Source: Oscillospiraceae bacterium
GTDB lineage: Bacteria; Bacillota; Clostridia; Oscillospirales; Ruminococcaceae
NCBI GenBank assembly: GCA_017483465.1
Contig: JAFUWN010000012.1
Coordinates: 1 to 64,000, forward strand
Length of the DNA: 64,000 nucleotides
Reading direction: 5' to 3'
Shown here: in pieces, positions 1 through 64,000 of the stretch
Layout: each line of letters begins with the position of its first letter
Position numbering within the stretch: the stretch's first letter is position 1
Notes under the pieces: generated by a model
What the model was told of the DNA's origin: nothing
The model's input: the letters and a program-made list of their open reading frames with translations, nothing else
Databases searched by the model: none
Translations under genes and position numbers: made by a program

Positions 1-307
1 AAACCGTTACTGACAAAAAAGGCACTCACACGCATCTTGAAAAGTTAAGATATGAGGTTTTACTGTCTAATCGTACAGTATGTAAAATCTTAAACGTAAG
101 TATGAAAAATATTGCTGCAAAAAAGCAGTTGTGTATGAGTATATCTTGTATGCAAGGGGCGTTGTCAGCCGTCCCACGGTGTTACGTCAGTTTGCCTTAT
201 GGCATTCTAAAAAGGTAGGAGATTTTAAAAAATCGTTTTCACTACCGGATAGTGACAAGCCCCCACTTCTTAGCGAACGAAGTGAGCGTAAGTGGGGGTA
301 GTTGACG
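1..307 (+). mobile_element. 3' relic of an IS200/IS605-like (tnpB-type) element, with candidate omega-RNA end
   Basis: The frame ending at the TAG at 299-301 is open from about 92 and ends in residues LLSERSERKWG, produced by translating a strong terminal hairpin. The hairpin stem is CCCCCACTT (260-268) with AAGTGGGGG (290-298). Upstream lies another small stem, GGTAG (215-219) with CTACC (242-246). A coding 3' end that doubles as a structured RNA followed by a short TTGAC-like end is typical of tnpB elements, whose omega-RNA overlaps the ORF end. A second open frame (3-230) enters from the window edge, so the coding part looks frameshifted. I cannot recognise TnpB catalytic motifs in what remains, so the family assignment rests on the hairpin-in-ORF ending. 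Confidence 0.45.
260..298 (+). repeat. Perfect 9-bp terminal hairpin of the relic element
   Basis: CCCCCACTT and AAGTGGGGG form a perfect 9-bp stem around a 21-nt loop containing AGCGAACGAAGTGAGCG. It lies just before GTTGAC (301-306), the presumed element boundary. From about 307 to 640 the sequence is AT-rich and I see no gene, only a short CCTCC/GGAGG stem near 380-393. Confidence 0.6.
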
Positions 308-640
308 TCAGATACTCCTTAAATGTTTTAAATGTTTTTTATTCCGGTATGGGAAAGATAATGATACATGACAAATAATTCCTCCACTTGGAGGCTGTAT
401 TTTTATATCCTGCAAAAAAGATAACAGTTTTAAACTCCCCTGCAACAGTAATTTGAAAAACAGTTTTTTAGTATAAGTATAACAGATAAAAATCACAGAA
501 TTGTCATAGAAATAGTAAATATGCCGTGAATAAATGTAAATTTTCTGTAAATTTTTGTATCTCCTGACGGAAACAAACCGCCTCTGATTCTTATTATAAC
601 ATATTATGAAATGATTTTCAAGACCGTTTTCTGAAATGGA

Positions 641-669
641 TTGACAAAATATGCCCGGTATGCTATAAT
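641..669 (+). promoter_or_regulatory. Sigma-A promoter of the mutS-like gene
   Basis: TTGACA at 641-646 and TATAAT at 664-669 are separated by exactly 17 bp. The start codon of the mutS-like gene follows at 701, with a GAGG ribosome-binding site at 690-693. Confidence 0.85.
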
Positions 670-700
670 AATGAAAAAATTAAAGAAATGAGGTTCTATT

Positions 701-2308
701 ATGGAACAGATGCTGAAACCATTCAGTCTGCTTGCTCCGGAAATATCAGAAAATTATGCAGAACTTACAGAAAATACAGTCAATGATCTGTCACTTGACT
801 TCCTGATCCAGCATCTTTCAGATTCCGAAGCAGATCGGCAGAGTCTGAAAACGATTCTCCTGAAACTGCCCAAAGACAGCAGAATAATCCAATATCGGCA
901 GGAAATCTATCAGGATTTGAAAAATTATCCGGAACTCTGTGAAACTTTCAGAGAAATTTTTGATTCTGTCCGGTTCGGCAGTCTGGATACGACACATATA
1001 CAATACAGCAAAGCCAGTATCTGGGAACTGATGGACAGACTCCGTTCACTGGAGCAGTACTGTCAGGCTGTTTCTGAAATACAGATATTATTGCAGGATA
1101 AAACTTTCAAATCCCGTGGCATGAAACAGTTTTCTGATTTTATTCATAAAATTTATGATAACAGCGGATTTTCAGAATTATCGCAGGATATTAAATTTCT
1201 GAGTGATGATGTCATGAGTATCCGGAGTATGACACTCGGTGTAAATTTCAACAGTGAATTTGCTCCTTCAGAAATCGGCATAGTTTCGCTGAATACTTAT
1301 GAATATACAGAAAAAGGCTTTCTGGAAAAATTCATCCGGTTTCATCGGAAACGACATCCGGAAGACAAGACCCTGACACCGTTTACCATGCTCTCCCATG
1401 CGGGAAACGGCACCGCAAGCGAAAGTCTGCTGATGAAAAATCTGACCAGTCTGATCGAAGAAATGCTCCCGGCGATGACAGCCAGACTCCGTAAAATTCT
1501 GAAACGCTATACCGATCTGAGCGGTACGGCTCTCGCCGGACTCGGAGACGAACTGTTATTCTATCTCTGTTTTATCAGACTGGAACAGAAGATCAGAAAA
1601 CTCGGTCTGCCGTGCAGTATGCCTGTATTTTCCGATCAGGAAAGCCATCTTGCAGATTTTTATAATATCCGGCTGGCACTCTGCAAACTGGACGGAACGG
1701 TTGAAAATCCGATTATCTGCAATCCTCTGGATTTTACACAGGCACAGACGATTCTGATTCTGACAGGGCCGAATCAGGGCGGGAAAACGATCTTTACGCA
1801 GGGAATCGGCCTGGCATTCCTGATGGCACAGCATGGTGTTTTCACTCCTTGCAGCAGCGGAACAATCCGTATCTGTGACGGAATTTATACCCATTTTCCG
1901 GCAGATGAAAACCGTACTGTCTCATTCGGCAGACTCGGAGAAGAAGCCCTCCGCTTCCGGGAAATCTGCCGTATGGCGACAAAGGACAGTATTTTATTAT
2001 TCAACGAATCCTTTGCTACGACAAGCCATACAGAATCTCTGTATATCGCAGAAAATTCCCTGAAATATCTCTGCTGTCTGGGAGCGAGAACCTGTTTCAA
2101 TACGCATATGCATGAACTGGCTCAGAATCCGGATTCTCTCCGGACAGAACATGCTGTCTGCGGAGCTGTCAGCCTTGTGATGGGGAAACGGGGAAGTGCA
2201 GAGGCCTATCAGGTTCGCTGTACTGCTCCTGACGGTCTGAGTTATGCTTATGAAATTGCCCGTCAGTACGGCATTACGTTTGAACAGCTTTGTGAAGAAC
2301 TCTCCTGA
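701..2308 (+). CDS. MutS-related ATPase lacking the mismatch-recognition domains
   Basis: This 535-aa protein ends in a MutS domain V ABC-type ATPase. The Walker A motif GPNQGGKT is at residues 356-363 and the Walker B-like stretch ILLFNESFATT follows near residue 430, then a conserved FNTHMHEL segment. The preceding part is helical and resembles the MutS core/lever. No mismatch-binding domain I or the PheXGlu motif is present, and there is no Smr nuclease domain. This is the layout of the stand-alone 'MutS family DNA mismatch repair protein' group in Firmicutes, whose substrate is not established. It is monocistronic behind a strong promoter. Its last 46 bp overlap the end of the convergent sortase remnant. 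Confidence 0.85.
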   Translation: MEQMLKPFSLLAPEISENYAELTENTVNDLSLDFLIQHLSDSEADRQSLKTILLKLPKDSRIIQYRQEIYQDLKNYPELCETFREIFDSVRFGSLDTTHIQYSKASIWELMDRLRSLEQYCQAVSEIQILLQDKTFKSRGMKQFSDFIHKIYDNSGFSELSQDIKFLSDDVMSIRSMTLGVNFNSEFAPSEIGIVSLNTYEYTEKGFLEKFIRFHRKRHPEDKTLTPFTMLSHAGNGTASESLLMKNLTSLIEEMLPAMTARLRKILKRYTDLSGTALAGLGDELLFYLCFIRLEQKIRKLGLPCSMPVFSDQESHLADFYNIRLALCKLDGTVENPIICNPLDFTQAQTILILTGPNQGGKTIFTQGIGLAFLMAQHGVFTPCSSGTIRICDGIYTHFPADENRTVSFGRLGEEALRFREICRMATKDSILLFNESFATTSHTESLYIAENSLKYLCCLGARTCFNTHMHELAQNPDSLRTEHAVCGAVSLVMGKRGSAEAYQVRCTAPDGLSYAYEIARQYGITFEQLCEELS

Positions 2309-2618
2309 ATCGGAATCAGTTTTCCGGCCAGTACAGTACGGGCATTTTCAAAATCCGAAGCACAGGTGGATAATGCAAGCAGTCTGTCAGAATCTGCAAT
2401 CTGTACCGGTCTGGAGCAGACTGCATGTGAGAGAAGTGTTTCTGCCCATTCGCAGACAGAAAGATCATATTGATAGACTTTCAGGCTGAGCGGTTCGGAT
2501 TGGTTTCCTGAACAGGGATTTCAGAAAACTCCGGTATCTGTTTATGCTTCTGAGACAGAAAACAGCCTGTAATCAGCAGGAGAAGAATCACAGTCATCCG
2601 GAGCCGAACAGAGTTCAT
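2263..2618 (-). pseudogene. Class B sortase remnant (internal deletion plus frameshift)
   Basis: The start codon overlaps the stop of the upstream pilin gene (ATGA at 2618-2615), so translation would be coupled. The first frame gives an N-terminal membrane anchor (MNSVRLRMTVILLLLITGC) and stops after 46 codons. The other minus frame gives the C-terminal part of a class B sortase, with the catalytic cysteine motif LLALSTCAS (Cys codon 2364-2362) and the catalytic arginine region FENARTVLAGKL. Only about 118 codons remain against roughly 220-250 in intact family members. The middle, with the catalytic histidine, is gone. This is the expected position for the sortase of the pilus-like locus, and it appears non-functional. 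The two-frame reading was made by hand. Confidence 0.8.
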
Positions 2619-3904
2619 ACGGATTTTTTATTTCTGAGGCAGATAATCAGCAGGAACATACCGGCAATGGTAATGCAGACAAACGGCATGACTGTGAAAA
2701 ATACGCCTGTGACAGAAATATCATGCAGAGTATTAATAAATAAAATACTGTCTCTGCCGTCTGATTTCTGAATGCTCTGCTGTTCGGTGGAGAAAGACTG
2801 CTGATCTCCTGTCATGGCAGAAGAAAGTGTAATCGGCTCGTCATTCATAGAGGCCGAAACCGTATACTGATCGGCAGTATCATTGATTTCCGTAACTCTG
2901 ATGGAAGTATGTTCCGGCAGACCGAAGAATATAATACTTTCTCCGTTCCGGAGAGCAGTATCTTCTGTATAGGTTCCGTCAGCGGAAAGCTGTTTCTGTG
3001 TATTTTGGGAATCATAAAAATCAGCCTGAGACTGTATGATTTCATTTGTCAGTGCAAGTGTGAACGGAAACGGATGACTGACATCTGCAAGATCGCCTGC
3101 GGTTTTTTTCCTGATTTCTATATTATGCGTATGATACTGATCTGAAATAATCACAAATGTTCCGGGGTCGGACGGATCGGGAATCTGTTCTGATTCCACA
3201 TCATAGCCAGTGATTTTATCGGCTTCGGATTCTGTTGTATTTTCAAACGAATGACTAGAGGCATTTGCAGAATCATCCTGAAACAGCACATAGCCATAGA
3301 TAATGAAATTATCTTTTTCTGTATTGTATTTTGTATAGACATCGAGATATAATATCTCCTGATACTCGGGATTTCTGCGGATTCCTGCGGATGTCAGAGT
3401 TTCTTCAGAAGTGGTATCTGTAAGCTGATAGCGATAAATTCCGGGCGGATTCAGGCCGTTCTGATAAATAGCAGAAGCATTCAGCTGAATATTCAGATTT
3501 TCATCCACATGAGCAGAATTGATGGTAATCACTGTATTTTCCTGACTGGTATCCGTCAGGCTGTCAGCTCCGAATGTCAGAACAGCTGTAGAATCCCATT
3601 CAGCTTCCGGAGCATTGCCCTTGATTCTGACAGCATTGGCAATACCGGAGCGGATTCCGATCACCTGTACAGAATCGTCATCATTTCTGACGGTCACAGA
3701 GGCATTTTCCACAGCGGCCGGAGCGACAGTATAAGTATAAGTAATATTCGGTTCATAGATCTGACAGCCCTCTGCATTGAACAGAACAATATCTTTTTCG
3801 ATCATGAATTCTGTAACAGAAGTTTCATCAGCATAACAAGGCAGAGCAGTCAGAGACAGTATGACAGCGGCTGCGGACAGGAGTGAGAAAAATTTCTTTT
3901 TCAT
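2615..3904 (-). CDS. Pilin-like surface protein with Spy0128/FctA-type isopeptide domain
   Basis: The protein has 429 aa, with a signal peptide (residues 1-25, ending in CYA), an extracellular region, and a C-terminal helix followed by RNKKSV. The last ~130 residues before the membrane helix match the Spy0128/FctA pilin domain pattern: IEIRKKTAG with the candidate isopeptide lysine, then a FPFTLAL strand, an IRVTEIN segment with the candidate catalytic glutamate, and LFINTLHD with the candidate asparagine. The cell-wall signal is degenerate (ISVTG before the hydrophobic segment instead of LPxTG), and the neighbouring 1411-aa protein shares a VTG ending. It is likely the structural pilin, polymerised by a sortase with SipA help. 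The sortase just downstream is broken. Confidence 0.7.
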   Translation of the reverse strand: MKKKFFSLLSAAAVILSLTALPCYADETSVTEFMIEKDIVLFNAEGCQIYEPNITYTYTVAPAAVENASVTVRNDDDSVQVIGIRSGIANAVRIKGNAPEAEWDSTAVLTFGADSLTDTSQENTVITINSAHVDENLNIQLNASAIYQNGLNPPGIYRYQLTDTTSEETLTSAGIRRNPEYQEILYLDVYTKYNTEKDNFIIYGYVLFQDDSANASSHSFENTTESEADKITGYDVESEQIPDPSDPGTFVIISDQYHTHNIEIRKKTAGDLADVSHPFPFTLALTNEIIQSQADFYDSQNTQKQLSADGTYTEDTALRNGESIIFFGLPEHTSIRVTEINDTADQYTVSASMNDEPITLSSAMTGDQQSFSTEQQSIQKSDGRDSILFINTLHDISVTGVFFTVMPFVCITIAGMFLLIICLRNKKSV

Positions 3905-3910
3905 AGATGA

Positions 3911-6900
3911 TCATCCTTTCTGAGAGATATGGCGGTATTTCAGCAGTAATACCAGAATGATACATAAGGCAGTTCCGGTGATTATGCCGTAAATTTCGGG
4001 ATTTTCATGCTGTCCGGTTACCGGAGCGGAAAACGGAACATAGACAAACCAGATTTCTTCTTCCGGATTCAGAATCTGTGAAGAATCCTGATTCAGATAG
4101 CATTGATATAAATTCCTGCTGATTTCTCCGAAAGTGACAGAAGTAAGATTCTGTTTCTGTGGTATAATATGGCCTGCTTTGTTTTTACTGCCGCTGATGA
4201 TTCCGGAGAATCTGTAATTTTCCGTATCAGTGATCAGCTGATCTGTATGATACAGATACAGGCATTTTTCAGCCGGAAGTATCTGCTGATACACAGATTG
4301 CTTTTCAGTTCTTAGAATCGCATCATAATCATACAGAATATTATGTTCCATCACAGCAACATGGAATTCCGTCCGTGGATTCTGCGTATTATAATAAATA
4401 ATTTTCTGATCTTCCGGATTTTCAGAAGAAGCGGAACTCCGGAGAGAACCGGAAGTTTCAGTGTTATTGCATGTAATAAAATTTTCGTTCTGTTCCTGAA
4501 GAATTTCGATATTCTGAATGGTTCTTATTTCTGTGAATTCCTGTTCATAAACAGGATAATTCCCGAACATATCGCTTGTAGAAAGCAGTTCTGTTCCGGA
4601 TGCGGAATAGCTGGAAGATAATACAAACGCTTCGGATTCTTCATCAGAAAGTGAAATAATTTTTTCTGAAATCTGAATTATATCAGAAGTTTCTGATTCT
4701 TCGGAACGGGAAATTTCTATATAATTATCATTAATTTTATAATAATAAATTTTATAAATATTTTTAATTTCTTCCTGTTTGACAGAAGCAGTATATTGAA
4801 ATTTCTGGTTCATATCTTCCGGAAGAGCGATCGTCTGTTCTTCAAGTGTGACTGTTACGGAAGATTCTTCATATTTTGTTGTTTCCGGATTGGCAGATTT
4901 TGCCCAGTATCCGTACAGAGTCAGAATATCCTGTGTGACAGGCTGACTGAAATCAAACGGAGTCTGCTGATCAGCTGACCAATAGCAGAAAATTTCATCA
5001 GAATCTGAAGAAACAGGCATATCCGCCGGATTTTTAATATTAGTATTAAAATTAATAATTTGATAATAAGTATTATTTTCCTGCTGATAGCCCTGCCATT
5101 CACCGCCCCAGTCAGCATGAGAATTATTTTTATCAAATATAATTTTGCTTCCCCATTGTGCATAGAGGATCACAGGCATTTGGGCATTGACATACAGGAT
5201 ACTTCCGGGGGGATATGCCGTTCCGGAACCGTCTTTTTCAGTATTCCAGCCGAGCAGAATATAATTTCCGTTCTGAAAGCCTGTTCCGCTGCTGATCTGT
5301 ACAGCGGAATGATTGAGCAGATCACTGACAGTCAGAAGCGTATCTGATCTCTGATATTCCGGTTCTATCAGGCTGATCACAGGTTTTCCGGCATCGGCAT
5401 CCGGCAGAATCGCACCGCCGTTGACATCATAGATTATATTTGCTGTAGGAATTTCCTGATAGACTGCCTGCATGATCAGAGTCTGTTTCTCCTGAATCGG
5501 CTCTGTCAGAGCGGAATCAAACCGGAAGCTCTGACCCGGAGTATAGATTTTCTGTTCAGGGTCAAGCTTGATTTTCCAGCCGATAAAATTTTTACCTTCC
5601 GGCGGAACGGCAGTTCGGGTAACAAACAGATCTGCCTGATCGGAATACTGTTCCGTATCCGGAAATGCAAAGATCTGCTGTGTATCGTCGGGGAGCTGAC
5701 CTTCTCCGGCATCGTACTGAATATAATAAATACCGGTCTGTTTCCAGTGCAGACGGAGAAAGAGATTTTCCGTAACCCGTGTGCCGAAGTGATAAGGTGT
5801 TTCTTCTCCGGTATCAGGGTTGACACGATACCAGCCGAGATATTTGTAATTCCCGGGAGATTTCCGGTATCTGACTTCGTTTACAGCTTCTGAAAGATCG
5901 GCAGTATAGCCGGCTCTGCGGTCAGAAATGCTGTTTTCAGCGATATTCCAGTTCTGGTCAAGATGATAGTAATTTCGGTCATGGAGCATATAATAATAGT
6001 CTCCGTCAGGGTCGGGGATATAATTCCGCACAGTCTGGGTATATTCTGTCACAGGGTCGCCCTGATAGGGTTCCCAGAACCAGGTAGACTGCCCGTCAGC
6101 GAGTTCACCGCCGTTGGGGTCGATTTCGATCAGAAACCATTGTGTTTCCCATCCGGCATAGACACGCAGAGGAAAAGCAGGCATTGTTTCATAGACCTGA
6201 TAATGCGGAACACCGCTGCTGTCTCTGGAAGAATCAATTTCTGTTTCAGAGGGTTCATGAAAGAAGACTCTGACAGAACAAGCCGGATCAGCATACCAGC
6301 CTGTAAACTGAAAGCCGGTCGGCGGACGGGGGTCATCCGGAAGAAAATTTTCTGTATTCTGCTGATAGGGCAGGGAAGTTTCTGCGAGAATCTGAGAATT
6401 GACAGAATTGATAAATTCTATCGGATAAGAATTTCTGGTATAATAAAAATAAAGATGATGATTCCAGTTATTTTCCCATTCGGTATGCTGATCTATAATC
6501 ACTTGTGTACCGTCCGGAGCGGCAGTTTCAAAGCGTGTAAAGCCCTCGATCTGCAAAAAATCTTCTTCATAATAGAGATAATTGAAATCATTCTCGACAG
6601 TTTCCAGATTTTCATGACAGGGAACATAATTTTTTTGACGATAAATTCTGACAGTTTCAGCTTCCGGAAGAGCTTCGGCATAATAATGAAAATATCGTTT
6701 TGTATGGGAAGTACTGGTATAAGTAAATGTAATATCTTCATCAGGCATCAGGAGCATTTGTGTCAGTCTCTGGGTATACTGTGCCGAACCGCCGGGAGTC
6801 CAGGAAGTATTGAAATTAATATCTGTCCGGGGATAAGAGATACCGTCAGAGCCGGTAAAATTCCAGATATGACTGATATCCGCACCATACAGAGCACGGA

Positions 6901-8146
6901 CGGTTTTGATCACTCTGTTATGATTCCGGAATGTGAATGTATGGATATTTCTGTCATAATACACATCAAGAATTGTATTGCCTGTGCCGTCTGCGGTGAG
7001 GGCATCGCTGCAATGACTGTAAGCAAAGCCGGGAATCTGATAATTTTTATCACTGTCATCCACTGTGACGATACTTCCGGTCAGGGTACTGAGAGTAAAG
7101 CTTTCAGAAAAATCATAAGATTTTTCTGTATCCGGAAGATCGGGAGAATCCGTTGCTTTTTGTTTCCAGATGATGACAGTATAATCCGAAAGCCCCGGCG
7201 ACCAGTGTGCAGATAACGTCAGTTCTGACTGATTTTTCAGATATAGCTTATGATTTTTGATTTCAAAATCATCAGAAGAACCGGAAGCAAGCAGATTGCC
7301 TTCAGAATCTGTGACCGGAATCTGATCTTGTGTATACCAGCCGTCAAATACATAGCCGGAACGCTCCGGAACCGGAATATCAGAAAGAAGAAAGCCCTCT
7401 TCTGAAAAGAACGATTCCGGCGGAATATAAGTTGCTCCGGAACCGGTTTCACCTGTATCAAAAATCAACCAGCTGATTTTTTCAAAAACCGGATAAAGAT
7501 GTGCGGTTTCTGAAATCAGGAACGGTTCTGTTTCGATTCTGACCGGATTTCCCAGATCTGTCAGCACAGCACCAGCCTGTGAGACAGGTTCTTTTGACCA
7601 GCCCTTGAAAGCCATCTGTGAAACGGCTGTTTCTGATGATTCAGGCATATCATAGCTGACTGTCATATCCTGAATTTTAATTTCTGCGGTCTGATCAGTC
7701 AGCTCGCCCCGTCTGACTGCGGAAACCGGAAAACTGTCTGTCACGGTATCATACTGATTATGAAAAACAGCATAAGCATAATTCTGAAATACGGCATGGA
7801 GAATCACAGTTTCTGTTTGAGTTACTTCCGGAATTGTTTCAAAATCGAATAAATTACCGTTTTCGTCATACCAGCCGGCAAATACGGCATGACTGTCCGG
7901 ATTTTCAGGCAGCTGCGGAATGACGGGTTTTTCATGATTTGCGACTGTCTGCTGACAGACTTTCTTTGTTCCGGAAACAGGAAAATAATACGGCTGATAT
8001 ACGCCGTTCTGATCCTGTATCTGAAACTGATAAGTCCGCAGGGGAGGGAAATTTGCTTCATAGCTCTCTGTACCCTGCACCGGAACAGGAGGCAGAAGCA
8101 GCAGGATTCCCGTCAGAAAAGAAAAAATCCGGTATTTTAATTTCAT
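3911..8146 (-). CDS. Large cell-surface adhesin with InlB-type B-repeats
   Basis: The protein has 1411 aa, with a signal peptide (MKLKYRIFSFLTGILLLLPP...) and many Listeria-Bacteroides/InlB B-repeat units, recognisable by FAGWY, FDGWYT, FTGWYAD, YLGWYRV and LGWNTE cores followed by ...LYAQW or LHAVF. A short wall-sorting region near the end reads APVTGQ, followed by a membrane helix and RHISQKG. It lies between the SipA-like and pilin genes and ends 6 bp before the pilin start. It is probably the tip or ancillary pilin of the same fibre. The ligand cannot be predicted. Long plus-strand open frames inside this region are shadows caused by the biased codon use of the repeats. Confidence 0.75.
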   Translation of the reverse strand: MKLKYRIFSFLTGILLLLPPVPVQGTESYEANFPPLRTYQFQIQDQNGVYQPYYFPVSGTKKVCQQTVANHEKPVIPQLPENPDSHAVFAGWYDENGNLFDFETIPEVTQTETVILHAVFQNYAYAVFHNQYDTVTDSFPVSAVRRGELTDQTAEIKIQDMTVSYDMPESSETAVSQMAFKGWSKEPVSQAGAVLTDLGNPVRIETEPFLISETAHLYPVFEKISWLIFDTGETGSGATYIPPESFFSEEGFLLSDIPVPERSGYVFDGWYTQDQIPVTDSEGNLLASGSSDDFEIKNHKLYLKNQSELTLSAHWSPGLSDYTVIIWKQKATDSPDLPDTEKSYDFSESFTLSTLTGSIVTVDDSDKNYQIPGFAYSHCSDALTADGTGNTILDVYYDRNIHTFTFRNHNRVIKTVRALYGADISHIWNFTGSDGISYPRTDINFNTSWTPGGSAQYTQRLTQMLLMPDEDITFTYTSTSHTKRYFHYYAEALPEAETVRIYRQKNYVPCHENLETVENDFNYLYYEEDFLQIEGFTRFETAAPDGTQVIIDQHTEWENNWNHHLYFYYTRNSYPIEFINSVNSQILAETSLPYQQNTENFLPDDPRPPTGFQFTGWYADPACSVRVFFHEPSETEIDSSRDSSGVPHYQVYETMPAFPLRVYAGWETQWFLIEIDPNGGELADGQSTWFWEPYQGDPVTEYTQTVRNYIPDPDGDYYYMLHDRNYYHLDQNWNIAENSISDRRAGYTADLSEAVNEVRYRKSPGNYKYLGWYRVNPDTGEETPYHFGTRVTENLFLRLHWKQTGIYYIQYDAGEGQLPDDTQQIFAFPDTEQYSDQADLFVTRTAVPPEGKNFIGWKIKLDPEQKIYTPGQSFRFDSALTEPIQEKQTLIMQAVYQEIPTANIIYDVNGGAILPDADAGKPVISLIEPEYQRSDTLLTVSDLLNHSAVQISSGTGFQNGNYILLGWNTEKDGSGTAYPPGSILYVNAQMPVILYAQWGSKIIFDKNNSHADWGGEWQGYQQENNTYYQIINFNTNIKNPADMPVSSDSDEIFCYWSADQQTPFDFSQPVTQDILTLYGYWAKSANPETTKYEESSVTVTLEEQTIALPEDMNQKFQYTASVKQEEIKNIYKIYYYKINDNYIEISRSEESETSDIIQISEKIISLSDEESEAFVLSSSYSASGTELLSTSDMFGNYPVYEQEFTEIRTIQNIEILQEQNENFITCNNTETSGSLRSSASSENPEDQKIIYYNTQNPRTEFHVAVMEHNILYDYDAILRTEKQSVYQQILPAEKCLYLYHTDQLITDTENYRFSGIISGSKNKAGHIIPQKQNLTSVTFGEISRNLYQCYLNQDSSQILNPEEEIWFVYVPFSAPVTGQHENPEIYGIITGTALCIILVLLLKYRHISQKG

Positions 8147-8264
8147 GCAGTATCATCTCCCTGATAAGATACCCGGAAACAAAGCAGATCTGCCATAAGA
8201 GAAAGCACGGCAAGCAACAGCAGCAGCCAGTCTGTTCAGGAATTGCATAATTTCCCTCCGGAGT

Positions 8265-8684
8265 TCAGAAATTATTTCTTCTGATGACGAGAATAATTTT
8301 TCCTTTGATTTCATTTTGATGTACAGTTCCGTCATATCTGGATGTAGAAGAATAAATATCAGGTTCTGAAACATGATGATTGTTAATCACAAGCTGTTCC
8401 TGCTCTGTGATCTCGACAGTATCACCGCCGACGGCCACAATCCGGCCGAGATAGAGTGTATTGTTTTTTTGGAGTACAATGACATCCTGTGCATGGAAAT
8501 CCTGTTCCAGACGGTCATAGAGTAAAAAATCTTTTGCATGGATATTCGGAGCCATATCTGCATTCGGAGCAGTAACCGCCCCGATGATGAAGCCGGACAG
8601 AATCCAGAAGACTGCGATAATCAGCAGAAAATTAATCAGGAAATTCTGCACCGGACTGCCGGATAGATGATTCTGTGTGCTCAT
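8265..8684 (-). CDS. SipA-like signal peptidase I homologue without catalytic Ser/Lys
   Basis: This 139-aa protein has an N-terminal membrane anchor (residues 14-38) and the S26 fold signatures. The motif that should read SMxP is DMAP, with Asp43 in place of the nucleophile serine. The motif that should read K-R-V-x-G-x-x-G-D is GRIVAVGGD, with Gly80 in place of the lysine base. The same Ser-to-Asp and Lys-to-Gly replacement is known in Streptococcus pyogenes SipA, which has no peptidase activity but is needed for pilus polymerisation (family knowledge). The start has an AAGGAGGG site (8695-8688). It heads the pilus-like operon, so a pilus-assembly role is a reasonable inference. Confidence 0.8.
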   Translation of the reverse strand: MSTQNHLSGSPVQNFLINFLLIIAVFWILSGFIIGAVTAPNADMAPNIHAKDFLLYDRLEQDFHAQDVIVLQKNNTLYLGRIVAVGGDTVEITEQEQLVINNHHVSEPDIYSSTSRYDGTVHQNEIKGKIILVIRRNNF

Positions 8685-8822
8685 ATGCCCTCCTTGTGCG
8701 GACTGATGAATCTATTTTATTATGACATGGCAGATATTATTCATCTGTTCAGAAATTATATAAATTTTTGATATAATACTCATGGATTTTATCAATAAAA
8801 TACGGCATTTTGTCAGAAATAA

Positions 8823-8857
8823 AACAGCCTTCCGGAATCTGTTTCCGAAAGGCTGTT
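8823..8857 (-). terminator. Rho-independent terminator after the DUF624 gene
   Basis: AACAGCCT (8823-8830) and AGGCTGTT (8850-8857) form a stem. On the minus strand it is followed by TTTATTT. It lies a few bases beyond the stop of the DUF624 reading frame. Confidence 0.75.
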
Positions 8858-8861
8858 ATGA

Positions 8862-9841
8862 TTAAGAAATGACTTTTCCTTTTTTCTTAGGTTTGCCTGA
8901 GGGTTCTTTCTGATTTTTCTCTGATTTAGAAGCAGGAGCTTCGACAGGGGTTTCTTTTCCGCCCATATCTTCAAAGAGATTTTCACCCTGATTATCTGCA
9001 AAATTCTGTTCCGGACTGGTTTCGCCCCGCTGGGCATAATACGGATTGATGACATATTTCTGAATCACCGGATAGCAATTGAAGACAATCATGAAAGCTA
9101 CAAAGCCGGTCGGGATAAATATCCAGAAAAGTGCCATAATATAGGGAAATAAGAATGTTAATAATCCGAATCCGCCCATAACCAGAATCGTAATCAGAAG
9201 CGTGATGAAATTCTTTTTCAGAGCGATAAAGCTCAGAGCAAGGGAATTTTTCAGAATATTTTTCATACTCAGATCAGTTGAGACAATCATGAGATAAGCA
9301 TAGAAGCTCATCAGCGTGACGACAATGGCAATACTGAGTGTCAGGATAAACAGGACATAATAAAACGTCTCACCGCCGGAGCCTTGTTCCCGGAGCTGGG
9401 CAATAATTTTCGGATAGACATAGGAACTGCTTCCGACAGAAGCCGCCATGACCAGATCAATAATTCCCATCGGACAGGCCTGTCTGAAACAGCTCCGGAA
9501 CGTCCTGAAAAATTCATCCATCAGAAATGTCGGCTTTTCGAGCGAGAAATTTCTTAATATTTTGTACATCCGGCAATCACAGGGCCGAACCATACGGCAA
9601 ATAAAATCACAAATCCGGCAGCGATCAGCATTGCCGTGTTAGTATAATCCTGAATAAAATAATAAATGACAACAATTGCCAGAAGCAAAGGCAGAAATGC
9701 GGCTGCCATCAGCATATTGATCTCTATAATTTTCCAGAATTTTCCGAATGCTAACTCCCAGTACCGGAAAAACGGTTTTTTCTTAGGTGCATTTTTGGCA
9801 ATGCCTGCACCGGTTTTTTCATAATTTCCGAACAGACTCAT
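8862..9841 (-). pseudogene. DUF624 (YesL-like) membrane protein split by a -1 frameshift
   Basis: Two overlapping minus-strand frames make up one DUF624 protein of about 326 aa. The first (9841-9554) gives the conserved start (MSLFGNYEK...FFRYWELAFGKFWK, then PVIAGCTK) and stops. The second supplies ILRNFSLEKP onward, with further membrane helices and a charged tail. The family normally reads PxxAGxTxILRNF without a break. The frames join exactly at a run of four A (plus-strand TTTT at 9560-9563). One extra A would restore the full protein with no residue lost. This is a homopolymer contraction, a sequencing error, or slippage at AAAA. The function of the family is not established, although yesL neighbours carbohydrate genes in Bacillus. 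Confidence 0.8.
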
Positions 9842-9867
9842 AAATTTTTACATCATTCCTTTCAGGT

Positions 9868-10422
9868 TCAGGCAAATCTGGTTAATAAAAAATTCTGCAA
9901 TACTCCCAGAATTATAAGAAATAAAAATAAAACTGCAAAACGGATGATATATAATTTCACAGAAACTTCGTCATCCTGTGTTCTGTCGCAGAGAAGCCCG
10001 GTAATCTGCATGGAAAACCGCAGAGCCTCTCTTGCAGCGAACAGCATCACAAAAGAGCTGAAATAAATATAAGGCATGATCATCAGAAGAGAGGGAACAG
10101 ACGACAGAAAATGATTTTGTTCATAGAGCTGTTCCAGAATCGCTCCGGCGGCCGCACCTCTCAGGAATAACATACACGGCACCAGCGGCAGACCTGTCGC
10201 AGAAAGCCCCAGGACTGCCGTCATCGCCAGCCAGAACACAGGAGCCGCAATGCAGTAAGCCCGGCATTCTGTCAGAATACCCATACCCTGCCGGAAAGTC
10301 TGATTATTCCAGATACTCCAGTCAGGGTGCAAGGCCCGGAGAATACTGCCTGCTGCTGCTCCCAGAAGCATAATCAGAAATAATAATATAATCTGTGTAT
10401 TTCGTTTTTTGAACAGATTCAT
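9868..10422 (-). CDS. SpoIIM-like multi-pass membrane protein
   Basis: A 184-aa protein with about five hydrophobic helices and a conserved-looking FLRGAAAGAIL segment, resembling stage II sporulation protein M. SpoIIM takes part in septal peptidoglycan removal during engulfment (family knowledge). Start: the ATG at 10422 has AGGAG about 9 nt upstream, whereas the longer frame would use TTG two codons earlier. It lies 26 bp upstream of the DUF624 gene, so the two are probably co-transcribed. The similarity is by overall hydrophobic pattern and size, so it could be another DUF95-type protein. Confidence 0.5.
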   Translation of the reverse strand: MNLFKKRNTQIILLFLIMLLGAAAGSILRALHPDWSIWNNQTFRQGMGILTECRAYCIAAPVFWLAMTAVLGLSATGLPLVPCMLFLRGAAAGAILEQLYEQNHFLSSVPSLLMIMPYIYFSSFVMLFAAREALRFSMQITGLLCDRTQDDEVSVKLYIIRFAVLFLFLIILGVLQNFLLTRFA

Positions 10423-10481
10423 GCACAATCACTCCTGTATTTTTAATACAGTCTATGTGCCTGTCCGTTTGATTATGCGGA

Positions 10482-11291
10482 TTATTTCGAGAGTTCGTAA
10501 GCTCTTTTTGTGCAGGCAGTGCAGGCCTGATCAACAGTTTCTTCGAGCTTGCCTTTATAGAGTTCATCCAGTCCGGCGAGTGTCGTACCGCCCGGAGAAG
10601 AGACCATTTTGATTAACTCTTCGATACTGTAGCCGGAATCTGTGAGCATTTTTGCCGAGCCGATCAGACTTTGTGCGAACAGCGGCAGAGAAACTTCTTC
10701 AGGGATATTTTCTTTTTTCGCATAATCGACAAAAGCTTTTGCGAATAAATAGATAAATGCCGGACTGCTGCCGTTGATGGCAATAATCTCTTTCATCTTA
10801 TTTTCCGGAAGCTGAGCAGAAATGCCGCAGGCATTGAAAATACTGCATACAGTCTGGAACTCTTCTTCTGTAGTGGGTTCTGCTTTGGCGAGTGCGGAAG
10901 CTCCTGCACCCAGAAGCAGGGGCGTATTCGGCATAACAAGAATCACTTTTGCATTTGCGAGGGTTTTACTGCGGATATATTCGGCAGTAATTCCGGCGGC
11001 GATCGAAACAAAGACAGTATTTTCTGTCGTACCGTCCTTGATCTGATCGAGAACCTGTTCAAACATCTGGGGCTTGACGGCCAGGAAAATATATTTGCAG
11101 TTCTGCATGACTTCCAGACCGGATGTACAAGCCTTGATTCCGGATTCTGTTAATTTCGCAAGCTTGTCAGAATCAGGATCAAAAGCAGATACTTCCATAT
11201 TCTGCGATAGATCGCAATTCATAATGCCTTTCATAATGGCAGAACCCATATTGCCTGCACCGATAAAGCCGACTTTGATTTTTTCACTCAT
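10482..11291 (-). CDS. proC: Pyrroline-5-carboxylate reductase
   Basis: This enzyme reduces pyrroline-5-carboxylate to proline with NAD(P)H in the cytoplasm. The Rossmann fingerprint GFIGAGNMGSAI starts at residue 8. The VMPNTPLLLGAG segment and the C-terminal signature region with SPGGTTLAGLDEL are typical. Length is 269 aa from the ATG at 11291. The in-frame ATG four codons upstream overlaps the AAAGGA ribosome-binding site, so it is unlikely. It is probably monocistronic, with its own promoter. No proA or proB is nearby. Confidence 0.95.
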   Translation of the reverse strand: MSEKIKVGFIGAGNMGSAIMKGIMNCDLSQNMEVSAFDPDSDKLAKLTESGIKACTSGLEVMQNCKYIFLAVKPQMFEQVLDQIKDGTTENTVFVSIAAGITAEYIRSKTLANAKVILVMPNTPLLLGAGASALAKAEPTTEEEFQTVCSIFNACGISAQLPENKMKEIIAINGSSPAFIYLFAKAFVDYAKKENIPEEVSLPLFAQSLIGSAKMLTDSGYSIEELIKMVSSPGGTTLAGLDELYKGKLEETVDQACTACTKRAYELSK

Positions 11292-11344
11292 GATAAAAAA
11301 CATCCTTTCAGATTAAAAATTTAGAAATAAAAAACACTGCTTTT

Positions 11345-11373
11345 ATTATACAACAAACTGCATAAAAAAGCAA
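11345..11373 (-). promoter_or_regulatory. Sigma-A promoter of proC
   Basis: On the minus strand, TTGCTT (11373-11368) and TATAAT (11350-11345) are separated by 17 bp and placed about 50 bp before the proC start. Confidence 0.7.
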
Positions 11374-11394
11374 GTGTTTTTTTGTGATAATTTT

Positions 11395-11982
11395 TCAGGA
11401 AACTGCGGAACCGTTCCGGAACGCTCTCCGGTAGGCCAGCAGAGCCGCCGGAAGCAGTAATAATAACAAGGGAATATCTGCGACCAGTTCAAGCAGATTC
11501 TTGACTAATCTTGCGGAGATCGCCGCACTGAAAGCCTGTTTCGGAATAAATCCGTAATGCATATTCAGGAACGTGTTCAGACAGAGATTAATTATCATCA
11601 CATCCAGAAGCCTTGCAATGACGGCACGAATCATCAGAGATACATTTTCATTCAGGCCGAATAACTGGAAATGCTCCTGTTTGCGATATAAGCAGATACC
11701 ATAGATTAAGCCCTGCACGCCGGCAACAAGCGTATAGACCGGCAGAAATGCACCGTCCGGATTCGCCAGATAGCCGACAATATCGCAGAGCAGTCCGGCA
11801 GCAAAGCCCATCACAGGGCCTGTCAGCATTCCGATCACGGCAATTGCCAGAAATGCAAAATTAATTTTCGTAAAGCTCAGATTAATCGTAAATTTCTCGA
11901 TAATCATAGAAACGGCGATAAACATGCCCGTAACCGTCAGAGCACGGATGTCTTTGAATTCTTTTGCAGATTTGATAAACAT
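11395..11982 (-). CDS. folT: Folate ECF transporter substrate-binding subunit
   Basis: A 195-aa S component with six membrane helices. The N-terminal region ALTVTGMFIAVSMIIEKFTI...KINFAFLAIAVIGML is typical of FolT. It would bind folates and work with a shared EcfA/A'/T module, which is not in this window. Start: the ATG at 11982 has an AAAAGGAGG site just upstream. The longer frame starting at 12012 would translate the riboswitch expression platform, including that site, and is rejected. Expression is controlled by the THF riboswitch immediately upstream. Confidence 0.9.
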   Translation of the reverse strand: MFIKSAKEFKDIRALTVTGMFIAVSMIIEKFTINLSFTKINFAFLAIAVIGMLTGPVMGFAAGLLCDIVGYLANPDGAFLPVYTLVAGVQGLIYGICLYRKQEHFQLFGLNENVSLMIRAVIARLLDVMIINLCLNTFLNMHYGFIPKQAFSAAISARLVKNLLELVADIPLLLLLLPAALLAYRRAFRNGSAVS

Positions 11983-11988
11983 AATAAA

Positions 11989-12038
11989 AAATACCTCCTT
12001 TTCCGCTGTCATGACAGGAACTGAAAAAAGAGGTATTT
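11989..12038 (-). promoter_or_regulatory. Shine-Dalgarno-sequestering hairpin of folT
   Basis: On the minus strand AAATACCTCTTTTTTC (from 12038) is nearly the reverse complement of GAAAAGGAGGTATTT (down to 11989). The stem buries the folT ribosome-binding site. This is the natural expression platform for the THF aptamer upstream and points to control of translation. Confidence 0.7.
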
Positions 12039-12059
12039 CTATCTGATTTTTTCATGTAA

Positions 12060-12175
12060 TGCCATACGAAGCGGGATGCGAAATCTGTACCGCAAGACAG
12101 GTGATCTGTCTTTTCGTCCGGCTGACAACTCCCCGTTCAGCCGACACTTGACGCACGGACTTCTACTCTGTGTAT
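12060..12175 (-). ncRNA. Tetrahydrofolate (THF, folT-type) riboswitch aptamer
   Basis: Read on the minus strand, the region carries the THF aptamer signatures in order: AGAGTAG, GCGTCAAGTG, a stem CGGCTGA/TCAGCCG enclosing ACGGGGAGTTG, GGACGAAAAG, a second stem AGACAG/CTGTCT, TGCGGTA, and GCATCCCGCT. It lies directly upstream of folT, a usual target of this class. Its promoter may lie in the pfkA 3' end, or the leader may be read through from pfkA. Confidence 0.8.
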
Positions 12176-12196
12176 GATTTGCGATTTTTTAAAAAA

Positions 12197-13162
12197 TCAA
12201 TAAGCAGTTGCTTCCAGAATATCATATCTCTGGTCGATAAACGGCTTTTTCATAGCAAGACCTTCCTGAAGGTCAATATCATAAACTCTGCCGTCTTTCA
12301 GACCAACGATTCTGTTGCCGATGCCCTGTTCCAGCAGTTCAACAGCATGATAGCCCATTTCTGTAGCCACAACACGGTCACGGAGAGTCGGAGAACCGCC
12401 TCTCTGAACATGGCCTAAGATAGTAGCTCTGGATTCGACACCGGTCATTTCCTGAATTTCTCTTGCGATATTTTCAGTCTGGCCGACACCTTCGGCGACT
12501 ACCAGAATAAAATGATGTTTACCGCCTTTTTCGCTCATCGTTCTGGTCATATTCTTGGCGATTTCGTTCAGGTCATACGGACGTTCCAGTGTGATAGCGG
12601 CTTCTGCACCGACAGCCATAGCCACGTTGACAGCAATAAAGCCTGCACGTCTGCCCATGACTTCGACAACGGAGCATCTGTCATGAGACTGTGTGGTATC
12701 ACGGAGCTTGTCGATCATTTCCATAGCAGTATTCATAGCCGTATCATAGCCGATTGTATATTCTGTACACTGAATATCATTATCAATCGTACCGGGAATG
12801 CCGATACAGGGAATGCCGACACTGGAAAGATCGCCGGCACCACGGAACGAACCGTCACCGCCGATGACAACCAGGCCTTCCAGACCGATTTCCTGGCAGA
12901 CTTCCTTGCCCTTGAGGACACCTTCCATATTGCGGAATTCAGGACATCTTGCCGTATACAGACAAGTACCGCCCCGCTGGATAATACCGGAAACAGTACG
13001 TGCTGTCATCTCAACAAATTCATGATTCAGCAGGCCGACATAGCCTCTCTGGATTCCGATGACTTCCATGCCTTTGCTGAGAGCTGTACGAGCAACTGCT
13101 CTGACAGCCGCATTCATACCGGGAGCGTCGCCGCCGCTTGTCAAAACACCGATTTTTTTCAT
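12197..13162 (-). CDS. pfkA: ATP-dependent 6-phosphofructokinase
   Basis: Glycolytic phosphorylation of fructose 6-phosphate. At 321 aa it has the usual bacterial length. Visible motifs are the N-terminal nucleotide loop LTSGGDAPGMNA, the GGDGS motif (GGDGSFRGA), the catalytic PGTIDNDI loop with the proton-abstracting Asp, the substrate motif VEVMGRRAGF, and GHVQRGGSPT. GGDGS with Gly at the gate position is typical of ATP-PFK rather than PPi-dependent enzymes. It is monocistronic from its own promoter. pyk, which often follows pfkA, is not adjacent. Confidence 0.97.
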   Translation of the reverse strand: MKKIGVLTSGGDAPGMNAAVRAVARTALSKGMEVIGIQRGYVGLLNHEFVEMTARTVSGIIQRGGTCLYTARCPEFRNMEGVLKGKEVCQEIGLEGLVVIGGDGSFRGAGDLSSVGIPCIGIPGTIDNDIQCTEYTIGYDTAMNTAMEMIDKLRDTTQSHDRCSVVEVMGRRAGFIAVNVAMAVGAEAAITLERPYDLNEIAKNMTRTMSEKGGKHHFILVVAEGVGQTENIAREIQEMTGVESRATILGHVQRGGSPTLRDRVVATEMGYHAVELLEQGIGNRIVGLKDGRVYDIDLQEGLAMKKPFIDQRYDILEATAY

Positions 13163-13218
13163 AATTTTTCTTCTCCATTCTGCATACGCAAAAAATTCAT
13201 AATTTTTTTTACATTTTT

Positions 13219-13247
13219 ATTTTACTATATTTCCGTGATTCTGTCAA
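13219..13247 (-). promoter_or_regulatory. Sigma-A promoter of pfkA
   Basis: Minus-strand TTGACA (13247-13242) and TAAAAT (13224-13219) with a 17-bp spacer, about 60 bp before the pfkA start. Confidence 0.7.
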
Positions 13248-13342
13248 GTCTTTTTTCAGAGTATTTTCTATTCCTAAGAAAAGTTTGTTAATTTCATAAC
13301 GAAAATTAGACAGATTCACAAATCTGTGAGACAGGATAACAT

Positions 13343-16300
13343 TCAGGAAACGGCATGTTTCACAGGAATACAGCCGATATTTTCCGTTCCGAACAGACGG
13401 CTTATTTTCTGATAAGAATTTTCTGAAATTCTGACAGAAAATTTCTGTTTCGGCCGGGCATAGGTTTTAGTATCTGTAAAAAATAAAATGATTTCAGTAT
13501 TTCCGGGATATTCCCGGCAGATGTCCGGAAGCTTCTGCAATTTCTGAAGATCTTCCCGGGAATGGCTGACTTTCAGGCAAAGCTGCATAGAATTTAGAAA
13601 CGCCTGAAAATTCTCCTGTTCCTGAATACTCTCGCAGATCAGATTCAGATTCTGATTTTTTCTTGAGATTTTTCCGGTCAGATATAAAATACTGCCTTCG
13701 TGCAGCAATTCTCTGACAGAAGCATATAAATTCGGAAATACAACCGCTTCCGTCATACCGGAGCGATCTTCCAGCCGAAGAAAGCACATGTCGGAATTCT
13801 GTTTTGTCTGATATTTCTTACAGGAATTCACAAGACAAAGCAGTTTAATCTGCGAGCCGTCCGGATGATTCTGAATATTCCGGATTTCCTCACAATGCAG
13901 AATCTGTCTGCACCATGTCCAGACATCCAGAGGATAGCCGGAAAGATACATACCGCAGGCTTTTTTTTCCATCTGTAATTTTTCGGAAACCGAAAAATCC
14001 TGCATATCCGGGAGAGATAATTCCTGTTCTGTTTCCGTTGCTCCGAACAGGCTCATCTGACCGCTGATGACATGCTGATTTTGTGTATTGACAGAATCGA
14101 ACATCTGGTCATAATAAGTCAGCATTTGTTTTCTGTTATAATCCAGAGAGTCCAGTGCTCCGGCCTGAATCATGTTTTCCAGCATTTTCTTGAATAAGCC
14201 TAAGCCGGAGGCTCTCCGGCAGAAATCGGAAAAGCTTGAAAATCTGCCGTTTTTTCTTCGTTCTGTAGTTAACTTGTCAATAAAGCCCCGTCCGATGCCC
14301 CTGATCGCCAGCAGACCGGAATATAATTTCTGATTTTTAAACATAAAATTCCATTCGCTGACATTGACATCCGGCGGACAGATGACAAGTCCGGCATTCC
14401 GGCATTCTTCCAGATACGGTGCCAGTCTGCCGTTTTCAGAAATCACACTGGACATGAGAGCGGCCATATATTCACCGAAATAATTGGCTTTAAGATAAGC
14501 AGTCTGATAAGAAATCCGTGCATATGCCGCCGCATGGGACTGATTGAACGCATAAGCGGCGAAGCGTTCCATCTGATCGAAAACCTGATTTGCGATTGCT
14601 TCCGGAATCCGGTTTCTGACAGAGCCTTGTATAAATTTCTGCCGTTCCTGCTGCATGATGTCGGATTTTTTCTTTGACATGGCACGGCGGACATTATCGG
14701 CTTCGGCAAGCGAATAACCGGCCATATTCCGGCAGATCTGCATGACTTGTTCCTGATACAGAATACAGCCGTATGTCGGCTCTAAAATTTCTTTCAGCAC
14801 CGGATGCAGATAAGAAATTTTCTCCGGATTCTGCCGGTTTTTCAGATATTCCGGAATAGACTCCACAGGCCCCGGACGATAGATTGCAAGAGCGGCCATA
14901 ATATCCGCCATATTCCGGGGTTTCAGACTGGTGAGAAATTTCCGCATACCGGCACTTTCCAGCTGAAAGACACCGGAAGTACTGCCGGAAGAAATCAGAT
15001 CATACGTTTTTTGATCATTCAGAGCAATTGTTCTGACAGAAAATCCGGGTACAGAAGCCCGGACGGACTTTTCTGCGTCTCTGATAACAGTCAGATTCCG
15101 GAGGCCTAAGAAATCCATTTTCAATAAGCCGAGTTCTTCGAGCACCGGAGCGGTATACTGTGAAACAAGCATTTTCCCGTCATGGAATACAGGAACATAC
15201 TCTGTAACAGGCCGATCGGTGATGACGACTCCGGCGGCATGAATTGTTGTATGCCGGGGGAAACCCTCAATTTCAGAAGCCATATCCAGAAGCTGACGAA
15301 TCTGCTGATTAGTAATATATTCCTGTTTTAATTCCGGAACCTGTTCCAGAGCCTGTCTGATCGTGAGAGTACTTTCAATCTGTCCGGCGATTTTATCCAG
15401 CAGAGCAGACGGGAGTTTTAAAATTCTTCCGGTATCTCTTACAGCGGCCTTAGCTTTGAGTGTATCGAATGCAACGATTTCTGCAACATGCTCCTGACCG
15501 TATCGGCGGACGACATAATCTCTGACTTTGGAACGGCCTTCTATGCAGAAATCAATATCAATATCCGGCATACTCTGACGGCCGGGATTCAAAAATCTCT
15601 CGAATAACAAATTTTCAGCAACAGGGTCAATTTCAGTAATATCGAGACAATAAGAACAGAGGCTTCCGGCGGCAGAGCCTCGGCCAGCTCCGACAGGGAT
15701 TTCCTGATTTCTGGCATATCTGACAAAATCCTGAACAATCAGGAAATAATCTGTAAAGCCCATTTGTCTGATCATCTGCATTTCATACTGAAGTCTGTTC
15801 CGGACTTCCGGAGGGGGATTTTCTCCGTAATGCCGGTGCATTCCCTGCATACAGAGCGATTCAAAATAAGCCTGATGATCAGTCACGCCGTCCTGTACAA
15901 AATGCGGAAGCTTCTGCTGATGGAATACAAATTCCAGCTGACAGCGGTCAGCAATCCGGAGTGTATTGTCAACCGCCTCCGGAAGATTTGAAAATAAATA
16001 CAGCATTTCCTGAGAAGATTTCAGATCATATTCCGGATTCTGAATTTCTTTGAAATCCTGATTATTTTTAATACAGGTCAGAAGCTGCTGAATCCGGGCA
16101 TGTTCCGGTTTCAGATAATACACAGGATTCGCAGCGGCGAGGGAAATTCCGGTCTGCCGGGAAAGTCTGATCAGAAAATCATCAGATTTCCGGATTTCAA
16201 TAAAAAAATGATCAGATTTCAATAAATTTTTATATTGCTGAATTTTAGCAGCAGCAGCAGAAAAATCAAGTTCAGCAAGCGAATCCGGACAAAACAGACA

Positions 16301-16642
16301 GATCAGACCCGTATGATATTTCTGTAATAATTTCAAATCCGGCGGATGATTTTCTGATAATAATTTAATTAAATTCTGATACCCCTGCTGATTTTCGCAC
16401 AGCAAAACAAGCCTGTCATGTTCAGCCGTATCGGTTTCACAGCCGATAATCGGCTTGATTCCGGCCTTGACAGCCTCCTGATAAAATAAAACAGCTCCGA
16501 AGAGATTCCCGTGATCGGTCAGAGCAACTGCGTTCTGACCGGATAATTTCACCTGTCGGATCAGGTCTTTGATCCGGCAGGCACTTTCTAACAAACTATA
16601 CTCACTGTGTACATGCAGATGTACAAAATTATTGATCATCAT
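13343..16642 (-). CDS. dnaE: DNA polymerase III alpha subunit, DnaE type
   Basis: A 1099-aa replicative polymerase. The N-terminal PHP domain opens with FVHLHVHSEYSLL and has ALTDHGNLFGA. The palm carries the PDIDIDF motif with the catalytic aspartates (near residue 365) and GAGRGSAAGSL upstream. The fingers follow, then a helix-hairpin-helix region, and an OB fold near residues 960-1030 (CFLRLEDRSGMTEAVVFPN). Firmicutes usually have both PolC and DnaE, and this is the DnaE type. The start overlaps the whiA stop, so translation is coupled. It is the last gene of the rpe-to-dnaE cluster. Confidence 0.95.
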   Translation of the reverse strand: MMINNFVHLHVHSEYSLLESACRIKDLIRQVKLSGQNAVALTDHGNLFGAVLFYQEAVKAGIKPIIGCETDTAEHDRLVLLCENQQGYQNLIKLLSENHPPDLKLLQKYHTGLICLFCPDSLAELDFSAAAAKIQQYKNLLKSDHFFIEIRKSDDFLIRLSRQTGISLAAANPVYYLKPEHARIQQLLTCIKNNQDFKEIQNPEYDLKSSQEMLYLFSNLPEAVDNTLRIADRCQLEFVFHQQKLPHFVQDGVTDHQAYFESLCMQGMHRHYGENPPPEVRNRLQYEMQMIRQMGFTDYFLIVQDFVRYARNQEIPVGAGRGSAAGSLCSYCLDITEIDPVAENLLFERFLNPGRQSMPDIDIDFCIEGRSKVRDYVVRRYGQEHVAEIVAFDTLKAKAAVRDTGRILKLPSALLDKIAGQIESTLTIRQALEQVPELKQEYITNQQIRQLLDMASEIEGFPRHTTIHAAGVVITDRPVTEYVPVFHDGKMLVSQYTAPVLEELGLLKMDFLGLRNLTVIRDAEKSVRASVPGFSVRTIALNDQKTYDLISSGSTSGVFQLESAGMRKFLTSLKPRNMADIMAALAIYRPGPVESIPEYLKNRQNPEKISYLHPVLKEILEPTYGCILYQEQVMQICRNMAGYSLAEADNVRRAMSKKKSDIMQQERQKFIQGSVRNRIPEAIANQVFDQMERFAAYAFNQSHAAAYARISYQTAYLKANYFGEYMAALMSSVISENGRLAPYLEECRNAGLVICPPDVNVSEWNFMFKNQKLYSGLLAIRGIGRGFIDKLTTERRKNGRFSSFSDFCRRASGLGLFKKMLENMIQAGALDSLDYNRKQMLTYYDQMFDSVNTQNQHVISGQMSLFGATETEQELSLPDMQDFSVSEKLQMEKKACGMYLSGYPLDVWTWCRQILHCEEIRNIQNHPDGSQIKLLCLVNSCKKYQTKQNSDMCFLRLEDRSGMTEAVVFPNLYASVRELLHEGSILYLTGKISRKNQNLNLICESIQEQENFQAFLNSMQLCLKVSHSREDLQKLQKLPDICREYPGNTEIILFFTDTKTYARPKQKFSVRISENSYQKISRLFGTENIGCIPVKHAVS

Positions 16643-17562
16643 GATTCATTTTCCCCTGTATCATAATTTCTGTAATGTTCGGCAAGAGCGGCAAATTTCC
16701 GGAACCGGTGATTGACTCCCGATCTGCCGATTGGTTTTTCGAGCAGCTGACCGAGTTCCGCAAGACTCAGATGCGGATTTTCAAGCCGGAGTCCGGCAAG
16801 TTCCTGCAATTCCGGAGAAAGTTCTTTCAGACCGTCATGCCGGATAATTTCCTGAATATCCCGGCACTGTCTTTCCGAGGCCGAAATAGTTTTGTCGATA
16901 TTGGCCATATCGCAGTTATTTCTGCGATTAATCTGATTGATGACATCTTTATTGATTTTGATTTCAATTAATTGCAGCGTGCATTTCTGAGCACCGATAA
17001 AAGTCAGAAGATCTTCGATTTCTTCGCTGACTTTGAGATAGGCAGACCAGGCATATTTTCTCTGCATGATATTCGGATGGACTCCCACACTGTAGAGAAG
17101 ATCGCATAAGTCTTTACAGAGCTTTTCTGTCGGAGCAGAAAACTCCATATGATATTCTTTCATAGGGTCGGTAATGCTGCCGCATGTCAGGAAGACACCG
17201 CCCAGAAAAGCCCCCATGCTGTTCATAGGCAGATTCCGCATATCAATACAGCGTTCCTGATGGATATGAAATGTATGCCGGATTTTAGTAACTGCTTCCC
17301 GGCCTGTAATTCTGTAGATCGTCAGAACGCTGTGATCTTTGCGGGGTTTGTTTTCTACAGACAGAGGCACAGCCGCTCCGAAGACCGTTTTCAGCAGAAC
17401 CGGAAACACAGACCGGAACACGTCACTTTCACTTTTGAGGCAGATTTCCTCATAAGTGACAGTTCTGCCGAATAATAACATGCCGTATAAACAGGCAAAT
17501 CTTCTGTCATGGTCGTTGATGGTACTCCGGATACATTCACGGACATCATGCGAAAAAGACAC
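16639..17562 (-). CDS. whiA: DNA-binding regulator WhiA
   Basis: A 307-aa WhiA with an N-terminal LAGLIDADG-like domain (GAFLGGVFLTCGSITDP region at about 130-145) and a C-terminal helix-turn-helix (LSLAELGQLLEKPIGRSGVNHRFRKF split here around residue 275). WhiA is found in nearly all Gram-positives and links division to metabolism and, in actinomycetes, to sporulation (family knowledge). It follows rapZ with 35 bp between. The usual intervening yvcK/mgfK gene is absent. Its stop overlaps the dnaE start. Confidence 0.95.
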   Translation of the reverse strand: MSFSHDVRECIRSTINDHDRRFACLYGMLLFGRTVTYEEICLKSESDVFRSVFPVLLKTVFGAAVPLSVENKPRKDHSVLTIYRITGREAVTKIRHTFHIHQERCIDMRNLPMNSMGAFLGGVFLTCGSITDPMKEYHMEFSAPTEKLCKDLCDLLYSVGVHPNIMQRKYAWSAYLKVSEEIEDLLTFIGAQKCTLQLIEIKINKDVINQINRRNNCDMANIDKTISASERQCRDIQEIIRHDGLKELSPELQELAGLRLENPHLSLAELGQLLEKPIGRSGVNHRFRKFAALAEHYRNYDTGENES

Positions 17563-17597
17563 GGCTTTTCACCTCGTTTGATCATAAAAAATTATTT

Positions 17598-18464
17598 TCA
17601 ATGTTTTCCCTTTTTAATATCCCTGTGCATTTTATGCACACGATAACCCTTGTCTTTGAGAGCATCACCGACAAGCTCCGCAAAAGTCACGCTTCTGTGC
17701 TTGCCTCCGGTACAGCCGAAAGAGATCACCAGCTGACTCTTGCCCTCAGAGATATACAGAGGCAGAAGAAATTCCATCAGATCGTTGATTTTCTCCAGTA
17801 ACGCCTGTGACTGCGGAAACTGCATTACATAGTCACGGACACAAGCTTCTGTTCCGGTATGGGTCTTGAGTTCCGGCACATAGAACGGATTCGGCAGACA
17901 GCGGACATCGAAAATCAGATCTGATTCAGCAGAAATGCCGTATTTATAGCCGAAAGACATGACTTTTACAACAATGGAATCCAGCTGATTTTCAAGAAAA
18001 ATCTGCCGTATCTCTTCTCCGAGCTGAGAGGTGCTTAATTTGGAAGTTTCAATATAATAATCCGCCTGAGACCGCATAGGGAACAGGGCTTCCCGTTCGG
18101 CTTCGAGGGCTTCGAGCAGACTGTTGTATTTTTCTGCCAGCGGATGTCGCCGTCTGGTTTCTTTATAACGCTGGATTAAAATATCATCAGAAGACTCCAT
18201 GAAGATGACTTTGACATCATCCGGCATATCTTTTTTTAATTTTTTGATAATTTCATGAATTTCAGAGAACATATCTCCGGTGCGGATATCTACTGCAATA
18301 GCGACTTTGTTGAGGCTTCCGCCGGTACGGTTGCAGACATCGGCAAAATTGGGAATAAACTGCGGCGGCAGATTGTCAATGCAGTAATAGCCGATATCTT
18401 CCAGAACTTTCATAGCAGTTGATTTTCCGGAACCGGACATGCCTGTGATAATAATCAGCTGCAT
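17598..18464 (-). CDS. rapZ: RNase adapter / nucleotide-binding protein RapZ (YvcJ)
   Basis: A 288-aa P-loop protein. Walker A GMSGSGKST is at residues 8-16, with YCIDNLPP just after. The C-terminal domain contains SFGYKYGIS, DVRCLPNPF and the signature GCTGGKHRSV near residue 260. The family hydrolyses nucleotides, and in enteric bacteria RapZ controls glmS sRNA turnover. The role in Firmicutes is less clear. It overlaps the murB end by 10 bp and precedes whiA, the conserved neighbourhood in low-GC Gram-positives. Confidence 0.95.
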   Translation of the reverse strand: MQLIIITGMSGSGKSTAMKVLEDIGYYCIDNLPPQFIPNFADVCNRTGGSLNKVAIAVDIRTGDMFSEIHEIIKKLKKDMPDDVKVIFMESSDDILIQRYKETRRRHPLAEKYNSLLEALEAEREALFPMRSQADYYIETSKLSTSQLGEEIRQIFLENQLDSIVVKVMSFGYKYGISAESDLIFDVRCLPNPFYVPELKTHTGTEACVRDYVMQFPQSQALLEKINDLMEFLLPLYISEGKSQLVISFGCTGGKHRSVTFAELVGDALKDKGYRVHKMHRDIKKGKH

Positions 18465-19387
18465 GAAGATTCACCTGCCTGAATCCCCAGAAGTACCGGT
18501 TCGAGTTCCAGGACATAGCCGGTTTCAGCCAGAACTTTATCATGCACCTCACGGCAGAGGCGGAGCACCTGTTCACAGGTGGCATGGCTGCGGTTGATGA
18601 CAAAGCCTGCATGTTTTTCGCTGACCTGAGCGTCACCGATCTGATAGCCTTTCAGACCGCATTCGTCAATTAATTTAGAAGCAAAACTGCCTTCCGGACG
18701 TTTGAATGTACTTCCGGCACTGGGAAAATTAAGCGGCTGCTTACTTCTGCGGCGTTCGGCATAGTCCTGCATTCTGGCGGAGATTGCTTCCGGATTGTCT
18801 TTCTGTAATTTTATAGTCACGGATGTGACAATACAGCCGGGATGTTCCGTGAAGAAGCTGTGCCGGTAGGATAAATCCAGTTCTTCCCGGGAGAGGGTAT
18901 GTTCTGCACCGTCTGTATCAAGATACGTGCAGGAGACGGCAATATCTTTCATTTCCTGCTGATAAGCTCCGGCATTCATGAACAGTGCTCCGCCGACAGT
19001 TCCGGGAATACCGCTCAGGGCTTCCATGCCGGAAAGCTCCTGCTCTGCGGCAGTCTTGGCAATATTGGAGAGCAGTGCACCGGACTGACATACCAGTGTT
19101 GTCTGATCTGAAAAAGCAACAGCAGAAAAAGCAGTTCCGATATGCAGAATCACACCTCTGTAGCCATTGTCAGAAGCGAGAATATTACTGCCTCTGCCCA
19201 TGACAAAATAAGGCAGATTCTGTTCCTGACAGAATCTGAGTGCTGCCCCCAGACCCTGTACGGAATTGATTTCTATCCAGTAATCGGCATTTCCGCCGAT
19301 ATGAAAAGTAGTATGTCCGTCGAGCGGAACATCTGTCATAAATTTCATCTGATAACTGTCACAAAGCTGTTTCAGTCTGGTTTTCAT
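18455..19387 (-). CDS. murB: UDP-N-acetylenolpyruvoylglucosamine reductase
   Basis: Second committed step of peptidoglycan precursor synthesis; an FAD enzyme that reduces the enolpyruvyl group to UDP-MurNAc. At 310 aa, it has the FAD loop with MGRGSNILASD near residue 65, GIPGTVGGALFMNAGAY near 130, the serine proton-donor segment PSAGSTFKRPEG near 225, and a C-terminal Glu in LELEP. This fits the type IIb MurB common in Firmicutes. A GGAGG site overlaps the end of hprK. The last 10 bp overlap rapZ. Confidence 0.96.
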   Translation of the reverse strand: MKTRLKQLCDSYQMKFMTDVPLDGHTTFHIGGNADYWIEINSVQGLGAALRFCQEQNLPYFVMGRGSNILASDNGYRGVILHIGTAFSAVAFSDQTTLVCQSGALLSNIAKTAAEQELSGMEALSGIPGTVGGALFMNAGAYQQEMKDIAVSCTYLDTDGAEHTLSREELDLSYRHSFFTEHPGCIVTSVTIKLQKDNPEAISARMQDYAERRRSKQPLNFPSAGSTFKRPEGSFASKLIDECGLKGYQIGDAQVSEKHAGFVINRSHATCEQVLRLCREVHDKVLAETGYVLELEPVLLGIQAGESSCS

Positions 19388-19404
19388 GAATACAAGACCT
19401 CCAA

Positions 19405-20364
19405 TTAAAATGCATCATAATCTTTAATGGTTTCTGTGCCTTCCATGTCCATGCCGAGGCGGTCGAGAAGTTCTGTAGCGGCATTATAGCCCATCTTTTT
19501 CTGACGGTTATTCATGGCGGCAACTTCCAGGATGACAGCAAGGTTTCTGCCGGGCTTTACCGGAATCGTGAGAGACGGCACTTTCACGCCTAAAATAGAA
19601 GCATATTCTGTATCAATGCCCATTCTGTCGTAGATTTTTTCAGGATTCCAGAGTTCCATTTCGACTACAAGATCAATTTTCTCCGTCATCTTGACCGCAC
19701 CCATACCGAACAGTCTTCTTGCATTGATGATACCAATGCCCCGGAGTTCCAGAAAATGGCGGATATTATCCGGCGAGCTTCCGACAAGGCTGATATTGGA
19801 GACTTTCCGGATTTCGACAGCATCGTCAGCAACAAGGCGATGTCCTCTCTTGACGAGTTCGATTGCCGTTTCGCTCTTGCCGACACCGCTTTCACCGGTC
19901 AGGAAAACGCCCTCGCCGTAGATTTCGATCAGAACCCCGTGACGGGTAATTCTCGGAGCAAGATTCAGATTCAGAAAGGCAATCAGACCGGACATGAAAT
20001 TAGAAGTGCTTTCTTTGCTCCGGAGCAGAGGCATTTCATATTTCTGAGCCAGTTCGAGCATTTCAGAAAAATAGGGGAGTTCTCTGGTAATAATCAGAGC
20101 CGGAAGCTTCTGCGAGAATAACAATTCCAGACGTTCCCGTCTTGTTTTCTCGTCGATAGTAGATAAATAGGCGAATTCCATTTTGCCGATAATCTGGATT
20201 CTTTCCGGGTTGAAATATTCATAGAAGCCCATGAGCTGCAAGCCGGGGCGGTTGACATCATTTTCATCAATCAGCAGTTCGGCAGGGTCTTTCGGCGTAT
20301 AGATCACTTCGAGTTTGAACTCATCAATAATTTTTTTGAGCGAAATGGTAAATTTTTCAGCCAT
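19405..20364 (-). CDS. hprK: HPr kinase/phosphorylase
   Basis: Phosphorylates Ser46 of HPr and reverses this with phosphate, the sensor arm of carbon catabolite repression in Firmicutes. At 319 aa, the P-loop GESGVGKSETAIEL is near residue 155, followed by the VADDAVEI motif. The HPrK signature ELRGIGIINARRLFG is near residue 207, and a C-terminal KPGRNLA...NNRQKKMGYNAA region follows. Length and all catalytic segments are normal. It sits in the cluster between a GH-like membrane protein and murB. Confidence 0.97.
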   Translation of the reverse strand: MAEKFTISLKKIIDEFKLEVIYTPKDPAELLIDENDVNRPGLQLMGFYEYFNPERIQIIGKMEFAYLSTIDEKTRRERLELLFSQKLPALIITRELPYFSEMLELAQKYEMPLLRSKESTSNFMSGLIAFLNLNLAPRITRHGVLIEIYGEGVFLTGESGVGKSETAIELVKRGHRLVADDAVEIRKVSNISLVGSSPDNIRHFLELRGIGIINARRLFGMGAVKMTEKIDLVVEMELWNPEKIYDRMGIDTEYASILGVKVPSLTIPVKPGRNLAVILEVAAMNNRQKKMGYNAATELLDRLGMDMEGTETIKDYDAF

Positions 20365-20407
20365 AGCAATACTCCTTTGATATTATGATATTATTAATAA
20401 AATAAAT

Positions 20408-21574
20408 TTATTTTTCCGGATTCAGGACATATGTCTTTAATTTTAATTCTTTTGGAATTTCTTCTCCCTGCCATTCCGGAATGACCGGAACAGAAGAGGA
20501 GATATTTTTTAAATTTTCAATTTCCTGCTGATTTTCGGGGCTGACGGTCACAAGCAGACAATCTGCCGGAAATGACTCGGCTGCCTGGAGTGTTTCCGTA
20601 TCACCGCTGAGGATACGGCTGCCGTCGAGTCTGACAAAGAATGAAGATTCTGCGGCACTGGCTCTCATAGCCGTGAGCAGTTCTGTCAGATACTGCCAGC
20701 GGTCAGCCTCTCCGCATTCCGGAGCAAGCGAGGCAAGTTCTGTTCTGGGAAAAGCCGGATATTCCAGACCTTCACAGACAATCGTCCGGAAACCTGCGGT
20801 TTCAATTTCTTCGCACAAAGCCGAAAGATACTCCTGTGTCAGCGTACTGAACGGAGCAAGCCAGATTTTCTCCTGTGCGGAAGATTTATCCGTCCAGAAC
20901 TCTCCGGTTTCCGGGTACAGATACGAAGCCTCCGGAGCGGTTTTCGGGAAAACAGAATCCTGAAGCGTATTGATGACAGCTACCGGCTCAATTCCTTTGG
21001 CAGAGATATTCTGATAAATCACTGACAAGGGAATGACTGCCTGCACAGCATTGCTCCGGACAGCGTCTCTGACGGAAGTAGCATAATAAATTTCACCGCC
21101 CTCTGCTTTCAGAGGAACAAGCAAATGCGAGATTCCCTCCGGCAGATTTTCCAGAGCACTGAGCAGAGCAGATTCCGTCATCAGGGCAGACTGCTCCAGC
21201 TGATAGCCCTGTACAGAGGGAGCTTTCTGGATAAAGCCGATTTGTTCTTCTGTTTCGGGTTCTGTTTCGGGGGTATCTTCTTCATAATTTTCATCATTTT
21301 CCGATTCTGACAGTTCTGTTTTTTCTGTAGAATCGGGATAATAATCTGCTGATTCTTCGGCTGTAACAGTATTGCCCTGTTCCGGGGGAGAGAGAAAGTT
21401 TCTCTCCTGTAAAAAATTCATCACAGGTGCTCCGGCACTGTATCCGACAAAGCCCAGCACAGCGGCAACAACAAGTGTCATCACGGCCGAGCCTGTATCA
21501 TGCCGGATTTTTTTATGATAGGCAATTCTGTCTTTCCGGCGGTAGATTTTCCGGCCTTTAGGCTTGATTCTCAT
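20408..21574 (-). CDS. Membrane-anchored protein with a divergent DUF4015-like (putative glycoside hydrolase) domain
   Basis: A 388-aa protein with a basic N-terminus (RIKPKGRKIYRRKDRIAYHKK), one membrane helix at about residues 29-53, and an acidic Glu/Asp/Pro-rich linker (residues 65-115). A domain of about 260 residues then follows, whose order (AEGGEIYYAT, AVQAVIPLSVIYQNISAKGIEPVAVINTL, WLAPFSTLTQEYLSALCEEIETAGF, CEGLEYP) resembles the TIM-barrel family DUF4015 of putative glycoside hydrolases. The similarity is weak and the function unknown. It would face outward. It lies between rpe and hprK in the same cluster. Confidence 0.5.
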   Translation of the reverse strand: MRIKPKGRKIYRRKDRIAYHKKIRHDTGSAVMTLVVAAVLGFVGYSAGAPVMNFLQERNFLSPPEQGNTVTAEESADYYPDSTEKTELSESENDENYEEDTPETEPETEEQIGFIQKAPSVQGYQLEQSALMTESALLSALENLPEGISHLLVPLKAEGGEIYYATSVRDAVRSNAVQAVIPLSVIYQNISAKGIEPVAVINTLQDSVFPKTAPEASYLYPETGEFWTDKSSAQEKIWLAPFSTLTQEYLSALCEEIETAGFRTIVCEGLEYPAFPRTELASLAPECGEADRWQYLTELLTAMRASAAESSFFVRLDGSRILSGDTETLQAAESFPADCLLVTVSPENQQEIENLKNISSSVPVIPEWQGEEIPKELKLKTYVLNPEK

Positions 21575-21626
21575 GAAAAATCTGTGATCTCCTCTCTGAT
21601 AAAATTCTTTTGTTCTGTATTAAAAT

Positions 21627-22277
21627 TTATTTTATTTCTCTCAGCATATCCACAGTTTTTTTCATATCCTGCTGTTTAAACAGATAGCTTCCGGAGACAA
21701 GAACATCTGCTCCGGCGGAAACGGCTTCCGGTGCGGTAGTATGGTCAATACCGCCGTCCACTTCTATTTTAATTGCTTTATCCTGTATCATATTCCGGAT
21801 TTCTCTGATTTTTCCGGTCATTTCATGCATATAGCCCTGACCGCCGAAACCGGGTTCCACGGTCATGACGAGAATCAGATCAATTTCATCCAGAAACGGC
21901 AGGAGAGCTTTGGCCGGTGTTCCGGGCTTGACTGAGATTCCGGCCTGTTTATGATAATGCCGTATTGTCCTGACAGTACGGAACGGATCACCGGCGGCTT
22001 CCAGATGGAATGTAATCAGATCAGCTCCGGCCTCTGCGAAATTTTTGATATATAACTCCGGATGATTGATCATTAAATGCACATCCAGAAACATGTCTGT
22101 CTGTCTGGCAACAGCCTGAAACTCCGGCAGACCGAACGAGAGATTCGGCACGAACCAGCCGTCCATGACATCATAATGCAGCCAGTCAGCCCCGGACTGT
22201 CTGACCCGTTCCAGCTCGTCACCCAGATGAAGCATATCGGCACTCAGGAGCGAAGCGGCAATTTTAGTTGTATGCAA
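21627..22277 (-). CDS. rpe: Ribulose-phosphate 3-epimerase
   Basis: Interconverts ribulose 5-phosphate and xylulose 5-phosphate in the pentose phosphate pathway. It is a 216-aa TIM barrel with ASLLSADML at the N-terminus and the metal ligands in LDVHLMI (His) and WLHYDVMDG (His/Asp). The motif VMTVEPGFGGQGY near residue 140 and the EVDGGID metal Asp near 173 are both present. The start is TTG at 22277, with AGGTAGGA upstream; this is the only start that keeps the conserved IAASLLSAD context at the normal length. First gene of the cluster that runs to dnaE. Confidence 0.95.
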   Translation of the reverse strand: MHTTKIAASLLSADMLHLGDELERVRQSGADWLHYDVMDGWFVPNLSFGLPEFQAVARQTDMFLDVHLMINHPELYIKNFAEAGADLITFHLEAAGDPFRTVRTIRHYHKQAGISVKPGTPAKALLPFLDEIDLILVMTVEPGFGGQGYMHEMTGKIREIRNMIQDKAIKIEVDGGIDHTTAPEAVSAGADVLVSGSYLFKQQDMKKTVDMLREIK

Positions 22278-22332
22278 GATAAATCCTACCTCTCTTTTTG
22301 ATTTTTTATCTTATCTTTCTTCTGTTATTTAT

Positions 22333-22361
22333 ATGATAACATATTTTCAAATTGGTGTCAA
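22333..22361 (-). promoter_or_regulatory. Sigma-A promoter of the rpe-hprK-murB-rapZ-whiA-dnaE cluster
   Basis: Minus-strand TTGACA (22361-22356) and TATCAT (22338-22333) with 17 bp between. The gaps inside the cluster are all about 50 bp or less, so this promoter may serve seven genes over about 9 kb. Confidence 0.75.
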
Positions 22362-22422
22362 GTGAAATTCTCATGTCAAACGAAGATAGTGATTTTTTAA
22401 AAAAATTTTTTCAGAAAAGCTC

Positions 22423-22451
22423 TGGACAAATTTACTAAAATAGTGTATAAT
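22423..22451 (+). promoter_or_regulatory. Sigma-A promoter of the rhamnulokinase gene
   Basis: TGGACA (22423-22428) and TATAAT (22446-22451), 17-bp spacer, about 75 bp before the start codon. Confidence 0.75.
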
Positions 22452-22527
22452 AAGTGAGAAAGATTTTATTTCATACAGAAACAGAAATTTTCCTGTCGAA
22501 ACGATACAAAGAAATCAGGGATTTGTC

Positions 22528-23997
22528 ATGAAAAATAAAAAAAGAACTGTCCTCGCTCTTGATCTGGGCAGATCTGCCGGCCGTGCCGTGCTGGCAGATT
22601 ATGAAAACGAAAGTCTGAAAACCGAAGAAATTTATAAATTCCCGATCGAGCCGGTTGCCTGTCAGGGAGAGTTATACTGGAATATTCTGGGAATATTTCA
22701 GGAAATAAAGTATGCTCTCCGGAAAGCCGCAGGATACGGCGGTTTTGATTCTGTAGGAATCGACGCATGGGGAGCGGATTATGCTCTGATTGACCGCCGG
22801 GGAGCTTTGCTGGGAAATCCGGTACAGTATCGGAATACCGGAACGGAAAATTTTCTCAGAGAAGCAGAAAAATTCATCTCTCCGGACAGACTGCATTTGC
22901 TGACCGGGTGCGGTATCCGTCCGGAAAATACTGTTTTTAGATTATTGCAGCAGAAAATAAATGCTCCTGAACTTCTCACACAGGCACAGGCCTTTTTATT
23001 AATGCCGGATTTGTTTGCCTATCTGCTGACGGGAGATATTTCTTCAGAATTGTCTATCGCCGGTACAACACAGTTATGCAGTCCGTATTCCGGCGGCTGG
23101 TCAGGAGAAATGATCAAAGCCCTCGGACTGCCGGAACATATTTTCCCGGCAATGGCACAGACAGGCACGGTCAAAGGCATGTTATCAGAAGAAATCTGCC
23201 GGGAACTGGAGATAAACTCCGTTCCGGTGATTGCCGTATGCGGTCATAACATACAATGTGCAGCAGCAGCTGTTCCGGCACTGGATCAGAAAAGTTATGC
23301 CTTTCTTCACTGCGATACACAAGCAGTACTCGGAACGGAACTTTCTCATATGATCATCAATGCGGAAACTGCTTCGGCCGGAATTTCCAATACAATCGGA
23401 CTGGAACATAAAATTCTTTTTGATAAACCCATCACAGGCACAGGGCTTCTGCATGAAGTCAGACAGGCACTGAAAAAACAAGGGAAAGACTATCAGAGTT
23501 ATGATCTTGAAAAACTGGCAGAATCTGCCGAAAGCTGTCAGAGATTTATTGATATTGCTGCTCCGGCTTTTTCGTCTTCGGAAGAGCTTCTTGTAAAATT
23601 CCGTGACTGGTGCAGTGAAAGCGGTCAGCCTGCTCCTGCCGATATTGCCGATATTCTCAGAGCTGTCTATGAAAGTCTGGCCTGTCGGTTCCGTGAAGTA
23701 CTGGAAGAATTACAGGCCTGTTCCGGACAGAAATTTGAAAAGCTTTATCTGCTTGGCGAGGGTGTGAAAGACAGACTGCTGTGTCAGCTGACAGCAGATG
23801 CGTGTCAGATTCCGGTCTGTACCGGAGCAGAAACCGCTTCTGCCTATGGAAATGCTATGATTCAGCTGATTGTCTCCGGAGCTGTGCCGGATTTGTTTGA
23901 GGCCAGATGGCTGACGGCAAAAGCGGTCAGAAGCCGTACTTATCAGCCGCAGAATCCGGAATTATATCATTGTTATCAGGAAATATTTCACCCATAA
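22528..23997 (+). CDS. rhaB: Rhamnulokinase (FGGY family)
   Basis: Phosphorylates L-rhamnulose. At 489 aa it has the FGGY kinase fold. The first ATP/phosphate loop reads ALDLGRSAGRAV, typical of rhamnulokinases (DxGxSxGR). The substrate segment WNILGIFQEIKYAL and the catalytic VGIDAWGADYALID segment (near residue 75) follow. The C-terminal domain has LLGEGVKDRLLCQLTADACQIPV. Normal length. No rhaA, rhaD or rhamnose transporter is adjacent. The next gene is a dockerin galactanase in convergent orientation, which suggests a pectin or RG-I theme but does not prove it. Another FGGY sugar is possible. Confidence 0.85.
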   Translation: MKNKKRTVLALDLGRSAGRAVLADYENESLKTEEIYKFPIEPVACQGELYWNILGIFQEIKYALRKAAGYGGFDSVGIDAWGADYALIDRRGALLGNPVQYRNTGTENFLREAEKFISPDRLHLLTGCGIRPENTVFRLLQQKINAPELLTQAQAFLLMPDLFAYLLTGDISSELSIAGTTQLCSPYSGGWSGEMIKALGLPEHIFPAMAQTGTVKGMLSEEICRELEINSVPVIAVCGHNIQCAAAAVPALDQKSYAFLHCDTQAVLGTELSHMIINAETASAGISNTIGLEHKILFDKPITGTGLLHEVRQALKKQGKDYQSYDLEKLAESAESCQRFIDIAAPAFSSSEELLVKFRDWCSESGQPAPADIADILRAVYESLACRFREVLEELQACSGQKFEKLYLLGEGVKDRLLCQLTADACQIPVCTGAETASAYGNAMIQLIVSGAVPDLFEARWLTAKAVRSRTYQPQNPELYHCYQEIFHP

Positions 23998-24002
23998 AAA
24001 CA

Positions 24003-24032
24003 GCCGGAGTGCAGAACTCCGGCTTTTGTTTT
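24003..24032. terminator. Bidirectional terminator between rhaB and the galactanase gene
   Basis: GCCGGAGT (24003-24010) pairs with ACTCCGGC (24016-24023). A T-rich run follows on the plus strand and TGTTTTTAT on the minus strand. Confidence 0.85.
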
Positions 24033-25896
24033 ATCTTTCTGCAAAAATCTGACGTTTGAGAAGAATCCAGTCATAGATATTAATCATACCGTCCTGATTC
24101 AGATCGGCAGACTGTGCCTGTTTCTGTGTAAAAGATTCTTTTTTAGTCAGATATTTATGAAATGTGATAATATCCAGCAAATCAATCTGCTGATCGTGAC
24201 AGACATCGCCTTTTCGGGGTTCCTCTTCTGCAATGCAGGTCAGGACAAACTGCTGACTGGATGACAGCAGGGCTTTTCCGTAGTCTGCCCAGGAACCGTC
24301 CCAGGTACTGCCGTCGAAAATATCCAGACATTCTGTATCTGAGATCATGAAAGTACAGGTCTGATTTTCATTCTGAACAAGTCTGAAATTCTGTCCGGAA
24401 TCTCCCAGCCGGATTTTATTGTTTCCGTCATTGAGATCAGAAATCATAATATACTGATCATCATCTGTTCTGAGAAGATAACCGTCTTTCTGAGCTTCTA
24501 AATGCCATTGCACGGGCGTTTCTGACTGGATGATATTATGATTTTCATCATAGGCAAGATAATAATTGCTGTTCTGATTTTTAATTTCATAGATTCCGGA
24601 AACAGGCTGATAAGAATCTGCTTCCTGATAATGATAAGCTTTCGGATAAATATTCTGATATACATTCAGAGAATCCAGCGGATAGCCCCAGAAATTAAAC
24701 AGTGCCTGATTGTCATAGCTGGAGCCGCCTGCTTCCGTCACAGAGTCATCATATTCCGAAGCGAAGGAAGTCGCCCAGCCGGAGCCGTGTTTCTGCCAGC
24801 GGTCTTTCTGATCATTCCAGGAAGCGTTATAATCACCGATCCAGGCAGGTTCCCAGTAGAAAGCCCCGATTCCCTTGGTACCGACATCGGCAACTGCCTG
24901 AAAGACATCCGAAAAGCATTCGGCCTGCCCGTCTACGGAAATCTCATAGCGGAAAACAGAATCCTGAGCATTTTCAGAAATGACATTGACAAATTTATCG
25001 CCGTCCTCATTGGTATAGGGGTAAGCAGTTTCAGCGACCATGACATATTTATCATAAGTATCGGCAACTGCTTTCAGGACAGAAGTCAGATTTTCCGTTG
25101 TTCCGTGCCAGTAGGGATAATACGAAGTCGCAAAGACATCATAATTGACTTCGCATTCGTTCAGAACCTGTGCATACCAGGGATATTTCCCGGAAGCCGG
25201 ATTTGCAAAATGCAGAACTCTGAGAATATTCTGATCAAAATCGCTGACGGCATTACAGCCGGCTTTCATGAGCTTACAGATCGTATACATATCAGATTCC
25301 CCGCACATGACACCGTTGGTTTCATTTCCGATCTGTACCATGCCGATCTCTGCACCGGCCTCCCGGATGGTCTGCAAGCTTTCGAGTGTATAATCATAAA
25401 TTGCCGAACCTTTTTCATCAGCGGAATAATTCTGCCAGGCTTTAGGAGTTCTCTGTTTTTCAGGGTCAGCCCAGAAATCAGAATAATGGAAATCGACAAG
25501 CAGTTTCATTCCGTACCGGGCGGCACGTTTTCCGATTTCAGCGGCAGTTTTTACATCGTTATGACCGCCTCCGTAGCTGTTGCCGTTCTGATCGCTCGGC
25601 TGATTCCAGACACGGACACGGATATAATTGACTCCGTGATCAGCCAGGATTTTAAAAATATCTTCTTCTTCGTAGTCTGTATCGTTATGAAATACAATAC
25701 CAGATTCTTCGAGAGCGATCACAGAAGAAATATCCGCCCCCCTGATCGGTTCACCGCCGTTGACAGACCGGTCAAAATTCTCGAATACGACTGTTTTTAT
25801 CTCTTTTTCATCCGAGGCGGAAACGGATTCCGGCATGGATGACACCGCAGAAAGACATAATCCTAACGATACTAAAAATGCATATATTTTTTTCAC
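24031..25896 (-). CDS. Secreted GH53 endo-beta-1,4-galactanase with C-terminal dockerin
   Basis: Cleaves beta-1,4-galactan side chains of pectin (family function). The 621-aa protein has a signal peptide (about 1-28), then a GH53 catalytic domain from GADISSVIALEESG to about residue 430. The proton donor is Glu192 in QIGNETNG and the nucleophile is Glu289 in MVAETAYP. The RVRVWNQP and DFHYSDFWADP segments are family-typical. Residues about 440-555 form a beta-rich ligand-binding-like module (YEIKNQNSNYYLAYD). Residues about 565-618 form a type I dockerin with two calcium-loop repeats (GDVCHDQQIDLLDIITF and ADLNQDGMINIYDWILL). It is therefore probably docked to a cellulosome scaffoldin. No scaffoldin is in the window. 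Confidence 0.93.
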   Translation of the reverse strand: MKKIYAFLVSLGLCLSAVSSMPESVSASDEKEIKTVVFENFDRSVNGGEPIRGADISSVIALEESGIVFHNDTDYEEEDIFKILADHGVNYIRVRVWNQPSDQNGNSYGGGHNDVKTAAEIGKRAARYGMKLLVDFHYSDFWADPEKQRTPKAWQNYSADEKGSAIYDYTLESLQTIREAGAEIGMVQIGNETNGVMCGESDMYTICKLMKAGCNAVSDFDQNILRVLHFANPASGKYPWYAQVLNECEVNYDVFATSYYPYWHGTTENLTSVLKAVADTYDKYVMVAETAYPYTNEDGDKFVNVISENAQDSVFRYEISVDGQAECFSDVFQAVADVGTKGIGAFYWEPAWIGDYNASWNDQKDRWQKHGSGWATSFASEYDDSVTEAGGSSYDNQALFNFWGYPLDSLNVYQNIYPKAYHYQEADSYQPVSGIYEIKNQNSNYYLAYDENHNIIQSETPVQWHLEAQKDGYLLRTDDDQYIMISDLNDGNNKIRLGDSGQNFRLVQNENQTCTFMISDTECLDIFDGSTWDGSWADYGKALLSSSQQFVLTCIAEEEPRKGDVCHDQQIDLLDIITFHKYLTKKESFTQKQAQSADLNQDGMINIYDWILLKRQIFAER

Positions 25897-25932
25897 ACAG
25901 GATTCCCCCTTATGTTAAATCTATTTAAATTC

Positions 25933-25961
25933 AGTATAACATGAAATCCGGAATCTGTCAA
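25933..25961 (-). promoter_or_regulatory. Sigma-A promoter of the galactanase gene
   Basis: Minus-strand TTGACA (25961-25956) and TATACT (25938-25933), 17-bp spacer, about 37 bp before the start codon. Confidence 0.7.
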
Positions 25962-25987
25962 TGAAAATTTGATAATTTATTCAAAAA

Positions 25988-26368
25988 TTATTCAAAAAAG
26001 AACGTATCTGCCACAGAGGAAAATCCATAACGGGAAATCAGCTGTTTCATGCCGTTTTTCAGTTCTTCAGGTGTCGAGCCGTGTTCTGTAAGATAGGCTT
26101 CCTCCTGACTGCTCAATACAGAATAGAACACCAGCCCCATCAGCAAATGTTCGAGTGTATTTTCTTCCGTCAGATCAGAAAGTGCCTGAATCGCAGAAGA
26201 AATATTTTCCTGTTCTGCTTTCAGGAGCAATGCTTCTGTTTTTTCTCTTGTCTCCTGATTTTCGATCAGATACGGAGAAAGTGTTTCTGTCTCTATCTGG
26301 AATACCATTTTTGCCAGTGCCTTTGTCAGATCATGAATCAGCCTCATAAAATAATCCTGTTCAAACAT
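25988..26368 (-). CDS. DUF6483 family protein
   Basis: A 126-aa soluble, mainly helical protein starting MFEQDYFMRLIHDLTKALAKMVF, the conserved opening of the DUF6483 family in Clostridia. No catalytic motif is visible and the function is unknown. An AAAGGAAG site precedes the start. It is divergent from the flippase gene; the two share a short intergenic region. Confidence 0.7.
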   Translation of the reverse strand: MFEQDYFMRLIHDLTKALAKMVFQIETETLSPYLIENQETREKTEALLLKAEQENISSAIQALSDLTEENTLEHLLMGLVFYSVLSSQEEAYLTEHGSTPEELKNGMKQLISRYGFSSVADTFFFE

Positions 26369-26396
26369 TGCATGAAACTTCCTTTCCTGTATGATT
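26369..26396 (+). promoter_or_regulatory. Candidate promoter of the flippase gene
   Basis: TTGCAT (26369-26374) and TATGAT (26391-26396) with a 16-bp spacer, about 110 bp before the TTG start. It is weaker than the other promoters listed. Confidence 0.45.
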
Positions 26397-26506
26397 GGTT
26401 ATCTTTCAGTATAGCACGGAACTCACAGCCTGTCAAGCATGTTTTTCCGGAAATACGCATAGAATCTTTCAGAAGCATATCTCTCCTGAAAGGACGGAAC
26501 AGAATT

Positions 26507-28015
26507 TTGAAACGAAATATCCTGAAAGATACCATTCTGCTGACTGTAATACAAATGACACTGGACGGGCTGGGGCTTCTGCTGAATGCCTTTATGACAA
26601 AACATCTGGGTTCGGAAGCAATGGGAGTCCTGACACTGACAGGTTCCTTTTTCCGGCTTGCCTCTATGATTGCAGGCGGAAATGTATTCTTATGTGCAAG
26701 CAGATTTATTTCGGAAGAACTCGGAAAAGAACACCGGAATCCTAAGAAAGTATTAGGCTACTGTCTGACGGTCAGTATGCTGCTGAGTTTTGCTGTCATG
26801 CTGCTGATCATGCTGTTTGCACCGTTTTGCAGCAGATATTTTCTGAAAAGTTCTGATCTGACAAATCCGATCCGGCTGATGGCAGTCTCTCTGCCGCTGG
26901 TGACAGTAACAGCCTGTCTGAAAGGCTATTGCAATGCCTGCTGTAAGACGGGAATCTGTGCGGCAGCGGATGCGGTTGATTTTCTGATGCATACGATTCT
27001 GACGGCCTGTGCGGTCTGGCTGATACCGCCGGCGACTCATGCCGGATTATGTAATATGACAGCATACTGCACGATCGGAAGCGAACTGATCACACTGATT
27101 TTTTTATTATGCAGTCTGCCGTTCTGCCGGACGGAAACGACAGGGCGAGTTTCAATTTCAATCAAAAGATATATTCAGCTTGCAATTCCGGTGATGGCTG
27201 GTTCTGCGTTGACATCGTTTCTGAGTGCGGCAAATGATGCACTTGTACCGATCACGCTCCGGCAGTCAGGGGATTCGAGTGCAGAGGCACTGAGTCAGTT
27301 CGGAATTTTTGAAGCGATTGTCATTCCGGTATTATTTTTCCCGTCTACAGTATTAGTCTCGCTGTCGGGAATTTTAGTCACGGAAACAGCGAGAGAAAAT
27401 GCCGCCCGGCACTACAGCCGGATTACGGGCATAGCAGAAAAGGTCGTCAGGCAGACAATTGTATTTGCTGTATTTGTTACAGAGATTTTGATTTTATTCG
27501 GTGATGAGATCGGTGAACTGCTCGGCGGCGGCATGACGGCAGGCAGGACAATTGCTCTGATCGCTCCGGTAGTACCGTTTATTTATCTTGAAATTGTACT
27601 GGAGAGTATCATCAAGGGAATCGGTTCACAGGCGTTTTCTTCGCTGAATTATCTTGCAGAATATATTGTCAGAATCTCCTGTGTACTGATTTTTATTCCG
27701 GTGCTGGGCTTTTATGGGATTGTGTTATCTTACTATGCAAGCAATATTTTCGGGAATATCAGCCGTCTGATACATGTGATCAAAAAAACAGGCATGGAAT
27801 TTTCCCCGGTACGTCTGTTAGGAATTCCGATTTTTTCAGCCGTCTTATCTGCGGAACTGATTTTCATGCTGTTTCATATGCTGCATATTCCGCCGGAAAC
27901 GAATCTGATCTGTATGCTGATTTTTATTTTGTTATGCTGTCCGGTATATTTCATCATCCAGAAAGAATTATTTCATCTGCACAGCAGAGCAGAACTGCAA
28001 AAAAGCCGTCTGTGA
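26507..28015 (+). CDS. SpoVB/MurJ-like lipid-linked oligosaccharide flippase family protein
   Basis: A protein of about 502 aa with 12-14 membrane helices and the MOP-superfamily pattern. The opening LLTVIQMTLDGLGLLLNAFMTKHLGSEAMGVL matches the start of SpoVB-type exporters, which flip peptidoglycan precursors for spore cortex. Start: the frame is open far upstream but antisense to the DUF6483 gene. The TTG at 26507, preceded by GAAAGGACGG, is the first start after that overlap and puts the protein at family length. A generic polysaccharide exporter remains possible. A terminator overlaps its stop codon. Confidence 0.7.
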   Translation: MKRNILKDTILLTVIQMTLDGLGLLLNAFMTKHLGSEAMGVLTLTGSFFRLASMIAGGNVFLCASRFISEELGKEHRNPKKVLGYCLTVSMLLSFAVMLLIMLFAPFCSRYFLKSSDLTNPIRLMAVSLPLVTVTACLKGYCNACCKTGICAAADAVDFLMHTILTACAVWLIPPATHAGLCNMTAYCTIGSELITLIFLLCSLPFCRTETTGRVSISIKRYIQLAIPVMAGSALTSFLSAANDALVPITLRQSGDSSAEALSQFGIFEAIVIPVLFFPSTVLVSLSGILVTETARENAARHYSRITGIAEKVVRQTIVFAVFVTEILILFGDEIGELLGGGMTAGRTIALIAPVVPFIYLEIVLESIIKGIGSQAFSSLNYLAEYIVRISCVLIFIPVLGFYGIVLSYYASNIFGNISRLIHVIKKTGMEFSPVRLLGIPIFSAVLSAELIFMLFHMLHIPPETNLICMLIFILLCCPVYFIIQKELFHLHSRAELQKSRL

Positions 28016-28038
28016 ATTTCCAGACGGCTTGATTTTAT
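28003..28038. terminator. Bidirectional terminator between flippase and membrane-protein genes
   Basis: AAGCCGTCTG (28003-28012) pairs with CAGACGGCTT (28021-28030). GATTTTATATTTTTT follows on the plus strand, and A-rich sequence precedes the stem for the minus-strand transcript. Confidence 0.75.
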
Positions 28039-28577
28039 ATATTTTTTCCTGTAATGCGGGGTTTTAAGACTTTCAGATAGATTTCACATAATCCGTCAAG
28101 GGAAGTATCATACATGAGAAAAAACGGATTTAATAAAATCAGCATAATTTTTCCGGCATGTTTTCCGTATTCCTGCAATTCTTCAAGAAGTTCCTGCATT
28201 CCGAACAGATAGGTATTTAAATAAAAATATATAATCATGCTGAGATTGAATAATACCAGTTTCAGAATCGTCCGGAGCGGTTTTGCTTTGATTTTCTTCA
28301 TGTAATACCGGATTAACGGATAACATCCGAAAAACAGGATAAAAATCAGAGCCGCTTCTTTATCGTAAGTCACAAAGAGCGATAACAGGCCGACAGCGAT
28401 ATAAGTCACCCATGCCCATTGAATCCCGACTTCCATGACGACAATCAATAGCAGAACACCGGCGATCATCGGCAGAACTAAATATAATAACGGAAAGATT
28501 CCGGTCAGAAACATGCTCATCAGACAGAAAGCCGAAACAATTCCGCCGAGTGCGATTCTGTAGCTCAGATTCTGCAT
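28035..28577 (-). CDS. Conserved multi-pass membrane protein of unknown function
   Basis: The protein has 180 aa with about five hydrophobic helices. The ALGGIVSAFCLMSMFLTGIFP opening and a TYDKEAALIFILFFGCYP segment resemble a small integral-membrane family common in Clostridia, related in pattern to ECF S-components. I cannot assign a substrate. Its ATG overlaps the luxS stop (TAATG), so it is translationally coupled to luxS. Confidence 0.6.
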   Translation of the reverse strand: MQNLSYRIALGGIVSAFCLMSMFLTGIFPLLYLVLPMIAGVLLLIVVMEVGIQWAWVTYIAVGLLSLFVTYDKEAALIFILFFGCYPLIRYYMKKIKAKPLRTILKLVLFNLSMIIYFYLNTYLFGMQELLEELQEYGKHAGKIMLILLNPFFLMYDTSLDGLCEIYLKVLKPRITGKNI

Positions 28578-29047
28578 TATGCAGTCGGATAGATCAGTTT
28601 TTCAGGCGACCAGTCTTTAAGGACTTCGATCATATCGGCAGCGATTTTCTTGGCATCGGGAATATCATGCAGAAGATACTGACCGCATTCGATACGTTTA
28701 CCGCCGGGCATTTCACCTTCAAAGTCACGGATGAAAACAAGGCTGTCCTGAACTAACTTGATAGCTGTTTCTTCGGGGACATCATCACGGGTCAGGAAGT
28801 AGAAGCCTGTCTGACAGCCCATAGGGCCGACATAGATGATACTGTCAGTATAGTCGCTGTTTCTCATATAAGTAGCCATGAGATGTTCAATTGTATGAGC
28901 ACCGGCCGGAGAGATATAATCATTTTCGGGATTATTGGGCTTTTTCATGCGAACATCATAAGTGATGACATCGCCGTCTTTTCTGGAAATATACATGCCT
29001 TTATCCAGGACATCATGATTGACGGAAAAACTTGCAATTCGTTTCAT
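28577..29047 (-). CDS. luxS: S-ribosylhomocysteine lyase
   Basis: Splits S-ribosylhomocysteine to homocysteine and the autoinducer-2 precursor; a cytoplasmic metalloenzyme. At 156 aa it has the metal-binding HTIEHLMA motif (HxxEH) near residue 53, the third ligand region RIECGQYLLHD near 120, and the catalytic cysteine in GPMGCQTGFY near 84. All active-site residues are in place. Pfs (nucleosidase) is not adjacent. A membrane-protein gene is coupled downstream. Confidence 0.96.
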   Translation of the reverse strand: MKRIASFSVNHDVLDKGMYISRKDGDVITYDVRMKKPNNPENDYISPAGAHTIEHLMATYMRNSDYTDSIIYVGPMGCQTGFYFLTRDDVPEETAIKLVQDSLVFIRDFEGEMPGGKRIECGQYLLHDIPDAKKIAADMIEVLKDWSPEKLIYPTA

Positions 29048-29099
29048 AGATCTTCGACTCCTTATTATTTATTAATTATATTATAATTATATATGATGA

Positions 29100-30539
29100 T
29101 CAGACGTTGATTTCAGCCTTATCATCAGAAACACCGTTTTCATCAAGCACAGGCTGAACGCAGTTCTGAATGAATTCTTCCACCTGCTGCGAACATCTGC
29201 CGATATAATTTTCAGGTTTCATGACAGCATCGAGTTCTTCTTTAGTGATCATGAACATGGGTTCAGCGAGGATTAATTCACAGAGATTATTATCAAGGCC
29301 TTCTTCTTTGACACGTTTTCCGGCCTGCATGGAGAGCTTACGGATTTTCTCATGCAGTTCCTGACGATTTCCGCCTTTTTTACAAGCATCCATAATGATA
29401 TTTTCCGTTGCCATGAAAGGCAGTTCCGCCATGACACGCTTGGTAATAATCTTATCATAGACAACAAAGCCGTTTTCAGGGTCAGTCACATTGAGCATGA
29501 TATTTAAAATGGCATCGACTCCGAGGAAAGCTTCGGCAACAGCGATTCTCTTGTTGGCAGAATCATCAAGAGTTCTCTCAAACCACTGTGTTCCGGCTGT
29601 GAAAGCAGGATTGAGCACATCACACATGACATATCTTGCAAGGGAAGTAATTCTTTCGTCACGCATGGGGTTTCTCTTGTAAGCCATTGCAGAAGAGCCG
29701 ATCTGATTTTTTTCAAAAGGTTCTTCCATTTCTTTGAAGCTCTGCATTAAGCGGATATCATTCGAGAATTTGCTTGCAGACTGTGCAATCCCTGCGAGGA
29801 CGGAGCATACCTGATAATCCACTTTTCTGGAATAGGTCTGACCGGATACCGGAACAACAGAAGCAAAGCCCATTTCTTCAGCGATCAGAGTTTCTAATTT
29901 CTTGACTTTATCAGTATCGTTATTGAATAATTCCATAAAAGAAGCCTGTGTTCCGGTCGTGCCTTTAGAGCCTAACAATTTCAGAGACTTGATTCTGAAA
30001 TCAAGATCTTCGAGATCCATTAATAATTCATTGCACCAGAGTGTCGCTCTTTTGCCGATGGTCGTCAGCTGAGCAGGCTGTAAATGCGTATAGGCCAGGC
30101 AGGGGAGTGCCTTGTATTTATCAGCAAATTTTGCAAGCTGAGAAATGACTTTGACAAGCTTTCTCTTGACGACTTCGAGAGCGTCTCTCATGATGATAAT
30201 ATCTGTATTATCGCCGACATAGCAGGAAGTTGCCCCCAGATGGATAATACCGGCAGCTTTCGGACAAGCCTTGCCGTAAGTATAGACATGAGCCATGACA
30301 TCATGACGGACTTCTTTTTCCCGTTCAGCAGCGATTTCATAATTAATATGATTAATATTTGCTTCGAGTTCGTCAACCTGTTCCTGCGTGACATTCAGAC
30401 CGAGCTGCATTTCAGCACGGGCAAGAGCCACCCAGAGTCTTCTCCAGGTAGTGAATTTTTTATCCGCAGAGAATAAATACTGCATTTCCTTGCTTGCATA
30501 ACGGGTACAGAACGGACTTTCATAACTTTGATTCGACAT
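29100..30539 (-). CDS. purB: Adenylosuccinate lyase
   Basis: Catalyses two fumarate-releasing steps in purine synthesis. At 479 aa, it belongs to the longer PurB form. The superfamily signature SSAMAYKRNPMRDE (catalytic flexible loop serine) is near residue 285, GATSCYVGDN near 104, and THLQPAQLTTIGKR near 155. The first 20 bp overlap the 3' end of the cysteine-cluster gene upstream, so the two form an operon. No other pur gene is nearby. Confidence 0.96.
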   Translation of the reverse strand: MSNQSYESPFCTRYASKEMQYLFSADKKFTTWRRLWVALARAEMQLGLNVTQEQVDELEANINHINYEIAAEREKEVRHDVMAHVYTYGKACPKAAGIIHLGATSCYVGDNTDIIIMRDALEVVKRKLVKVISQLAKFADKYKALPCLAYTHLQPAQLTTIGKRATLWCNELLMDLEDLDFRIKSLKLLGSKGTTGTQASFMELFNNDTDKVKKLETLIAEEMGFASVVPVSGQTYSRKVDYQVCSVLAGIAQSASKFSNDIRLMQSFKEMEEPFEKNQIGSSAMAYKRNPMRDERITSLARYVMCDVLNPAFTAGTQWFERTLDDSANKRIAVAEAFLGVDAILNIMLNVTDPENGFVVYDKIITKRVMAELPFMATENIIMDACKKGGNRQELHEKIRKLSMQAGKRVKEEGLDNNLCELILAEPMFMITKEELDAVMKPENYIGRCSQQVEEFIQNCVQPVLDENGVSDDKAEINV

Positions 30540-31053
30540 GATTCAATTCCTCCAGATAATTTTCAAAATTTTGATCTTTCCACAACAGCACCGGATTTCT
30601 GTCATCATAAGGCCGGATGACATCCGGGTGCTGTTCGGCATAGGAAAATAGTTTCTCTGCGAGTTCTGTTTTCAGGACTTCGAGCAGAGTGCCAAGCGGC
30701 TGCTGTATCATGACTTCACACAGCGGAGAGAGCATGATTGCTAATCTGTGATTCAATTCCGTGACCTGAAACGGATAAATCTGACACTCGAACGGCTTTT
30801 CTGCTCCAAGCAGACAGCCTTTTTCTGTATCAAGAAGCGGACAGAGAAATAAATCAGCAGTCACGGTCTCCTGCACACGGAACAGAAAAGATTCTTTGCC
30901 TTTGTGAATAAATTCGGCCTGCGGCAGAAGCTGACGGGCTTTCTGCTGATTTTCAGGGCTGAGGGCAGGCTGTGCCCAGATGTCATAAAGGCTGAATACA
31001 CAGCATTCTTTACAGTCCGCACAAGAGGCATGGCTTAGTAATTTTGTCAGCAT
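30520..31053 (-). CDS. YkgJ-type cysteine-cluster protein
   Basis: The protein has 177 aa and a CxxCxxCC cluster at residues 11-18 (CADCKECC). Further cysteines appear in LFLCPLLDTEKGC, PFECQIYPF and SPLCEV. This is the pattern of the YkgJ family, thought to bind Fe-S or zinc. Neither a substrate nor a partner is evident. It overlaps purB by 20 bp and is first in the two-gene operon. Confidence 0.75.
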   Translation of the reverse strand: MLTKLLSHASCADCKECCVFSLYDIWAQPALSPENQQKARQLLPQAEFIHKGKESFLFRVQETVTADLFLCPLLDTEKGCLLGAEKPFECQIYPFQVTELNHRLAIMLSPLCEVMIQQPLGTLLEVLKTELAEKLFSYAEQHPDVIRPYDDRNPVLLWKDQNFENYLEELNHVESKL

Positions 31054-31084
31054 AGTAATCTCTCCGGTAATTCATGATGTTATT

Positions 31085-31113
31085 ATTATACTATATTTTA
31101 CAAGAAAATGCAA
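31085..31113 (-). promoter_or_regulatory. Sigma-A promoter of the cysteine-cluster/purB operon
   Basis: Minus-strand TTGCAT (31113-31108) and TATAAT (31090-31085), 17-bp spacer, about 35 bp before the start codon. Confidence 0.7.
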
Positions 31114-31161
31114 TAGCTTGTCAGAACTTTTTTATATTATGAATAAAATATGAATTTTCTC

Positions 31162-31190
31162 TTGCAATTCTGAGAACAATATGCTATAAT
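31162..31190 (+). promoter_or_regulatory. Sigma-A promoter of the HD-GYP gene
   Basis: TTGCAA (31162-31167) and TATAAT (31185-31190), 17-bp spacer. Confidence 0.75.
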
Positions 31191-31235
31191 AAACTTATAG
31201 TAAATTATTTAATTCAGATTACGGATGTGATATCT

Positions 31236-32597
31236 ATGCGGACGCATATCTATGAATGTGCCAAACTGACTCTTGATTTTATCACAATGATGATGCTTTC
31301 CCGTTATATTTTCCTGATTCGGCCGCTGAAGAAAAAATCAGAAAAACAAATTGCCAGTCCGCAGTTTCTTTTTATTGCCCTGGCATATGTCCTGATTCTG
31401 GCATTTTGTATTTTATCCGGAACGATTGCAGGTTCGATTGTGATCGGCATTGCAATGGCGGTTTACTGCTTCCTGACAAGTACCGGAACAAAAAAGAAAC
31501 GCTTTCTGAGTACACTGCAGTTTATTCCGATTGCAGGTATCTGTTACGGATTGTTAATGCCTCTGGAAACGCTGCCGGTGACGATTCTGCACCTGAACCA
31601 GCAGGCCGAAGAAATTTATGCAATGGGGCTATATTTAGTACTGGGAATTATTTTAATTTCCTTTCTGTTCTCCGGCCGGGAGTGGCGAAAGAATTTCCGG
31701 CAGGAACTGCATTACAGAAAACTGGAAATCTGGGAACGGATTTTGTTATATGTCATCGGCATTCTGATGTATGGCTTTGTCGCCGCAGTGTATTCTTATT
31801 ATAATATTAATCCTGATAATTTTGAACAGATTGCTATGCTGGAAAGTATCATGATCAGTATGATCGGCTTTGCCGTGACGATGACTGTGATGATTCTGAT
31901 TCTGGTCGGCAATAAAAACGCCCATATGCATCAGGAGCTTCTGGAAATGCAGCATAATATTATTATCACTATGGCCGATATTGTGGAAAACCGTGACGAA
32001 AGCACCGGCGGTCATATCCGGCGGACAGCAAAATATGTACAGATCATCGCAGAAGAACTCCTCGAAGAAGGCTGGTATCAGAGCGTATTGAACAGACAGT
32101 ATATCAAAGATATGGTCATTGCCGCACCTCTGCATGATATCGGAAAAATTCATGTTCCGGATTCCATTCTGAAAAAACAGGGGAAACTGACTGACGAAGA
32201 ATATGCTGTCATGAAAAGCCATACCACAGAGGGCAGAAAATTATTATTACATGCCGAAAAATCACTCGGACATTTCAGTTATCTGGATATTGCCGTAGAA
32301 ATGGCCTATGGTCATCATGAATGGTGGAACGGCAACGGCTATCCGCAGGGAGTCGCAGAACATAATATTCCGCTGAGTGCCAGAATCATGGCCGTGGCTG
32401 ATGTTTTTGATGCGATCGTTTCACAGAGATGTTATAAAGGCTCTATGAGTATCGAAGAAGCTTATGCAATTATTCAGAAAGAAAGCGGAACGCATTTTGA
32501 TCCGATTGTTGTTTCTGCTTTTCTGAAATCCCGTGATAAGATCTCCGAAGCTCTGAAAGAATTTGAATCGCCTGAACTTCATAAAGAATCTGCATAA
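31236..32597 (+). CDS. Membrane-bound HD-GYP domain protein (probable cyclic-di-nucleotide phosphodiesterase)
   Basis: A protein of about 453 aa with seven or eight N-terminal membrane helices (to about residue 225), a short linker, then an HD-GYP domain. Key motifs are ENRDESTGGHIRRTA, the metal motif HDIGKIHVPD near residue 300, and the GYP-loop equivalent HHEWWNGNGYPQG near 360. HD-GYP proteins hydrolyse c-di-GMP or related nucleotides (family knowledge). The membrane part suggests a sensor. Start: ATG at 31236 follows GGATGTGA; the GTG at 31227 lies inside that site. Confidence 0.88.
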   Translation: MRTHIYECAKLTLDFITMMMLSRYIFLIRPLKKKSEKQIASPQFLFIALAYVLILAFCILSGTIAGSIVIGIAMAVYCFLTSTGTKKKRFLSTLQFIPIAGICYGLLMPLETLPVTILHLNQQAEEIYAMGLYLVLGIILISFLFSGREWRKNFRQELHYRKLEIWERILLYVIGILMYGFVAAVYSYYNINPDNFEQIAMLESIMISMIGFAVTMTVMILILVGNKNAHMHQELLEMQHNIIITMADIVENRDESTGGHIRRTAKYVQIIAEELLEEGWYQSVLNRQYIKDMVIAAPLHDIGKIHVPDSILKKQGKLTDEEYAVMKSHTTEGRKLLLHAEKSLGHFSYLDIAVEMAYGHHEWWNGNGYPQGVAEHNIPLSARIMAVADVFDAIVSQRCYKGSMSIEEAYAIIQKESGTHFDPIVVSAFLKSRDKISEALKEFESPELHKESA

Positions 32598-32605
32598 AAC
32601 AAAAA

Positions 32606-32632
32606 CGACTGAGCATTCCGCTCAGTCATTTT
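32606..32632. terminator. Terminator between the HD-GYP and nitroreductase genes
   Basis: ACTGAGC and GCTCAGT flank a 5-nt loop and are followed by CATTTTT. The A-rich stretch before it may let it work for the convergent gene too. Confidence 0.8.
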
Positions 32633-32641
32633 TATGATAAA

Positions 32642-33163
32642 TTACTTAATATAAATATAATTTTCTTTTCTCGGAGCAGGAGGATTCGCTTCAGAAGCCG
32701 CATATCCAATCGCACAATGTCCGATACCCTCATAATCGCCTTCGATTCCCAGTTCTTTCAGGATGGCCTTGCCCTGATCGGAATCGAATTCTTCTTTTGC
32801 TCTGTGAATCCAGATACTGCCGATATTCAGACTCTGTGCGGCAAGCATGAGATTCTGCATTACCAGAGAACCGTCATAGACATGTGTCGGGATATTCTTG
32901 TCAGCTAAGACGATCAGAATCACAGGAGCATGATAAAACGGGTCAAAATTTTCTTTCCCCATAATGTTTGCATTCATTGCAGAAATCTGATCTCTCAGAG
33001 CCTGATCTTTGACGGCGATAATAATCGGCGACTGTCTGTTCATACCTGTGGGAGCATAAGAACCGGCCTCACAGATCTGCCGGATGACTTCATCCGGAAG
33101 CATATCAGATTTAAAATTCCGACAGCTTCTTCTTTCTTTGATTGTTTTCATAACTTCGTTCAT
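32642..33163 (-). CDS. Nitroreductase family protein (FMN-dependent)
   Basis: A 173-aa single-domain nitroreductase. The FMN-binding opening IKERRSCRNFKSDMLPDEVI is at residues 8-27 and APTGMNRQSP near 37. The LMLAAQSLNIGSIWIHRA segment and the C-terminal AIGYAASE are also typical. The family reduces quinones, nitro-compounds or flavins with NAD(P)H, and the physiological substrate cannot be read from sequence. It is shorter than NfsB-type enzymes. No coupling to neighbours. Confidence 0.88.
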   Translation of the reverse strand: MNEVMKTIKERRSCRNFKSDMLPDEVIRQICEAGSYAPTGMNRQSPIIIAVKDQALRDQISAMNANIMGKENFDPFYHAPVILIVLADKNIPTHVYDGSLVMQNLMLAAQSLNIGSIWIHRAKEEFDSDQGKAILKELGIEGDYEGIGHCAIGYAASEANPPAPRKENYIYIK

Positions 33164-33199
33164 AGATCATTCAAATCCTTTCTTGTATAAAATATATTC

Positions 33200-34837
33200 T
33201 CAGAAGCCGAAATAATCAGAAATTACTTTTGCTTCTGCCTGTGCCATACGTTCAAGATTTTCATCCACCATGAGCCATTTTGTCGCCCGATAGTTGGAAT
33301 GAAAACTATGTTCGAGTAAAATACCGGGAGTTCCGACCTCTGCTGCTCCATAAAGAACAGAATACCAGTCATTTCCGGGTTCGTTGGTACTTTCCCGTTT
33401 CCAGATTCTTCCGGACTGATTTGTCCCCATCACTTCATGAATTTTATTTGCAAGCTGTAAGCCGAGTTCATCCGTCACACCGCTGACCTGACAGCAGGCA
33501 AGCGGAAAATCCAGTGAATAATTATTATCATAATTTGAGTGTACACTCAGGAATAAATCACAGCCCTCTGACATATGTCCTCGTTCCCGAAGTCCGAGGT
33601 CTTCTTCTTTCTTTTCTCTGGTAGTGATGACTTCAAAGCCATAGCTTTCAAGAGCCGGAATCAAATGCAAGTGCATATCCCATGTAAAATTGGATTCATA
33701 ATAAGAATTGACTACCGGACTGTGATTATATCTTGAGCCGTAATGTCCGGCATCGAGACAAATTTTTCTCGGATGATAGATACCGTCTGTCTGGAAGCGA
33801 TAAGTTTTATCTTCGATAGTGACAAGGCCTGTCTGCATGATACCATTTGTATCAAAATAGTAAGTATGCTCATCAATATCCTGCCAGCCGGTCTGCTGAA
33901 CTCCGTCAGTATTGAAATAATAAATCTGATTATCAAGAGTCTGCCAGCCTGTCAGCATGATACCGGAGTTATTATCAAAATAATAATTTTTATCGCCGAT
34001 ATTCTGAAAGCCTTTCTGTAAGATACCGTCAGGATTAAAATAATAGATATTATCATCAATATTCTGGAAGCCTGTCTGCTGAACTCCGTCAGGATTGAAA
34101 TAATAAATCTGATTCTCAAGAGTCTGCCAGCCTGTCAGCATGATACCGGAATCAGAATCAAAATAATAATTCCTGTCATAGATTTCAGTAAATCCGGTCT
34201 GCATTTCACCGTATTCAGAAAAATAATATTTCTGATTTTCGATCTCTGCCCATCCGGTATGTAATTTATAATCTTCATCCGCATAGTGCCGGTCATCAAG
34301 CCAGCCTTTTTGCAGATTGCCGTTTTCATCGGCCTGATAGCAGGCGAAGCCGAGGGGTTCGGAGAGCTTGCCTGCACCCTGTTCGGAAGCGTATATCAGG
34401 ATTCCGGCAGCATCGGCGGCATCAATCATCTGATCGCCGTTAATATCCGTAATTTGTAAGGTCTGATAGGTACTTGTAAGAGTTTCATGCTGAGAGAGTA
34501 AAATTTCTTCCGGACTTTGATTTTCTGTTCCGGCGGCAGCAGCAGCATATAAAATATAGGCGGCATCCAGAGAATCCGTCATATTGCTTCCGTCGATATC
34601 GCCTTTATGGTATTCCGGTGTGATACTGAAACGTCCTGTCTGCATTTGATTCTGAATCATAAAATGAGCATTTCCGTTTTCGTCATAGATAAGACCGTCT
34701 GTAGTTTCGTTTTCTTCTGCGAGCGGCAGAGCGATATTTCTGATCTCCGGATGTGAAGCCGAGGCAGAAATGGCCTGCATTCCGGAAAGCAGCAGAATGC
34801 AGCCTGTAATGCCGCATAAGATCTGATAAGATTTCAT
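33200..34837 (-). CDS. Secreted N-acetylmuramoyl-L-alanine amidase with dockerin and wall-binding repeats
   Basis: The 545-aa protein has a signal peptide (1-27). A type I dockerin lies at about residues 78-152, with calcium loops GDIDGSNMTDSLDAAY and TDINGDQMIDAADAAG. Ten or so choline-binding/GbpC-type repeats (TGWQTLENQIYYFNPDG pattern) span about 165-355. A C-terminal Amidase_3 domain starts at KICLDAGHYG, with zinc ligands in DAGH, NSYYES and SVHSN, and the catalytic glutamate in LLEHSFHS. It would hydrolyse the muramoyl-alanine bond in peptidoglycan. A dockerin on a peptidoglycan hydrolase is unusual. Alternating repeat pairs (QTLENQ/QTLDNQ) show recent internal duplication. Confidence 0.9.
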   Translation of the reverse strand: MKSYQILCGITGCILLLSGMQAISASASHPEIRNIALPLAEENETTDGLIYDENGNAHFMIQNQMQTGRFSITPEYHKGDIDGSNMTDSLDAAYILYAAAAAGTENQSPEEILLSQHETLTSTYQTLQITDINGDQMIDAADAAGILIYASEQGAGKLSEPLGFACYQADENGNLQKGWLDDRHYADEDYKLHTGWAEIENQKYYFSEYGEMQTGFTEIYDRNYYFDSDSGIMLTGWQTLENQIYYFNPDGVQQTGFQNIDDNIYYFNPDGILQKGFQNIGDKNYYFDNNSGIMLTGWQTLDNQIYYFNTDGVQQTGWQDIDEHTYYFDTNGIMQTGLVTIEDKTYRFQTDGIYHPRKICLDAGHYGSRYNHSPVVNSYYESNFTWDMHLHLIPALESYGFEVITTREKKEEDLGLRERGHMSEGCDLFLSVHSNYDNNYSLDFPLACCQVSGVTDELGLQLANKIHEVMGTNQSGRIWKRESTNEPGNDWYSVLYGAAEVGTPGILLEHSFHSNYRATKWLMVDENLERMAQAEAKVISDYFGF

Positions 34838-34878
34838 AATTGACTCCTTTGTGAATTTTAAATAAAATTATATATAAT

Positions 34879-34907
34879 ATTATACATCAAATATCTGAAT
34901 TTGTCAA
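34879..34907 (-). promoter_or_regulatory. Sigma-A promoter of the dockerin amidase gene
   Basis: Minus-strand TTGACA (34907-34902) and TATAAT (34884-34879), 17-bp spacer. The -35 box lies only 11 bp from the divergent promoter of the topoisomerase gene. Confidence 0.8.
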
Positions 34908-34918
34908 TTATTTTTTTA

Positions 34919-34947
34919 TTGACAATCTTTCAAAATTGTGTTAGAAT
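34919..34947 (+). promoter_or_regulatory. Sigma-A promoter of the topoisomerase B-subunit gene
   Basis: TTGACA (34919-34924) and TAGAAT (34942-34947), 17-bp spacer, back to back with the amidase promoter. Confidence 0.75.
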
Positions 34948-34986
34948 AAATATTAGCTTTATAAAAAAAGGAGTATGATATGATAT

Positions 34987-36966
34987 ATGGCTAAAAAACA
35001 GGATTACGGAAACGAAAGCATTACTATGCTGAAAGGTGCGGAGAAAGTCCGCAAACGTCCGGGGGTGATTTTCGGTTCGGATGGACTTGACGGCTGTGCT
35101 CATTCGATTTTTGAAATTATCTCGAATTCGATTGACGAAGCAAGAGCCGGTTTCGGCGATAAGATTATTATCACCCGCTGGAATAACGGTGAAATCGAAG
35201 TCGAGGACTTCGGCAGAGGCTGTCCGGTGGATTATAACAATTCTGAAAAAAGATATAACTGGGAACTTGTCTATTGTGAATTATATGCAGGCGGCAAATA
35301 TGACAATGCAGAAGATTCCTATGATTATTCTTTAGGACTGAACGGCCTCGGACTCTGTGCGACACAGTATGCTTCTGAATTCATGGATGTAACTGTACAC
35401 AGAGATCAGACAGAATATACCCTGCATTTCGAGAAAGGCGAGAATATCGGCGGATTAAAAAAATCTCCCTGGAATCAGAAACAGACCGGAACCAAAACCA
35501 GATGGAAACCGGATCTGGAAGTCTTCACAGAAATTCATGTGCCGGATGAATTTTTTCATGATACGCTCCGCAGACAGGCGGTTGTGAATCCGAATTTATT
35601 GTTTGTCTATCGTTCCCAGCAGGAAGACGGCAGTTTTCTGGAAAAAGAATATTTCTACGAAAACGGTATTTCTGACTATGTACAGGAAATCACAGGCGAG
35701 AAAGCCATGACTTCTGTCCAGTACTGGACAGCTGAACGCATGGGACGTGACAGAGCCGATAAACCAGATTATAAAGTCAAATTATCCGTAGCAATGACAA
35801 TCTCTAATCAGGTGAATCTGCTGGAATATTATCATAATTCAAGTTTTCTGGAGCATGGCGGTTCTCCAGATAAAGCCGTGCGGAGTGCGTTTCTGTCGCA
35901 GATCAACAGTTATCTGAAAAATAACAATAAGCTTCAGAAAAACGAATCTTCGGCTTCTTTTGATGATATTAAAGACTGTCTGGTGCTGGTATCTTCCTCG
36001 TTCTCGACACAGACTTCTTATGAGAATCAGACGAAAAAAGCAATTACCAACAAATTCATTCAGGAAACTATGACGGAATTCCTGAAACATCAGCTGGAAG
36101 TCTATTTTATTGAAAATCCGGAAGAAGCGAATAAAATTGCAGAACAAGTCCTGATTAACAAGAGAAGCCGTGAAAATGCCGAAAAAACCAGATTAAACAT
36201 CAAGAAAAAATTAGCAGGCAATATTGATCTTGCCAATATGGTGGAAAAATTTGTTGACTGCCGTACCAAAGACATTACCCGAAGAGAATTATATATCGTA
36301 GAAGGTGATTCCGCCCTCGGAGCGGTCAAGCTCGCAAGAGATGCCGAATTTCAGGCCGTCATCCCCGTCAGAGGCAAAATTCTGAACTGTCTGAAAGCCG
36401 ATTATCCTAAGATTTTCAAAAGCGATATTATCACGGATTTATTGAAAGTCCTCGGGTGCGGTGTGGAAGTCAAGCTGAAAAATACCGGCAATATTGCACA
36501 GTTCAGCATGAACAATCTGAGATGGAGCAAAATTATCATCTGTACCGATGCGGATGTTGACGGCTTCCAGATTCGTACTCTGATTCTGACCATGCTTTAC
36601 AGATTAACACCGACTTTGATTCAGAAAGGCTATGTCTATATTGCAGAATCGCCTTTATATGAAATCAATACAAAAGTCAAGACCTATTTTGCCTATACAG
36701 AAAAAGAACGTCAGGACATTCAGAAAAAAATCGGCAGTGCGAAATATACAATTCAGAGATCAAAAGGACTCGGCGAGAACGAACCCGAAATGATGAGCCT
36801 GACGACTATGAATCCGGAAACCAGAAGATTAATCAAAGTCATGCCTTCTGAGGCCGAACAAATGCGTGATACATTTGATTTACTGCTCGGCGATAATCTC
36901 TCCGGCAGAAAAGAGCATATCGCTCTGCATGGTGCGGACTATATCGAATTGGTAGATGTATCTTAA
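34987..36966 (+). CDS. Type IIA DNA topoisomerase B subunit (GyrB/ParE-like), unpaired
   Basis: The 659-aa protein has the full B-subunit order. The GHKL ATPase has EIISNSIDEA, DFGRGCP and the LGLNGLGLCATQYAS lid glycines. A transducer domain follows, then Toprim with YIVEGDSALGA near residue 440 and TDADVDGFQIRT near 515, and a C-terminal SKGLGEN...RRLIKV region. It would change DNA topology together with an A subunit, but none is adjacent and a terminator follows. It is divergent from standard GyrB (EGDSALG instead of EGDSAGG). Start: the SD AAGGAG (34968-34973) is 13 nt from this ATG. Two nearer ATGs (34975, 34980) open frames of two and four codons only. Confidence 0.88.
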   Translation: MAKKQDYGNESITMLKGAEKVRKRPGVIFGSDGLDGCAHSIFEIISNSIDEARAGFGDKIIITRWNNGEIEVEDFGRGCPVDYNNSEKRYNWELVYCELYAGGKYDNAEDSYDYSLGLNGLGLCATQYASEFMDVTVHRDQTEYTLHFEKGENIGGLKKSPWNQKQTGTKTRWKPDLEVFTEIHVPDEFFHDTLRRQAVVNPNLLFVYRSQQEDGSFLEKEYFYENGISDYVQEITGEKAMTSVQYWTAERMGRDRADKPDYKVKLSVAMTISNQVNLLEYYHNSSFLEHGGSPDKAVRSAFLSQINSYLKNNNKLQKNESSASFDDIKDCLVLVSSSFSTQTSYENQTKKAITNKFIQETMTEFLKHQLEVYFIENPEEANKIAEQVLINKRSRENAEKTRLNIKKKLAGNIDLANMVEKFVDCRTKDITRRELYIVEGDSALGAVKLARDAEFQAVIPVRGKILNCLKADYPKIFKSDIITDLLKVLGCGVEVKLKNTGNIAQFSMNNLRWSKIIICTDADVDGFQIRTLILTMLYRLTPTLIQKGYVYIAESPLYEINTKVKTYFAYTEKERQDIQKKIGSAKYTIQRSKGLGENEPEMMSLTTMNPETRRLIKVMPSEAEQMRDTFDLLLGDNLSGRKEHIALHGADYIELVDVS

Positions 36967-36975
36967 TATGATAAA

Positions 36976-37018
36976 AAATAACCCCCTTTGCCGTCTGACA
37001 AAAGGGGATTATTTTTAT
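36976..37018 (+). terminator. Terminator after the topoisomerase gene
   Basis: AATAACCCC...CTTTG pairs with CAAAAGGGGATTATT across a short loop, followed by a TTTATTTTT run. It may serve the convergent HAD gene as well. Confidence 0.75.
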
Positions 37019-37809
37019 TTTTCAAAAAAGCCGAAATGCTCCATAGCCTGATAAATACCGTCATGCCACAGATCAGCAGTCACATAATCCGCATAGGGGA
37101 TTAATTTTTCACCGTTGCCCATTGCGACAGAAGTGCCGACACCCTCGAACATAGGCAGATCATTGAGACTGTCGCCGACAGCATAGGCATCGGATTTTGA
37201 CAGTCCATAATAATCTAAAACAAATTCGATTCCGGTTTTCTTGCTGAAATTTTTCTGAGCCATTTCTCCGAAACCTTTTCCACGGTCGATATAAACAAAA
37301 TTTTCTGCAATACCGTCTTTGAAGCGTTCCAGATCTGTTTTGTCATCATAAGCGATGACGAATTTATCAAAACTGAAATCAGAATCATTCACGCTTCTCC
37401 AGACATTTTTTTCCTGCATTCGGAATGTATCTCTGATCAGCTTGACAAATTCCAGTTCTCTGCATTCCGGGTCGAAATAGAATGCGTCTCTTCTCTCATA
37501 GAGAGGGGAAGCGTCACAGTCACGGACGAGCCGAGCCGTTTCCTGACAGATCTGTTTCGAATTGGTATGATAAAATAATTCCTGCTGATTGCATTCGATA
37601 TAAGACCCGCAGCCGCAGATATAGCCGTCAAAGCCTAAGACCCTGACATCCCGATCGACATTGATGACAGGTCTGCCGGTATTGACATAGAGCAGATTTC
37701 CGGCTTCACGGGCGAGCTGTAAGGCCTTGACGGTACTTTCCGGCACATAATGAGAAGAAGAATCTTCCATCAGAGTGCCGTCAATATCGAAAAACATAAT
37801 TTTCGGCAT
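37015..37809 (-). CDS. Cof-type HAD-family phosphatase, last gene of the riboflavin operon
   Basis: The 264-aa HAD enzyme has motif I FFDIDGTLM (nucleophile Asp at residue 8), motif II region VNTGRP, and motif IV GDSLNDLPMFEGVG near residue 217. The large C2-type cap marks the Cof/YitU group. Its ATG overlaps the ribH stop (TAATG). In Bacillus, HAD proteins of this group (YcsE, YwtE, YitU) remove phosphate from the pyrimidine intermediate between the RibD and RibH steps. Given the coupling, that role is a good inference here, but substrate cannot be read from sequence. Confidence 0.85.
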   Translation of the reverse strand: MPKIMFFDIDGTLMEDSSSHYVPESTVKALQLAREAGNLLYVNTGRPVINVDRDVRVLGFDGYICGCGSYIECNQQELFYHTNSKQICQETARLVRDCDASPLYERRDAFYFDPECRELEFVKLIRDTFRMQEKNVWRSVNDSDFSFDKFVIAYDDKTDLERFKDGIAENFVYIDRGKGFGEMAQKNFSKKTGIEFVLDYYGLSKSDAYAVGDSLNDLPMFEGVGTSVAMGNGEKLIPYADYVTADLWHDGIYQAMEHFGFFEK

Positions 37810-38276
37810 TAGTCGCTGACCTTTCTGAGCATTTGTACAAGTTCCAGAGCGGACATTGCACAGTCATAGCCTTTGTTTCCGGCTTTGGTTCCGGCACGTT
37901 CAATGGCCTGTTCGATCGTATCTGTTGTCAGAACGCCGAATAATACCGGAATTTCAGTTTCAAGAGAAACGCTTGCAATGCCTTTGGAGACTTCGGCACA
38001 AACATAATCATAATGAGAAGTTGCCCCTCTGATGACTGCACCGACACAGATAATGGCATCATACTTTCCGGATTTGGCTAATTTCTTAGCTGCCAGCGGA
38101 ATTTCAAACGCACCGGGCACCCATGCAAGAGTAATATCCTCTTCTTCGACATTGTGACGGCGGAGACAGTCTTCTGCACCGCCGACAAGCTTATTTGTGA
38201 TAAACTCGTTGAATCGGGAAGCAACAATTGCGATTTTCAGGCCTTTGCCTTCGTAGAAACCTTCTAACACTTTCAT
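37809..38276 (-). CDS. ribH: 6,7-dimethyl-8-ribityllumazine synthase
   Basis: Joins the ribityl-pyrimidine to dihydroxybutanone phosphate. At 155 aa it forms the usual icosahedral-type subunit. The family motifs are [11 protein letters not shown] near residue 16, [13 protein letters not shown] near 51 and [16 protein letters not shown] near 78, containing the catalytic histidine. Its position fits the operon order ribD-ribE-(unknown)-ribBA-ribH. Confidence 0.97.
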
Positions 38277-38297
38277 AATAAAAACTCCTTTTTATAA

Positions 38298-39494
38298 TTA
38301 ATTAATATTATCCAAAAGATGACCCATTTTCACCTGCTTGGTTTTTAAATAAAACAAATTTTCTTTTTTCGGAGCGATTTCGATCGGCTCACGGCTGATG
38401 ATCTCGATTCCGTATTCTGACAAGTCAGAAATCTTATCCGGATTATTTGTCATAATCCGGAGCTTGACAGCTCCTAAATCTTTCAGAATCTGAGCACCCT
38501 CGCTGTAGTCTCTCAAATCCGGAGCAAAGCCTAATTCGACATTGGCTTCGACGGTATCACGGCCGTGTTCCTGCAAATCATAAGCTTTAATCTTATTCAG
38601 CAGGCCGATACCTCTGCCTTCCTGCCGGAGATATACCAGAACGCCTCTGTTTTCCTGAGCGATACGTTTCAGAGCTTCTTCCAGCTGCTGACCGCAGTCA
38701 CAGCGGCTCGAACCGAACACATCCCCGGTCAGGCATTCTGAATGCACACGGCACAGAACAGGATTTCCGTCAGAAACATCACCCATCACAAGAGCGACAT
38801 GTTCACGGCCGGTAATTTCATTCTGATAGCCATAGATCATAAAATCGCCGTATTTTGTCGGCAGATGGGCACTTGTGACAGGATTCATGAATTTATCATG
38901 CATTCTTCTGTAGATCTGCAAATCCTTGATCGTAATAATGATTAAATGATATTTTTCAGCAAATTTGATTAATTCCGTTGTTCTCATCATAGTACCGTCA
39001 TCGGCCATGATTTCACAGCATAAGCCGACCTGTTCCAGTCCGGCGAGCCGCATGAGATCGACAGTCGCTTCGGTATGGCCGTTTCTTTCTAAGACACCGC
39101 CCTGTTTGGCTTCGAGCGGAAACATGTGGCCGGGTCTTCTGAAATCCGCCGGACGGGAATTCTCATCAATACACATACGAGCGGTCAGGCCTCTTTCTTC
39201 GGCGGAGATTCCTGTAGTTGTCTTCACATGATCAATTGATTCTGTAAAGGCGGTTTCATGATTATCTGTATTATTGGCGACCATCGGGTGCAGACCAAGT
39301 TTCTGAATATATGCTTTTGACATAGGCATACAGATCAGACCTTTGGCCTGACTTGCCATAAAATTGACATTCTCTGTAGTCGCAAACTGAGCGGCACAGA
39401 TCAGATCGCCTTCGTTTTCACGATCAGGGTCATCAATCACTAAGATTAATTTTCCCTGTCTGAGAGCTTCGAGGGCTTCGGGGATAGTATTCAT
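38298..39494 (-). CDS. ribBA: Bifunctional 3,4-dihydroxy-2-butanone-4-phosphate synthase / GTP cyclohydrolase II
   Basis: The 398-aa fusion makes both precursors of lumazine. The N-terminal RibB part has [12 protein letters not shown] (acidic metal loop) and [10 protein letters not shown] with GHTEATVDL. The C-terminal RibA part (from about residue 205) has the zinc site [30 protein letters not shown], and [10 protein letters not shown]. Both domains look intact. Confidence 0.97.
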
Positions 39495-39526
39495 AAAAAT
39501 CAGCTTCTTTCTATTTTAATTAAATT

Positions 39527-40114
39527 TTATTTCAATACTCCGTCAAAATTATAATCGCTCTGCAATTTTCGTTCTTCATCAGTGTGATCAAGCAAACGGT
39601 AGGCAACATCCATAACATCCTGTTCCCACTGATCGAATCTGCCTTGTTCCTGCATGATACCGCCGAGCGGAGTCAGAACATATCCATCCTCATTATGAGG
39701 CATAACGGCCCGATCTTCCGGAGAGAGTTCCGAATCATCCGGAATTGTAAGAAACAACAGGGCGTCGAACATATCTGATAAAATATAAGAGTGGTTATAT
39801 ATCGGCATTTTTTTAAAAAATTTCCGTTTTGTTTTGTGAAAGGCTTCCTCGATACTGTTCACAGCATGAAGATAAGTATCAGAAGTTACAGCATAATCCG
39901 TATGATTAAAAACCGAATCGAGCAGACAGCCTGCTGTCCAGACTTCATAGCATTTTTTCAGAGCGAGTTCATCAGAACAGACCATTTCATCATAATTATG
40001 AAGTGTCATCTGAATGATATAAGCCACTGTATCGGGGAACTGTTTTTCTTCTGTCATTTTGAGAATATCAGAAAGATAATTCTCCGCATATTGTGAATCA
40101 AACGGAGTCAGCAT
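39527..40114 (-). CDS. Unrecognised protein inside the riboflavin operon
   Basis: A 195-aa soluble acidic protein, mostly helical, with no signal peptide, membrane helix, P-loop or metal motif. It begins MLTPFDSQYAENYLSDILKM and has a WTAGCLLDSVFNHTDYAV segment. It starts 19 bp after the ribE stop and ends 32 bp before ribBA, so it is part of the FMN-riboswitch operon. I do not recognise the family. Confidence 0.75.
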   Translation of the reverse strand: MLTPFDSQYAENYLSDILKMTEEKQFPDTVAYIIQMTLHNYDEMVCSDELALKKCYEVWTAGCLLDSVFNHTDYAVTSDTYLHAVNSIEEAFHKTKRKFFKKMPIYNHSYILSDMFDALLFLTIPDDSELSPEDRAVMPHNEDGYVLTPLGGIMQEQGRFDQWEQDVMDVAYRLLDHTDEERKLQSDYNFDGVLK

Positions 40115-40133
40115 AGCATTTCACCTCATAATA

Positions 40134-40775
40134 TTATAAAAATCCATGTTCAGCGAGGAAATTTTCCGAGATTCCTCCGGACGGATTCCTGAAATTGCAG
40201 AGTTTTTCGACATATTTAGCGATGATATCGCATTCCAGATTGACGATCTCTCCGGCTTTTTTCTGTAATAAGATTGTTTCTTCTCCGGTATGGGGAATAA
40301 TCGAGACAGAGAAATCCTGATTTGAAATTTTCGCAACGGTCAGGCTGATACCGTCAATTGCAACCGAACCTTTTTCGACGATATATTTTAATATCTCCGG
40401 TTTTGCCGAAATCTTTACCCAGACCGCATTTTTTTCTTTTTTGAGCGATTTGATCACTCCGGTTCCGTCAATATGACCGGAGACGATATGACCGCCGAAT
40501 CTGCCGTTTGCAGACATGGCACGTTCCAGATTCACCGGACTGCCGGATTTCAGAGAGCCTAAATTAGTTCTTCTCATAGTTTCGGGCATGACATCGGCTG
40601 AAAAGCATGTCTGATCGAATTTGCAGACCGTCAGGCAAGTACCGTTCACGGCGATACTGTCACCGATATGCAGATCTGATAAAATCTTGCTGGCTGATAC
40701 GGTCAGCACGCAAGTATCAGCCCCCGTCTGAATTTTCCTGATGTTTCCGATTTCTTCAATAATACCTGTAAACAT
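40134..40775 (-). CDS. ribE: Riboflavin synthase, alpha subunit
   Basis: Dismutates two lumazines to riboflavin. The 213-aa protein has two tandem lumazine-synthase-like barrels. The first begins MFTGIIEEIG, with SIAVNGTCLTV near residue 40. The second begins GGHIVSGHIDGTG near 97, with VAIDGISLTV near 136. The ribE start lies immediately after ribD, separated by 2 bp. All repeat landmarks are present. Confidence 0.97.
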   Translation of the reverse strand: MFTGIIEEIGNIRKIQTGADTCVLTVSASKILSDLHIGDSIAVNGTCLTVCKFDQTCFSADVMPETMRRTNLGSLKSGSPVNLERAMSANGRFGGHIVSGHIDGTGVIKSLKKEKNAVWVKISAKPEILKYIVEKGSVAIDGISLTVAKISNQDFSVSIIPHTGEETILLQKKAGEIVNLECDIIAKYVEKLCNFRNPSGGISENFLAEHGFL

Positions 40776-40777
40776 GA

Positions 40778-41869
40778 TTATTCTCCGAGTATATCATAAT
40801 CTAATAAAATATCGCTTCCGTAACGTCTGATTTCAGGTTCTGTGAGCAGATAGGCTTCATCGACTTCGGCGACTCCCAAGCCTCCGACAGCAGTCTTTGC
40901 CGAAACACCGCCGAAAATTTTAGAAGCAATATAAATCTGAATATGCTGAACAATTCCGGCTCTTAACGCCGATTCATGCAGATGAGAACCGCCCTCCAGT
41001 AAAACACTGTCAATGCCCTGTGCTCCTAGTTTTTTCATGAGGGATTTTAAATCCACATAGCCCTCACAAGAGGGGACTTTCATAATCTGGACATTCTGAT
41101 TTTCCAGTTTCTGAATTTTATTGCTGTCCTGACTGGCAGTTGCAATAATCGTAGGCACATCCTTTGCTGTCCGGACAATATTGCAGTCCATAGGGATTCT
41201 GAGATGTGTATCACAGATAATTCTGACCGGATTGCTGGGATTTTCGATTCTGCATGTCAGAGAGGGATTATCAGCGATCACAGTACCGATTCCGCACATG
41301 ATACCGGAGAACAGTTTTCTTGTCTCATGGACATGCTGACGGGATAGCTCGCCTGTAATCCAGCGTGAAGCTCCGGTACGGGTAGCGGTCTTGCCGTCGG
41401 CAGTCATAGCGATCTTGATCATACAGTAAGGTGTTTTATTGGTAATATAATGAAAGAAAATCCGGTTGAGTCTGTCACATTTTTCTTTGCAGACTCCGGT
41501 AACGACTTCAATTCCGGCTTGTCTGAGCTGTTCAATACCTTTTCCGGCTACGAGCGGATTCGGGTCATCCGAGCCGATATAGACTTTTTTGATTCCAGCC
41601 TGAATAATAGCTTCTGTACAGGGCGGCTGTTTGCCGTGATGACAGCATGGCTCGAGTGTGACATAAAGATCAGCCCCCTCCGGAGATTCGGTACAGTTCC
41701 GGAGGGCATTGCGTTCAGCATGGGGCTGACCGCAGGCTTCATGCCAGCCTTTGCCGATAATTCTGTCATCTTTGACGATCACCGCACCGACCAGCGGATT
41801 GGGATTGACAAAACCGATACCGTTTTCAGCGAGTTTGATGGCTGTCATCATAAAAATATCTTCTTTCAT
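40778..41869 (-). CDS. ribD: Bifunctional riboflavin deaminase/reductase
   Basis: Carries out deamination and side-chain reduction of the GTP-derived pyrimidine. The 363-aa protein has an N-terminal cytidine-deaminase-like domain with zinc motif HAERNAL and PCCHHGKQPPC. The C-terminal reductase domain has MTADGKTATRTGASRWITG and VLLEGGSHLHESAL. First gene after the FMN riboswitch. Confidence 0.97.
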   Translation of the reverse strand: MKEDIFMMTAIKLAENGIGFVNPNPLVGAVIVKDDRIIGKGWHEACGQPHAERNALRNCTESPEGADLYVTLEPCCHHGKQPPCTEAIIQAGIKKVYIGSDDPNPLVAGKGIEQLRQAGIEVVTGVCKEKCDRLNRIFFHYITNKTPYCMIKIAMTADGKTATRTGASRWITGELSRQHVHETRKLFSGIMCGIGTVIADNPSLTCRIENPSNPVRIICDTHLRIPMDCNIVRTAKDVPTIIATASQDSNKIQKLENQNVQIMKVPSCEGYVDLKSLMKKLGAQGIDSVLLEGGSHLHESALRAGIVQHIQIYIASKIFGGVSAKTAVGGLGVAEVDEAYLLTEPEIRRYGSDILLDYDILGE

Positions 41870-41918
41870 AAATTCAGCTCCTTATCATAATCATAATATA
41901 TATATAAAGCAAATAAAA

Positions 41919-41942
41919 AGCCCCGGAAAATTTCCGAGGCAT
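41919..41942 (-). terminator. Terminator/expression platform of the FMN riboswitch
   Basis: Minus-strand GCCTCGGAAA and TTTCCGGGGC (41940-41920) form a stem followed by a TTTTTATTTG run, placed between the aptamer and ribD. FMN binding would favour this stem. Confidence 0.85.
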
Positions 41943-41949
41943 GAAAAAG

Positions 41950-42062
41950 CATTCTTCTCTCATCCGGACTATACCGTCGGTACCGGAATTTCACCGGTTC
42001 GGCATGTAGGCTTGCGGACTGTACCGCCGGTCATGACTTGCACATAACCCCGAAGAATTAAT
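41950..42062 (-). ncRNA. FMN riboswitch (RFN element)
   Basis: The minus strand shows all RFN signatures in order: TTCTTCGGGG, GACCGGCGGTACAGTCCGC, AAGCC, GAACCGGTGAAATTCCGG, TACCGACGGTATAGTCCGG and ATGAGAGAAGAA closing the P1 stem. It controls the six-gene rib operon by premature termination. Confidence 0.97.
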
Positions 42063-42080
42063 TTTTATATTTATAATTCT

Positions 42081-42109
42081 ATCATAGCATGTTTACGGCA
42101 GATTGTCAA
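42081..42109 (-). promoter_or_regulatory. Sigma-A promoter of the rib operon
   Basis: Minus-strand TTGACA (42109-42104) and TATGAT (42086-42081), 17-bp spacer. The -35 box lies inside the last codons of the upstream DUF3885 gene. Confidence 0.8.
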
Positions 42110-42689
42110 GTCTTTCCTGCATGATTTTTCTGTCATAGTCCAGGAAGAACGGTTCCAGCATGTAATAAAAATCCCGGAATTTCCGGCCGTCTGCGAAGAC
42201 AATATCACAGCCTCTGTCATCATAGACAGAGAAAATACATTCGTTGCCGTAGGAAACAAAACTTTCTTCATGATTCTGCTTACCGAAATCCTCATAGATC
42301 AGATTTTTAATTATTTCCTGATGATTAAAATTTTGATGTCCGGCATAACAGATAATTCTGTTTCTGTGCGTATGCATTTGACAGGCCTCATCCCAGTCAT
42401 AGACAGGGAGATTTCTGATGATCTGATACTGATACTGATTCAGAATTTCTGAAAAATCTTCTTCCGGCTGATCATCATAGTGCCAGTCATTGAAAATCAG
42501 AGCATTGGCTTTCTGATCAGGAAATACTATTTCATAAATCTGCAAGGCTCTGTCATAAGCGGTTTTCATCCGGATTTCATGGGTTTCTCCGACGGCCAGT
42601 TCACACCGGAGTGCAAGGGGATTCTGATAGAAATAAGGCTTGAGATAGCTGAAATCCGGATTTTCTATCAGATTTTTAATTTTACTCAT
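42093..42689 (-). CDS. DUF3885 family protein
   Basis: A 198-aa protein. The LRCELAVGETHEIRMKTAYDRALQIYEIVF segment (split here for length: LRCELAVGE near residue 28, then AYDRALQIYEIVF) and ALIFNDWH match the DUF3885 pattern. It is soluble, aromatic-rich and of unknown function. Start: the ATG at 42689 overlaps the end of the upstream gene (ATGAGTAA). The much longer open frame to 43139 is antiparallel-composition noise within that gene. Confidence 0.7.
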   Translation of the reverse strand: MSKIKNLIENPDFSYLKPYFYQNPLALRCELAVGETHEIRMKTAYDRALQIYEIVFPDQKANALIFNDWHYDDQPEEDFSEILNQYQYQIIRNLPVYDWDEACQMHTHRNRIICYAGHQNFNHQEIIKNLIYEDFGKQNHEESFVSYGNECIFSVYDDRGCDIVFADGRKFRDFYYMLEPFFLDYDRKIMQERLDNLP

Positions 42690-43275
42690 TGCTGAAATCC
42701 GGAGCAACCGGATCGGCATTAATAATTTCTGCCTCCGGCGGAACAGTAACAGGGGGTTCTGTGACCACGACTTCTGTGATGGTCTGTACAGGTGGCTGTG
42801 TTTCCGGTTCCGGCGGAATCGTAACGGGTTCGGTCGGAGCAGGGGTTTCAATGATCTGCGGCTGTGTTTCTGTATAAACGGCAGTTGTAGTTTCTGTCTG
42901 TGTGACAGTATATACATTTCCGTAGTCATCTGTTTCGGTCTGGACGGTACTTGTAAAAATTTTGTCATACCAGGGAATATCGGTAGTTTCATCAGGGTCG
43001 AATGTTGTAGCGAGTGTTTCGGCACTGGCCGCCCAGGTCGAGAGCGTATGGGGCGGTTCTTTAGTTGTTTCTGCGATTTCCACGGGCAGTGTATCGGTTG
43101 TGGTAGTTTCAATAACAGTCGGTGCGGAAAGAGCGGCACTTCTGTCCCGCATTTTGATCGGGAACAGCATTAGGAAAAATAATACTGCTGCTGTAAACGC
43201 AAGCAGGACAGAACAGGCAATAACAGTCGCCTTGGTAGAATTATGCAGACCGGAAATCAGGCGTGAAAGTTTCAT
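42682..43275 (-). CDS. Single-pass membrane protein with Thr/Pro-rich extracellular region
   Basis: The 197-aa protein has a short cytoplasmic head (MKLSRLISGLHNSTK), a membrane helix at about residues 16-40, and a low-complexity outer part rich in Thr, Pro, Glu and Val (TETTTAVYTETQPQ, PPEPETQPPV). No catalytic or binding motif is seen. It is coupled to the DUF3885 gene by an 8-bp overlap. It may be a wall-spanning or glycosylated stalk. Confidence 0.65.
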   Translation of the reverse strand: MKLSRLISGLHNSTKATVIACSVLLAFTAAVLFFLMLFPIKMRDRSAALSAPTVIETTTTDTLPVEIAETTKEPPHTLSTWAASAETLATTFDPDETTDIPWYDKIFTSTVQTETDDYGNVYTVTQTETTTAVYTETQPQIIETPAPTEPVTIPPEPETQPPVQTITEVVVTEPPVTVPPEAEIINADPVAPDFSNE

Positions 43276-43337
43276 GAAAAAATCTATCTCCTCTGTTGTA
43301 TCTCACATGTGTGAAGCAATATTTTTAGTCTTTTACT

Positions 43338-43366
43338 AGTATAGCACACAGATCTGAAAAAATCAA
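43338..43366 (-). promoter_or_regulatory. Promoter of the membrane-protein/DUF3885 pair
   Basis: Minus-strand TTGATT (43366-43361) and TATACT (43343-43338), 17-bp spacer. Confidence 0.6.
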
Positions 43367-44190
43367 GTACAGGGAACCGTTTTTTCATTTTCTTTTCCGG
43401 CGGACTGTACTCTCCGGAATGCTGTCGGAGTCATGCCGACATGTCTCTTGAACTGCCGCATGAAATACACATCTGTCTCGAAGCCGCACTGCTGGGAAAC
43501 TGCTGCAATAGGCTTGTCAGTAGTGGATAATAATTTTTTGGAATAGGCAATCCGGCTGGAGATGACATCCTGTGTACAGGTTGTGCCGAATGCGGCCAGA
43601 TATAATTTATGAAAATAAGGTCTGCTGATTCCCAGTTCATCACAGATATCCTGAATATACCAGCTGTCTGACGGATGAGCGTAGATTCTGTGCCGCAGAG
43701 CGGTAAGCTTGTCATAATGCGGAATTTCGGCGGCTCTGGAGACAGTACCGTCAGAAGCTTCCATCAGCAGGCACATCAGGAGCTTGAGGGCATGTTCTCC
43801 CATTTCCAGGGAACAAGAGTTGTTTTCTTCCATAAAGGGCAGGAGGATTTTCCAGATTTCCTCGACGGCCAGAGGCTGTGCGAGGGTATGGACTTCATAC
43901 AGAGTCATGCCGGCTTCCTGAATTTTCCTGAAATAGCTGTCTGTCATGCGTAACTGCATATAGCGGTAGAATGTAGCTTCCGGGGCTTCAATTTTAACAG
44001 TATCTTCAATCGGATACAACAGGAATGTAAACGGCTGCATATAATAATTTTTCTCCTGAATTTTGAGCATTGTCCGGATACCGCTCATCAGCAGCAGATA
44101 ATTTTTATCTTTCCGGGCTGAAAATTCATGATTTCCGTTTTTGACCTGCTGTCCGCAGTCAAGCAGACTGATTTCTTTTGTGAGTATCAT
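43363..44190 (-). CDS. AraC-family transcriptional regulator
   Basis: The 275-aa protein has an N-terminal cupin-like effector domain (about 1-150) and two C-terminal helix-turn-helix units. The first reads WYIQDICDELGISRPYFHKLY near residue 182 (quoted to LGISRPYF). The second is in KPIAAVSQQCGFETDVYFMRQFKRHVGMTP near 230. This is the AraC/XylS architecture, often sugar-responsive. The target cannot be told from context: the next gene downstream is a membrane protein with its own promoter. Confidence 0.9.
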   Translation of the reverse strand: MILTKEISLLDCGQQVKNGNHEFSARKDKNYLLLMSGIRTMLKIQEKNYYMQPFTFLLYPIEDTVKIEAPEATFYRYMQLRMTDSYFRKIQEAGMTLYEVHTLAQPLAVEEIWKILLPFMEENNSCSLEMGEHALKLLMCLLMEASDGTVSRAAEIPHYDKLTALRHRIYAHPSDSWYIQDICDELGISRPYFHKLYLAAFGTTCTQDVISSRIAYSKKLLSTTDKPIAAVSQQCGFETDVYFMRQFKRHVGMTPTAFRRVQSAGKENEKTVPCT

Positions 44191-44246
44191 AGTAATTCTC
44201 CCCTCAGAATCATATAAAATTTGATAAACGAAGTGTTCATGATATT

Positions 44247-44275
44247 ATCATACTACATTTCAGAGAATTTGTCAA
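44247..44275 (-). promoter_or_regulatory. Sigma-A promoter of the AraC-family gene
   Basis: Minus-strand TTGACA (44275-44270) and TATGAT (44252-44247), 17-bp spacer, about 55 bp before the start codon. Confidence 0.75.
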
Positions 44276-44360
44276 CCTCAAAAACGATTTTTTTTGACAA
44301 TAAAAAGACTTTTCTGTCATACAGGCAACTGACGGATTATATTTTTATTCTGAAAGCAAG

Positions 44361-44388
44361 AACTCCCCTTTGTGAGAAAAGGGGAGTT
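44361..44388 (-). terminator. Hairpin after dapB
   Basis: AACTCCCCTTTG and its partner AAAAGGGGAGTT form a strong stem with a GTGAG loop. The T-run after it on the minus strand is weak (CTTGCTTT), so termination is likely but not certain. Confidence 0.6.
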
Positions 44389-44402
44389 TGAGAAGTATTG
44401 AT

Positions 44403-45164
44403 TTAATCGCTCATAAGAGCACTCATGTCATACATGCCGGTTTTCTGATTTTTCAGGAATACGGCCGCATTGACTGCACCGACAGCGAAGACTTCTTTAG
44501 AAGCCGCACTGTGTGAGAGTGTGATGACTTCATCATGACCGGCAAAAATAATATCATGTTCACCGACAATCGTACCGCCACGGATGGCATGTAAGCCGAT
44601 TTCTGTTTTTTCACGCTTCTGTCTCTTGGAATGTCTGTCATAGACATAATGATACTGCTGATCAAGAGACTGATTTATCGCATCGGCAATCATGAGAGCC
44701 GTACCGCTGGGGGCATCGATTTTCTGATTATGATGTTTCTCGACAATTTCAATATCAAACTGATTTCCCAGAATTGCCGCTGCTTTTTTGGCAAGCTGTA
44801 CCAGCAGGTTAATCCCCAGAGACATATTGAACGAGAAGAACACCGGAATGCGTTCAGAAGCTTTCCTGATCTTAGCAATCTGTTCTTCTGAATAGCCGGT
44901 TGTTGCCAGTACGCACGGAACACCGTTCACAAGGCAGTAATTCAGCAGAGTGTCAAGTACTGCCGGATTGGAAAAATCAATGATCACATCCGGCTTTTCC
45001 GGCAAGGCTGAGAAATCTTGATAGATTTTAAAATCTGCATAAGATTCTGTTCTGAGATCGACTCCGGCAAGGACAGTACAGTCCTCACGGCTTGCGACGG
45101 CCGCCGCAACTGCGTGCCCCATTTTTCCGGAAGCTCCGGAGATAACAATTTTTGTCTGTTCCAT
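44403..45164 (-). CDS. dapB: 4-hydroxy-tetrahydrodipicolinate reductase
   Basis: Reduces the DapA product in lysine/diaminopimelate synthesis. The 253-aa protein has the dinucleotide motif ISGASGKMGHAV at residue 8, DFSNPAVLDTLL, ATTGYSEEQ, the substrate-binding EKHHNQKIDAPSGTAL segment (catalytic His and Lys) near 145, and IRGGTIVGEHDI near 195. Third gene of the lysine-riboswitch operon. Confidence 0.97.
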   Translation of the reverse strand: MEQTKIVISGASGKMGHAVAAAVASREDCTVLAGVDLRTESYADFKIYQDFSALPEKPDVIIDFSNPAVLDTLLNYCLVNGVPCVLATTGYSEEQIAKIRKASERIPVFFSFNMSLGINLLVQLAKKAAAILGNQFDIEIVEKHHNQKIDAPSGTALMIADAINQSLDQQYHYVYDRHSKRQKREKTEIGLHAIRGGTIVGEHDIIFAGHDEVITLSHSAASKEVFAVGAVNAAVFLKNQKTGMYDMSALMSD

Positions 45165-45191
45165 AGCTTTTCTCCTCCTGATGTAAGAAAA

Positions 45192-46094
45192 TTAATCCAC
45201 AACAGAAACAGGCATACCCAGTCTCTGCATTGCAGACATCAGACGGGCAACGTTATCCGTACTCATCTTGGTAAGCGGCATTCTGCACGCTCCGGAAGGC
45301 ATTCCGAGACGGTTCATCGCTTCCTTGACCGGAATCGGGTTCACTTCGCAGAACAGGGAATTGATCAGCTCCAGATATTTCAGCTGCATTTCTCCGGCCT
45401 TCCGGAAATCGTTATTCAGACAGAGCTGTGTGATTTCATGTGTTTCTTTCGGCAGAATATTGGATAATACAGAGATGACACCCTTGCCGCCCAGAGACAT
45501 GATCGGGACAATCATATCATCATTGCCGCTGTAGATATCAATCAGATCACCGCAGACGGCCGCAACCTGTGCAGTATAGCTGATATTGCCGGAAGCTTCC
45601 TTGATAGCGGCGATATTCTTGTGATGAGCCAGCTTTTCTACTGTTTCCACAGCGATATTCATGCCGGTTCTGCCGGGGATATTATAGAGAATAATCGGAA
45701 TCTTGACACTGTTTGCAATGATCGTGAAATGATCCAGCAGGCCTGCCTGTGTGGTCTTGTTATAATAAGGCGTTACTAATAACAAGCCGTCTGCACCGAG
45801 ATTCTGTGCTTCTACAGAGAGTTCAATTGCATAGCGTGTGTCATTGCTGCCTGTTCCGGCGATGACCGGAATTCTGTGATTGGTATAATCCACCGCAAAC
45901 TTGATACACTCACGATGTTCTTCATCGGACATTGTAGAAGATTCTCCGGTCGTACCGCAGATGACAATAGCGTCTGTGCCGTTGTCAATCTGATAGTCGA
46001 TATTTTTTCCGAGACCCTCGTAATTAATAGAGCCGTCAAGATTGAACGGTGTGGTAATGGCAACAGCCGCACCGGTAAAAATCGTATTTTTCAT
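45192..46094 (-). CDS. dapA: 4-hydroxy-tetrahydrodipicolinate synthase
   Basis: Condenses pyruvate with aspartate semialdehyde, the first committed diaminopimelate step. The 300-aa TIM barrel has GTTGESSTM near residue 47, the catalytic tyrosine in ILYNIPGRTGMN near 137, and the Schiff-base lysine in AAIKEASGN near 165. All active-site residues are normal. Confidence 0.97.
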   Translation of the reverse strand: MKNTIFTGAAVAITTPFNLDGSINYEGLGKNIDYQIDNGTDAIVICGTTGESSTMSDEEHRECIKFAVDYTNHRIPVIAGTGSNDTRYAIELSVEAQNLGADGLLLVTPYYNKTTQAGLLDHFTIIANSVKIPIILYNIPGRTGMNIAVETVEKLAHHKNIAAIKEASGNISYTAQVAAVCGDLIDIYSGNDDMIVPIMSLGGKGVISVLSNILPKETHEITQLCLNNDFRKAGEMQLKYLELINSLFCEVNPIPVKEAMNRLGMPSGACRMPLTKMSTDNVARLMSAMQRLGMPVSVVD

Positions 46095-46125
46095 AGCGAA
46101 AACCTCACTTTATGATAATAATAAA

Positions 46126-47205
46126 TTAATCAAAATAGCCCTTTGCAGCGAGTAATTCAGCCAGCAGAACGCCGCCGCCTGCGGCACCTCTGAGCGTATT
46201 GTGAGACAGGCACACAAACTTATAATCATACTGTGTATCTTCACGGAGACGGCCGACAGAAACTGCCATACCGCCCTCAAGCATTCTGTCAAGTTTTGCC
46301 TGCGGTCTGTTGTCTTCTGTGAAATAATGAATAAACTGCTTCGGAGCAGAAGGCAGCTCCAGTTCCTGCGGAACACCCTTGAATTCTTCCCAGAGCTTCA
46401 GGATTTCTTCTTTAGAGGGCTTATTTTCAAAGCTTACAAATACTGCCGCAGTATGGCCGTTGGAAACCGGCACACGCAGACACTGTGTTGTAATATTGGG
46501 AGTTTCTGCCTTGACGATCTGGCCGTTCTTGATTTCTCCCCATACTTTGAGCGGTTCCTGTTCGGATTTTTCTTCTTCACCGCCGATGAACGGGATTAAA
46601 TTATCCACCATTTCCGGCCATGTCTCGAAAGTTTTTCCTGCTCCGGAGATTGCCTGATAGGTGCAGGCCAGCACGTTCTTGAGGCCGAATTTTCTCAGCG
46701 GGTGCAGAGCCGGGACATAGCTCTGAATCGAGCAGTTGGATTTTACGGCGATAAAGCCCTTTTTCGTACCGAGTCTCTTTCTCTGGGATTCGATAATTTC
46801 GATATGTTCCGGGTTCAGTTCCGGCACAACCATAGGCACGTCAGGGGTAAATCTGTGGGCAGAGTTATTGGAAATCACAGGGCATTCAGCTTTTGCGTAG
46901 CGTTCTTCGAGGGCTTTGATTTCCTCTTTTTTCATATCGACAGCACAGAACACGAAATCTACCTGAGAAACGATTTCATTCATATCGGCATTCAGATCTT
47001 TCACGATCATAGATTTCAGATTTTCCGGGATAGGTTCTGTCATAGCCCATTTTGCACCGGCGGCTTCTTCGTAGGTTTTGCCTGCACTTCTGGGAGAAGC
47101 GGCCAATACGGTAACGTTAAACCACGGATGATTGGCGAGCAGAGTAGCAAATCTCTGGCCGACCATACCTGTTGCACCTAAAATTCCGACTTTGTACTGT
47201 TTCAT
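46126..47205 (-). CDS. asd: Aspartate-semialdehyde dehydrogenase
   Basis: Makes aspartate semialdehyde for lysine, threonine and methionine. The 359-aa protein has the NADP motif GILGATGMVGQRFATLL at residue 8. The catalytic cysteine is in KSNCSIQSYVPALHP near residue 156, and VPVSNGHTAAV and the C-terminal LRGAAGGGVLLAELLA follow. The Ser-Ile-Gln after the cysteine places it in the archaeal/fungal-like Asd subgroup also seen in Clostridia. First gene after the lysine riboswitch. Confidence 0.95.
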   Translation of the reverse strand: MKQYKVGILGATGMVGQRFATLLANHPWFNVTVLAASPRSAGKTYEEAAGAKWAMTEPIPENLKSMIVKDLNADMNEIVSQVDFVFCAVDMKKEEIKALEERYAKAECPVISNNSAHRFTPDVPMVVPELNPEHIEIIESQRKRLGTKKGFIAVKSNCSIQSYVPALHPLRKFGLKNVLACTYQAISGAGKTFETWPEMVDNLIPFIGGEEEKSEQEPLKVWGEIKNGQIVKAETPNITTQCLRVPVSNGHTAAVFVSFENKPSKEEILKLWEEFKGVPQELELPSAPKQFIHYFTEDNRPQAKLDRMLEGGMAVSVGRLREDTQYDYKFVCLSHNTLRGAAGGGVLLAELLAAKGYFD

Positions 47206-47263
47206 AACTGCATGACTCCTTTTAATTTAATTAATTTAATTAATTTAAGAAATTAAATCTATG

Positions 47264-47298
47264 AAAATAAATGAACCGGCTTGAAAACCGGTTCATCA
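47264..47298 (-). terminator. Terminator of the lysine riboswitch
   Basis: Minus-strand GATGAACCGG and CCGGTTCAT pair around TTTTCAAG, followed by TTATTTT. The 5' arm overlaps CACATGATG, which is complementary to CATCATGTG inside the aptamer. Confidence 0.85.
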
Positions 47299-47324
47299 TG
47301 TGCTATAATAGAAATACAGGCAGA

Positions 47325-47505
47325 CCCTGCCGATAGCTCTCCATCAACACATGATGACAGTGCAGGACTTGTTCAGCCAGGCACCAGAAACGGAATTTGT
47401 TCAGAAAACGCCGTATCTTCGGCGGTCTTGCCTTTTGCCGTTCGTCAGGGAACCGAACTTTCTCAGAACAGTGACTCATCTTGACCGCACCTCTATCTTC
47501 ATAGT
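47325..47505 (-). ncRNA. Lysine riboswitch (L box)
   Basis: The minus strand has the L-box signatures: GATAGAGGTGCGG at the 5' P1 side, CAAGATGAGTCACTG, AACGGCAAAAGGCAAGACCGCCGAAG, GTGCCTGGCTGAACAAGTCCTGCAC, and TGGAGAGCTATC closing P1. It precedes asd-dapA-dapB, and lysine would terminate transcription before asd. About 58 bp of AT-rich repeat (TTAATT units, 47219-47250) separates the terminator from asd. Confidence 0.97.
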
Positions 47506-47508
47506 ACT

Positions 47509-47537
47509 ATCATAGCATGATTTGACTTATTTGTCAA
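47509..47537 (-). promoter_or_regulatory. Sigma-A promoter of the lysine operon
   Basis: Minus-strand TTGACA (47537-47532) and TATGAT (47514-47509) with a 17-bp spacer, just before the riboswitch P1 strand. Confidence 0.85.
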
Positions 47538-47585
47538 TAGCTATTTTTAAATTTTTTATTAATTTTATGAAAGAAGGATGTTATT

Positions 47586-48617
47586 ATGCAGAAATCAGAT
47601 TTTTATTATGACTTACCGGAAGAACTGATCGCCCAGCACCCTGCTGAACCGAGAAACAGTTCCCGTATGATGGCCGTCAGCAGAGCAACAGGGGAGATAC
47701 AGCATTTACATTTCTATGATCTGGGGAAATTGCTGAAACCGGGGGATTTGCTTGTCATGAATGATTCCCGGGTGCTTCCGGCCAGACTCTACGGAGAAAA
47801 GGAAAATACAGGCAGTTTTGTCGAATTTCTGCTTCTGAATCAGATTGCTGACAAACAGTGGGAGATCATCTGCCGTCCCGGTAAAAAATGCAAACCCGGT
47901 GCAAGATTCCGCTTCGGAAACGGCAGACTGCTCGCCGAAATACTCGAAATCAAAGAAGACGGCAACAGAATTGTCAGATTCGAGTGCGAGGGGAATTTCT
48001 ATACTGCTCTTGAAGAAGTCGGACAAATGCCGCTTCCGCCTTATATTACCGAAAAACTGGAAGACAAAGAACGCTATCAGACTGTTTATTCCAGAGAATT
48101 AGGCTCGGCGGCCGCTCCGACTGCCGGACTGCATTTCACAAAAGAAATGCTCTCTGACTTGCAGAACCAGGGTGTGAATCTGGCATATGTCACGCTTCAT
48201 GTCGGACTCGGAACGTTCCGGCCTGTGAAAGAAAATGACATTCTCAAACATCATATGCATACAGAACATTTTATGCTGCCGCAGAAAACAGCTGATCTGA
48301 TCAATCAGACCAAGAAAAACGGCGGACGTGTGATCTCAGTCGGAACAACTTCATGCAGAACGCTTGAATCTGCCGCTCAGAGATGTCCTGACGGCCTGAC
48401 GGCCTGTGAGGGCGATACAGATATATTTATCTATCCGGGCTATGAATTTCAGGTCATTGACGGTCTGATTACCAATTTTCATCTTCCGGAATCGACTCTG
48501 ATCATGCTTGTTTCGGCCTTTATGGGCTATGAACATACTATGCAGGCATATCAGACCGCCGTAAAAGAGAAATATCGCTTTTTCTCGTTCGGAGATTCCA
48601 TGTTGATTGCGGATTAA
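47586..48617 (+). CDS. queA: S-adenosylmethionine:tRNA ribosyltransferase-isomerase
   Basis: Adds the epoxy-cyclopentane ring of queuosine in tRNA. The 343-aa protein has the DFYYDLPEELIAQHPAEPR opening, MNDSRVLPARLYG near residue 59, the SAAPTAGLHFT motif near 176, and ITNFHLPESTLIMLVSAF near 297. An AGAAGG site precedes the ATG. It is divergent from the lysine operon. tgt, often next to queA, is not present. Confidence 0.97.
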   Translation: MQKSDFYYDLPEELIAQHPAEPRNSSRMMAVSRATGEIQHLHFYDLGKLLKPGDLLVMNDSRVLPARLYGEKENTGSFVEFLLLNQIADKQWEIICRPGKKCKPGARFRFGNGRLLAEILEIKEDGNRIVRFECEGNFYTALEEVGQMPLPPYITEKLEDKERYQTVYSRELGSAAAPTAGLHFTKEMLSDLQNQGVNLAYVTLHVGLGTFRPVKENDILKHHMHTEHFMLPQKTADLINQTKKNGGRVISVGTTSCRTLESAAQRCPDGLTACEGDTDIFIYPGYEFQVIDGLITNFHLPESTLIMLVSAFMGYEHTMQAYQTAVKEKYRFFSFGDSMLIAD

Positions 48618-48710
48618 AAAAATTTTTTATTTTTTTCTGAAAATCACTTAGTGTTTTCCTGTGCTCAGTCCGTCTAAGTAGTGAAAGCCCCAGAAAGGAG
48701 TTATCCAGTT

Positions 48711-49259
48711 ATGGAAAACGGTGCCCGTAGCTACCGCCGTTTCCTTGCCGGAGATGACAGCGGTATGGTCGATCTGATTAAAGAATATAAAGACGGCCTG
48801 CTGTTGTATCTAAGCAGTTTTACTCACTCTCTTTCAGACGCAGAAGACTGCGTACAGGAAACTTTTATCAAGCTTGCCATTAAAAAGCCGAAATTCAAAG
48901 AAAAATCTTCTTTCAAGACCTGGCTCTATGCCATCGGCAGAAATGTCACAAGAGATATGCTCCGCAGACACCGGGTTTCTGTTCCGATGGATGATCTGGC
49001 AGAACTCGCTGATCTGCATGATCTGGAGCAGGAGTATCTTATAGAAGAACAGAAAATCGCCGTACATAAGGCCATCCGGAATCTGAAACAGGACTATCAG
49101 CAGGTACTTTCCCTTGCTTATTTTGAAGAATTCAGCAACCCGGAAATTGCTCTGATCATGCGGAAAACCAGAAAGCAAGTCGAAAATCTTCTGTACAATG
49201 CAAAGAAAGCTCTGAAAGCAGAACTCGAAAAGGAAGGCGTTGGCTATGAAGAATTATAA
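48711..49259 (+). CDS. ECF-type RNA polymerase sigma factor
   Basis: The 182-aa protein has region 2 (DAEDCVQETFIKLAIKKPKF, with TWLYAIGRNVTRDMLRRHR) and region 4 (LSLAYFEEFSNPEIALIMRKTRKQVENLLYNA, read as a helix-turn-helix). Start: the ATG at 48711 has AAGGAG 10 nt upstream, whereas the GTG at 48681 has none. The sequence CCGTCTAAG just upstream (about 48670-48678) looks like an ECF-type -10 element and hints at autoregulation. The next gene overlaps by 14 bp and encodes a membrane protein, the usual arrangement for an anti-sigma factor. Confidence 0.9.
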   Translation: MENGARSYRRFLAGDDSGMVDLIKEYKDGLLLYLSSFTHSLSDAEDCVQETFIKLAIKKPKFKEKSSFKTWLYAIGRNVTRDMLRRHRVSVPMDDLAELADLHDLEQEYLIEEQKIAVHKAIRNLKQDYQQVLSLAYFEEFSNPEIALIMRKTRKQVENLLYNAKKALKAELEKEGVGYEEL

Positions 49260-50235
49260 ACAAATGGCAGAGGCTGTCTTATCTGCCCGTGATGACTACC
49301 TGCGGAAAAAACAGCTTGCTTTCCGGTATGTGCCTGTGATGGCAAGTTTCAGCTTTGCGGTGCTGATCGGTCTGCATATCTGGCAGGAGAAAGAAAAACT
49401 TCCGGAAATCCAGAAAATTCCGGAACTTGTCACAGAGTCAGAGTCTGCAATCATCAGTCCGACAGAAGCAGAAACAGAAAAAATAACAACAGCAGAAAGC
49501 CTCCCGGAAATTATTGTTACAGAAAGCAGTCCTGAATCTCAGCTGACTGAAATTCCTGAAACTGAAACAAATTCTGCTCCTGCTGAAAGCATGATCACAG
49601 AACAGACAGAAACCAGTCCAGAATCAGAACAGGAAACAGAAATCATTCCGGTGATCATCCGGCCTGAAACTCCCTCTCCGGAACCGGAACCCGTTCAGCC
49701 GGAAACATCTGCTGAAATTCTCAGCCCTGAAACAGAAACAGAAACCAGAACACAGATTCAAATTACCGTTCCGGCTGAAATTCCGGAAATTCCCGAAACT
49801 TCTGAATCTTCCGGAGAAACACAGGAATCTGTCATCCCCTGCGAAGAACCCGAAGAACCTGATACATTTCAGGAAGAAGCCGGCGGAATTTCTGATCAGA
49901 CGGGAATTGTTTCCAGAATCTTTCTGCATTCGGTTTTGAATACGGACGGAAGTACCCAGGCGGCTCAAGATACGGTATTCTGTTCGACAGGGTATCACGT
50001 TCCGGAAGCTCTCGTCAGTGACTGGTTTGATACCGTAGATGTGAATTTAATCTATCCGGACGGCTCTGTCAGATTACTTGAAAATATCGGAAATGCCTAT
50101 CTTGTGAAAAATACTCCCTATGGGAAATTAGCGGCTGTCCGGTTCGAGGGTGAAGAAGTTTATTATCTGTTCCGGAGCGAGGAGCTGGACACAGAAGAAT
50201 TTCAGAAACTGCTTTCTGAATCCGGAATTCTATGA
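49246..50235 (+). CDS. Membrane partner of the sigma factor (possible anti-sigma factor)
   Basis: A 329-aa protein. It has a short cytoplasmic N-terminus (about 25 residues), a membrane helix at about residues 27-45, a long Glu/Thr/Pro/Ser-rich extracellular stretch (about 50-210), and a folded outer domain of about 115 residues (VSRIFLHSVLNTDG...YYLFRSEELD). The inner part is too short for a ZAS-type zinc anti-sigma domain, and no HxxxCxxC is seen. Overlap with the sigma gene supports a regulatory partnership, but this is inference. An AAGGAAGG site is 8 nt before the ATG. Confidence 0.6.
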   Translation: MKNYKQMAEAVLSARDDYLRKKQLAFRYVPVMASFSFAVLIGLHIWQEKEKLPEIQKIPELVTESESAIISPTEAETEKITTAESLPEIIVTESSPESQLTEIPETETNSAPAESMITEQTETSPESEQETEIIPVIIRPETPSPEPEPVQPETSAEILSPETETETRTQIQITVPAEIPEIPETSESSGETQESVIPCEEPEEPDTFQEEAGGISDQTGIVSRIFLHSVLNTDGSTQAAQDTVFCSTGYHVPEALVSDWFDTVDVNLIYPDGSVRLLENIGNAYLVKNTPYGKLAAVRFEGEEVYYLFRSEELDTEEFQKLLSESGIL

Positions 50236-50267
50236 AACGGATTGTCGGTCTGAATGAGTAAAACTAT

Positions 50268-50299
50268 TACTGTCAGAACTTTGGCGGATTCTGACAGTA
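50268..50299 (+). terminator. Hairpin between the sigma operon and the serpin gene
   Basis: CTGTCAGAA pairs with TTCTGACAG around CTTTGGCGGA, followed by TATTTATAAAA. It is probably a leaky terminator. Confidence 0.55.
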
Positions 50300-50339
50300 T
50301 TTATAAAATTTATCAAATATTTTAATGAGGTGATTTGTT

Positions 50340-52592
50340 ATGAAAAAAACAAGAATTTTTGCAGGTCTTACCGCTCTGCTGTGCTGCTTCCAGGCCGGAT
50401 TTGCCATGTCCTGCCCGGCAGAGGCTCTCACAGTCGTTGAGATGACAACAGAGAACGAATCAGAAACTTATGTGATCGAAGAAGAATCCGAATCAACAGG
50501 CCTTTCAGCAGAAGAAATGGACGCCTATTATCAGGTATACGGAGCGATTAAAGATTTTATCAGTAACAATCAGCTGACAAAATGCGGTCTGTTTGATGAC
50601 TCTGCTTATCTGACAATTGAAGTTTCTGTCAGCTATTACCCTGCCGGATGTTTCGGAGAAACAGAAGAATCTATCGCAGAAGCCAAGAATCAGCTCGAAC
50701 AGGTCAGAACTTTCTGCGAAGAACAGGGCTTTACAGAACAGTATCAGATCAGATTCAATGCCTATCAGTATGAAATTGCTGTCGAAATTCCAGAGGGTGA
50801 AACACAGGAAACTACAGAACTCACTGACGAAGCTTCTGAAAATTCTGAAATGCAGGCCGTCTGCGAAGAAATCAGGAGTTTTATCAAAACCAATCAGCTG
50901 AAAGGCTGTAATGCAGTTGTATATGATTCTGTGATTCATGTGGAATCCTGCCGTACATTCGGCTGGTCGGAAGAGCAGGGCTATTATGTCCTCACAGATG
51001 TTTCTGTTGCTACCGAGGAAGAAGCTCAGGCTCAGCTTGATCAGATCAAGGCTTTCTGCGAAGAACAGGGCTATACTGAAAACTATCCGTTTGATTTCTT
51101 TACTTCTGAAATCGCTATGGAGGGAGAAGCCGGCTCTGCTCAGGAAGAAAACGGAACACAACCCTCTTCTGAAATCGTTACGGAATTCAAAGCCGGTGAT
51201 GTCAATCTTGATCATACAATCAATGTGCTGGATGTGATTACAATCAACAGAGCCATCTTAGGCAAGGACATCCTGACAGGTATGCAGAATCAGACTGCTG
51301 ATATGAATCAGGACGGCAGTATAGATTCTTCCGATTCTCTGGCGATTCTGAAATATATTGTCGGTATCGCTGAAACAAGTGAAGAAAAAGAAGCAATCCT
51401 GAAAGCCGTCAATTTAGGAGCTTCCGTACAGTCCGAAACCGTAGAGGGGAAACAGCTTGATCAGAATTTTATCACTGCTCAGACTGGTTTCTATCTTGAT
51501 ATTCTCAAACATGCCGAGAAAACCTCTCCGGAAGAAAATGTCTTAGTATCGCCGTATTCTGTCATGCAGGCTCTTGCGATGACCGCTAACGGTGCTGACA
51601 GTCAGACCCGTTCCGAAATGGAATCAGCTCTCGGCGGAATCGCTCTGGATGATCTGAATCAGTATTTATATACCCAGAGAGTCAATCAGCCGAATAATGA
51701 AAAATGCAAGCTCTCGACTGCGAATTCGATCTGGTATCGTCAGGATGGAAATAATTTAAATATCTCTCAGAATTTCTTGCAGACCAATGCGAATTATTAT
51801 GCCGCTGACGCTTTTTCCGCTCCGTTTGATGATTCTACTGTGAAAGACATCAATACATGGGTCGATCAGAAAACAGATCATATGATTAATAAACTGATTG
51901 ATAATATCGCTGATGATGTGATGTTATATCTGATCAATGCGGTCGCCTTTGACGGAAAATGGATTGATCAGTATGATATATTCTCTGTACATGAAAAAGA
52001 GTTCACCGCTCTGGATGGCTCTGCTCAGACAGTCGATATGATGTATTCCGATGATGAAAATTATTATCTCGAAGATGAAAATGCAACCGGATTCTATAAA
52101 TATTATCAGGGCGGACGTTATGCTTTTGCGGCTCTGCTTCCGAATGAGGGTGTTTCTGTGGATGACTATGTTTCCGGCCTGACGGCGGATTCGTTACATC
52201 AGACACTTGCGAATCCGGAGCGTATCGAAACACATACAGCTATTCCGAAATTCAGCTATGATTATGATATTCTGCTGAATGATACTTTGCAGGATATGGG
52301 TATGCAGACAGCTTTTGAACCCCATTATGCTGACTTCTCTGATATGGCCGCTCTGCCGGACGGAAGAAATTTATATATCGGCCGTGTGCTTCATAAGACT
52401 CATATCGAGATGACAGAAGCCGGAACGAAAGCCGCCGCTGTGACAGCTGTGGAAGTTTGTGCAGAATCTGCAATCGAAGTACCGCCTCAGTACAAGACCG
52501 TTTATCTTGATCGGCCTTTTGTTTACATGATCGTAGATACAGAAAATTATCTTCCTGTCTTTATGGGAACTGTCAAGAGTATCGAAAAATAA
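50340..52592 (+). CDS. Secreted dockerin-bearing serpin with duplicated N-terminal domain
   Basis: A 750-aa protein with a signal peptide (1-29). Two related ~95-residue units follow (about 58-150 and 168-262); both have an FI..NQL start and a Q(I/V)(K/R)xFCEEQG(F/Y)TExY core, and I do not recognise the family. A type I dockerin lies at about 284-345 (AGDVNLDHTINVLDVI and ADMNQDGSIDSSDSLA). A full serpin follows from about 375. The reactive-centre loop begins EAGTKAAAVTAVEV (about 693-706); small residues in the hinge suggest an inhibitory serpin, with the scissile bond near CAES. Dockerin serpins are known from clostridial cellulosomes and are thought to protect them from proteases. The gene lies directly after the sigma/membrane-partner pair. 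Confidence 0.92.
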   Translation: MKKTRIFAGLTALLCCFQAGFAMSCPAEALTVVEMTTENESETYVIEEESESTGLSAEEMDAYYQVYGAIKDFISNNQLTKCGLFDDSAYLTIEVSVSYYPAGCFGETEESIAEAKNQLEQVRTFCEEQGFTEQYQIRFNAYQYEIAVEIPEGETQETTELTDEASENSEMQAVCEEIRSFIKTNQLKGCNAVVYDSVIHVESCRTFGWSEEQGYYVLTDVSVATEEEAQAQLDQIKAFCEEQGYTENYPFDFFTSEIAMEGEAGSAQEENGTQPSSEIVTEFKAGDVNLDHTINVLDVITINRAILGKDILTGMQNQTADMNQDGSIDSSDSLAILKYIVGIAETSEEKEAILKAVNLGASVQSETVEGKQLDQNFITAQTGFYLDILKHAEKTSPEENVLVSPYSVMQALAMTANGADSQTRSEMESALGGIALDDLNQYLYTQRVNQPNNEKCKLSTANSIWYRQDGNNLNISQNFLQTNANYYAADAFSAPFDDSTVKDINTWVDQKTDHMINKLIDNIADDVMLYLINAVAFDGKWIDQYDIFSVHEKEFTALDGSAQTVDMMYSDDENYYLEDENATGFYKYYQGGRYAFAALLPNEGVSVDDYVSGLTADSLHQTLANPERIETHTAIPKFSYDYDILLNDTLQDMGMQTAFEPHYADFSDMAALPDGRNLYIGRVLHKTHIEMTEAGTKAAAVTAVEVCAESAIEVPPQYKTVYLDRPFVYMIVDTENYLPVFMGTVKSIEK

Positions 52593-52634
52593 ATAAAATT
52601 TAACTCTCCTTAAAATATATTTATATTCCAGAAA

Positions 52635-52665
52635 GAAGCCTGTCTCCGGACGGGTTTCTTTTTTT
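52635..52665 (+). terminator. Terminator after the serpin gene
   Basis: GAAGCCTGTC (52635-52644) pairs with GACGGGTTTC (52649-52658) and is followed by seven T. Confidence 0.9.
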
Positions 52666-52732
52666 ATCTGTATTCATAATACGGACATGCTCTGCATAAG
52701 ATGAAACAAAAGCAGAAAGGATGTGCAGAAGC

Positions 52733-53599
52733 TTGACCAATCTCGAAAGTATCAAAGAAATTATGTGTTATCTCCCCGTCAGAGTCCAGAATTTCTTGAA
52801 AACTCTGTCAGAACAGAAATTATCTCAGATTCAGGAAATCAGATTACGGAACGGAAAGCCTTTAGGAATCGTGAGTAACGCTCAGGAGAACTCAGAAAAG
52901 AATATCATCATCAGCTTTGAAGAGATTTCTAAAACTTTTCAGGCCGTCTGTTCGTATTCTGTGTATCGCTATGAACAGGAGCTGTCAGAAGGCTATATCA
53001 CGGTCAAAGGCGGCTGTCGGGTGGGAATCTGCGGCAGTGCCGTCCGGAACGGACAGAATATCCAGTCATTGAAAGCCATCAGCAGTCTGAATTTCAGAAT
53101 CGCCGGAGAAAGAATCGGAATCGCAGAACCGCTCAGGAATTATCTTTCCGGAAGTCTGCTGATCGCCGGAACGGTCGGAAGCGGAAAGACAACCTATCTC
53201 AGAGATCTTTGCAGACTGACCGGCAATCAGTCCAGAACGGCTCTGATTGACGAGAGAGGAGAACTCGCCGCCGTATACAGAGGGATTCCGGCTCATGATG
53301 TAGGTCTGATGACGGATATTCTCGATGGCTATCCGAGAGCGGCCGGAATCCTGACAGCCTTACGGGTGATGACTCCGGAATATATCATCTGTGATGAGAT
53401 CAGCACAGAATCTGACCGGGAAGCGGTTCAGCAGGCCGCCGGATGTGGAATCAAGCTGATTGCCGCCTGTCATGCCGGAAGTCCGGAAGAACTCAGACAG
53501 AGAAGTCTGCTCCGGCCTTTGCTGGAAGCAGAAGTGTTTCAGACACAGGTTTTTCTGAAAGACAGAGAAATTCAGAAGATCAGCTATTTAAAAAAATAA
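52733..53599 (+). CDS. spoIIIAA: Stage III sporulation protein AA
   Basis: AAA-type ATPase that powers the mother-cell side of the SpoIIIA-SpoIIQ channel. The 288-aa protein has Walker A AGTVGSGKTTYLRDL near residue 140 and Walker B IICDE near 222, with the GGCRVGICGSAV segment before. Start: TTG at 52733 is about 11 nt from AGAAAGGA, whereas the ATG at 52721 lies within that site. First gene of the operon, but separated from spoIIIAB by an unusual 215-bp repeat-rich gap. Confidence 0.93.
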   Translation: MTNLESIKEIMCYLPVRVQNFLKTLSEQKLSQIQEIRLRNGKPLGIVSNAQENSEKNIIISFEEISKTFQAVCSYSVYRYEQELSEGYITVKGGCRVGICGSAVRNGQNIQSLKAISSLNFRIAGERIGIAEPLRNYLSGSLLIAGTVGSGKTTYLRDLCRLTGNQSRTALIDERGELAAVYRGIPAHDVGLMTDILDGYPRAAGILTALRVMTPEYIICDEISTESDREAVQQAAGCGIKLIAACHAGSPEELRQRSLLRPLLEAEVFQTQVFLKDREIQKISYLKK

Positions 53600-53648
53600 T
53601 ACTTCTATCAGATCACGTCAAGACAAAATACAAGACTGACCCTATATC

Positions 53649-53718
53649 ATATATAGAAATATAATTGCGACAAAAATTGCGACAGGTGGCTATATAATAT
53701 ATAGAAATATTGTCGCAA
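53649..53718. repeat. Direct and inverted repeats in the spoIIIAA-spoIIIAB gap
   Basis: ATATATAGAAATAT occurs at 53649-53662 and 53697-53710. TTGCGACA occurs at 53665-53672 and 53677-53684, and its inverse TGTCGCAA at 53711-53718. A further stem, AAAGAGGC/GCCTCTTT, lies at about 53737-53761. No gene is seen in 53600-53814. In most spore formers these two genes abut. Confidence 0.75.
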
Positions 53719-53814
53719 GTCAACAGGACAGATACAAAGAGGCTTAAAAGCCGCCTCTTTGTGAATCTGCCTGATCAGTTGACAAATCCGGAATCAGAAA
53801 GGAGATCATCAGAA

Positions 53815-54306
53815 TTGAAACTCTCCGGAATGTTACTCCTCCTGTTCTGCGGCGGCGGAACAGGCTTCTATCTCTCCCGGCAGATCAGAAGTCAAATCAG
53901 AATCTGGTCTGTGCTGATTGCTCTGCTCGAAGACTGTATGATCTATATTCGCTATCAGCATTTGCCGCTCCCCGAACTGTTTGCACTCCTGAAAGAAAAA
54001 CAGGCCTATCAGAATCTTGATTTCTTACAGAAATTGTCTTTCACTCCGGAGCTGTCACCGGAAACACTCTGGAATCAGGCTTTAGAGGGAACTCGGGTTC
54101 CACCTCAGGCAAGAGAAATTCTCCGGAATCTGGGTGCGGAACTCGGCCGGACAGATTTGCAGGGGCAGCTTGCCGTGCTGACACTCTGCCGGACACAAAT
54201 GCAGAATGCTCTGGAACACTGCCGGACAGACTGCGAACAGAAAAGTAAATTATATCAGGCTCTGGGCTGGCTGGGCGGAGCGGCAATGGCAGTCCTGTTT
54301 CTGTAA
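53815..54306 (+). CDS. spoIIIAB: Stage III sporulation protein AB
   Basis: A 163-aa protein, with one N-terminal hydrophobic helix (MLLLLFCGGGTGFYL), a central soluble domain, and a C-terminal hydrophobic stretch (LGWLGGAAMAVLFL). This fits the GspF-like SpoIIIAB, a component of the mother-cell to forespore channel. Start: TTG at 53815 with AGAAAGGAG 9 nt before; the longer frame to 53710 runs into the repeat region and would exceed family length. Confidence 0.88.
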   Translation: MKLSGMLLLLFCGGGTGFYLSRQIRSQIRIWSVLIALLEDCMIYIRYQHLPLPELFALLKEKQAYQNLDFLQKLSFTPELSPETLWNQALEGTRVPPQAREILRNLGAELGRTDLQGQLAVLTLCRTQMQNALEHCRTDCEQKSKLYQALGWLGGAAMAVLFL

Positions 54307-54339
54307 TGAGACTATTTTTTCAAAAAGGGGCGGAATCAT

Positions 54340-54534
54340 GTGGAGATTGATTTGATTTTCAAAATCGCCGGAATCGGGATTATTGTTTCTGTATTAAGTC
54401 TGGTACTGAAAAAATCAGACAGGGAAGAACAAGCAATGATGACTGTCCTCGCCGGACTAATTGTCGTGCTGATGTTGATCATTGAACAGATCAGTGCATT
54501 GTTTGATACCGTCAAGGCGGTGTTCGGACTTTGA
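54340..54534 (+). CDS. spoIIIAC: Stage III sporulation protein AC
   Basis: A 64-aa protein with two membrane helices (IFKIAGIGIIVSVLSLVLKK and a second around VLAGLIVVLMLIIEQI), typical SpoIIIAC size. GTG start with AAAAGGGG upstream. Its stop overlaps the spoIIIAD TTG start. Confidence 0.93.
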   Translation: MEIDLIFKIAGIGIIVSVLSLVLKKSDREEQAMMTVLAGLIVVLMLIIEQISALFDTVKAVFGL

Positions 54535-54917
54535 GTCATCTGGAATCTGTTCTGATTTTCTGTATCATCGGCTGTATTCTGATTCTGGTACTGAAACAGT
54601 ATCAGAGAGCATACGGGGTCTTGTTAAGTATCGGAATCTGTGTGATGGTTCTGCTGACGATTCTGCCGCAGGCGGAACGGATTCTGCATACGGCTGAGAA
54701 TATCTATTTACAGAGCGGTCTTGACGGTTCATATTTCAAACTGCTCTGCAAGGCGATCGGGATTTCTTATCTGACACAGCTGGGAACAGATATATGTCAT
54801 GACTGCGGAGAATCGGCGGTCGCCTCGGCAGTAGAGCTTTGCGGCAGAATCATGCTGGTGCTGTTATCTCTGCCGTTATTTCTCACACTTGCCGAAACAA
54901 TACTGGAGCTGTTATGA
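54531..54917 (+). CDS. spoIIIAD: Stage III sporulation protein AD
   Basis: The 128-aa SpoIIIAD has four membrane helices and the ESAVASAVELCGRIMLVLLSLP segment (ESAVAS...ELCGR) near the end. The TTG start overlaps spoIIIAC. The stop overlaps the spoIIIAE start (ATGA). Confidence 0.92.
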   Translation: MSHLESVLIFCIIGCILILVLKQYQRAYGVLLSIGICVMVLLTILPQAERILHTAENIYLQSGLDGSYFKLLCKAIGISYLTQLGTDICHDCGESAVASAVELCGRIMLVLLSLPLFLTLAETILELL

Positions 54918-55939
54918 ATAATAATAATAATAATAATTATTTTTATGATGATATTCTGTCTGAACTGCTGGATTCTGCCGGATTTGAACTTTCAGGCTTT
55001 GAAAATACAGAAGCACTCACAGAAATACAGTTTTCCGATCTGACAGATACGGTTCTGACGGAGCTGAAAACACAGATACATGCCCCTTTGCAGACACTCT
55101 CGTTGCTGACAGGGATTATTTTATTATCCGCTCTTGCCGGAAGTCTGAAAGGGGAGAAATCGTCTGTTTCGCAGATCTGTGATATCACAGCTGTCCTGTG
55201 TGCCGCCGGAACGGTGATTGTCCCGATTGCGGAACTGTTCCGGAACTGTACAGCGATTCTGGAGCAGACAGCTGATTTCATGGCGGCATTTTCCGGAATT
55301 TTCGGGGGGATTCTGGCAGTCAGCGGCCATCTGACGGCTTCGGCAGGCTATCAGGGAGCTATGCTGGTATTATGTAACATCGCTCTGGAAATCGCTGTCA
55401 GATTCCTGTTTCCGTTCCTGATGGCCGGAATTGCCGCAGGTCTGACCGATTCTGTGAGCCCGGAAGTTTCTCTGTCAGGAATTTTAAAATTTATCCAGAA
55501 AGTGACCGTCTGGGTACTGGGGTTTCTGATGTCTCTGTTTTTAGGCTTTTTATCGTTTCAGAGCGTGATTTCCGTTTCTGCCGACCGAGCCGGAACGAAA
55601 GCTGCTAAATACGCAATCTCCGGATTTGTTCCGTTTATCGGCGGAGCAGTCTCGGAAGCCTATACGGCAGTACTGGGGAGCATGAACGCTCTGAAAGCGG
55701 CCGCAGGCATGACAGGTGTGATTGCTGTTCTGCTGTTATTGTTTCCTGTGATCACAGAATTATTTCTATATAAAATGCTGATGGCTCTGGCTTCGGGCAT
55801 GGCGGAGCTGTTCGGACTGGAGCAGTTAAGTAAATTATTCCGGAATACAGAATCTGTATTAGCAATCGGCTTTTCGGTCTCGGTCAGTTTCGGTGTGATG
55901 TTCATCACAGGCACAGGACTGCTGGCGGCCATATCCTGA
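54914..55939 (+). CDS. spoIIIAE: Stage III sporulation protein AE
   Basis: The 341-aa protein has six to eight membrane helices. Core segments are QTLSLLTGIILLSALAGSL, AFSGIFGGILAVSG, FLSFQSVISVSADRAGTKAAKY (quoted to SADRAG), and FVPFIGGAVSEAY. The true start is the ATG at 54914, overlapping the spoIIIAD stop. An AAT triplet run gives seven asparagines directly after Met. The protein lacks the cleavable signal peptide found in many homologues. Confidence 0.92.
   Translation: MNNNNNNNYFYDDILSELLDSAGFELSGFENTEALTEIQFSDLTDTVLTELKTQIHAPLQTLSLLTGIILLSALAGSLKGEKSSVSQICDITAVLCAAGTVIVPIAELFRNCTAILEQTADFMAAFSGIFGGILAVSGHLTASAGYQGAMLVLCNIALEIAVRFLFPFLMAGIAAGLTDSVSPEVSLSGILKFIQKVTVWVLGFLMSLFLGFLSFQSVISVSADRAGTKAAKYAISGFVPFIGGAVSEAYTAVLGSMNALKAAAGMTGVIAVLLLLFPVITELFLYKMLMALASGMAELFGLEQLSKLFRNTESVLAIGFSVSVSFGVMFITGTGLLAAIS
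54917..54937 (+). repeat. AAT triplet repeat encoding a poly-Asn start of SpoIIIAE
   Basis: Seven consecutive AAT codons follow the start ATG. Slippage here would change the asparagine count without shifting the frame. Confidence 0.85.
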
Positions 55940-55957
55940 ATTAATATAATAATTATT

Positions 55958-56395
55958 ATGAATCTTATCTTTTCTTCTGTACTGGGAGTCTGTCTGCTGA
56001 CGATCTCTGTTTCTGTCTGTATGATGATCTGTCCGGACAGCTCTATGAAAAAACAAATCCGGTTTCTGATCGCTCTGCTGTTTGTCTGTGTTCTGATTCA
56101 GCCGGTCAGAGAATTTCAGATTCCGGATTCTCTCGAAGCCGTTCAGAAAGCACAGTCTGACAAAACCGCTCAGGCTCTGACGGAACAGACGGTAAAGACT
56201 GCCATATCGGAACTTCTCTCACAGAATCAGATTTCCTGTTCTGAAATCTCTGTGAATCTGCATATTGATGAAAATCACCGCATATCTATTAGTGAAGTAA
56301 GTCTGACATGTGATGATTATCAGAATACTGTCAGGCTTCTGCGTGAGATACTGGGCGAGGGGGTGACAATTCATGTTTCGGAAATTCTGGGATAG
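55958..56395 (+). CDS. spoIIIAF: Stage III sporulation protein AF
   Basis: A 145-aa protein with two N-terminal membrane helices (residues 1-27 and 31-50) and a soluble C-terminal domain with the DEN...ISISEV pattern typical of SpoIIIAF. Its last 23 bp overlap spoIIIAG. Confidence 0.9.
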   Translation: MNLIFSSVLGVCLLTISVSVCMMICPDSSMKKQIRFLIALLFVCVLIQPVREFQIPDSLEAVQKAQSDKTAQALTEQTVKTAISELLSQNQISCSEISVNLHIDENHRISISEVSLTCDDYQNTVRLLREILGEGVTIHVSEILG

Positions 56396-56870
56396 CTATA
56401 AAAATAATTTCAAAAAAGAGATTTTAGTGCATATTTTAATCATCATCGGTCTGATCGGCATTGTCTGTATCGCTCTGTCATCCTGTTTCGAGCAGAAACC
56501 GGAAATCTCTCAGGAACCGGAAGTCACGGAAACTTCTGAACAGGAAGCCTACCGGGAAGCCTTGCAGAATCAGCTTTCCGTCATGCTCAGTCAGATCGCA
56601 GGTGTCGGCCGGGCAGAAGTTCTCGTCACGCTCGAGGGCAGTAAAACCTGTCACTACGCACAGGACGCAGACAGCCGTTATGTCACTGTCGGCGGTTCGC
56701 AGAAAGAAGCTCTGATCGAATCGGTTTCACTTCCGGCGGTGACGGGGGTGATTGTCGCCTGTGAGGGCGGTTCTCAGAGCACCGTACAGGAAACAGTCTA
56801 TCAGACTGTTTCCGTTGCCTGCGGCCTGCGTTTCTCACAGATTTATGTCACAGCACTGGAGCAGAAATAA
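56373..56870 (+). CDS. spoIIIAG: Stage III sporulation protein AG
   Basis: A 165-aa ring-forming channel protein. It has a membrane helix at about residues 17-35 and a periplasmic-side domain with GRAEVLVTLEG and PAVTGVIVACEGG, typical of SpoIIIAG. Confidence 0.93.
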   Translation: MFRKFWDSYKNNFKKEILVHILIIIGLIGIVCIALSSCFEQKPEISQEPEVTETSEQEAYREALQNQLSVMLSQIAGVGRAEVLVTLEGSKTCHYAQDADSRYVTVGGSQKEALIESVSLPAVTGVIVACEGGSQSTVQETVYQTVSVACGLRFSQIYVTALEQK

Positions 56871-56901
56871 CCACCGGCTCTATAGAAAGGATTTGAGTAT
56901 C

Positions 56902-57459
56902 ATGCAGAAACCGTCTTTGATTATCGGCAAAAAACAGCTTGTTTTATCCTGTCTGACTGTCCTGCTGGCGGCGGCAGTCTATATGAATTATACTTATACA
57001 AGAACTGATCTGACAGCCGTCCGGACGACTCCGGTCACAGAACTGGAACAGAATCCGCCTGCTCCTCACTACGGCGATACGGAATTTGTCAACGCAGAAC
57101 CAGACCCCTCAGCAGATTATTTCGCTAAAATCAGACTGGAAAAAGCGACAAGCCGTGACGAAGCCGTCCAGACGTTACAAACCATGATCGGCGGCGGAGA
57201 TGTCACAGAAGACGAGGCCGTGACAGCCGCCCTCAATGCCGCAGAAGTCGCCGCTCTGATCGAACATGAGGGTGTGATCGAATCCCTGATCAAATCGCAG
57301 GGCTTTTCTGACTGTGTGGTCTATCTGGATGACAATGCCGCTAAAGTCGTTGTGAAAACCGACGGCCTGGACGCTTCCGGAGCGGCTGTGATCAAAGAAG
57401 CCATTCTCGAAGAAGTCACCATTCCGGCCGAAAATATCAGGATTTTTGAAGTCAAATAA
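56902..57459 (+). CDS. spoIIIAH: Stage III sporulation protein AH
   Basis: A 185-aa protein with a membrane helix near residues 12-30 and the C-terminal ring domain (GFSDCVVYLDDNAAKVVV) that binds SpoIIQ across the forespore membranes. Start: ATG at 56902 with AGAAAGGA upstream; the open frame further 5' overlaps spoIIIAG. Last gene of the operon. Confidence 0.93.
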   Translation: MQKPSLIIGKKQLVLSCLTVLLAAAVYMNYTYTRTDLTAVRTTPVTELEQNPPAPHYGDTEFVNAEPDPSADYFAKIRLEKATSRDEAVQTLQTMIGGGDVTEDEAVTAALNAAEVAALIEHEGVIESLIKSQGFSDCVVYLDDNAAKVVVKTDGLDASGAAVIKEAILEEVTIPAENIRIFEVK

Positions 57460-57477
57460 AATTTAATCAGATTACGA

Positions 57478-57506
57478 TTGACAAGCAGGAAGTTTTGTGG
57501 TAAAAT
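57478..57506 (+). promoter_or_regulatory. Sigma-A promoter of the asp23-nusB operon
   Basis: TTGACA (57478-57483) and TAAAAT (57501-57506), 17-bp spacer, about 55 bp before the asp23-like start. Confidence 0.75.
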
Positions 57507-57562
57507 AATATATATCATCATGTGTTTATTTTTTTAAAATCCCGAAAGGAAGTCAGATCACT

Positions 57563-57877
57563 ATGAGTATGGATAAAATCAATCATACAGACCGTACAAT
57601 TCAGATTTCTGATGATGTGCTCCGTCAGGTCGCCGCACTTTCTGCCAGAGATACCGCCGGTGTGGCAAGTCTGGCACAGGAAAAGCCCGTGAAGATCACC
57701 AATCTTGGCGGAGCAATTTCCGTAGAAATCCGCCTGTTCGTCAAAAGCGGCACCCGTGCCGCCAATGTCGCCGCAAGAGTACAGCAGACCGTCAAGCAGA
57801 GCATTCAGGATATGACCGGTGTGACGGCTGTCCATGTCCATGTGGAAATCAGCGGTATGCAGCAGGAGGAACTATGA
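57563..57877 (+). CDS. Asp23/Gls24 family protein (YqhY-like)
   Basis: The 104-aa protein has the Asp23 pattern IQISDDVLRQVAALSARDTAGV and a C-terminal VHVHVEIS strand. YqhY-type members adjoin accB/accC and nusB in Firmicutes and affect acetyl-CoA carboxylase (family knowledge); the acc genes are absent here. It overlaps nusB by 4 bp. Confidence 0.88.
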   Translation: MSMDKINHTDRTIQISDDVLRQVAALSARDTAGVASLAQEKPVKITNLGGAISVEIRLFVKSGTRAANVAARVQQTVKQSIQDMTGVTAVHVHVEISGMQQEEL

Positions 57878-58275
57878 AAATCAGCCAGTACAGAGAAAAT
57901 GCATTTTTAATCCTGTTTGAAGCCTCGTTCCGTGACGATACACCGGAAGAATTATTCGCCCTTGCCGAAGAAATCGGAGAAATCAAGCTGAATGACAAAT
58001 CCCGGAATCTCGTCAGAGGCGTACTCTCCCGGACAGAAGAACTGAATCAGATTATTGCTTCCTACAGTCCGAAACGGGCACTCAGCCGTATTGCAAGAGT
58101 CGATCTGATTATTTTAAGAATGGCTGTCTATGAATTGCAGAATTCTCCGGAACTGCCTGTCGGTATCACCGTCAGCGAGGCGGTTCATCTTGCAGAACTC
58201 TATGCTTCTGCCGAAGATACGGCTTTTATCAACGGCATTCTGGGAAATTATGTCCGTGATCAGGAGAAAGCCTGA
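57874..58275 (+). CDS. nusB: Transcription antitermination factor NusB
   Basis: A 133-aa all-helical NusB. The opening REN AFLILFEASF and the C-terminal LPVGITVSEAVHLAELYA...FINGILGNYVRD segments are typical. It binds boxA RNA with NusE during rRNA transcription. Its stop overlaps the next gene (TGATG). Confidence 0.95.
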   Translation: MKISQYRENAFLILFEASFRDDTPEELFALAEEIGEIKLNDKSRNLVRGVLSRTEELNQIIASYSPKRALSRIARVDLIILRMAVYELQNSPELPVGITVSEAVHLAELYASAEDTAFINGILGNYVRDQEKA

Positions 58276-59210
58276 TGAGTGTCTTTCTCGGACTGGATAC
58301 CAGTAATTATACCACTTCGACGGCTCTTTATGATTCTGATACAGGAGAGATCACACAGGCCAAAAAGCTTCTGCCTGTCAAGCCCGGAGAAAAAGGCCTC
58401 CGGCAGAGCGACGCTGTGTTTCATCATACAGTACAGCTTCCGGAAGTTCTGCAAAAACTGGAAATTCCGGAGCTTTCCGGTATCGGGGTATCTGTCAGGC
58501 CACGAAATGCAGAAACATCTTATATGCCCTGTTTCCTCTGCGGAGAGGGCACAGCCCGGATGATCGGACAGGTTTTACAGATTCCTGTGTATCAGACCAG
58601 CCATCAGACAGGCCATATTTTAGCGGCTCTGTATTCGGCACAGAAGCTTGACTGGATTCACAGGGAATTTCTGGCATTTCATGTCAGCGGCGGTACGACA
58701 GACTGTGTATACTGTCAGCCGGAAGCAGGACAGATTTTACACATCACCCCTGTTTCCGGTTCTCTGGATTTAAAGGCCGGACAGCTGATCGACAGGGTAG
58801 GCCTTATGCTGGGCTTACAGTTTCCCTGCGGAATGGCTCTGGAAACGCTGGCCATGCAAAGTGAGAAAAATTTTAAATACAAACCTGTCATGAAAGAGCT
58901 TGACTGCTGTCTGTCCGGACTGGAAAACCAGTGCCGTAACATGCTGATTTCTGAGCAGCCCTGTGATATTGCAAAATTCTGTCTGACGGCCGTTGCCTCT
59001 GTGATTTCTGTGATGACGGAAACAGCACAGGAACGTTATCCGGCTCTGCCTGTACTGTATGCCGGCGGTGTCATGTCAGATCAGTATATCCAGAATCAAT
59101 TAAAGCAGAATCTTCAGACAGAAACCGCCTTTGCCGAACCTGTCTTTTCTTGTGACAATGCCGCCGGAACGGCGGTTTATGCCGCTTTGTGCCATGCTGA
59201 CAGTCACTGA
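58275..59210 (+). CDS. TsaD/Kae1-like (peptidase M22 family) paralogue
   Basis: The 311-aa ASKHA-fold protein opens FLGLDTSNYTTSTALYD and has the iron-binding HxxGH motif (HQTGHILAAL) near residue 113, FHVSGGTTDCVY near 137, and LYAGGVMSDQ near 257. It differs from true TsaD (HxEGH, longer), and the conserved tsaB/tsaE neighbours are missing, so it is probably a paralogue rather than the tRNA t6A enzyme. It overlaps xseA by 17 bp. Confidence 0.8.
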   Translation: MSVFLGLDTSNYTTSTALYDSDTGEITQAKKLLPVKPGEKGLRQSDAVFHHTVQLPEVLQKLEIPELSGIGVSVRPRNAETSYMPCFLCGEGTARMIGQVLQIPVYQTSHQTGHILAALYSAQKLDWIHREFLAFHVSGGTTDCVYCQPEAGQILHITPVSGSLDLKAGQLIDRVGLMLGLQFPCGMALETLAMQSEKNFKYKPVMKELDCCLSGLENQCRNMLISEQPCDIAKFCLTAVASVISVMTETAQERYPALPVLYAGGVMSDQYIQNQLKQNLQTETAFAEPVFSCDNAAGTAVYAALCHADSH

Positions 59211-61020
59211 ACTCAACCGGAGAGCCGCCGATATAATTAAGAATAAGAAAAATCTGCAATTGCTTCTGACAGAGGGCGAAATTGCCGGACTCCGGATACA
59301 GGACGGACATCTGTTTTTTTCGCTCTGTGATACGGAAAGCTCTGTCAGAGCCGTCATGTTCCGGAATCTTGCCGAAAGACTGAAATTCCGGCCGGAGAAC
59401 GGCTTGTCTGTCATCGCCGCCGGAAGTGCGGAACTCTATCCGGTTTCCGGTCAGTTTCAGTTCCGTGTCACGGATATGCTGATACAGGGAATCGGCAGCA
59501 TTCAGAGAGGCTTTCAGACCAGAGAACAGAAATTGCAGGCAGAAGGGCTTTTTTCTGAAACAAATAAAAAAGCCGTTCCGGAGAACCCGAAAAAAATCGG
59601 CGTGATCACATCCGAATCCGGAGCGGCTCTCCAGGATATTCTTCAGATTCTGAAACGGCGGTCGCCGTCTGCCGAAGTGATATTATTTCCCGTTCATGTA
59701 CAGGGCAGACATGCCGAAGCGGAAATCTGTCAGGCTCTGGAACACGCAGACACGCAGAATCTGGATGTTCTGATTTTAGGCCGTGGCGGCGGAGCTTCGG
59801 AAACGCTTCGTGTATTCGATTCTGAAAAAATCGTCCGTGCGGTATATGCCTGCCGGACACCTGTGATTTCGGCAGTCGGACACGAATCAGATGATACACT
59901 GACAGATCAGGCCGCTGATCTGCGTGCTCCGACACCCTCGGCGGCAGCAGAACTGGCCTCACAGAAACGACATCCGGAAATTTTATTAAATCATCAGAAA
60001 ATTTCATCTGTAAACCAGATACAGACAGGAGACTGTCTGAAAATTGCTCTGCCGGACGGGTGTCTGATCGTCCGGACAGAATATAAGGAGCGTGATTTTA
60101 TCATGAACGAATTCCAGAAAACAAAAATGAAATCCTATGCCGGACGTGTGGAAGAAAAACTGCTTTCTGTAATTGCCGGTCTGCAAAAAACAGCAGAATC
60201 CAGAAACATGCAGATCAATACGCTGTTTGAAGCTATGCGGCATTCCCTCACAGCCGGCGGAAAACGAATCCGTCCGGTGCTGATCTATGCATTCTGTGAA
60301 GTCTGCGGCGGTACGCCGGAGCAGGCCGATTCTGCCGCCTGTGCCATGGAAATGACACATACGGCTTCTCTGATTTTTGATGATCTGCCTGCCATGGATG
60401 ATGATGATCTGAGACGAGGCAAACCCTCTTGTCATAAGGCATTCGGTGAAGCTACAGCGATTCTCGCCGGGTGCGGCCTGATGTGCTCGCCGTTCGGCAT
60501 TCTCGCAGATGATCAGAATCTTTCCGAAAAACAGAAACTGGCGTTAATCAGCCTGTTAGCCCGTGAAGAAGCTTCTTCCGGCATGGTCGGCGGTCAGGTG
60601 CTGGATATGCAGTTTGAAACACAGGAGCATGTCACGGCAGAAGAACTCGAAATCATGTGCAACGGCAAAACCGGAGCACTCATGAAAACGGCCTGTCAGA
60701 TGGGCTGTCTCTGCGGCGGCGGTTCTCCGGAGCAGTTACAGGCTGCCGGAACATACGGCCTTGCCCTCGGACTGGCATTCCAGATTATTGATGATATTCT
60801 TGATGTCACAAGCACTTCGGAACAGCTCGGCAAACCTGCCGGAAGCGACGCCGAAGAACAGAAACAGACTTTCGTCACAATTCTGGGAATTGAAAAAGCC
60901 CGTGAACGTGCGGCCGCTCTGACAGAGCAGGCCTATGCAGAACTGGACAGGTTTCCGGCTTCTGCGGCTGTTGATTTTCTCCGTGCCCTGACAGAAGCTA
61001 TGCTTGTCAGAGTGCAGTAA
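59194..61020 (+). CDS. In-frame fusion: coiled-coil-less exonuclease VII large subunit (XseA) plus farnesyl diphosphate synthase (IspA)
   Basis: One uninterrupted frame of about 608 aa. Residues 1-303 are XseA: OB fold (MLTVTELNRRA...), catalytic domain with GVITSESGAALQDIL, GRGGGASETL and VGHESDD...DLRAPTPSAAAE, then directly the C-terminal strand region ISSVNQIQTGD. The ~120-residue coiled coil, to which XseB binds, is missing, and no xseB follows. Residues 304-608 are IspA (MNEFQK...), with DDLPAMDDDD and FQIIDDILD prenyl-binding aspartate motifs. IspA has its own AAGGAG (60085-60090) and ATG (60103), so it may also be made separately. The four residues known to matter in E. coli XseA appear conserved. 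Confidence 0.85.
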   Translation: MLTVTELNRRAADIIKNKKNLQLLLTEGEIAGLRIQDGHLFFSLCDTESSVRAVMFRNLAERLKFRPENGLSVIAAGSAELYPVSGQFQFRVTDMLIQGIGSIQRGFQTREQKLQAEGLFSETNKKAVPENPKKIGVITSESGAALQDILQILKRRSPSAEVILFPVHVQGRHAEAEICQALEHADTQNLDVLILGRGGGASETLRVFDSEKIVRAVYACRTPVISAVGHESDDTLTDQAADLRAPTPSAAAELASQKRHPEILLNHQKISSVNQIQTGDCLKIALPDGCLIVRTEYKERDFIMNEFQKTKMKSYAGRVEEKLLSVIAGLQKTAESRNMQINTLFEAMRHSLTAGGKRIRPVLIYAFCEVCGGTPEQADSAACAMEMTHTASLIFDDLPAMDDDDLRRGKPSCHKAFGEATAILAGCGLMCSPFGILADDQNLSEKQKLALISLLAREEASSGMVGGQVLDMQFETQEHVTAEELEIMCNGKTGALMKTACQMGCLCGGGSPEQLQAAGTYGLALGLAFQIIDDILDVTSTSEQLGKPAGSDAEEQKQTFVTILGIEKARERAAALTEQAYAELDRFPASAAVDFLRALTEAMLVRVQ

Positions 61021-61054
61021 TCAAAATTATCAGAATAACAGAAAGTGAGAAACC

Positions 61055-61492
61055 ATGATATATAATCCGATTCTGTGTGCCGGTATTCTGGGATGGGGTG
61101 CGGCACAGGTGATCAAGTTTATTTTATTTATCTTCCAGAACAAGTCTGTTAAGATGGAGCGGCTGTATGGTTCCGGCGGTATGCCGAGTTCTCATTCTTC
61201 TATGGTCTGTGCCACACTGATTTCCACAGGCAGAGTCTCGGGGTGGGATTCTCCGGTGTTTGCGGTCATGTTTGTGGTGGCGGCGATTATCATGTATGAT
61301 GCTGCAAATGTCCGGCTCGAAGCCGGAAAACATGCCAGACAGCTCAACGAAATCATGCAGAAGCTTTTCTCTCAGGGAGAAACTGCCGATAAGGAAACGC
61401 AGTTCAAAGAACTGCTTGGCCATACGCCTTTGCAGGTCGTATGCGGTGCAATTCTTGGAATCGGTATCGGAGCATTCATGCCGATTTTATAA
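61055..61492 (+). CDS. Divergent PAP2 family protein (YuiD/DUF212)
   Basis: A 145-aa protein with about four membrane helices and the conserved YGSGGMPSSHSSMVCA motif near residue 38. The family is related to acid phosphatases; in this locus it may act on polyprenyl phosphates, which is inference from the ispA/dxs neighbours. Normal length. Confidence 0.88.
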   Translation: MIYNPILCAGILGWGAAQVIKFILFIFQNKSVKMERLYGSGGMPSSHSSMVCATLISTGRVSGWDSPVFAVMFVVAAIIMYDAANVRLEAGKHARQLNEIMQKLFSQGETADKETQFKELLGHTPLQVVCGAILGIGIGAFMPIL

Positions 61493-61529
61493 TAATATAA
61501 AAAAATGATTGACAAGTAGTGATAAATCT

Positions 61530-63422
61530 ATGAGTATAACAAATCAGGAATCCGGAGAATATCAGCTCAAAGACCTGAATCTTCCGGAGGATTTGAAAAA
61601 ACTGAATTTTTACCAGTGCCGGAAGCTAGCCAAAGAAATCCGTTCGCTGCTGGTGCGTGTGATTTCCAGAAACGGCGGTCATCTTGCCTCGAATCTGGGT
61701 ACGGTAGAGCTGACAATGGCTCTGCACCGTGTTTTTGAATCTCCGAAAGACAAGATCATCTGGGATGTCGGCCATCAGTGCTATACGCATAAAATTCTGA
61801 CAGGCCGTGCCGGTCAGTTTGCTACCATCCGGAAAGAAAACGGAATTGCCGGCTTTCCGAAACCGGAAGAGTCCGAACATGATATTTTTATCAGCGGTCA
61901 CAGCAGTACTTCCATTTCCGTTGCCTGCGGCATTGCCGAAGCAATGAGAATGCAGGGCGATACCCAACATCATGTGATTGCCGTGATCGGAGACGGTGCC
62001 CTGACAGGCGGTATGGCTTTTGAAGGGCTGAATAACGGCGGCAAGAAAAAAATGAAGAATCTGATCGTGATTCTGAATGATAATAACATGTCTATTTCCG
62101 GAAATGTCGGAGCAGTTTCCGGCTATCTGCGTTCGATTCGGGAAAGTGAAGAATATGTCCGCAGAAAACAGCAGCTTGAAAAGAATCTCATGAATACGCC
62201 CGGTGTCGGCACACATGCCGTCAGAGTCCTGAAAAAGACAAAAGACAGCTTCAAGCGTGTGATGTTCCAGCAGGCCACTATGTTTGAACAGTTCGGCTTT
62301 GTATATTTAGGCCCTGTTGACGGCCATAACATGCAGGAACTGGAAGAAGTGCTCCGCACGGCAAAGCGTTATGACGCTCCTGTGTTTATTCATGTGAATA
62401 CCGTCAAGGGAAAAGGCTATCTCCCGGCGGAGAAAAATCCCAGTCTGTTTCACGGTGTACCTAAATTTGATATTATCACCGGAAATCCGGAAGTCTCCGG
62501 AAATGACTGCTATTCTGAAATTTTCGGCAAAGAACTCACGGAAATGGCCGCACAGGACAAAAGAATCTGTGCTGTCACAGCGGCAATGACATTCGGAACA
62601 GGCCTGCAGTATTTTCAGGAACAGTTCCCGGAAAGATTCTATGATGTCGGCATTGCCGAACAACATGCGGTTACGTTTTCGGCCGGACTTGCCGCCGCCG
62701 GGATGATTCCGGTATTTGCTGTCTATTCGACATTCTTGCAGAGAGCATATGATCAGCTTCTGCATGATGTCGCCATCGGAAAACTGCATGTGATTCTCGG
62801 CATTGACCGTGCCGGGATTGTCGGCGAGGACGGAGAAACCCATCAGGGAACATTTGATGTGCCTATGCTGACTTCCATTCCCGGAGCTGTGATCTATTCT
62901 CCGGCCTGTTATGAAGAACTCCGGCTGTGCATGAGGAGAGCCGTCCGGGAAGATACCGGCCTGACAGCGGTGCGGTATCCCAGAGGCAATGACAAAGCTA
63001 TGACATTCCCGAAAGAACATCTCAATACAGAGTATACATTCACAGAATCCGGCTCGGATATGCTGATGATTTCTTATGGCCGGGTGTATCAGGCACTGTG
63101 GGAAGCACACTGCACCTGTGAAAAAATCGGCTATCAGACAAGCTTATTGAAATTAACCAGAATTTTCCCTGTCATGGAAGAACTGGTAGAAAAAGCGTTA
63201 TCTTACCGGATTGTGATGTTTTTTGAAGAAAGCAGCGGTTACGGCGGAATTTCTACAATATTCGGTTCTCTGCTGGCACAGTACGGATTCAAAGGCCGTT
63301 ATGTCAGAGTTTCGGCAGACTGTTTCCTGAAACAGGCTTCTGTGCCGGCTCTGCTGGAAAAATCGGAACTCTCCGCACATGCCGTCTGTCGGTATATCTA
63401 TGCGTATGGAAACAAGGATTGA
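61530..63422 (+). CDS. dxs: 1-deoxy-D-xylulose-5-phosphate synthase
   Basis: First enzyme of the MEP isoprenoid pathway. The 630-aa protein has GGHLASNLGTVELT near residue 48, the TPP motif GDGALTGGMAFEGLNN near 153, DAPVFIHVNTVKGKGY near 290, GIAEQHAVTFSAGLA near 370, and GIDRAGIVGEDGETHQG near 415. Start: the ATG at 61530 is preferred over TTG 61509; both have weak ribosome-binding sites. Its end overlaps tlyA by 17 bp. Confidence 0.95.
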   Translation: MSITNQESGEYQLKDLNLPEDLKKLNFYQCRKLAKEIRSLLVRVISRNGGHLASNLGTVELTMALHRVFESPKDKIIWDVGHQCYTHKILTGRAGQFATIRKENGIAGFPKPEESEHDIFISGHSSTSISVACGIAEAMRMQGDTQHHVIAVIGDGALTGGMAFEGLNNGGKKKMKNLIVILNDNNMSISGNVGAVSGYLRSIRESEEYVRRKQQLEKNLMNTPGVGTHAVRVLKKTKDSFKRVMFQQATMFEQFGFVYLGPVDGHNMQELEEVLRTAKRYDAPVFIHVNTVKGKGYLPAEKNPSLFHGVPKFDIITGNPEVSGNDCYSEIFGKELTEMAAQDKRICAVTAAMTFGTGLQYFQEQFPERFYDVGIAEQHAVTFSAGLAAAGMIPVFAVYSTFLQRAYDQLLHDVAIGKLHVILGIDRAGIVGEDGETHQGTFDVPMLTSIPGAVIYSPACYEELRLCMRRAVREDTGLTAVRYPRGNDKAMTFPKEHLNTEYTFTESGSDMLMISYGRVYQALWEAHCTCEKIGYQTSLLKLTRIFPVMEELVEKALSYRIVMFFEESSGYGGISTIFGSLLAQYGFKGRYVRVSADCFLKQASVPALLEKSELSAHAVCRYIYAYGNKD

Positions 63423-64000
63423 TATTGCCATGACCGAACGGCAGCTCTGTCAGAGCCGTTCCCGGGCAAAGTTATTGATTACAGACGGCAGAGTCTTGTT
63501 AAATCATCAGATCTGTACAAAGCCGTCTGCACTGGTTTCTGACAGCGACCTGATCGAGGTCGAAGATCTGCCGTTTGTCGGCAGGGGAGGGCTGAAATTA
63601 GAAGGTGCTCTGAAAGCGTTTCCGGTTTCTCCGGAACATAAGATCTGTCTGGATATCGGAGCTTCTACCGGCGGCTTCACAGACTGTATGTTAAAGCACG
63701 GAGCAGAATTTGTCTATGCAGTGGATGTCGGTCATGATCAGCTGGCTGAAAGCCTGAAAGAACATCATCAGGTAAAAAATCTGGAAAATACAGATATCCG
63801 GAATTTAAACAAGTCTGATTTTGAAACGCTTCCGGAATTTTGCAGTATTGATGTCTCTTTTATTTCGCTGAAATATATTCTGCCCTCGGCATTTGCATTG
63901 CTCGCAGATCAGGCGGATTGTATCGCCCTTGTCAAACCGCAGTTCGAGGCCGGAAAAAAAGCCCTGAACAAACAGGGGATTGTGAAATCAGAAAAAATCA
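63406..64000 (+). CDS. tlyA: TlyA-type rRNA 2'-O-methyltransferase (partial, runs off the window)
   Basis: The first 198 codons are visible, with no stop before the window end. An S4 RNA-binding domain opens METRIDIAMTERQLCQSRSRAKLL. A Rossmann methyltransferase domain follows, with GGLKLEGAL, CLDIGASTGGFTDCML and VKPQFEAGKKAL. TlyA methylates cytidines in 16S/23S rRNA in other bacteria, and the gene is often called hemolysin A. The ATG at 63406 lies inside the dxs end (17-bp overlap), so coupling is likely. Confidence 0.93.
   Translation, partial: METRIDIAMTERQLCQSRSRAKLLITDGRVLLNHQICTKPSALVSDSDLIEVEDLPFVGRGGLKLEGALKAFPVSPEHKICLDIGASTGGFTDCMLKHGAEFVYAVDVGHDQLAESLKEHHQVKNLENTDIRNLNKSDFETLPEFCSIDVSFISLKYILPSAFALLADQADCIALVKPQFEAGKKALNKQGIVKSEKI

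What the first reader, a model, noticed from the sequence alone, without database searches (positions are those of the whole stretch)
2263..8684. SipA-type pilus-like locus in a gut-type Clostridium, apparently without a working sortase
Four minus-strand genes run in order: dead signal peptidase homologue, 1411-aa adhesin, Spy0128/FctA-like pilin, class B sortase remnant. This parallels the streptococcal FCT pilus islands, which encode SipA, FctA-type pilins and a class B sortase. Here the wall signals are degenerate (ISVTG, PVTG), and the sortase has lost its middle. Either the fibre is no longer assembled, or another sortase in the genome does the job.
Basis: partly seen in the sequence, partly recalled or inferred. 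Interest (0 to 1): 0.8.

Follow-up and report, generated by a model that had tools for sequence, protein, structure and literature searches.

The report
Ruminococcus-type pilus island without sortases
A Ruminococcus-type bacterium carries a streptococcal-style pilus gene cluster that still encodes the fibre protein and the adhesin but has lost both of the sortase enzymes found in its relatives' clusters, so it probably can no longer build that pilus by itself.

Summary
The four elements are real. The pilin matches DUF7601 and streptococcal T-antigen pilins. The S26 protein matches S. pyogenes SipA best and shows SipA's Asp/Gly exchange of the catalytic Ser/Lys. The remnant at 2299-2618 is a class B sortase with catalytic Cys and Arg kept, middle lost, frame broken. 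Two points change. The wall signals are not degenerate: [IV]S[VIP]TG is shared by 13 of 13 closely aligned pilins, window included. And intact islands of relatives encode TWO class B sortases: a Spy0129-like one, usually directly after SipA, and a SrtB-like one at the 3' end. The window keeps only a C-terminal tip of the first (8158-8229, E 0.0099). SipA lacks about 30 residues, the adhesin three blocks; the pilin keeps 31 of 32 invariant positions. Searches found no orthologue of either sortase elsewhere in the genome, though five other class B sortases exist. Best reading: a former two-sortase SipA pilus island that cannot build its pilus unaided. Two other eroded islands were seen.

The parts
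8265..8684 (-). SipA-like protein (inactive signal-peptidase fold), 139 aa; Asp in place of catalytic Ser, Gly in place of catalytic Lys; lacks about 30 internal residues (box E region) that the 7 other aligned sequences have
8158..8229 (-). C-terminal tip of a deleted long class B sortase (Spy0129-like with C-terminal extension); model positions 391-412 of 428; lies where 25 of 29 annotated relative loci carry that gene directly after SipA
   Evidence: score 68 vs shuffled maximum 45 with L055; not significant with L053 or L018; E 0.0099 among 2325 pieces
3911..8146 (-). Large adhesin, 1411 aa, List-Bact repeats, C-terminal APVTG + membrane helix + charged tail; lacks three blocks of about 81, 238 and 257 aa present in the 8 aligned relatives
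2615..3904 (-). FctA/Spy0128-type major pilin, 429 aa, DUF7601 domain, ISVTG wall signal; 31 of 32 family-invariant positions kept
2508..2618 (-). N-terminal piece (membrane anchor) of the short SrtB-like sortase remnant
   Evidence: E 0.097; weak alone, placed by order
2299..2478 (-). C-terminal piece of the short SrtB-like sortase remnant with LSTC and the catalytic Arg; in another frame than the N-piece; the catalytic His region is gone
   Evidence: E 5.1e-13; E 4.4e-15

Best explanation
This is a formerly complete SipA-type, class-B-sortase pilus island (SipA - polymerising sortase - giant adhesin - FctA-type pilin - SrtB-like anchoring sortase) that has lost both sortases by internal deletion and can no longer polymerise or anchor its own pilus. 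Shown: gene identities, the five-gene layout in relatives, loss of the short sortase, the internal losses in SipA and adhesin, the intact pilin. Well supported but resting on a short match plus position: the tip of the long sortase (its absence as a gene is shown). Inferred: that the long sortase is the polymerase (closest solved structure Spy0129) and the short one the wall anchor (SrtB-like); that pilin and adhesin, if expressed, remain as membrane-held monomers or are anchored inefficiently by another sortase; that the loss is recent, because the pilin is still constrained and the sortase remnant still readable.
For: Relatives: 28 of 29 annotated SipA-bearing loci match the long-sortase profile (25 directly after SipA; in L084, L085, L087 a pilin lies between), 11 of 29 show the short one; many loci are cut by contig ends or belong to lineages without it. 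Seven distinct loci carry all five genes on one contig: L061, L070, L074, L076, L078, L080 and L165; in L061 and L165 the short sortase runs into the end of the stretch. The window keeps only tips of both sortases. Whole-genome searches find no orthologue, and in the tree the long (99/97) and short (96/98) clades leave out all five other class B sortases of the genome. In S. pyogenes the pilin, this sortase and SipA are required (passages of PMC3019223, and PMC4049620). SipA lost 13 of 41 and the adhesin 64 of 289 family-invariant positions by deletion. Erosion recurs: L095 lacks the long sortase, with SipA fused in frame to the adhesin; L168 keeps SipA and the first 100 of 428 model positions of the long sortase, with no pilin or adhesin match in the stretch.
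Against: Pilin and adhesin stay open over 1840 codons, the block losses inside SipA and adhesin keep the frame, ribosome-binding-like sequence precedes the three genes (read by eye), wall signals are intact, and the pilin keeps 31 of 32 invariant positions: all compatible with a product still under selection. Five other class B sortases could act in trans. At ungapped invariant positions the window's SipA and adhesin are not worse than some relatives. One genome only, 95% complete; no other strain of the species was found.
Confidence: 0.7

Rival explanations
1. The pilus or its subunits are still processed in trans by one of the other class B sortases in the genome (C29, C47, C17, C18 twice), so loss of the local enzymes was tolerated.
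For: Five class B sortases with open frames elsewhere (two of the five reach NCBIfam's class B cut-off, and an intact short sortase of G027 does not reach it either); the C29 one scores best with the short-sortase profile (E 8e-48). Wall signals and the conserved Lys between the pilin domains are kept.
Against: None falls in the clades of the two lost sortases (long branches, no AU test run). Wall signals next to two of them are of other types (IPSTG/MPSTG by C29; PPYTG by C47). In S. pyogenes M1 the dedicated sortase is essential for polymerisation (PMC3019223 passages).
Confidence: 0.2
2. The locus has been converted from a pilus to non-polymerised surface proteins: trimming of adhesin and SipA was selected, and pilin and adhesin act as membrane-held or singly anchored adhesins.
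For: Four block losses in retained genes (three in the adhesin, one in SipA) keep the frame, while the short-sortase remnant is frame-broken; pilin constraint is kept.
Against: The count is conditioned on having seen open frames. SipA and adhesin lost positions invariant in the aligned relatives. No second strain to measure selection.
Confidence: 0.2
3. Assembly artefact: the missing stretches are collapsed or mis-joined sequence in a draft genome.
For: Draft assembly of 118 contigs; the neighbouring gene 8862-9841 looks frameshifted relative to relatives; the locus begins about 2.3 kb from the contig's start.
Against: No N in 1-12000; the contig is 86.7 kb long; the missing sortases are found nowhere else in the genome; several separate losses would have to arise by error, those in SipA and adhesin all in frame.
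Confidence: 0.07

Closest known systems
Streptococcus pyogenes FCT-2/3/4 pilus islands (cpa, sipA, fctA, class B sortase Spy0129, fctB)
   Same: SipA with the Asp/Gly exchange, an FctA/T-antigen-type pilin, a large adhesin, and in relatives a Spy0129-like class B sortase
   Different: Here no working sortase; the adhesin is a List-Bact repeat protein; Ruminococcus relatives have two class B sortases, and the Spy0129-like one has a C-terminal extension that scores as FILTED in the one member scanned, whereas Spy0129 lacks the C-terminal transmembrane anchor of class C pilus sortases
Streptococcus pneumoniae pilus islet 2 (pitA, sipA, pitB, srtG1, srtG2)
   Same: SipA plus two sortases; srtG2 is a pseudogene in most analysed pneumococcal islets and pitA is a pseudogene in S. 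pneumoniae, a close precedent for erosion (PMC3178606 passages); PitB matches the pilin profile weakly (E 7.1e-4)
   Different: Pneumococci keep srtG1 and make a pilus; here both sortases are gone and SipA is shortened
Intact Ruminococcus islands (R. albus KH2T6 L074, R. albus AR67 L080, R. flavefaciens UBA2946 L061)
   Same: Homologous SipA, adhesin, pilin and both sortase types
   Different: They keep both sortases, full-length SipA and the three adhesin blocks missing here

Membership tests
SipA (inactive signal-peptidase-like pilus factor) | Type I signal peptidase fold, closest to SipA | tested here: met
   By sequence only: PDB SipA 4n31 E 2.9e-14 with the window protein; a profile of five relatives gives 3.3e-33 against 4n31, first active signal peptidase 1.6e-11
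SipA (inactive signal-peptidase-like pilus factor) | Asp at the catalytic Ser and Gly at the catalytic Lys site (Asp48, Gly85 in S. pyogenes) | tested here: met
   Alignment A1: Asp in 6 of 8 rows including the window, Gly in 8 of 8; residues from PMC4049620 passages, which also report that changing that Asp did not stop polymerisation
SipA (inactive signal-peptidase-like pilus factor) | Full-length fold including the conserved D-S-R..G (box E) segment | tested here: not met
   About 30 residues missing in the window, present in the 7 other rows; 13 of 41 invariant positions gapped
FctA/Spy0128-type class-B pilus major pilin | DUF7601 domain / match to T-antigen pilins | tested here: met
   PF24547 50.2 bits, cut-off 27; T18.1 pilin E 4.1e-10; profile vs SPy0128 3b2m E 1.2e-11
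FctA/Spy0128-type class-B pilus major pilin | Lys-Asn intramolecular isopeptide with catalytic Glu | tested here: inconclusive
   K266, E339 and N391 are present; E339 is invariant and K266 and N391 nearly so in 15 pilins. Their role is inferred; no structure was obtained (eight submissions met a busy machine)
FctA/Spy0128-type class-B pilus major pilin | C-terminal wall-sorting signal with TG motif, membrane helix and charged tail | tested here: met
   ISVTG in the window; [IV]S[VIP]TG in 13 of 13 rows of the close alignment; more distant pilins vary (e.g. L084, L085, L087, L170-L173)
FctA/Spy0128-type class-B pilus major pilin | Covalent polymerisation through an inter-subunit Lys | not testable with these tools
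   An invariant Lys (K230) lies between the two domains; its role is inferred by analogy with Lys161 of Spy0128
Class B sortase (remnant 2299-2618) | Class B sequence with catalytic Cys, Arg and His in one open frame | tested here: not met
   C-piece E 4.4e-15 with LSTC and Arg kept; the His region is absent and the frame broken
SipA-type class-B pilus island (FCT / PI-2 kind) | At least one working sortase in the island | tested here: not met
   Only tips of two sortases; neither orthologue found elsewhere in the genome

The most novel reading that the evidence does not exclude
A sortase-assembled pilus has been turned into non-polymerised surface proteins: the lineage discarded both dedicated class B sortases and trimmed SipA and the adhesin in frame, while pilin and adhesin stay under selection as membrane-held or trans-anchored adhesins.
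Probability: 0.2. Interest if true: 0.6.

Novelty: new variant of a known kind. Interest (0 to 1): 0.45.

Why it matters
The SipA-type class B pili in the papers seen here are streptococcal. Their relatives here are a five-gene, two-sortase island in rumen and gut Ruminococcus (R. albus and R. flavefaciens among them), and the window gives a case in which the sortases and parts of SipA and the adhesin are lost while the pilin stays intact. It offers a natural test of whether a class B pilin and adhesin are useful without a dedicated sortase, and a comparison set for what SipA and each sortase do. The listings of the full-text searches (one search showed 15 of 89 papers, 10 of 21) showed no paper whose title or abstract start describes such an island in Ruminococcus; the library misses most subscription journals.

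Tried and rejected
Degenerate wall signals: rejected, close relatives share the motif. Survival of a lost sortase elsewhere in the genome: not found. A first tree with loosely trimmed sortases was replaced by one on the catalytic core. The pilin search of genome contigs with the single window sequence found no relative; the second scan, with a SipA alignment, worked. 394 order-level genomes gave 3 with a SipA match at E <= 1e-20 and 396 family-level genomes gave 10, both counts including the window's own genome. A pilin match was found in 4 of 61 genomes searched, own genome included. The short-sortase profile at E <= 1e-30 finds something in 25 of 38 same-genus genomes, but only G027 and G018 reach E about 1e-131; the neighbours of the others (next best 1.5e-71) were not examined. 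Constraint test: at ungapped invariant columns the window SipA (5 of 28 changed) and adhesin (34 of 225) are not unique, since L069 (5 of 28), L095 (7 of 30) and adhesin L070 (67 of 258) change as much or more; only the deleted positions set the window apart. In the same test on the short-sortase C-piece the window changed 3 of 9 positions (one of them a missing end residue) against 0 to 2 of 6 to 8 in relatives, too few to date the loss. The promoter scan gave 21 sites against 15.5 expected.
Full report
OBSERVATION. On the minus strand of the window lie, in order, a 139-aa ORF (8265-8684), a 1411-aa ORF (3911-8146), a 429-aa ORF (2615-3904) and a broken stretch (about 2299-2618). The 429-aa protein matches Pfam DUF7601 (E 4.7e-13, 50.2 bits, cut-off 27) and streptococcal T-antigen major pilins (T18.1, E 4.1e-10); a profile of it and 14 relatives finds SPy0128 (E 1.2e-11). 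The 139-aa protein matches Peptidase_S26, and its best solved relative is S. pyogenes SipA (E 2.9e-14). The adhesin carries Listeria-Bacteroides repeats.

THE SHORT SORTASE REMNANT. Same-genus genomes G027 and G018 carry, in the same order, adhesin - pilin - an intact 294-aa class B sortase. A profile of 11 such sortases (A4) scanned against 2325 six-frame pieces (15 aa or more) of the window hits the 2266-2520 piece with E 4.4e-15 (model 222-281 of 283) and, weakly, the adjacent 2484-2627 piece (E 0.097, model 5-40). The two pieces are in different frames and the part with the catalytic His is missing.

A SECOND SORTASE IS ALSO GONE. In genome contigs, 53 loci were fetched with a SipA alignment; 29 (L060-L087 and L095) were annotated with home-made profiles, the other 24 (L088-L094 and L096-L112, weaker or partial matches) were left out. 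28 of 29 match the profile of a second class B sortase; in 25 it directly follows SipA, in L084, L085 and L087 a pilin lies between, and L095 has none. In L083, L084, L085 and L087 only its catalytic part matches, without the C-terminal extension; L069 is cut by the contig end. The profile (A3, 14 sequences) is closest to Spy0129 (3psq, E 3.8e-53; next 4y4q 3e-50), the S. pyogenes pilus polymerase. The L061 member, the only one scanned, also scores for a C-terminal FILTED domain (NF052597). The short type is closest to Lmo2181 (5jcv, E 4.2e-41) with SrtB-family 4y4q almost level (6.6e-41) and 3psq further down (7.5e-37), so its role as an anchor is an inference. Seven distinct loci carry SipA, long sortase, adhesin, pilin and short sortase on one contig (L061, L070, L074, L076, L078, L080; L165; in L061 and L165 the short sortase runs into the end of the stretch). 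L166 and L167 repeat L078 and L074. In the window only 118 bases separate SipA from the adhesin, and they hold a stretch like the C-terminal tip of the long sortase (8158-8229, model 391-412 of 428, E 0.0099; second best among 2325 pieces after the short remnant's own catalytic piece, E 0.00064). The alignment score is 68 against a shuffled maximum of 45 with L055, but within the shuffled range with L053 and L018. This match is short; its weight comes from lying exactly at the expected place. That no long-sortase gene is there at all does not depend on it.

OTHER LOSSES. SipA lacks about 30 residues, including the conserved D-S-R..G segment, that the seven other aligned sequences have. The adhesin lacks three blocks of about 81, 238 and 257 aa and has a shorter N-terminal leader; the seven other relatives show no gap of 20 aa or more against L061, except the contig-truncated 5' end of L016. 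These losses keep the frame. The pilin keeps 31 of 32 positions that are invariant in 12 relatives, among them K37, K230 and E339.

WALL SIGNALS. In 13 of 13 rows of the close pilin alignment, window included, the motif is [IV]S[VIP]TG; more distant pilins vary. Ruminococcus-type adhesins carry mostly PVTG, also PITG, APTG or AATG. The window's ISVTG and APVTG are therefore ordinary.

OTHER SORTASES IN THE GENOME. A Pfam sortase search found nine places in the genome, eight over the cut-off. Class B enzymes with open frames are C29, C47, C17 and two on C18; two of the five reach NCBIfam's class B cut-off, and the intact short sortase of G027 does not reach it either. Two class C sortases are on C29. 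Profiles of the two lost types find no orthologue, and in the core tree the long clade (99/97, 21 rows) and short clade (96/98, 11 rows) leave out all five; the own rows have long branches and no AU test was run, so their exact place is unsure. DUF7601 was found once in the genome.

HOW IT WOULD WORK. In S. pyogenes the major pilin, the class B sortase and SipA are needed together: passages read in PMC3019223 and PMC4049620. By that standard this locus has one of the three intact. The most likely state is that no pilus is built from it; pilin and adhesin, if made, remain at the membrane by their C-terminal helices or are anchored in trans. The readable sortase remnant and unharmed pilin suggest a recent loss (inference; one search was too small to date it).

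RECURRENCE AND PLACE. Two other islands are eroded: L095 (sheep omasum Ruminococcus) has SipA fused in frame to the adhesin with no long sortase, and its adhesin frame is interrupted; L168 has SipA and only the first 100 model positions of the long sortase, with no pilin or adhesin match in the 19.9-kb stretch. Such loci sit at different places in the same genus: adhesin-pilin pairs next to a parE-like gene in G018 and G027, a SipA-pilin-sortase island next to a queA-like gene in G035 (gene names recalled from sequence), and here between a MutS-domain gene and a gene without a Pfam match; in L176-L179 the homologue of that last gene has no island in its 1.5-kb downstream flank. The G027 five-gene island (C43 plus C14) is joined by inference across contig ends; it is not counted among the seven.

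KNOWN OR NEW. The nearest published precedent seen is pneumococcal PI-2, with SipA and two sortases, where srtG2 is a pseudogene in most analysed islets and pitA is one in S. pneumoniae (passages of PMC3178606). Loss of both sortases with the pilin kept was not seen in the listings (among them) or passages read. I rate it a new variant of a known kind: of moderate interest, mainly for the two-sortase Ruminococcus islands it led to and for the natural-knockout pattern.

Noticed in passing
window 8862-9841 (-): The neighbouring gene appears as two overlapping ORFs (9554-9841 and 8862-9593), while its matches in 26 same-genus genomes lie in open frames of 311-463 aa (one with a stop inside): a frameshift or a sequencing error.
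   Followed up: partly
window 34987-36966 and 44403-48617: parE-like and dapB/dapA/asd/queA-like genes (names recalled from sequence), which have pilin-adhesin pairs or a SipA island beside them in G018/G027 and G035, lie in this window; the only DUF7601 match found in the genome is elsewhere. The islands occupy variable sites.
   Followed up: partly
L061:10511-11743: The SipA-linked, Spy0129-like class B sortase has a C-terminal extension scoring as a FILTED domain (NF052597, 49.2 bits, cut-off 40); only this member was scanned. A full-text search for FILTED with sortase gave no paper.
   Followed up: partly
L095:2107-8259: Natural in-frame fusion of SipA to the adhesin with the long sortase missing, and the adhesin frame interrupted further on.
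   Followed up: partly
L168:9386-10260: SipA with a long sortase cut after about 100 model positions and no pilin or adhesin match in the stretch: a nearly vanished island.
   Followed up: partly
L022:11119-11892 (genome contig C29): A separate pilus island with two class C sortases and one class B sortase has a small wall-anchored protein gene split by one in-frame stop codon.
   Followed up: no
L057 and L058 (G008, G005): SipA-like proteins with Ser at the Ser site but Gly at the Lys site (S-A-Y-P motif), a different half-inactive type; in L057 it lies beside a pilin and a class B sortase.
   Followed up: no
window 8823-8857 (-): A strong terminator-like hairpin (15 pairs) lies between the neighbouring gene and SipA, so the locus may be its own transcription unit; 16 terminator-like sites were found in 2200-9100 against 4.6 expected.
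   Followed up: no
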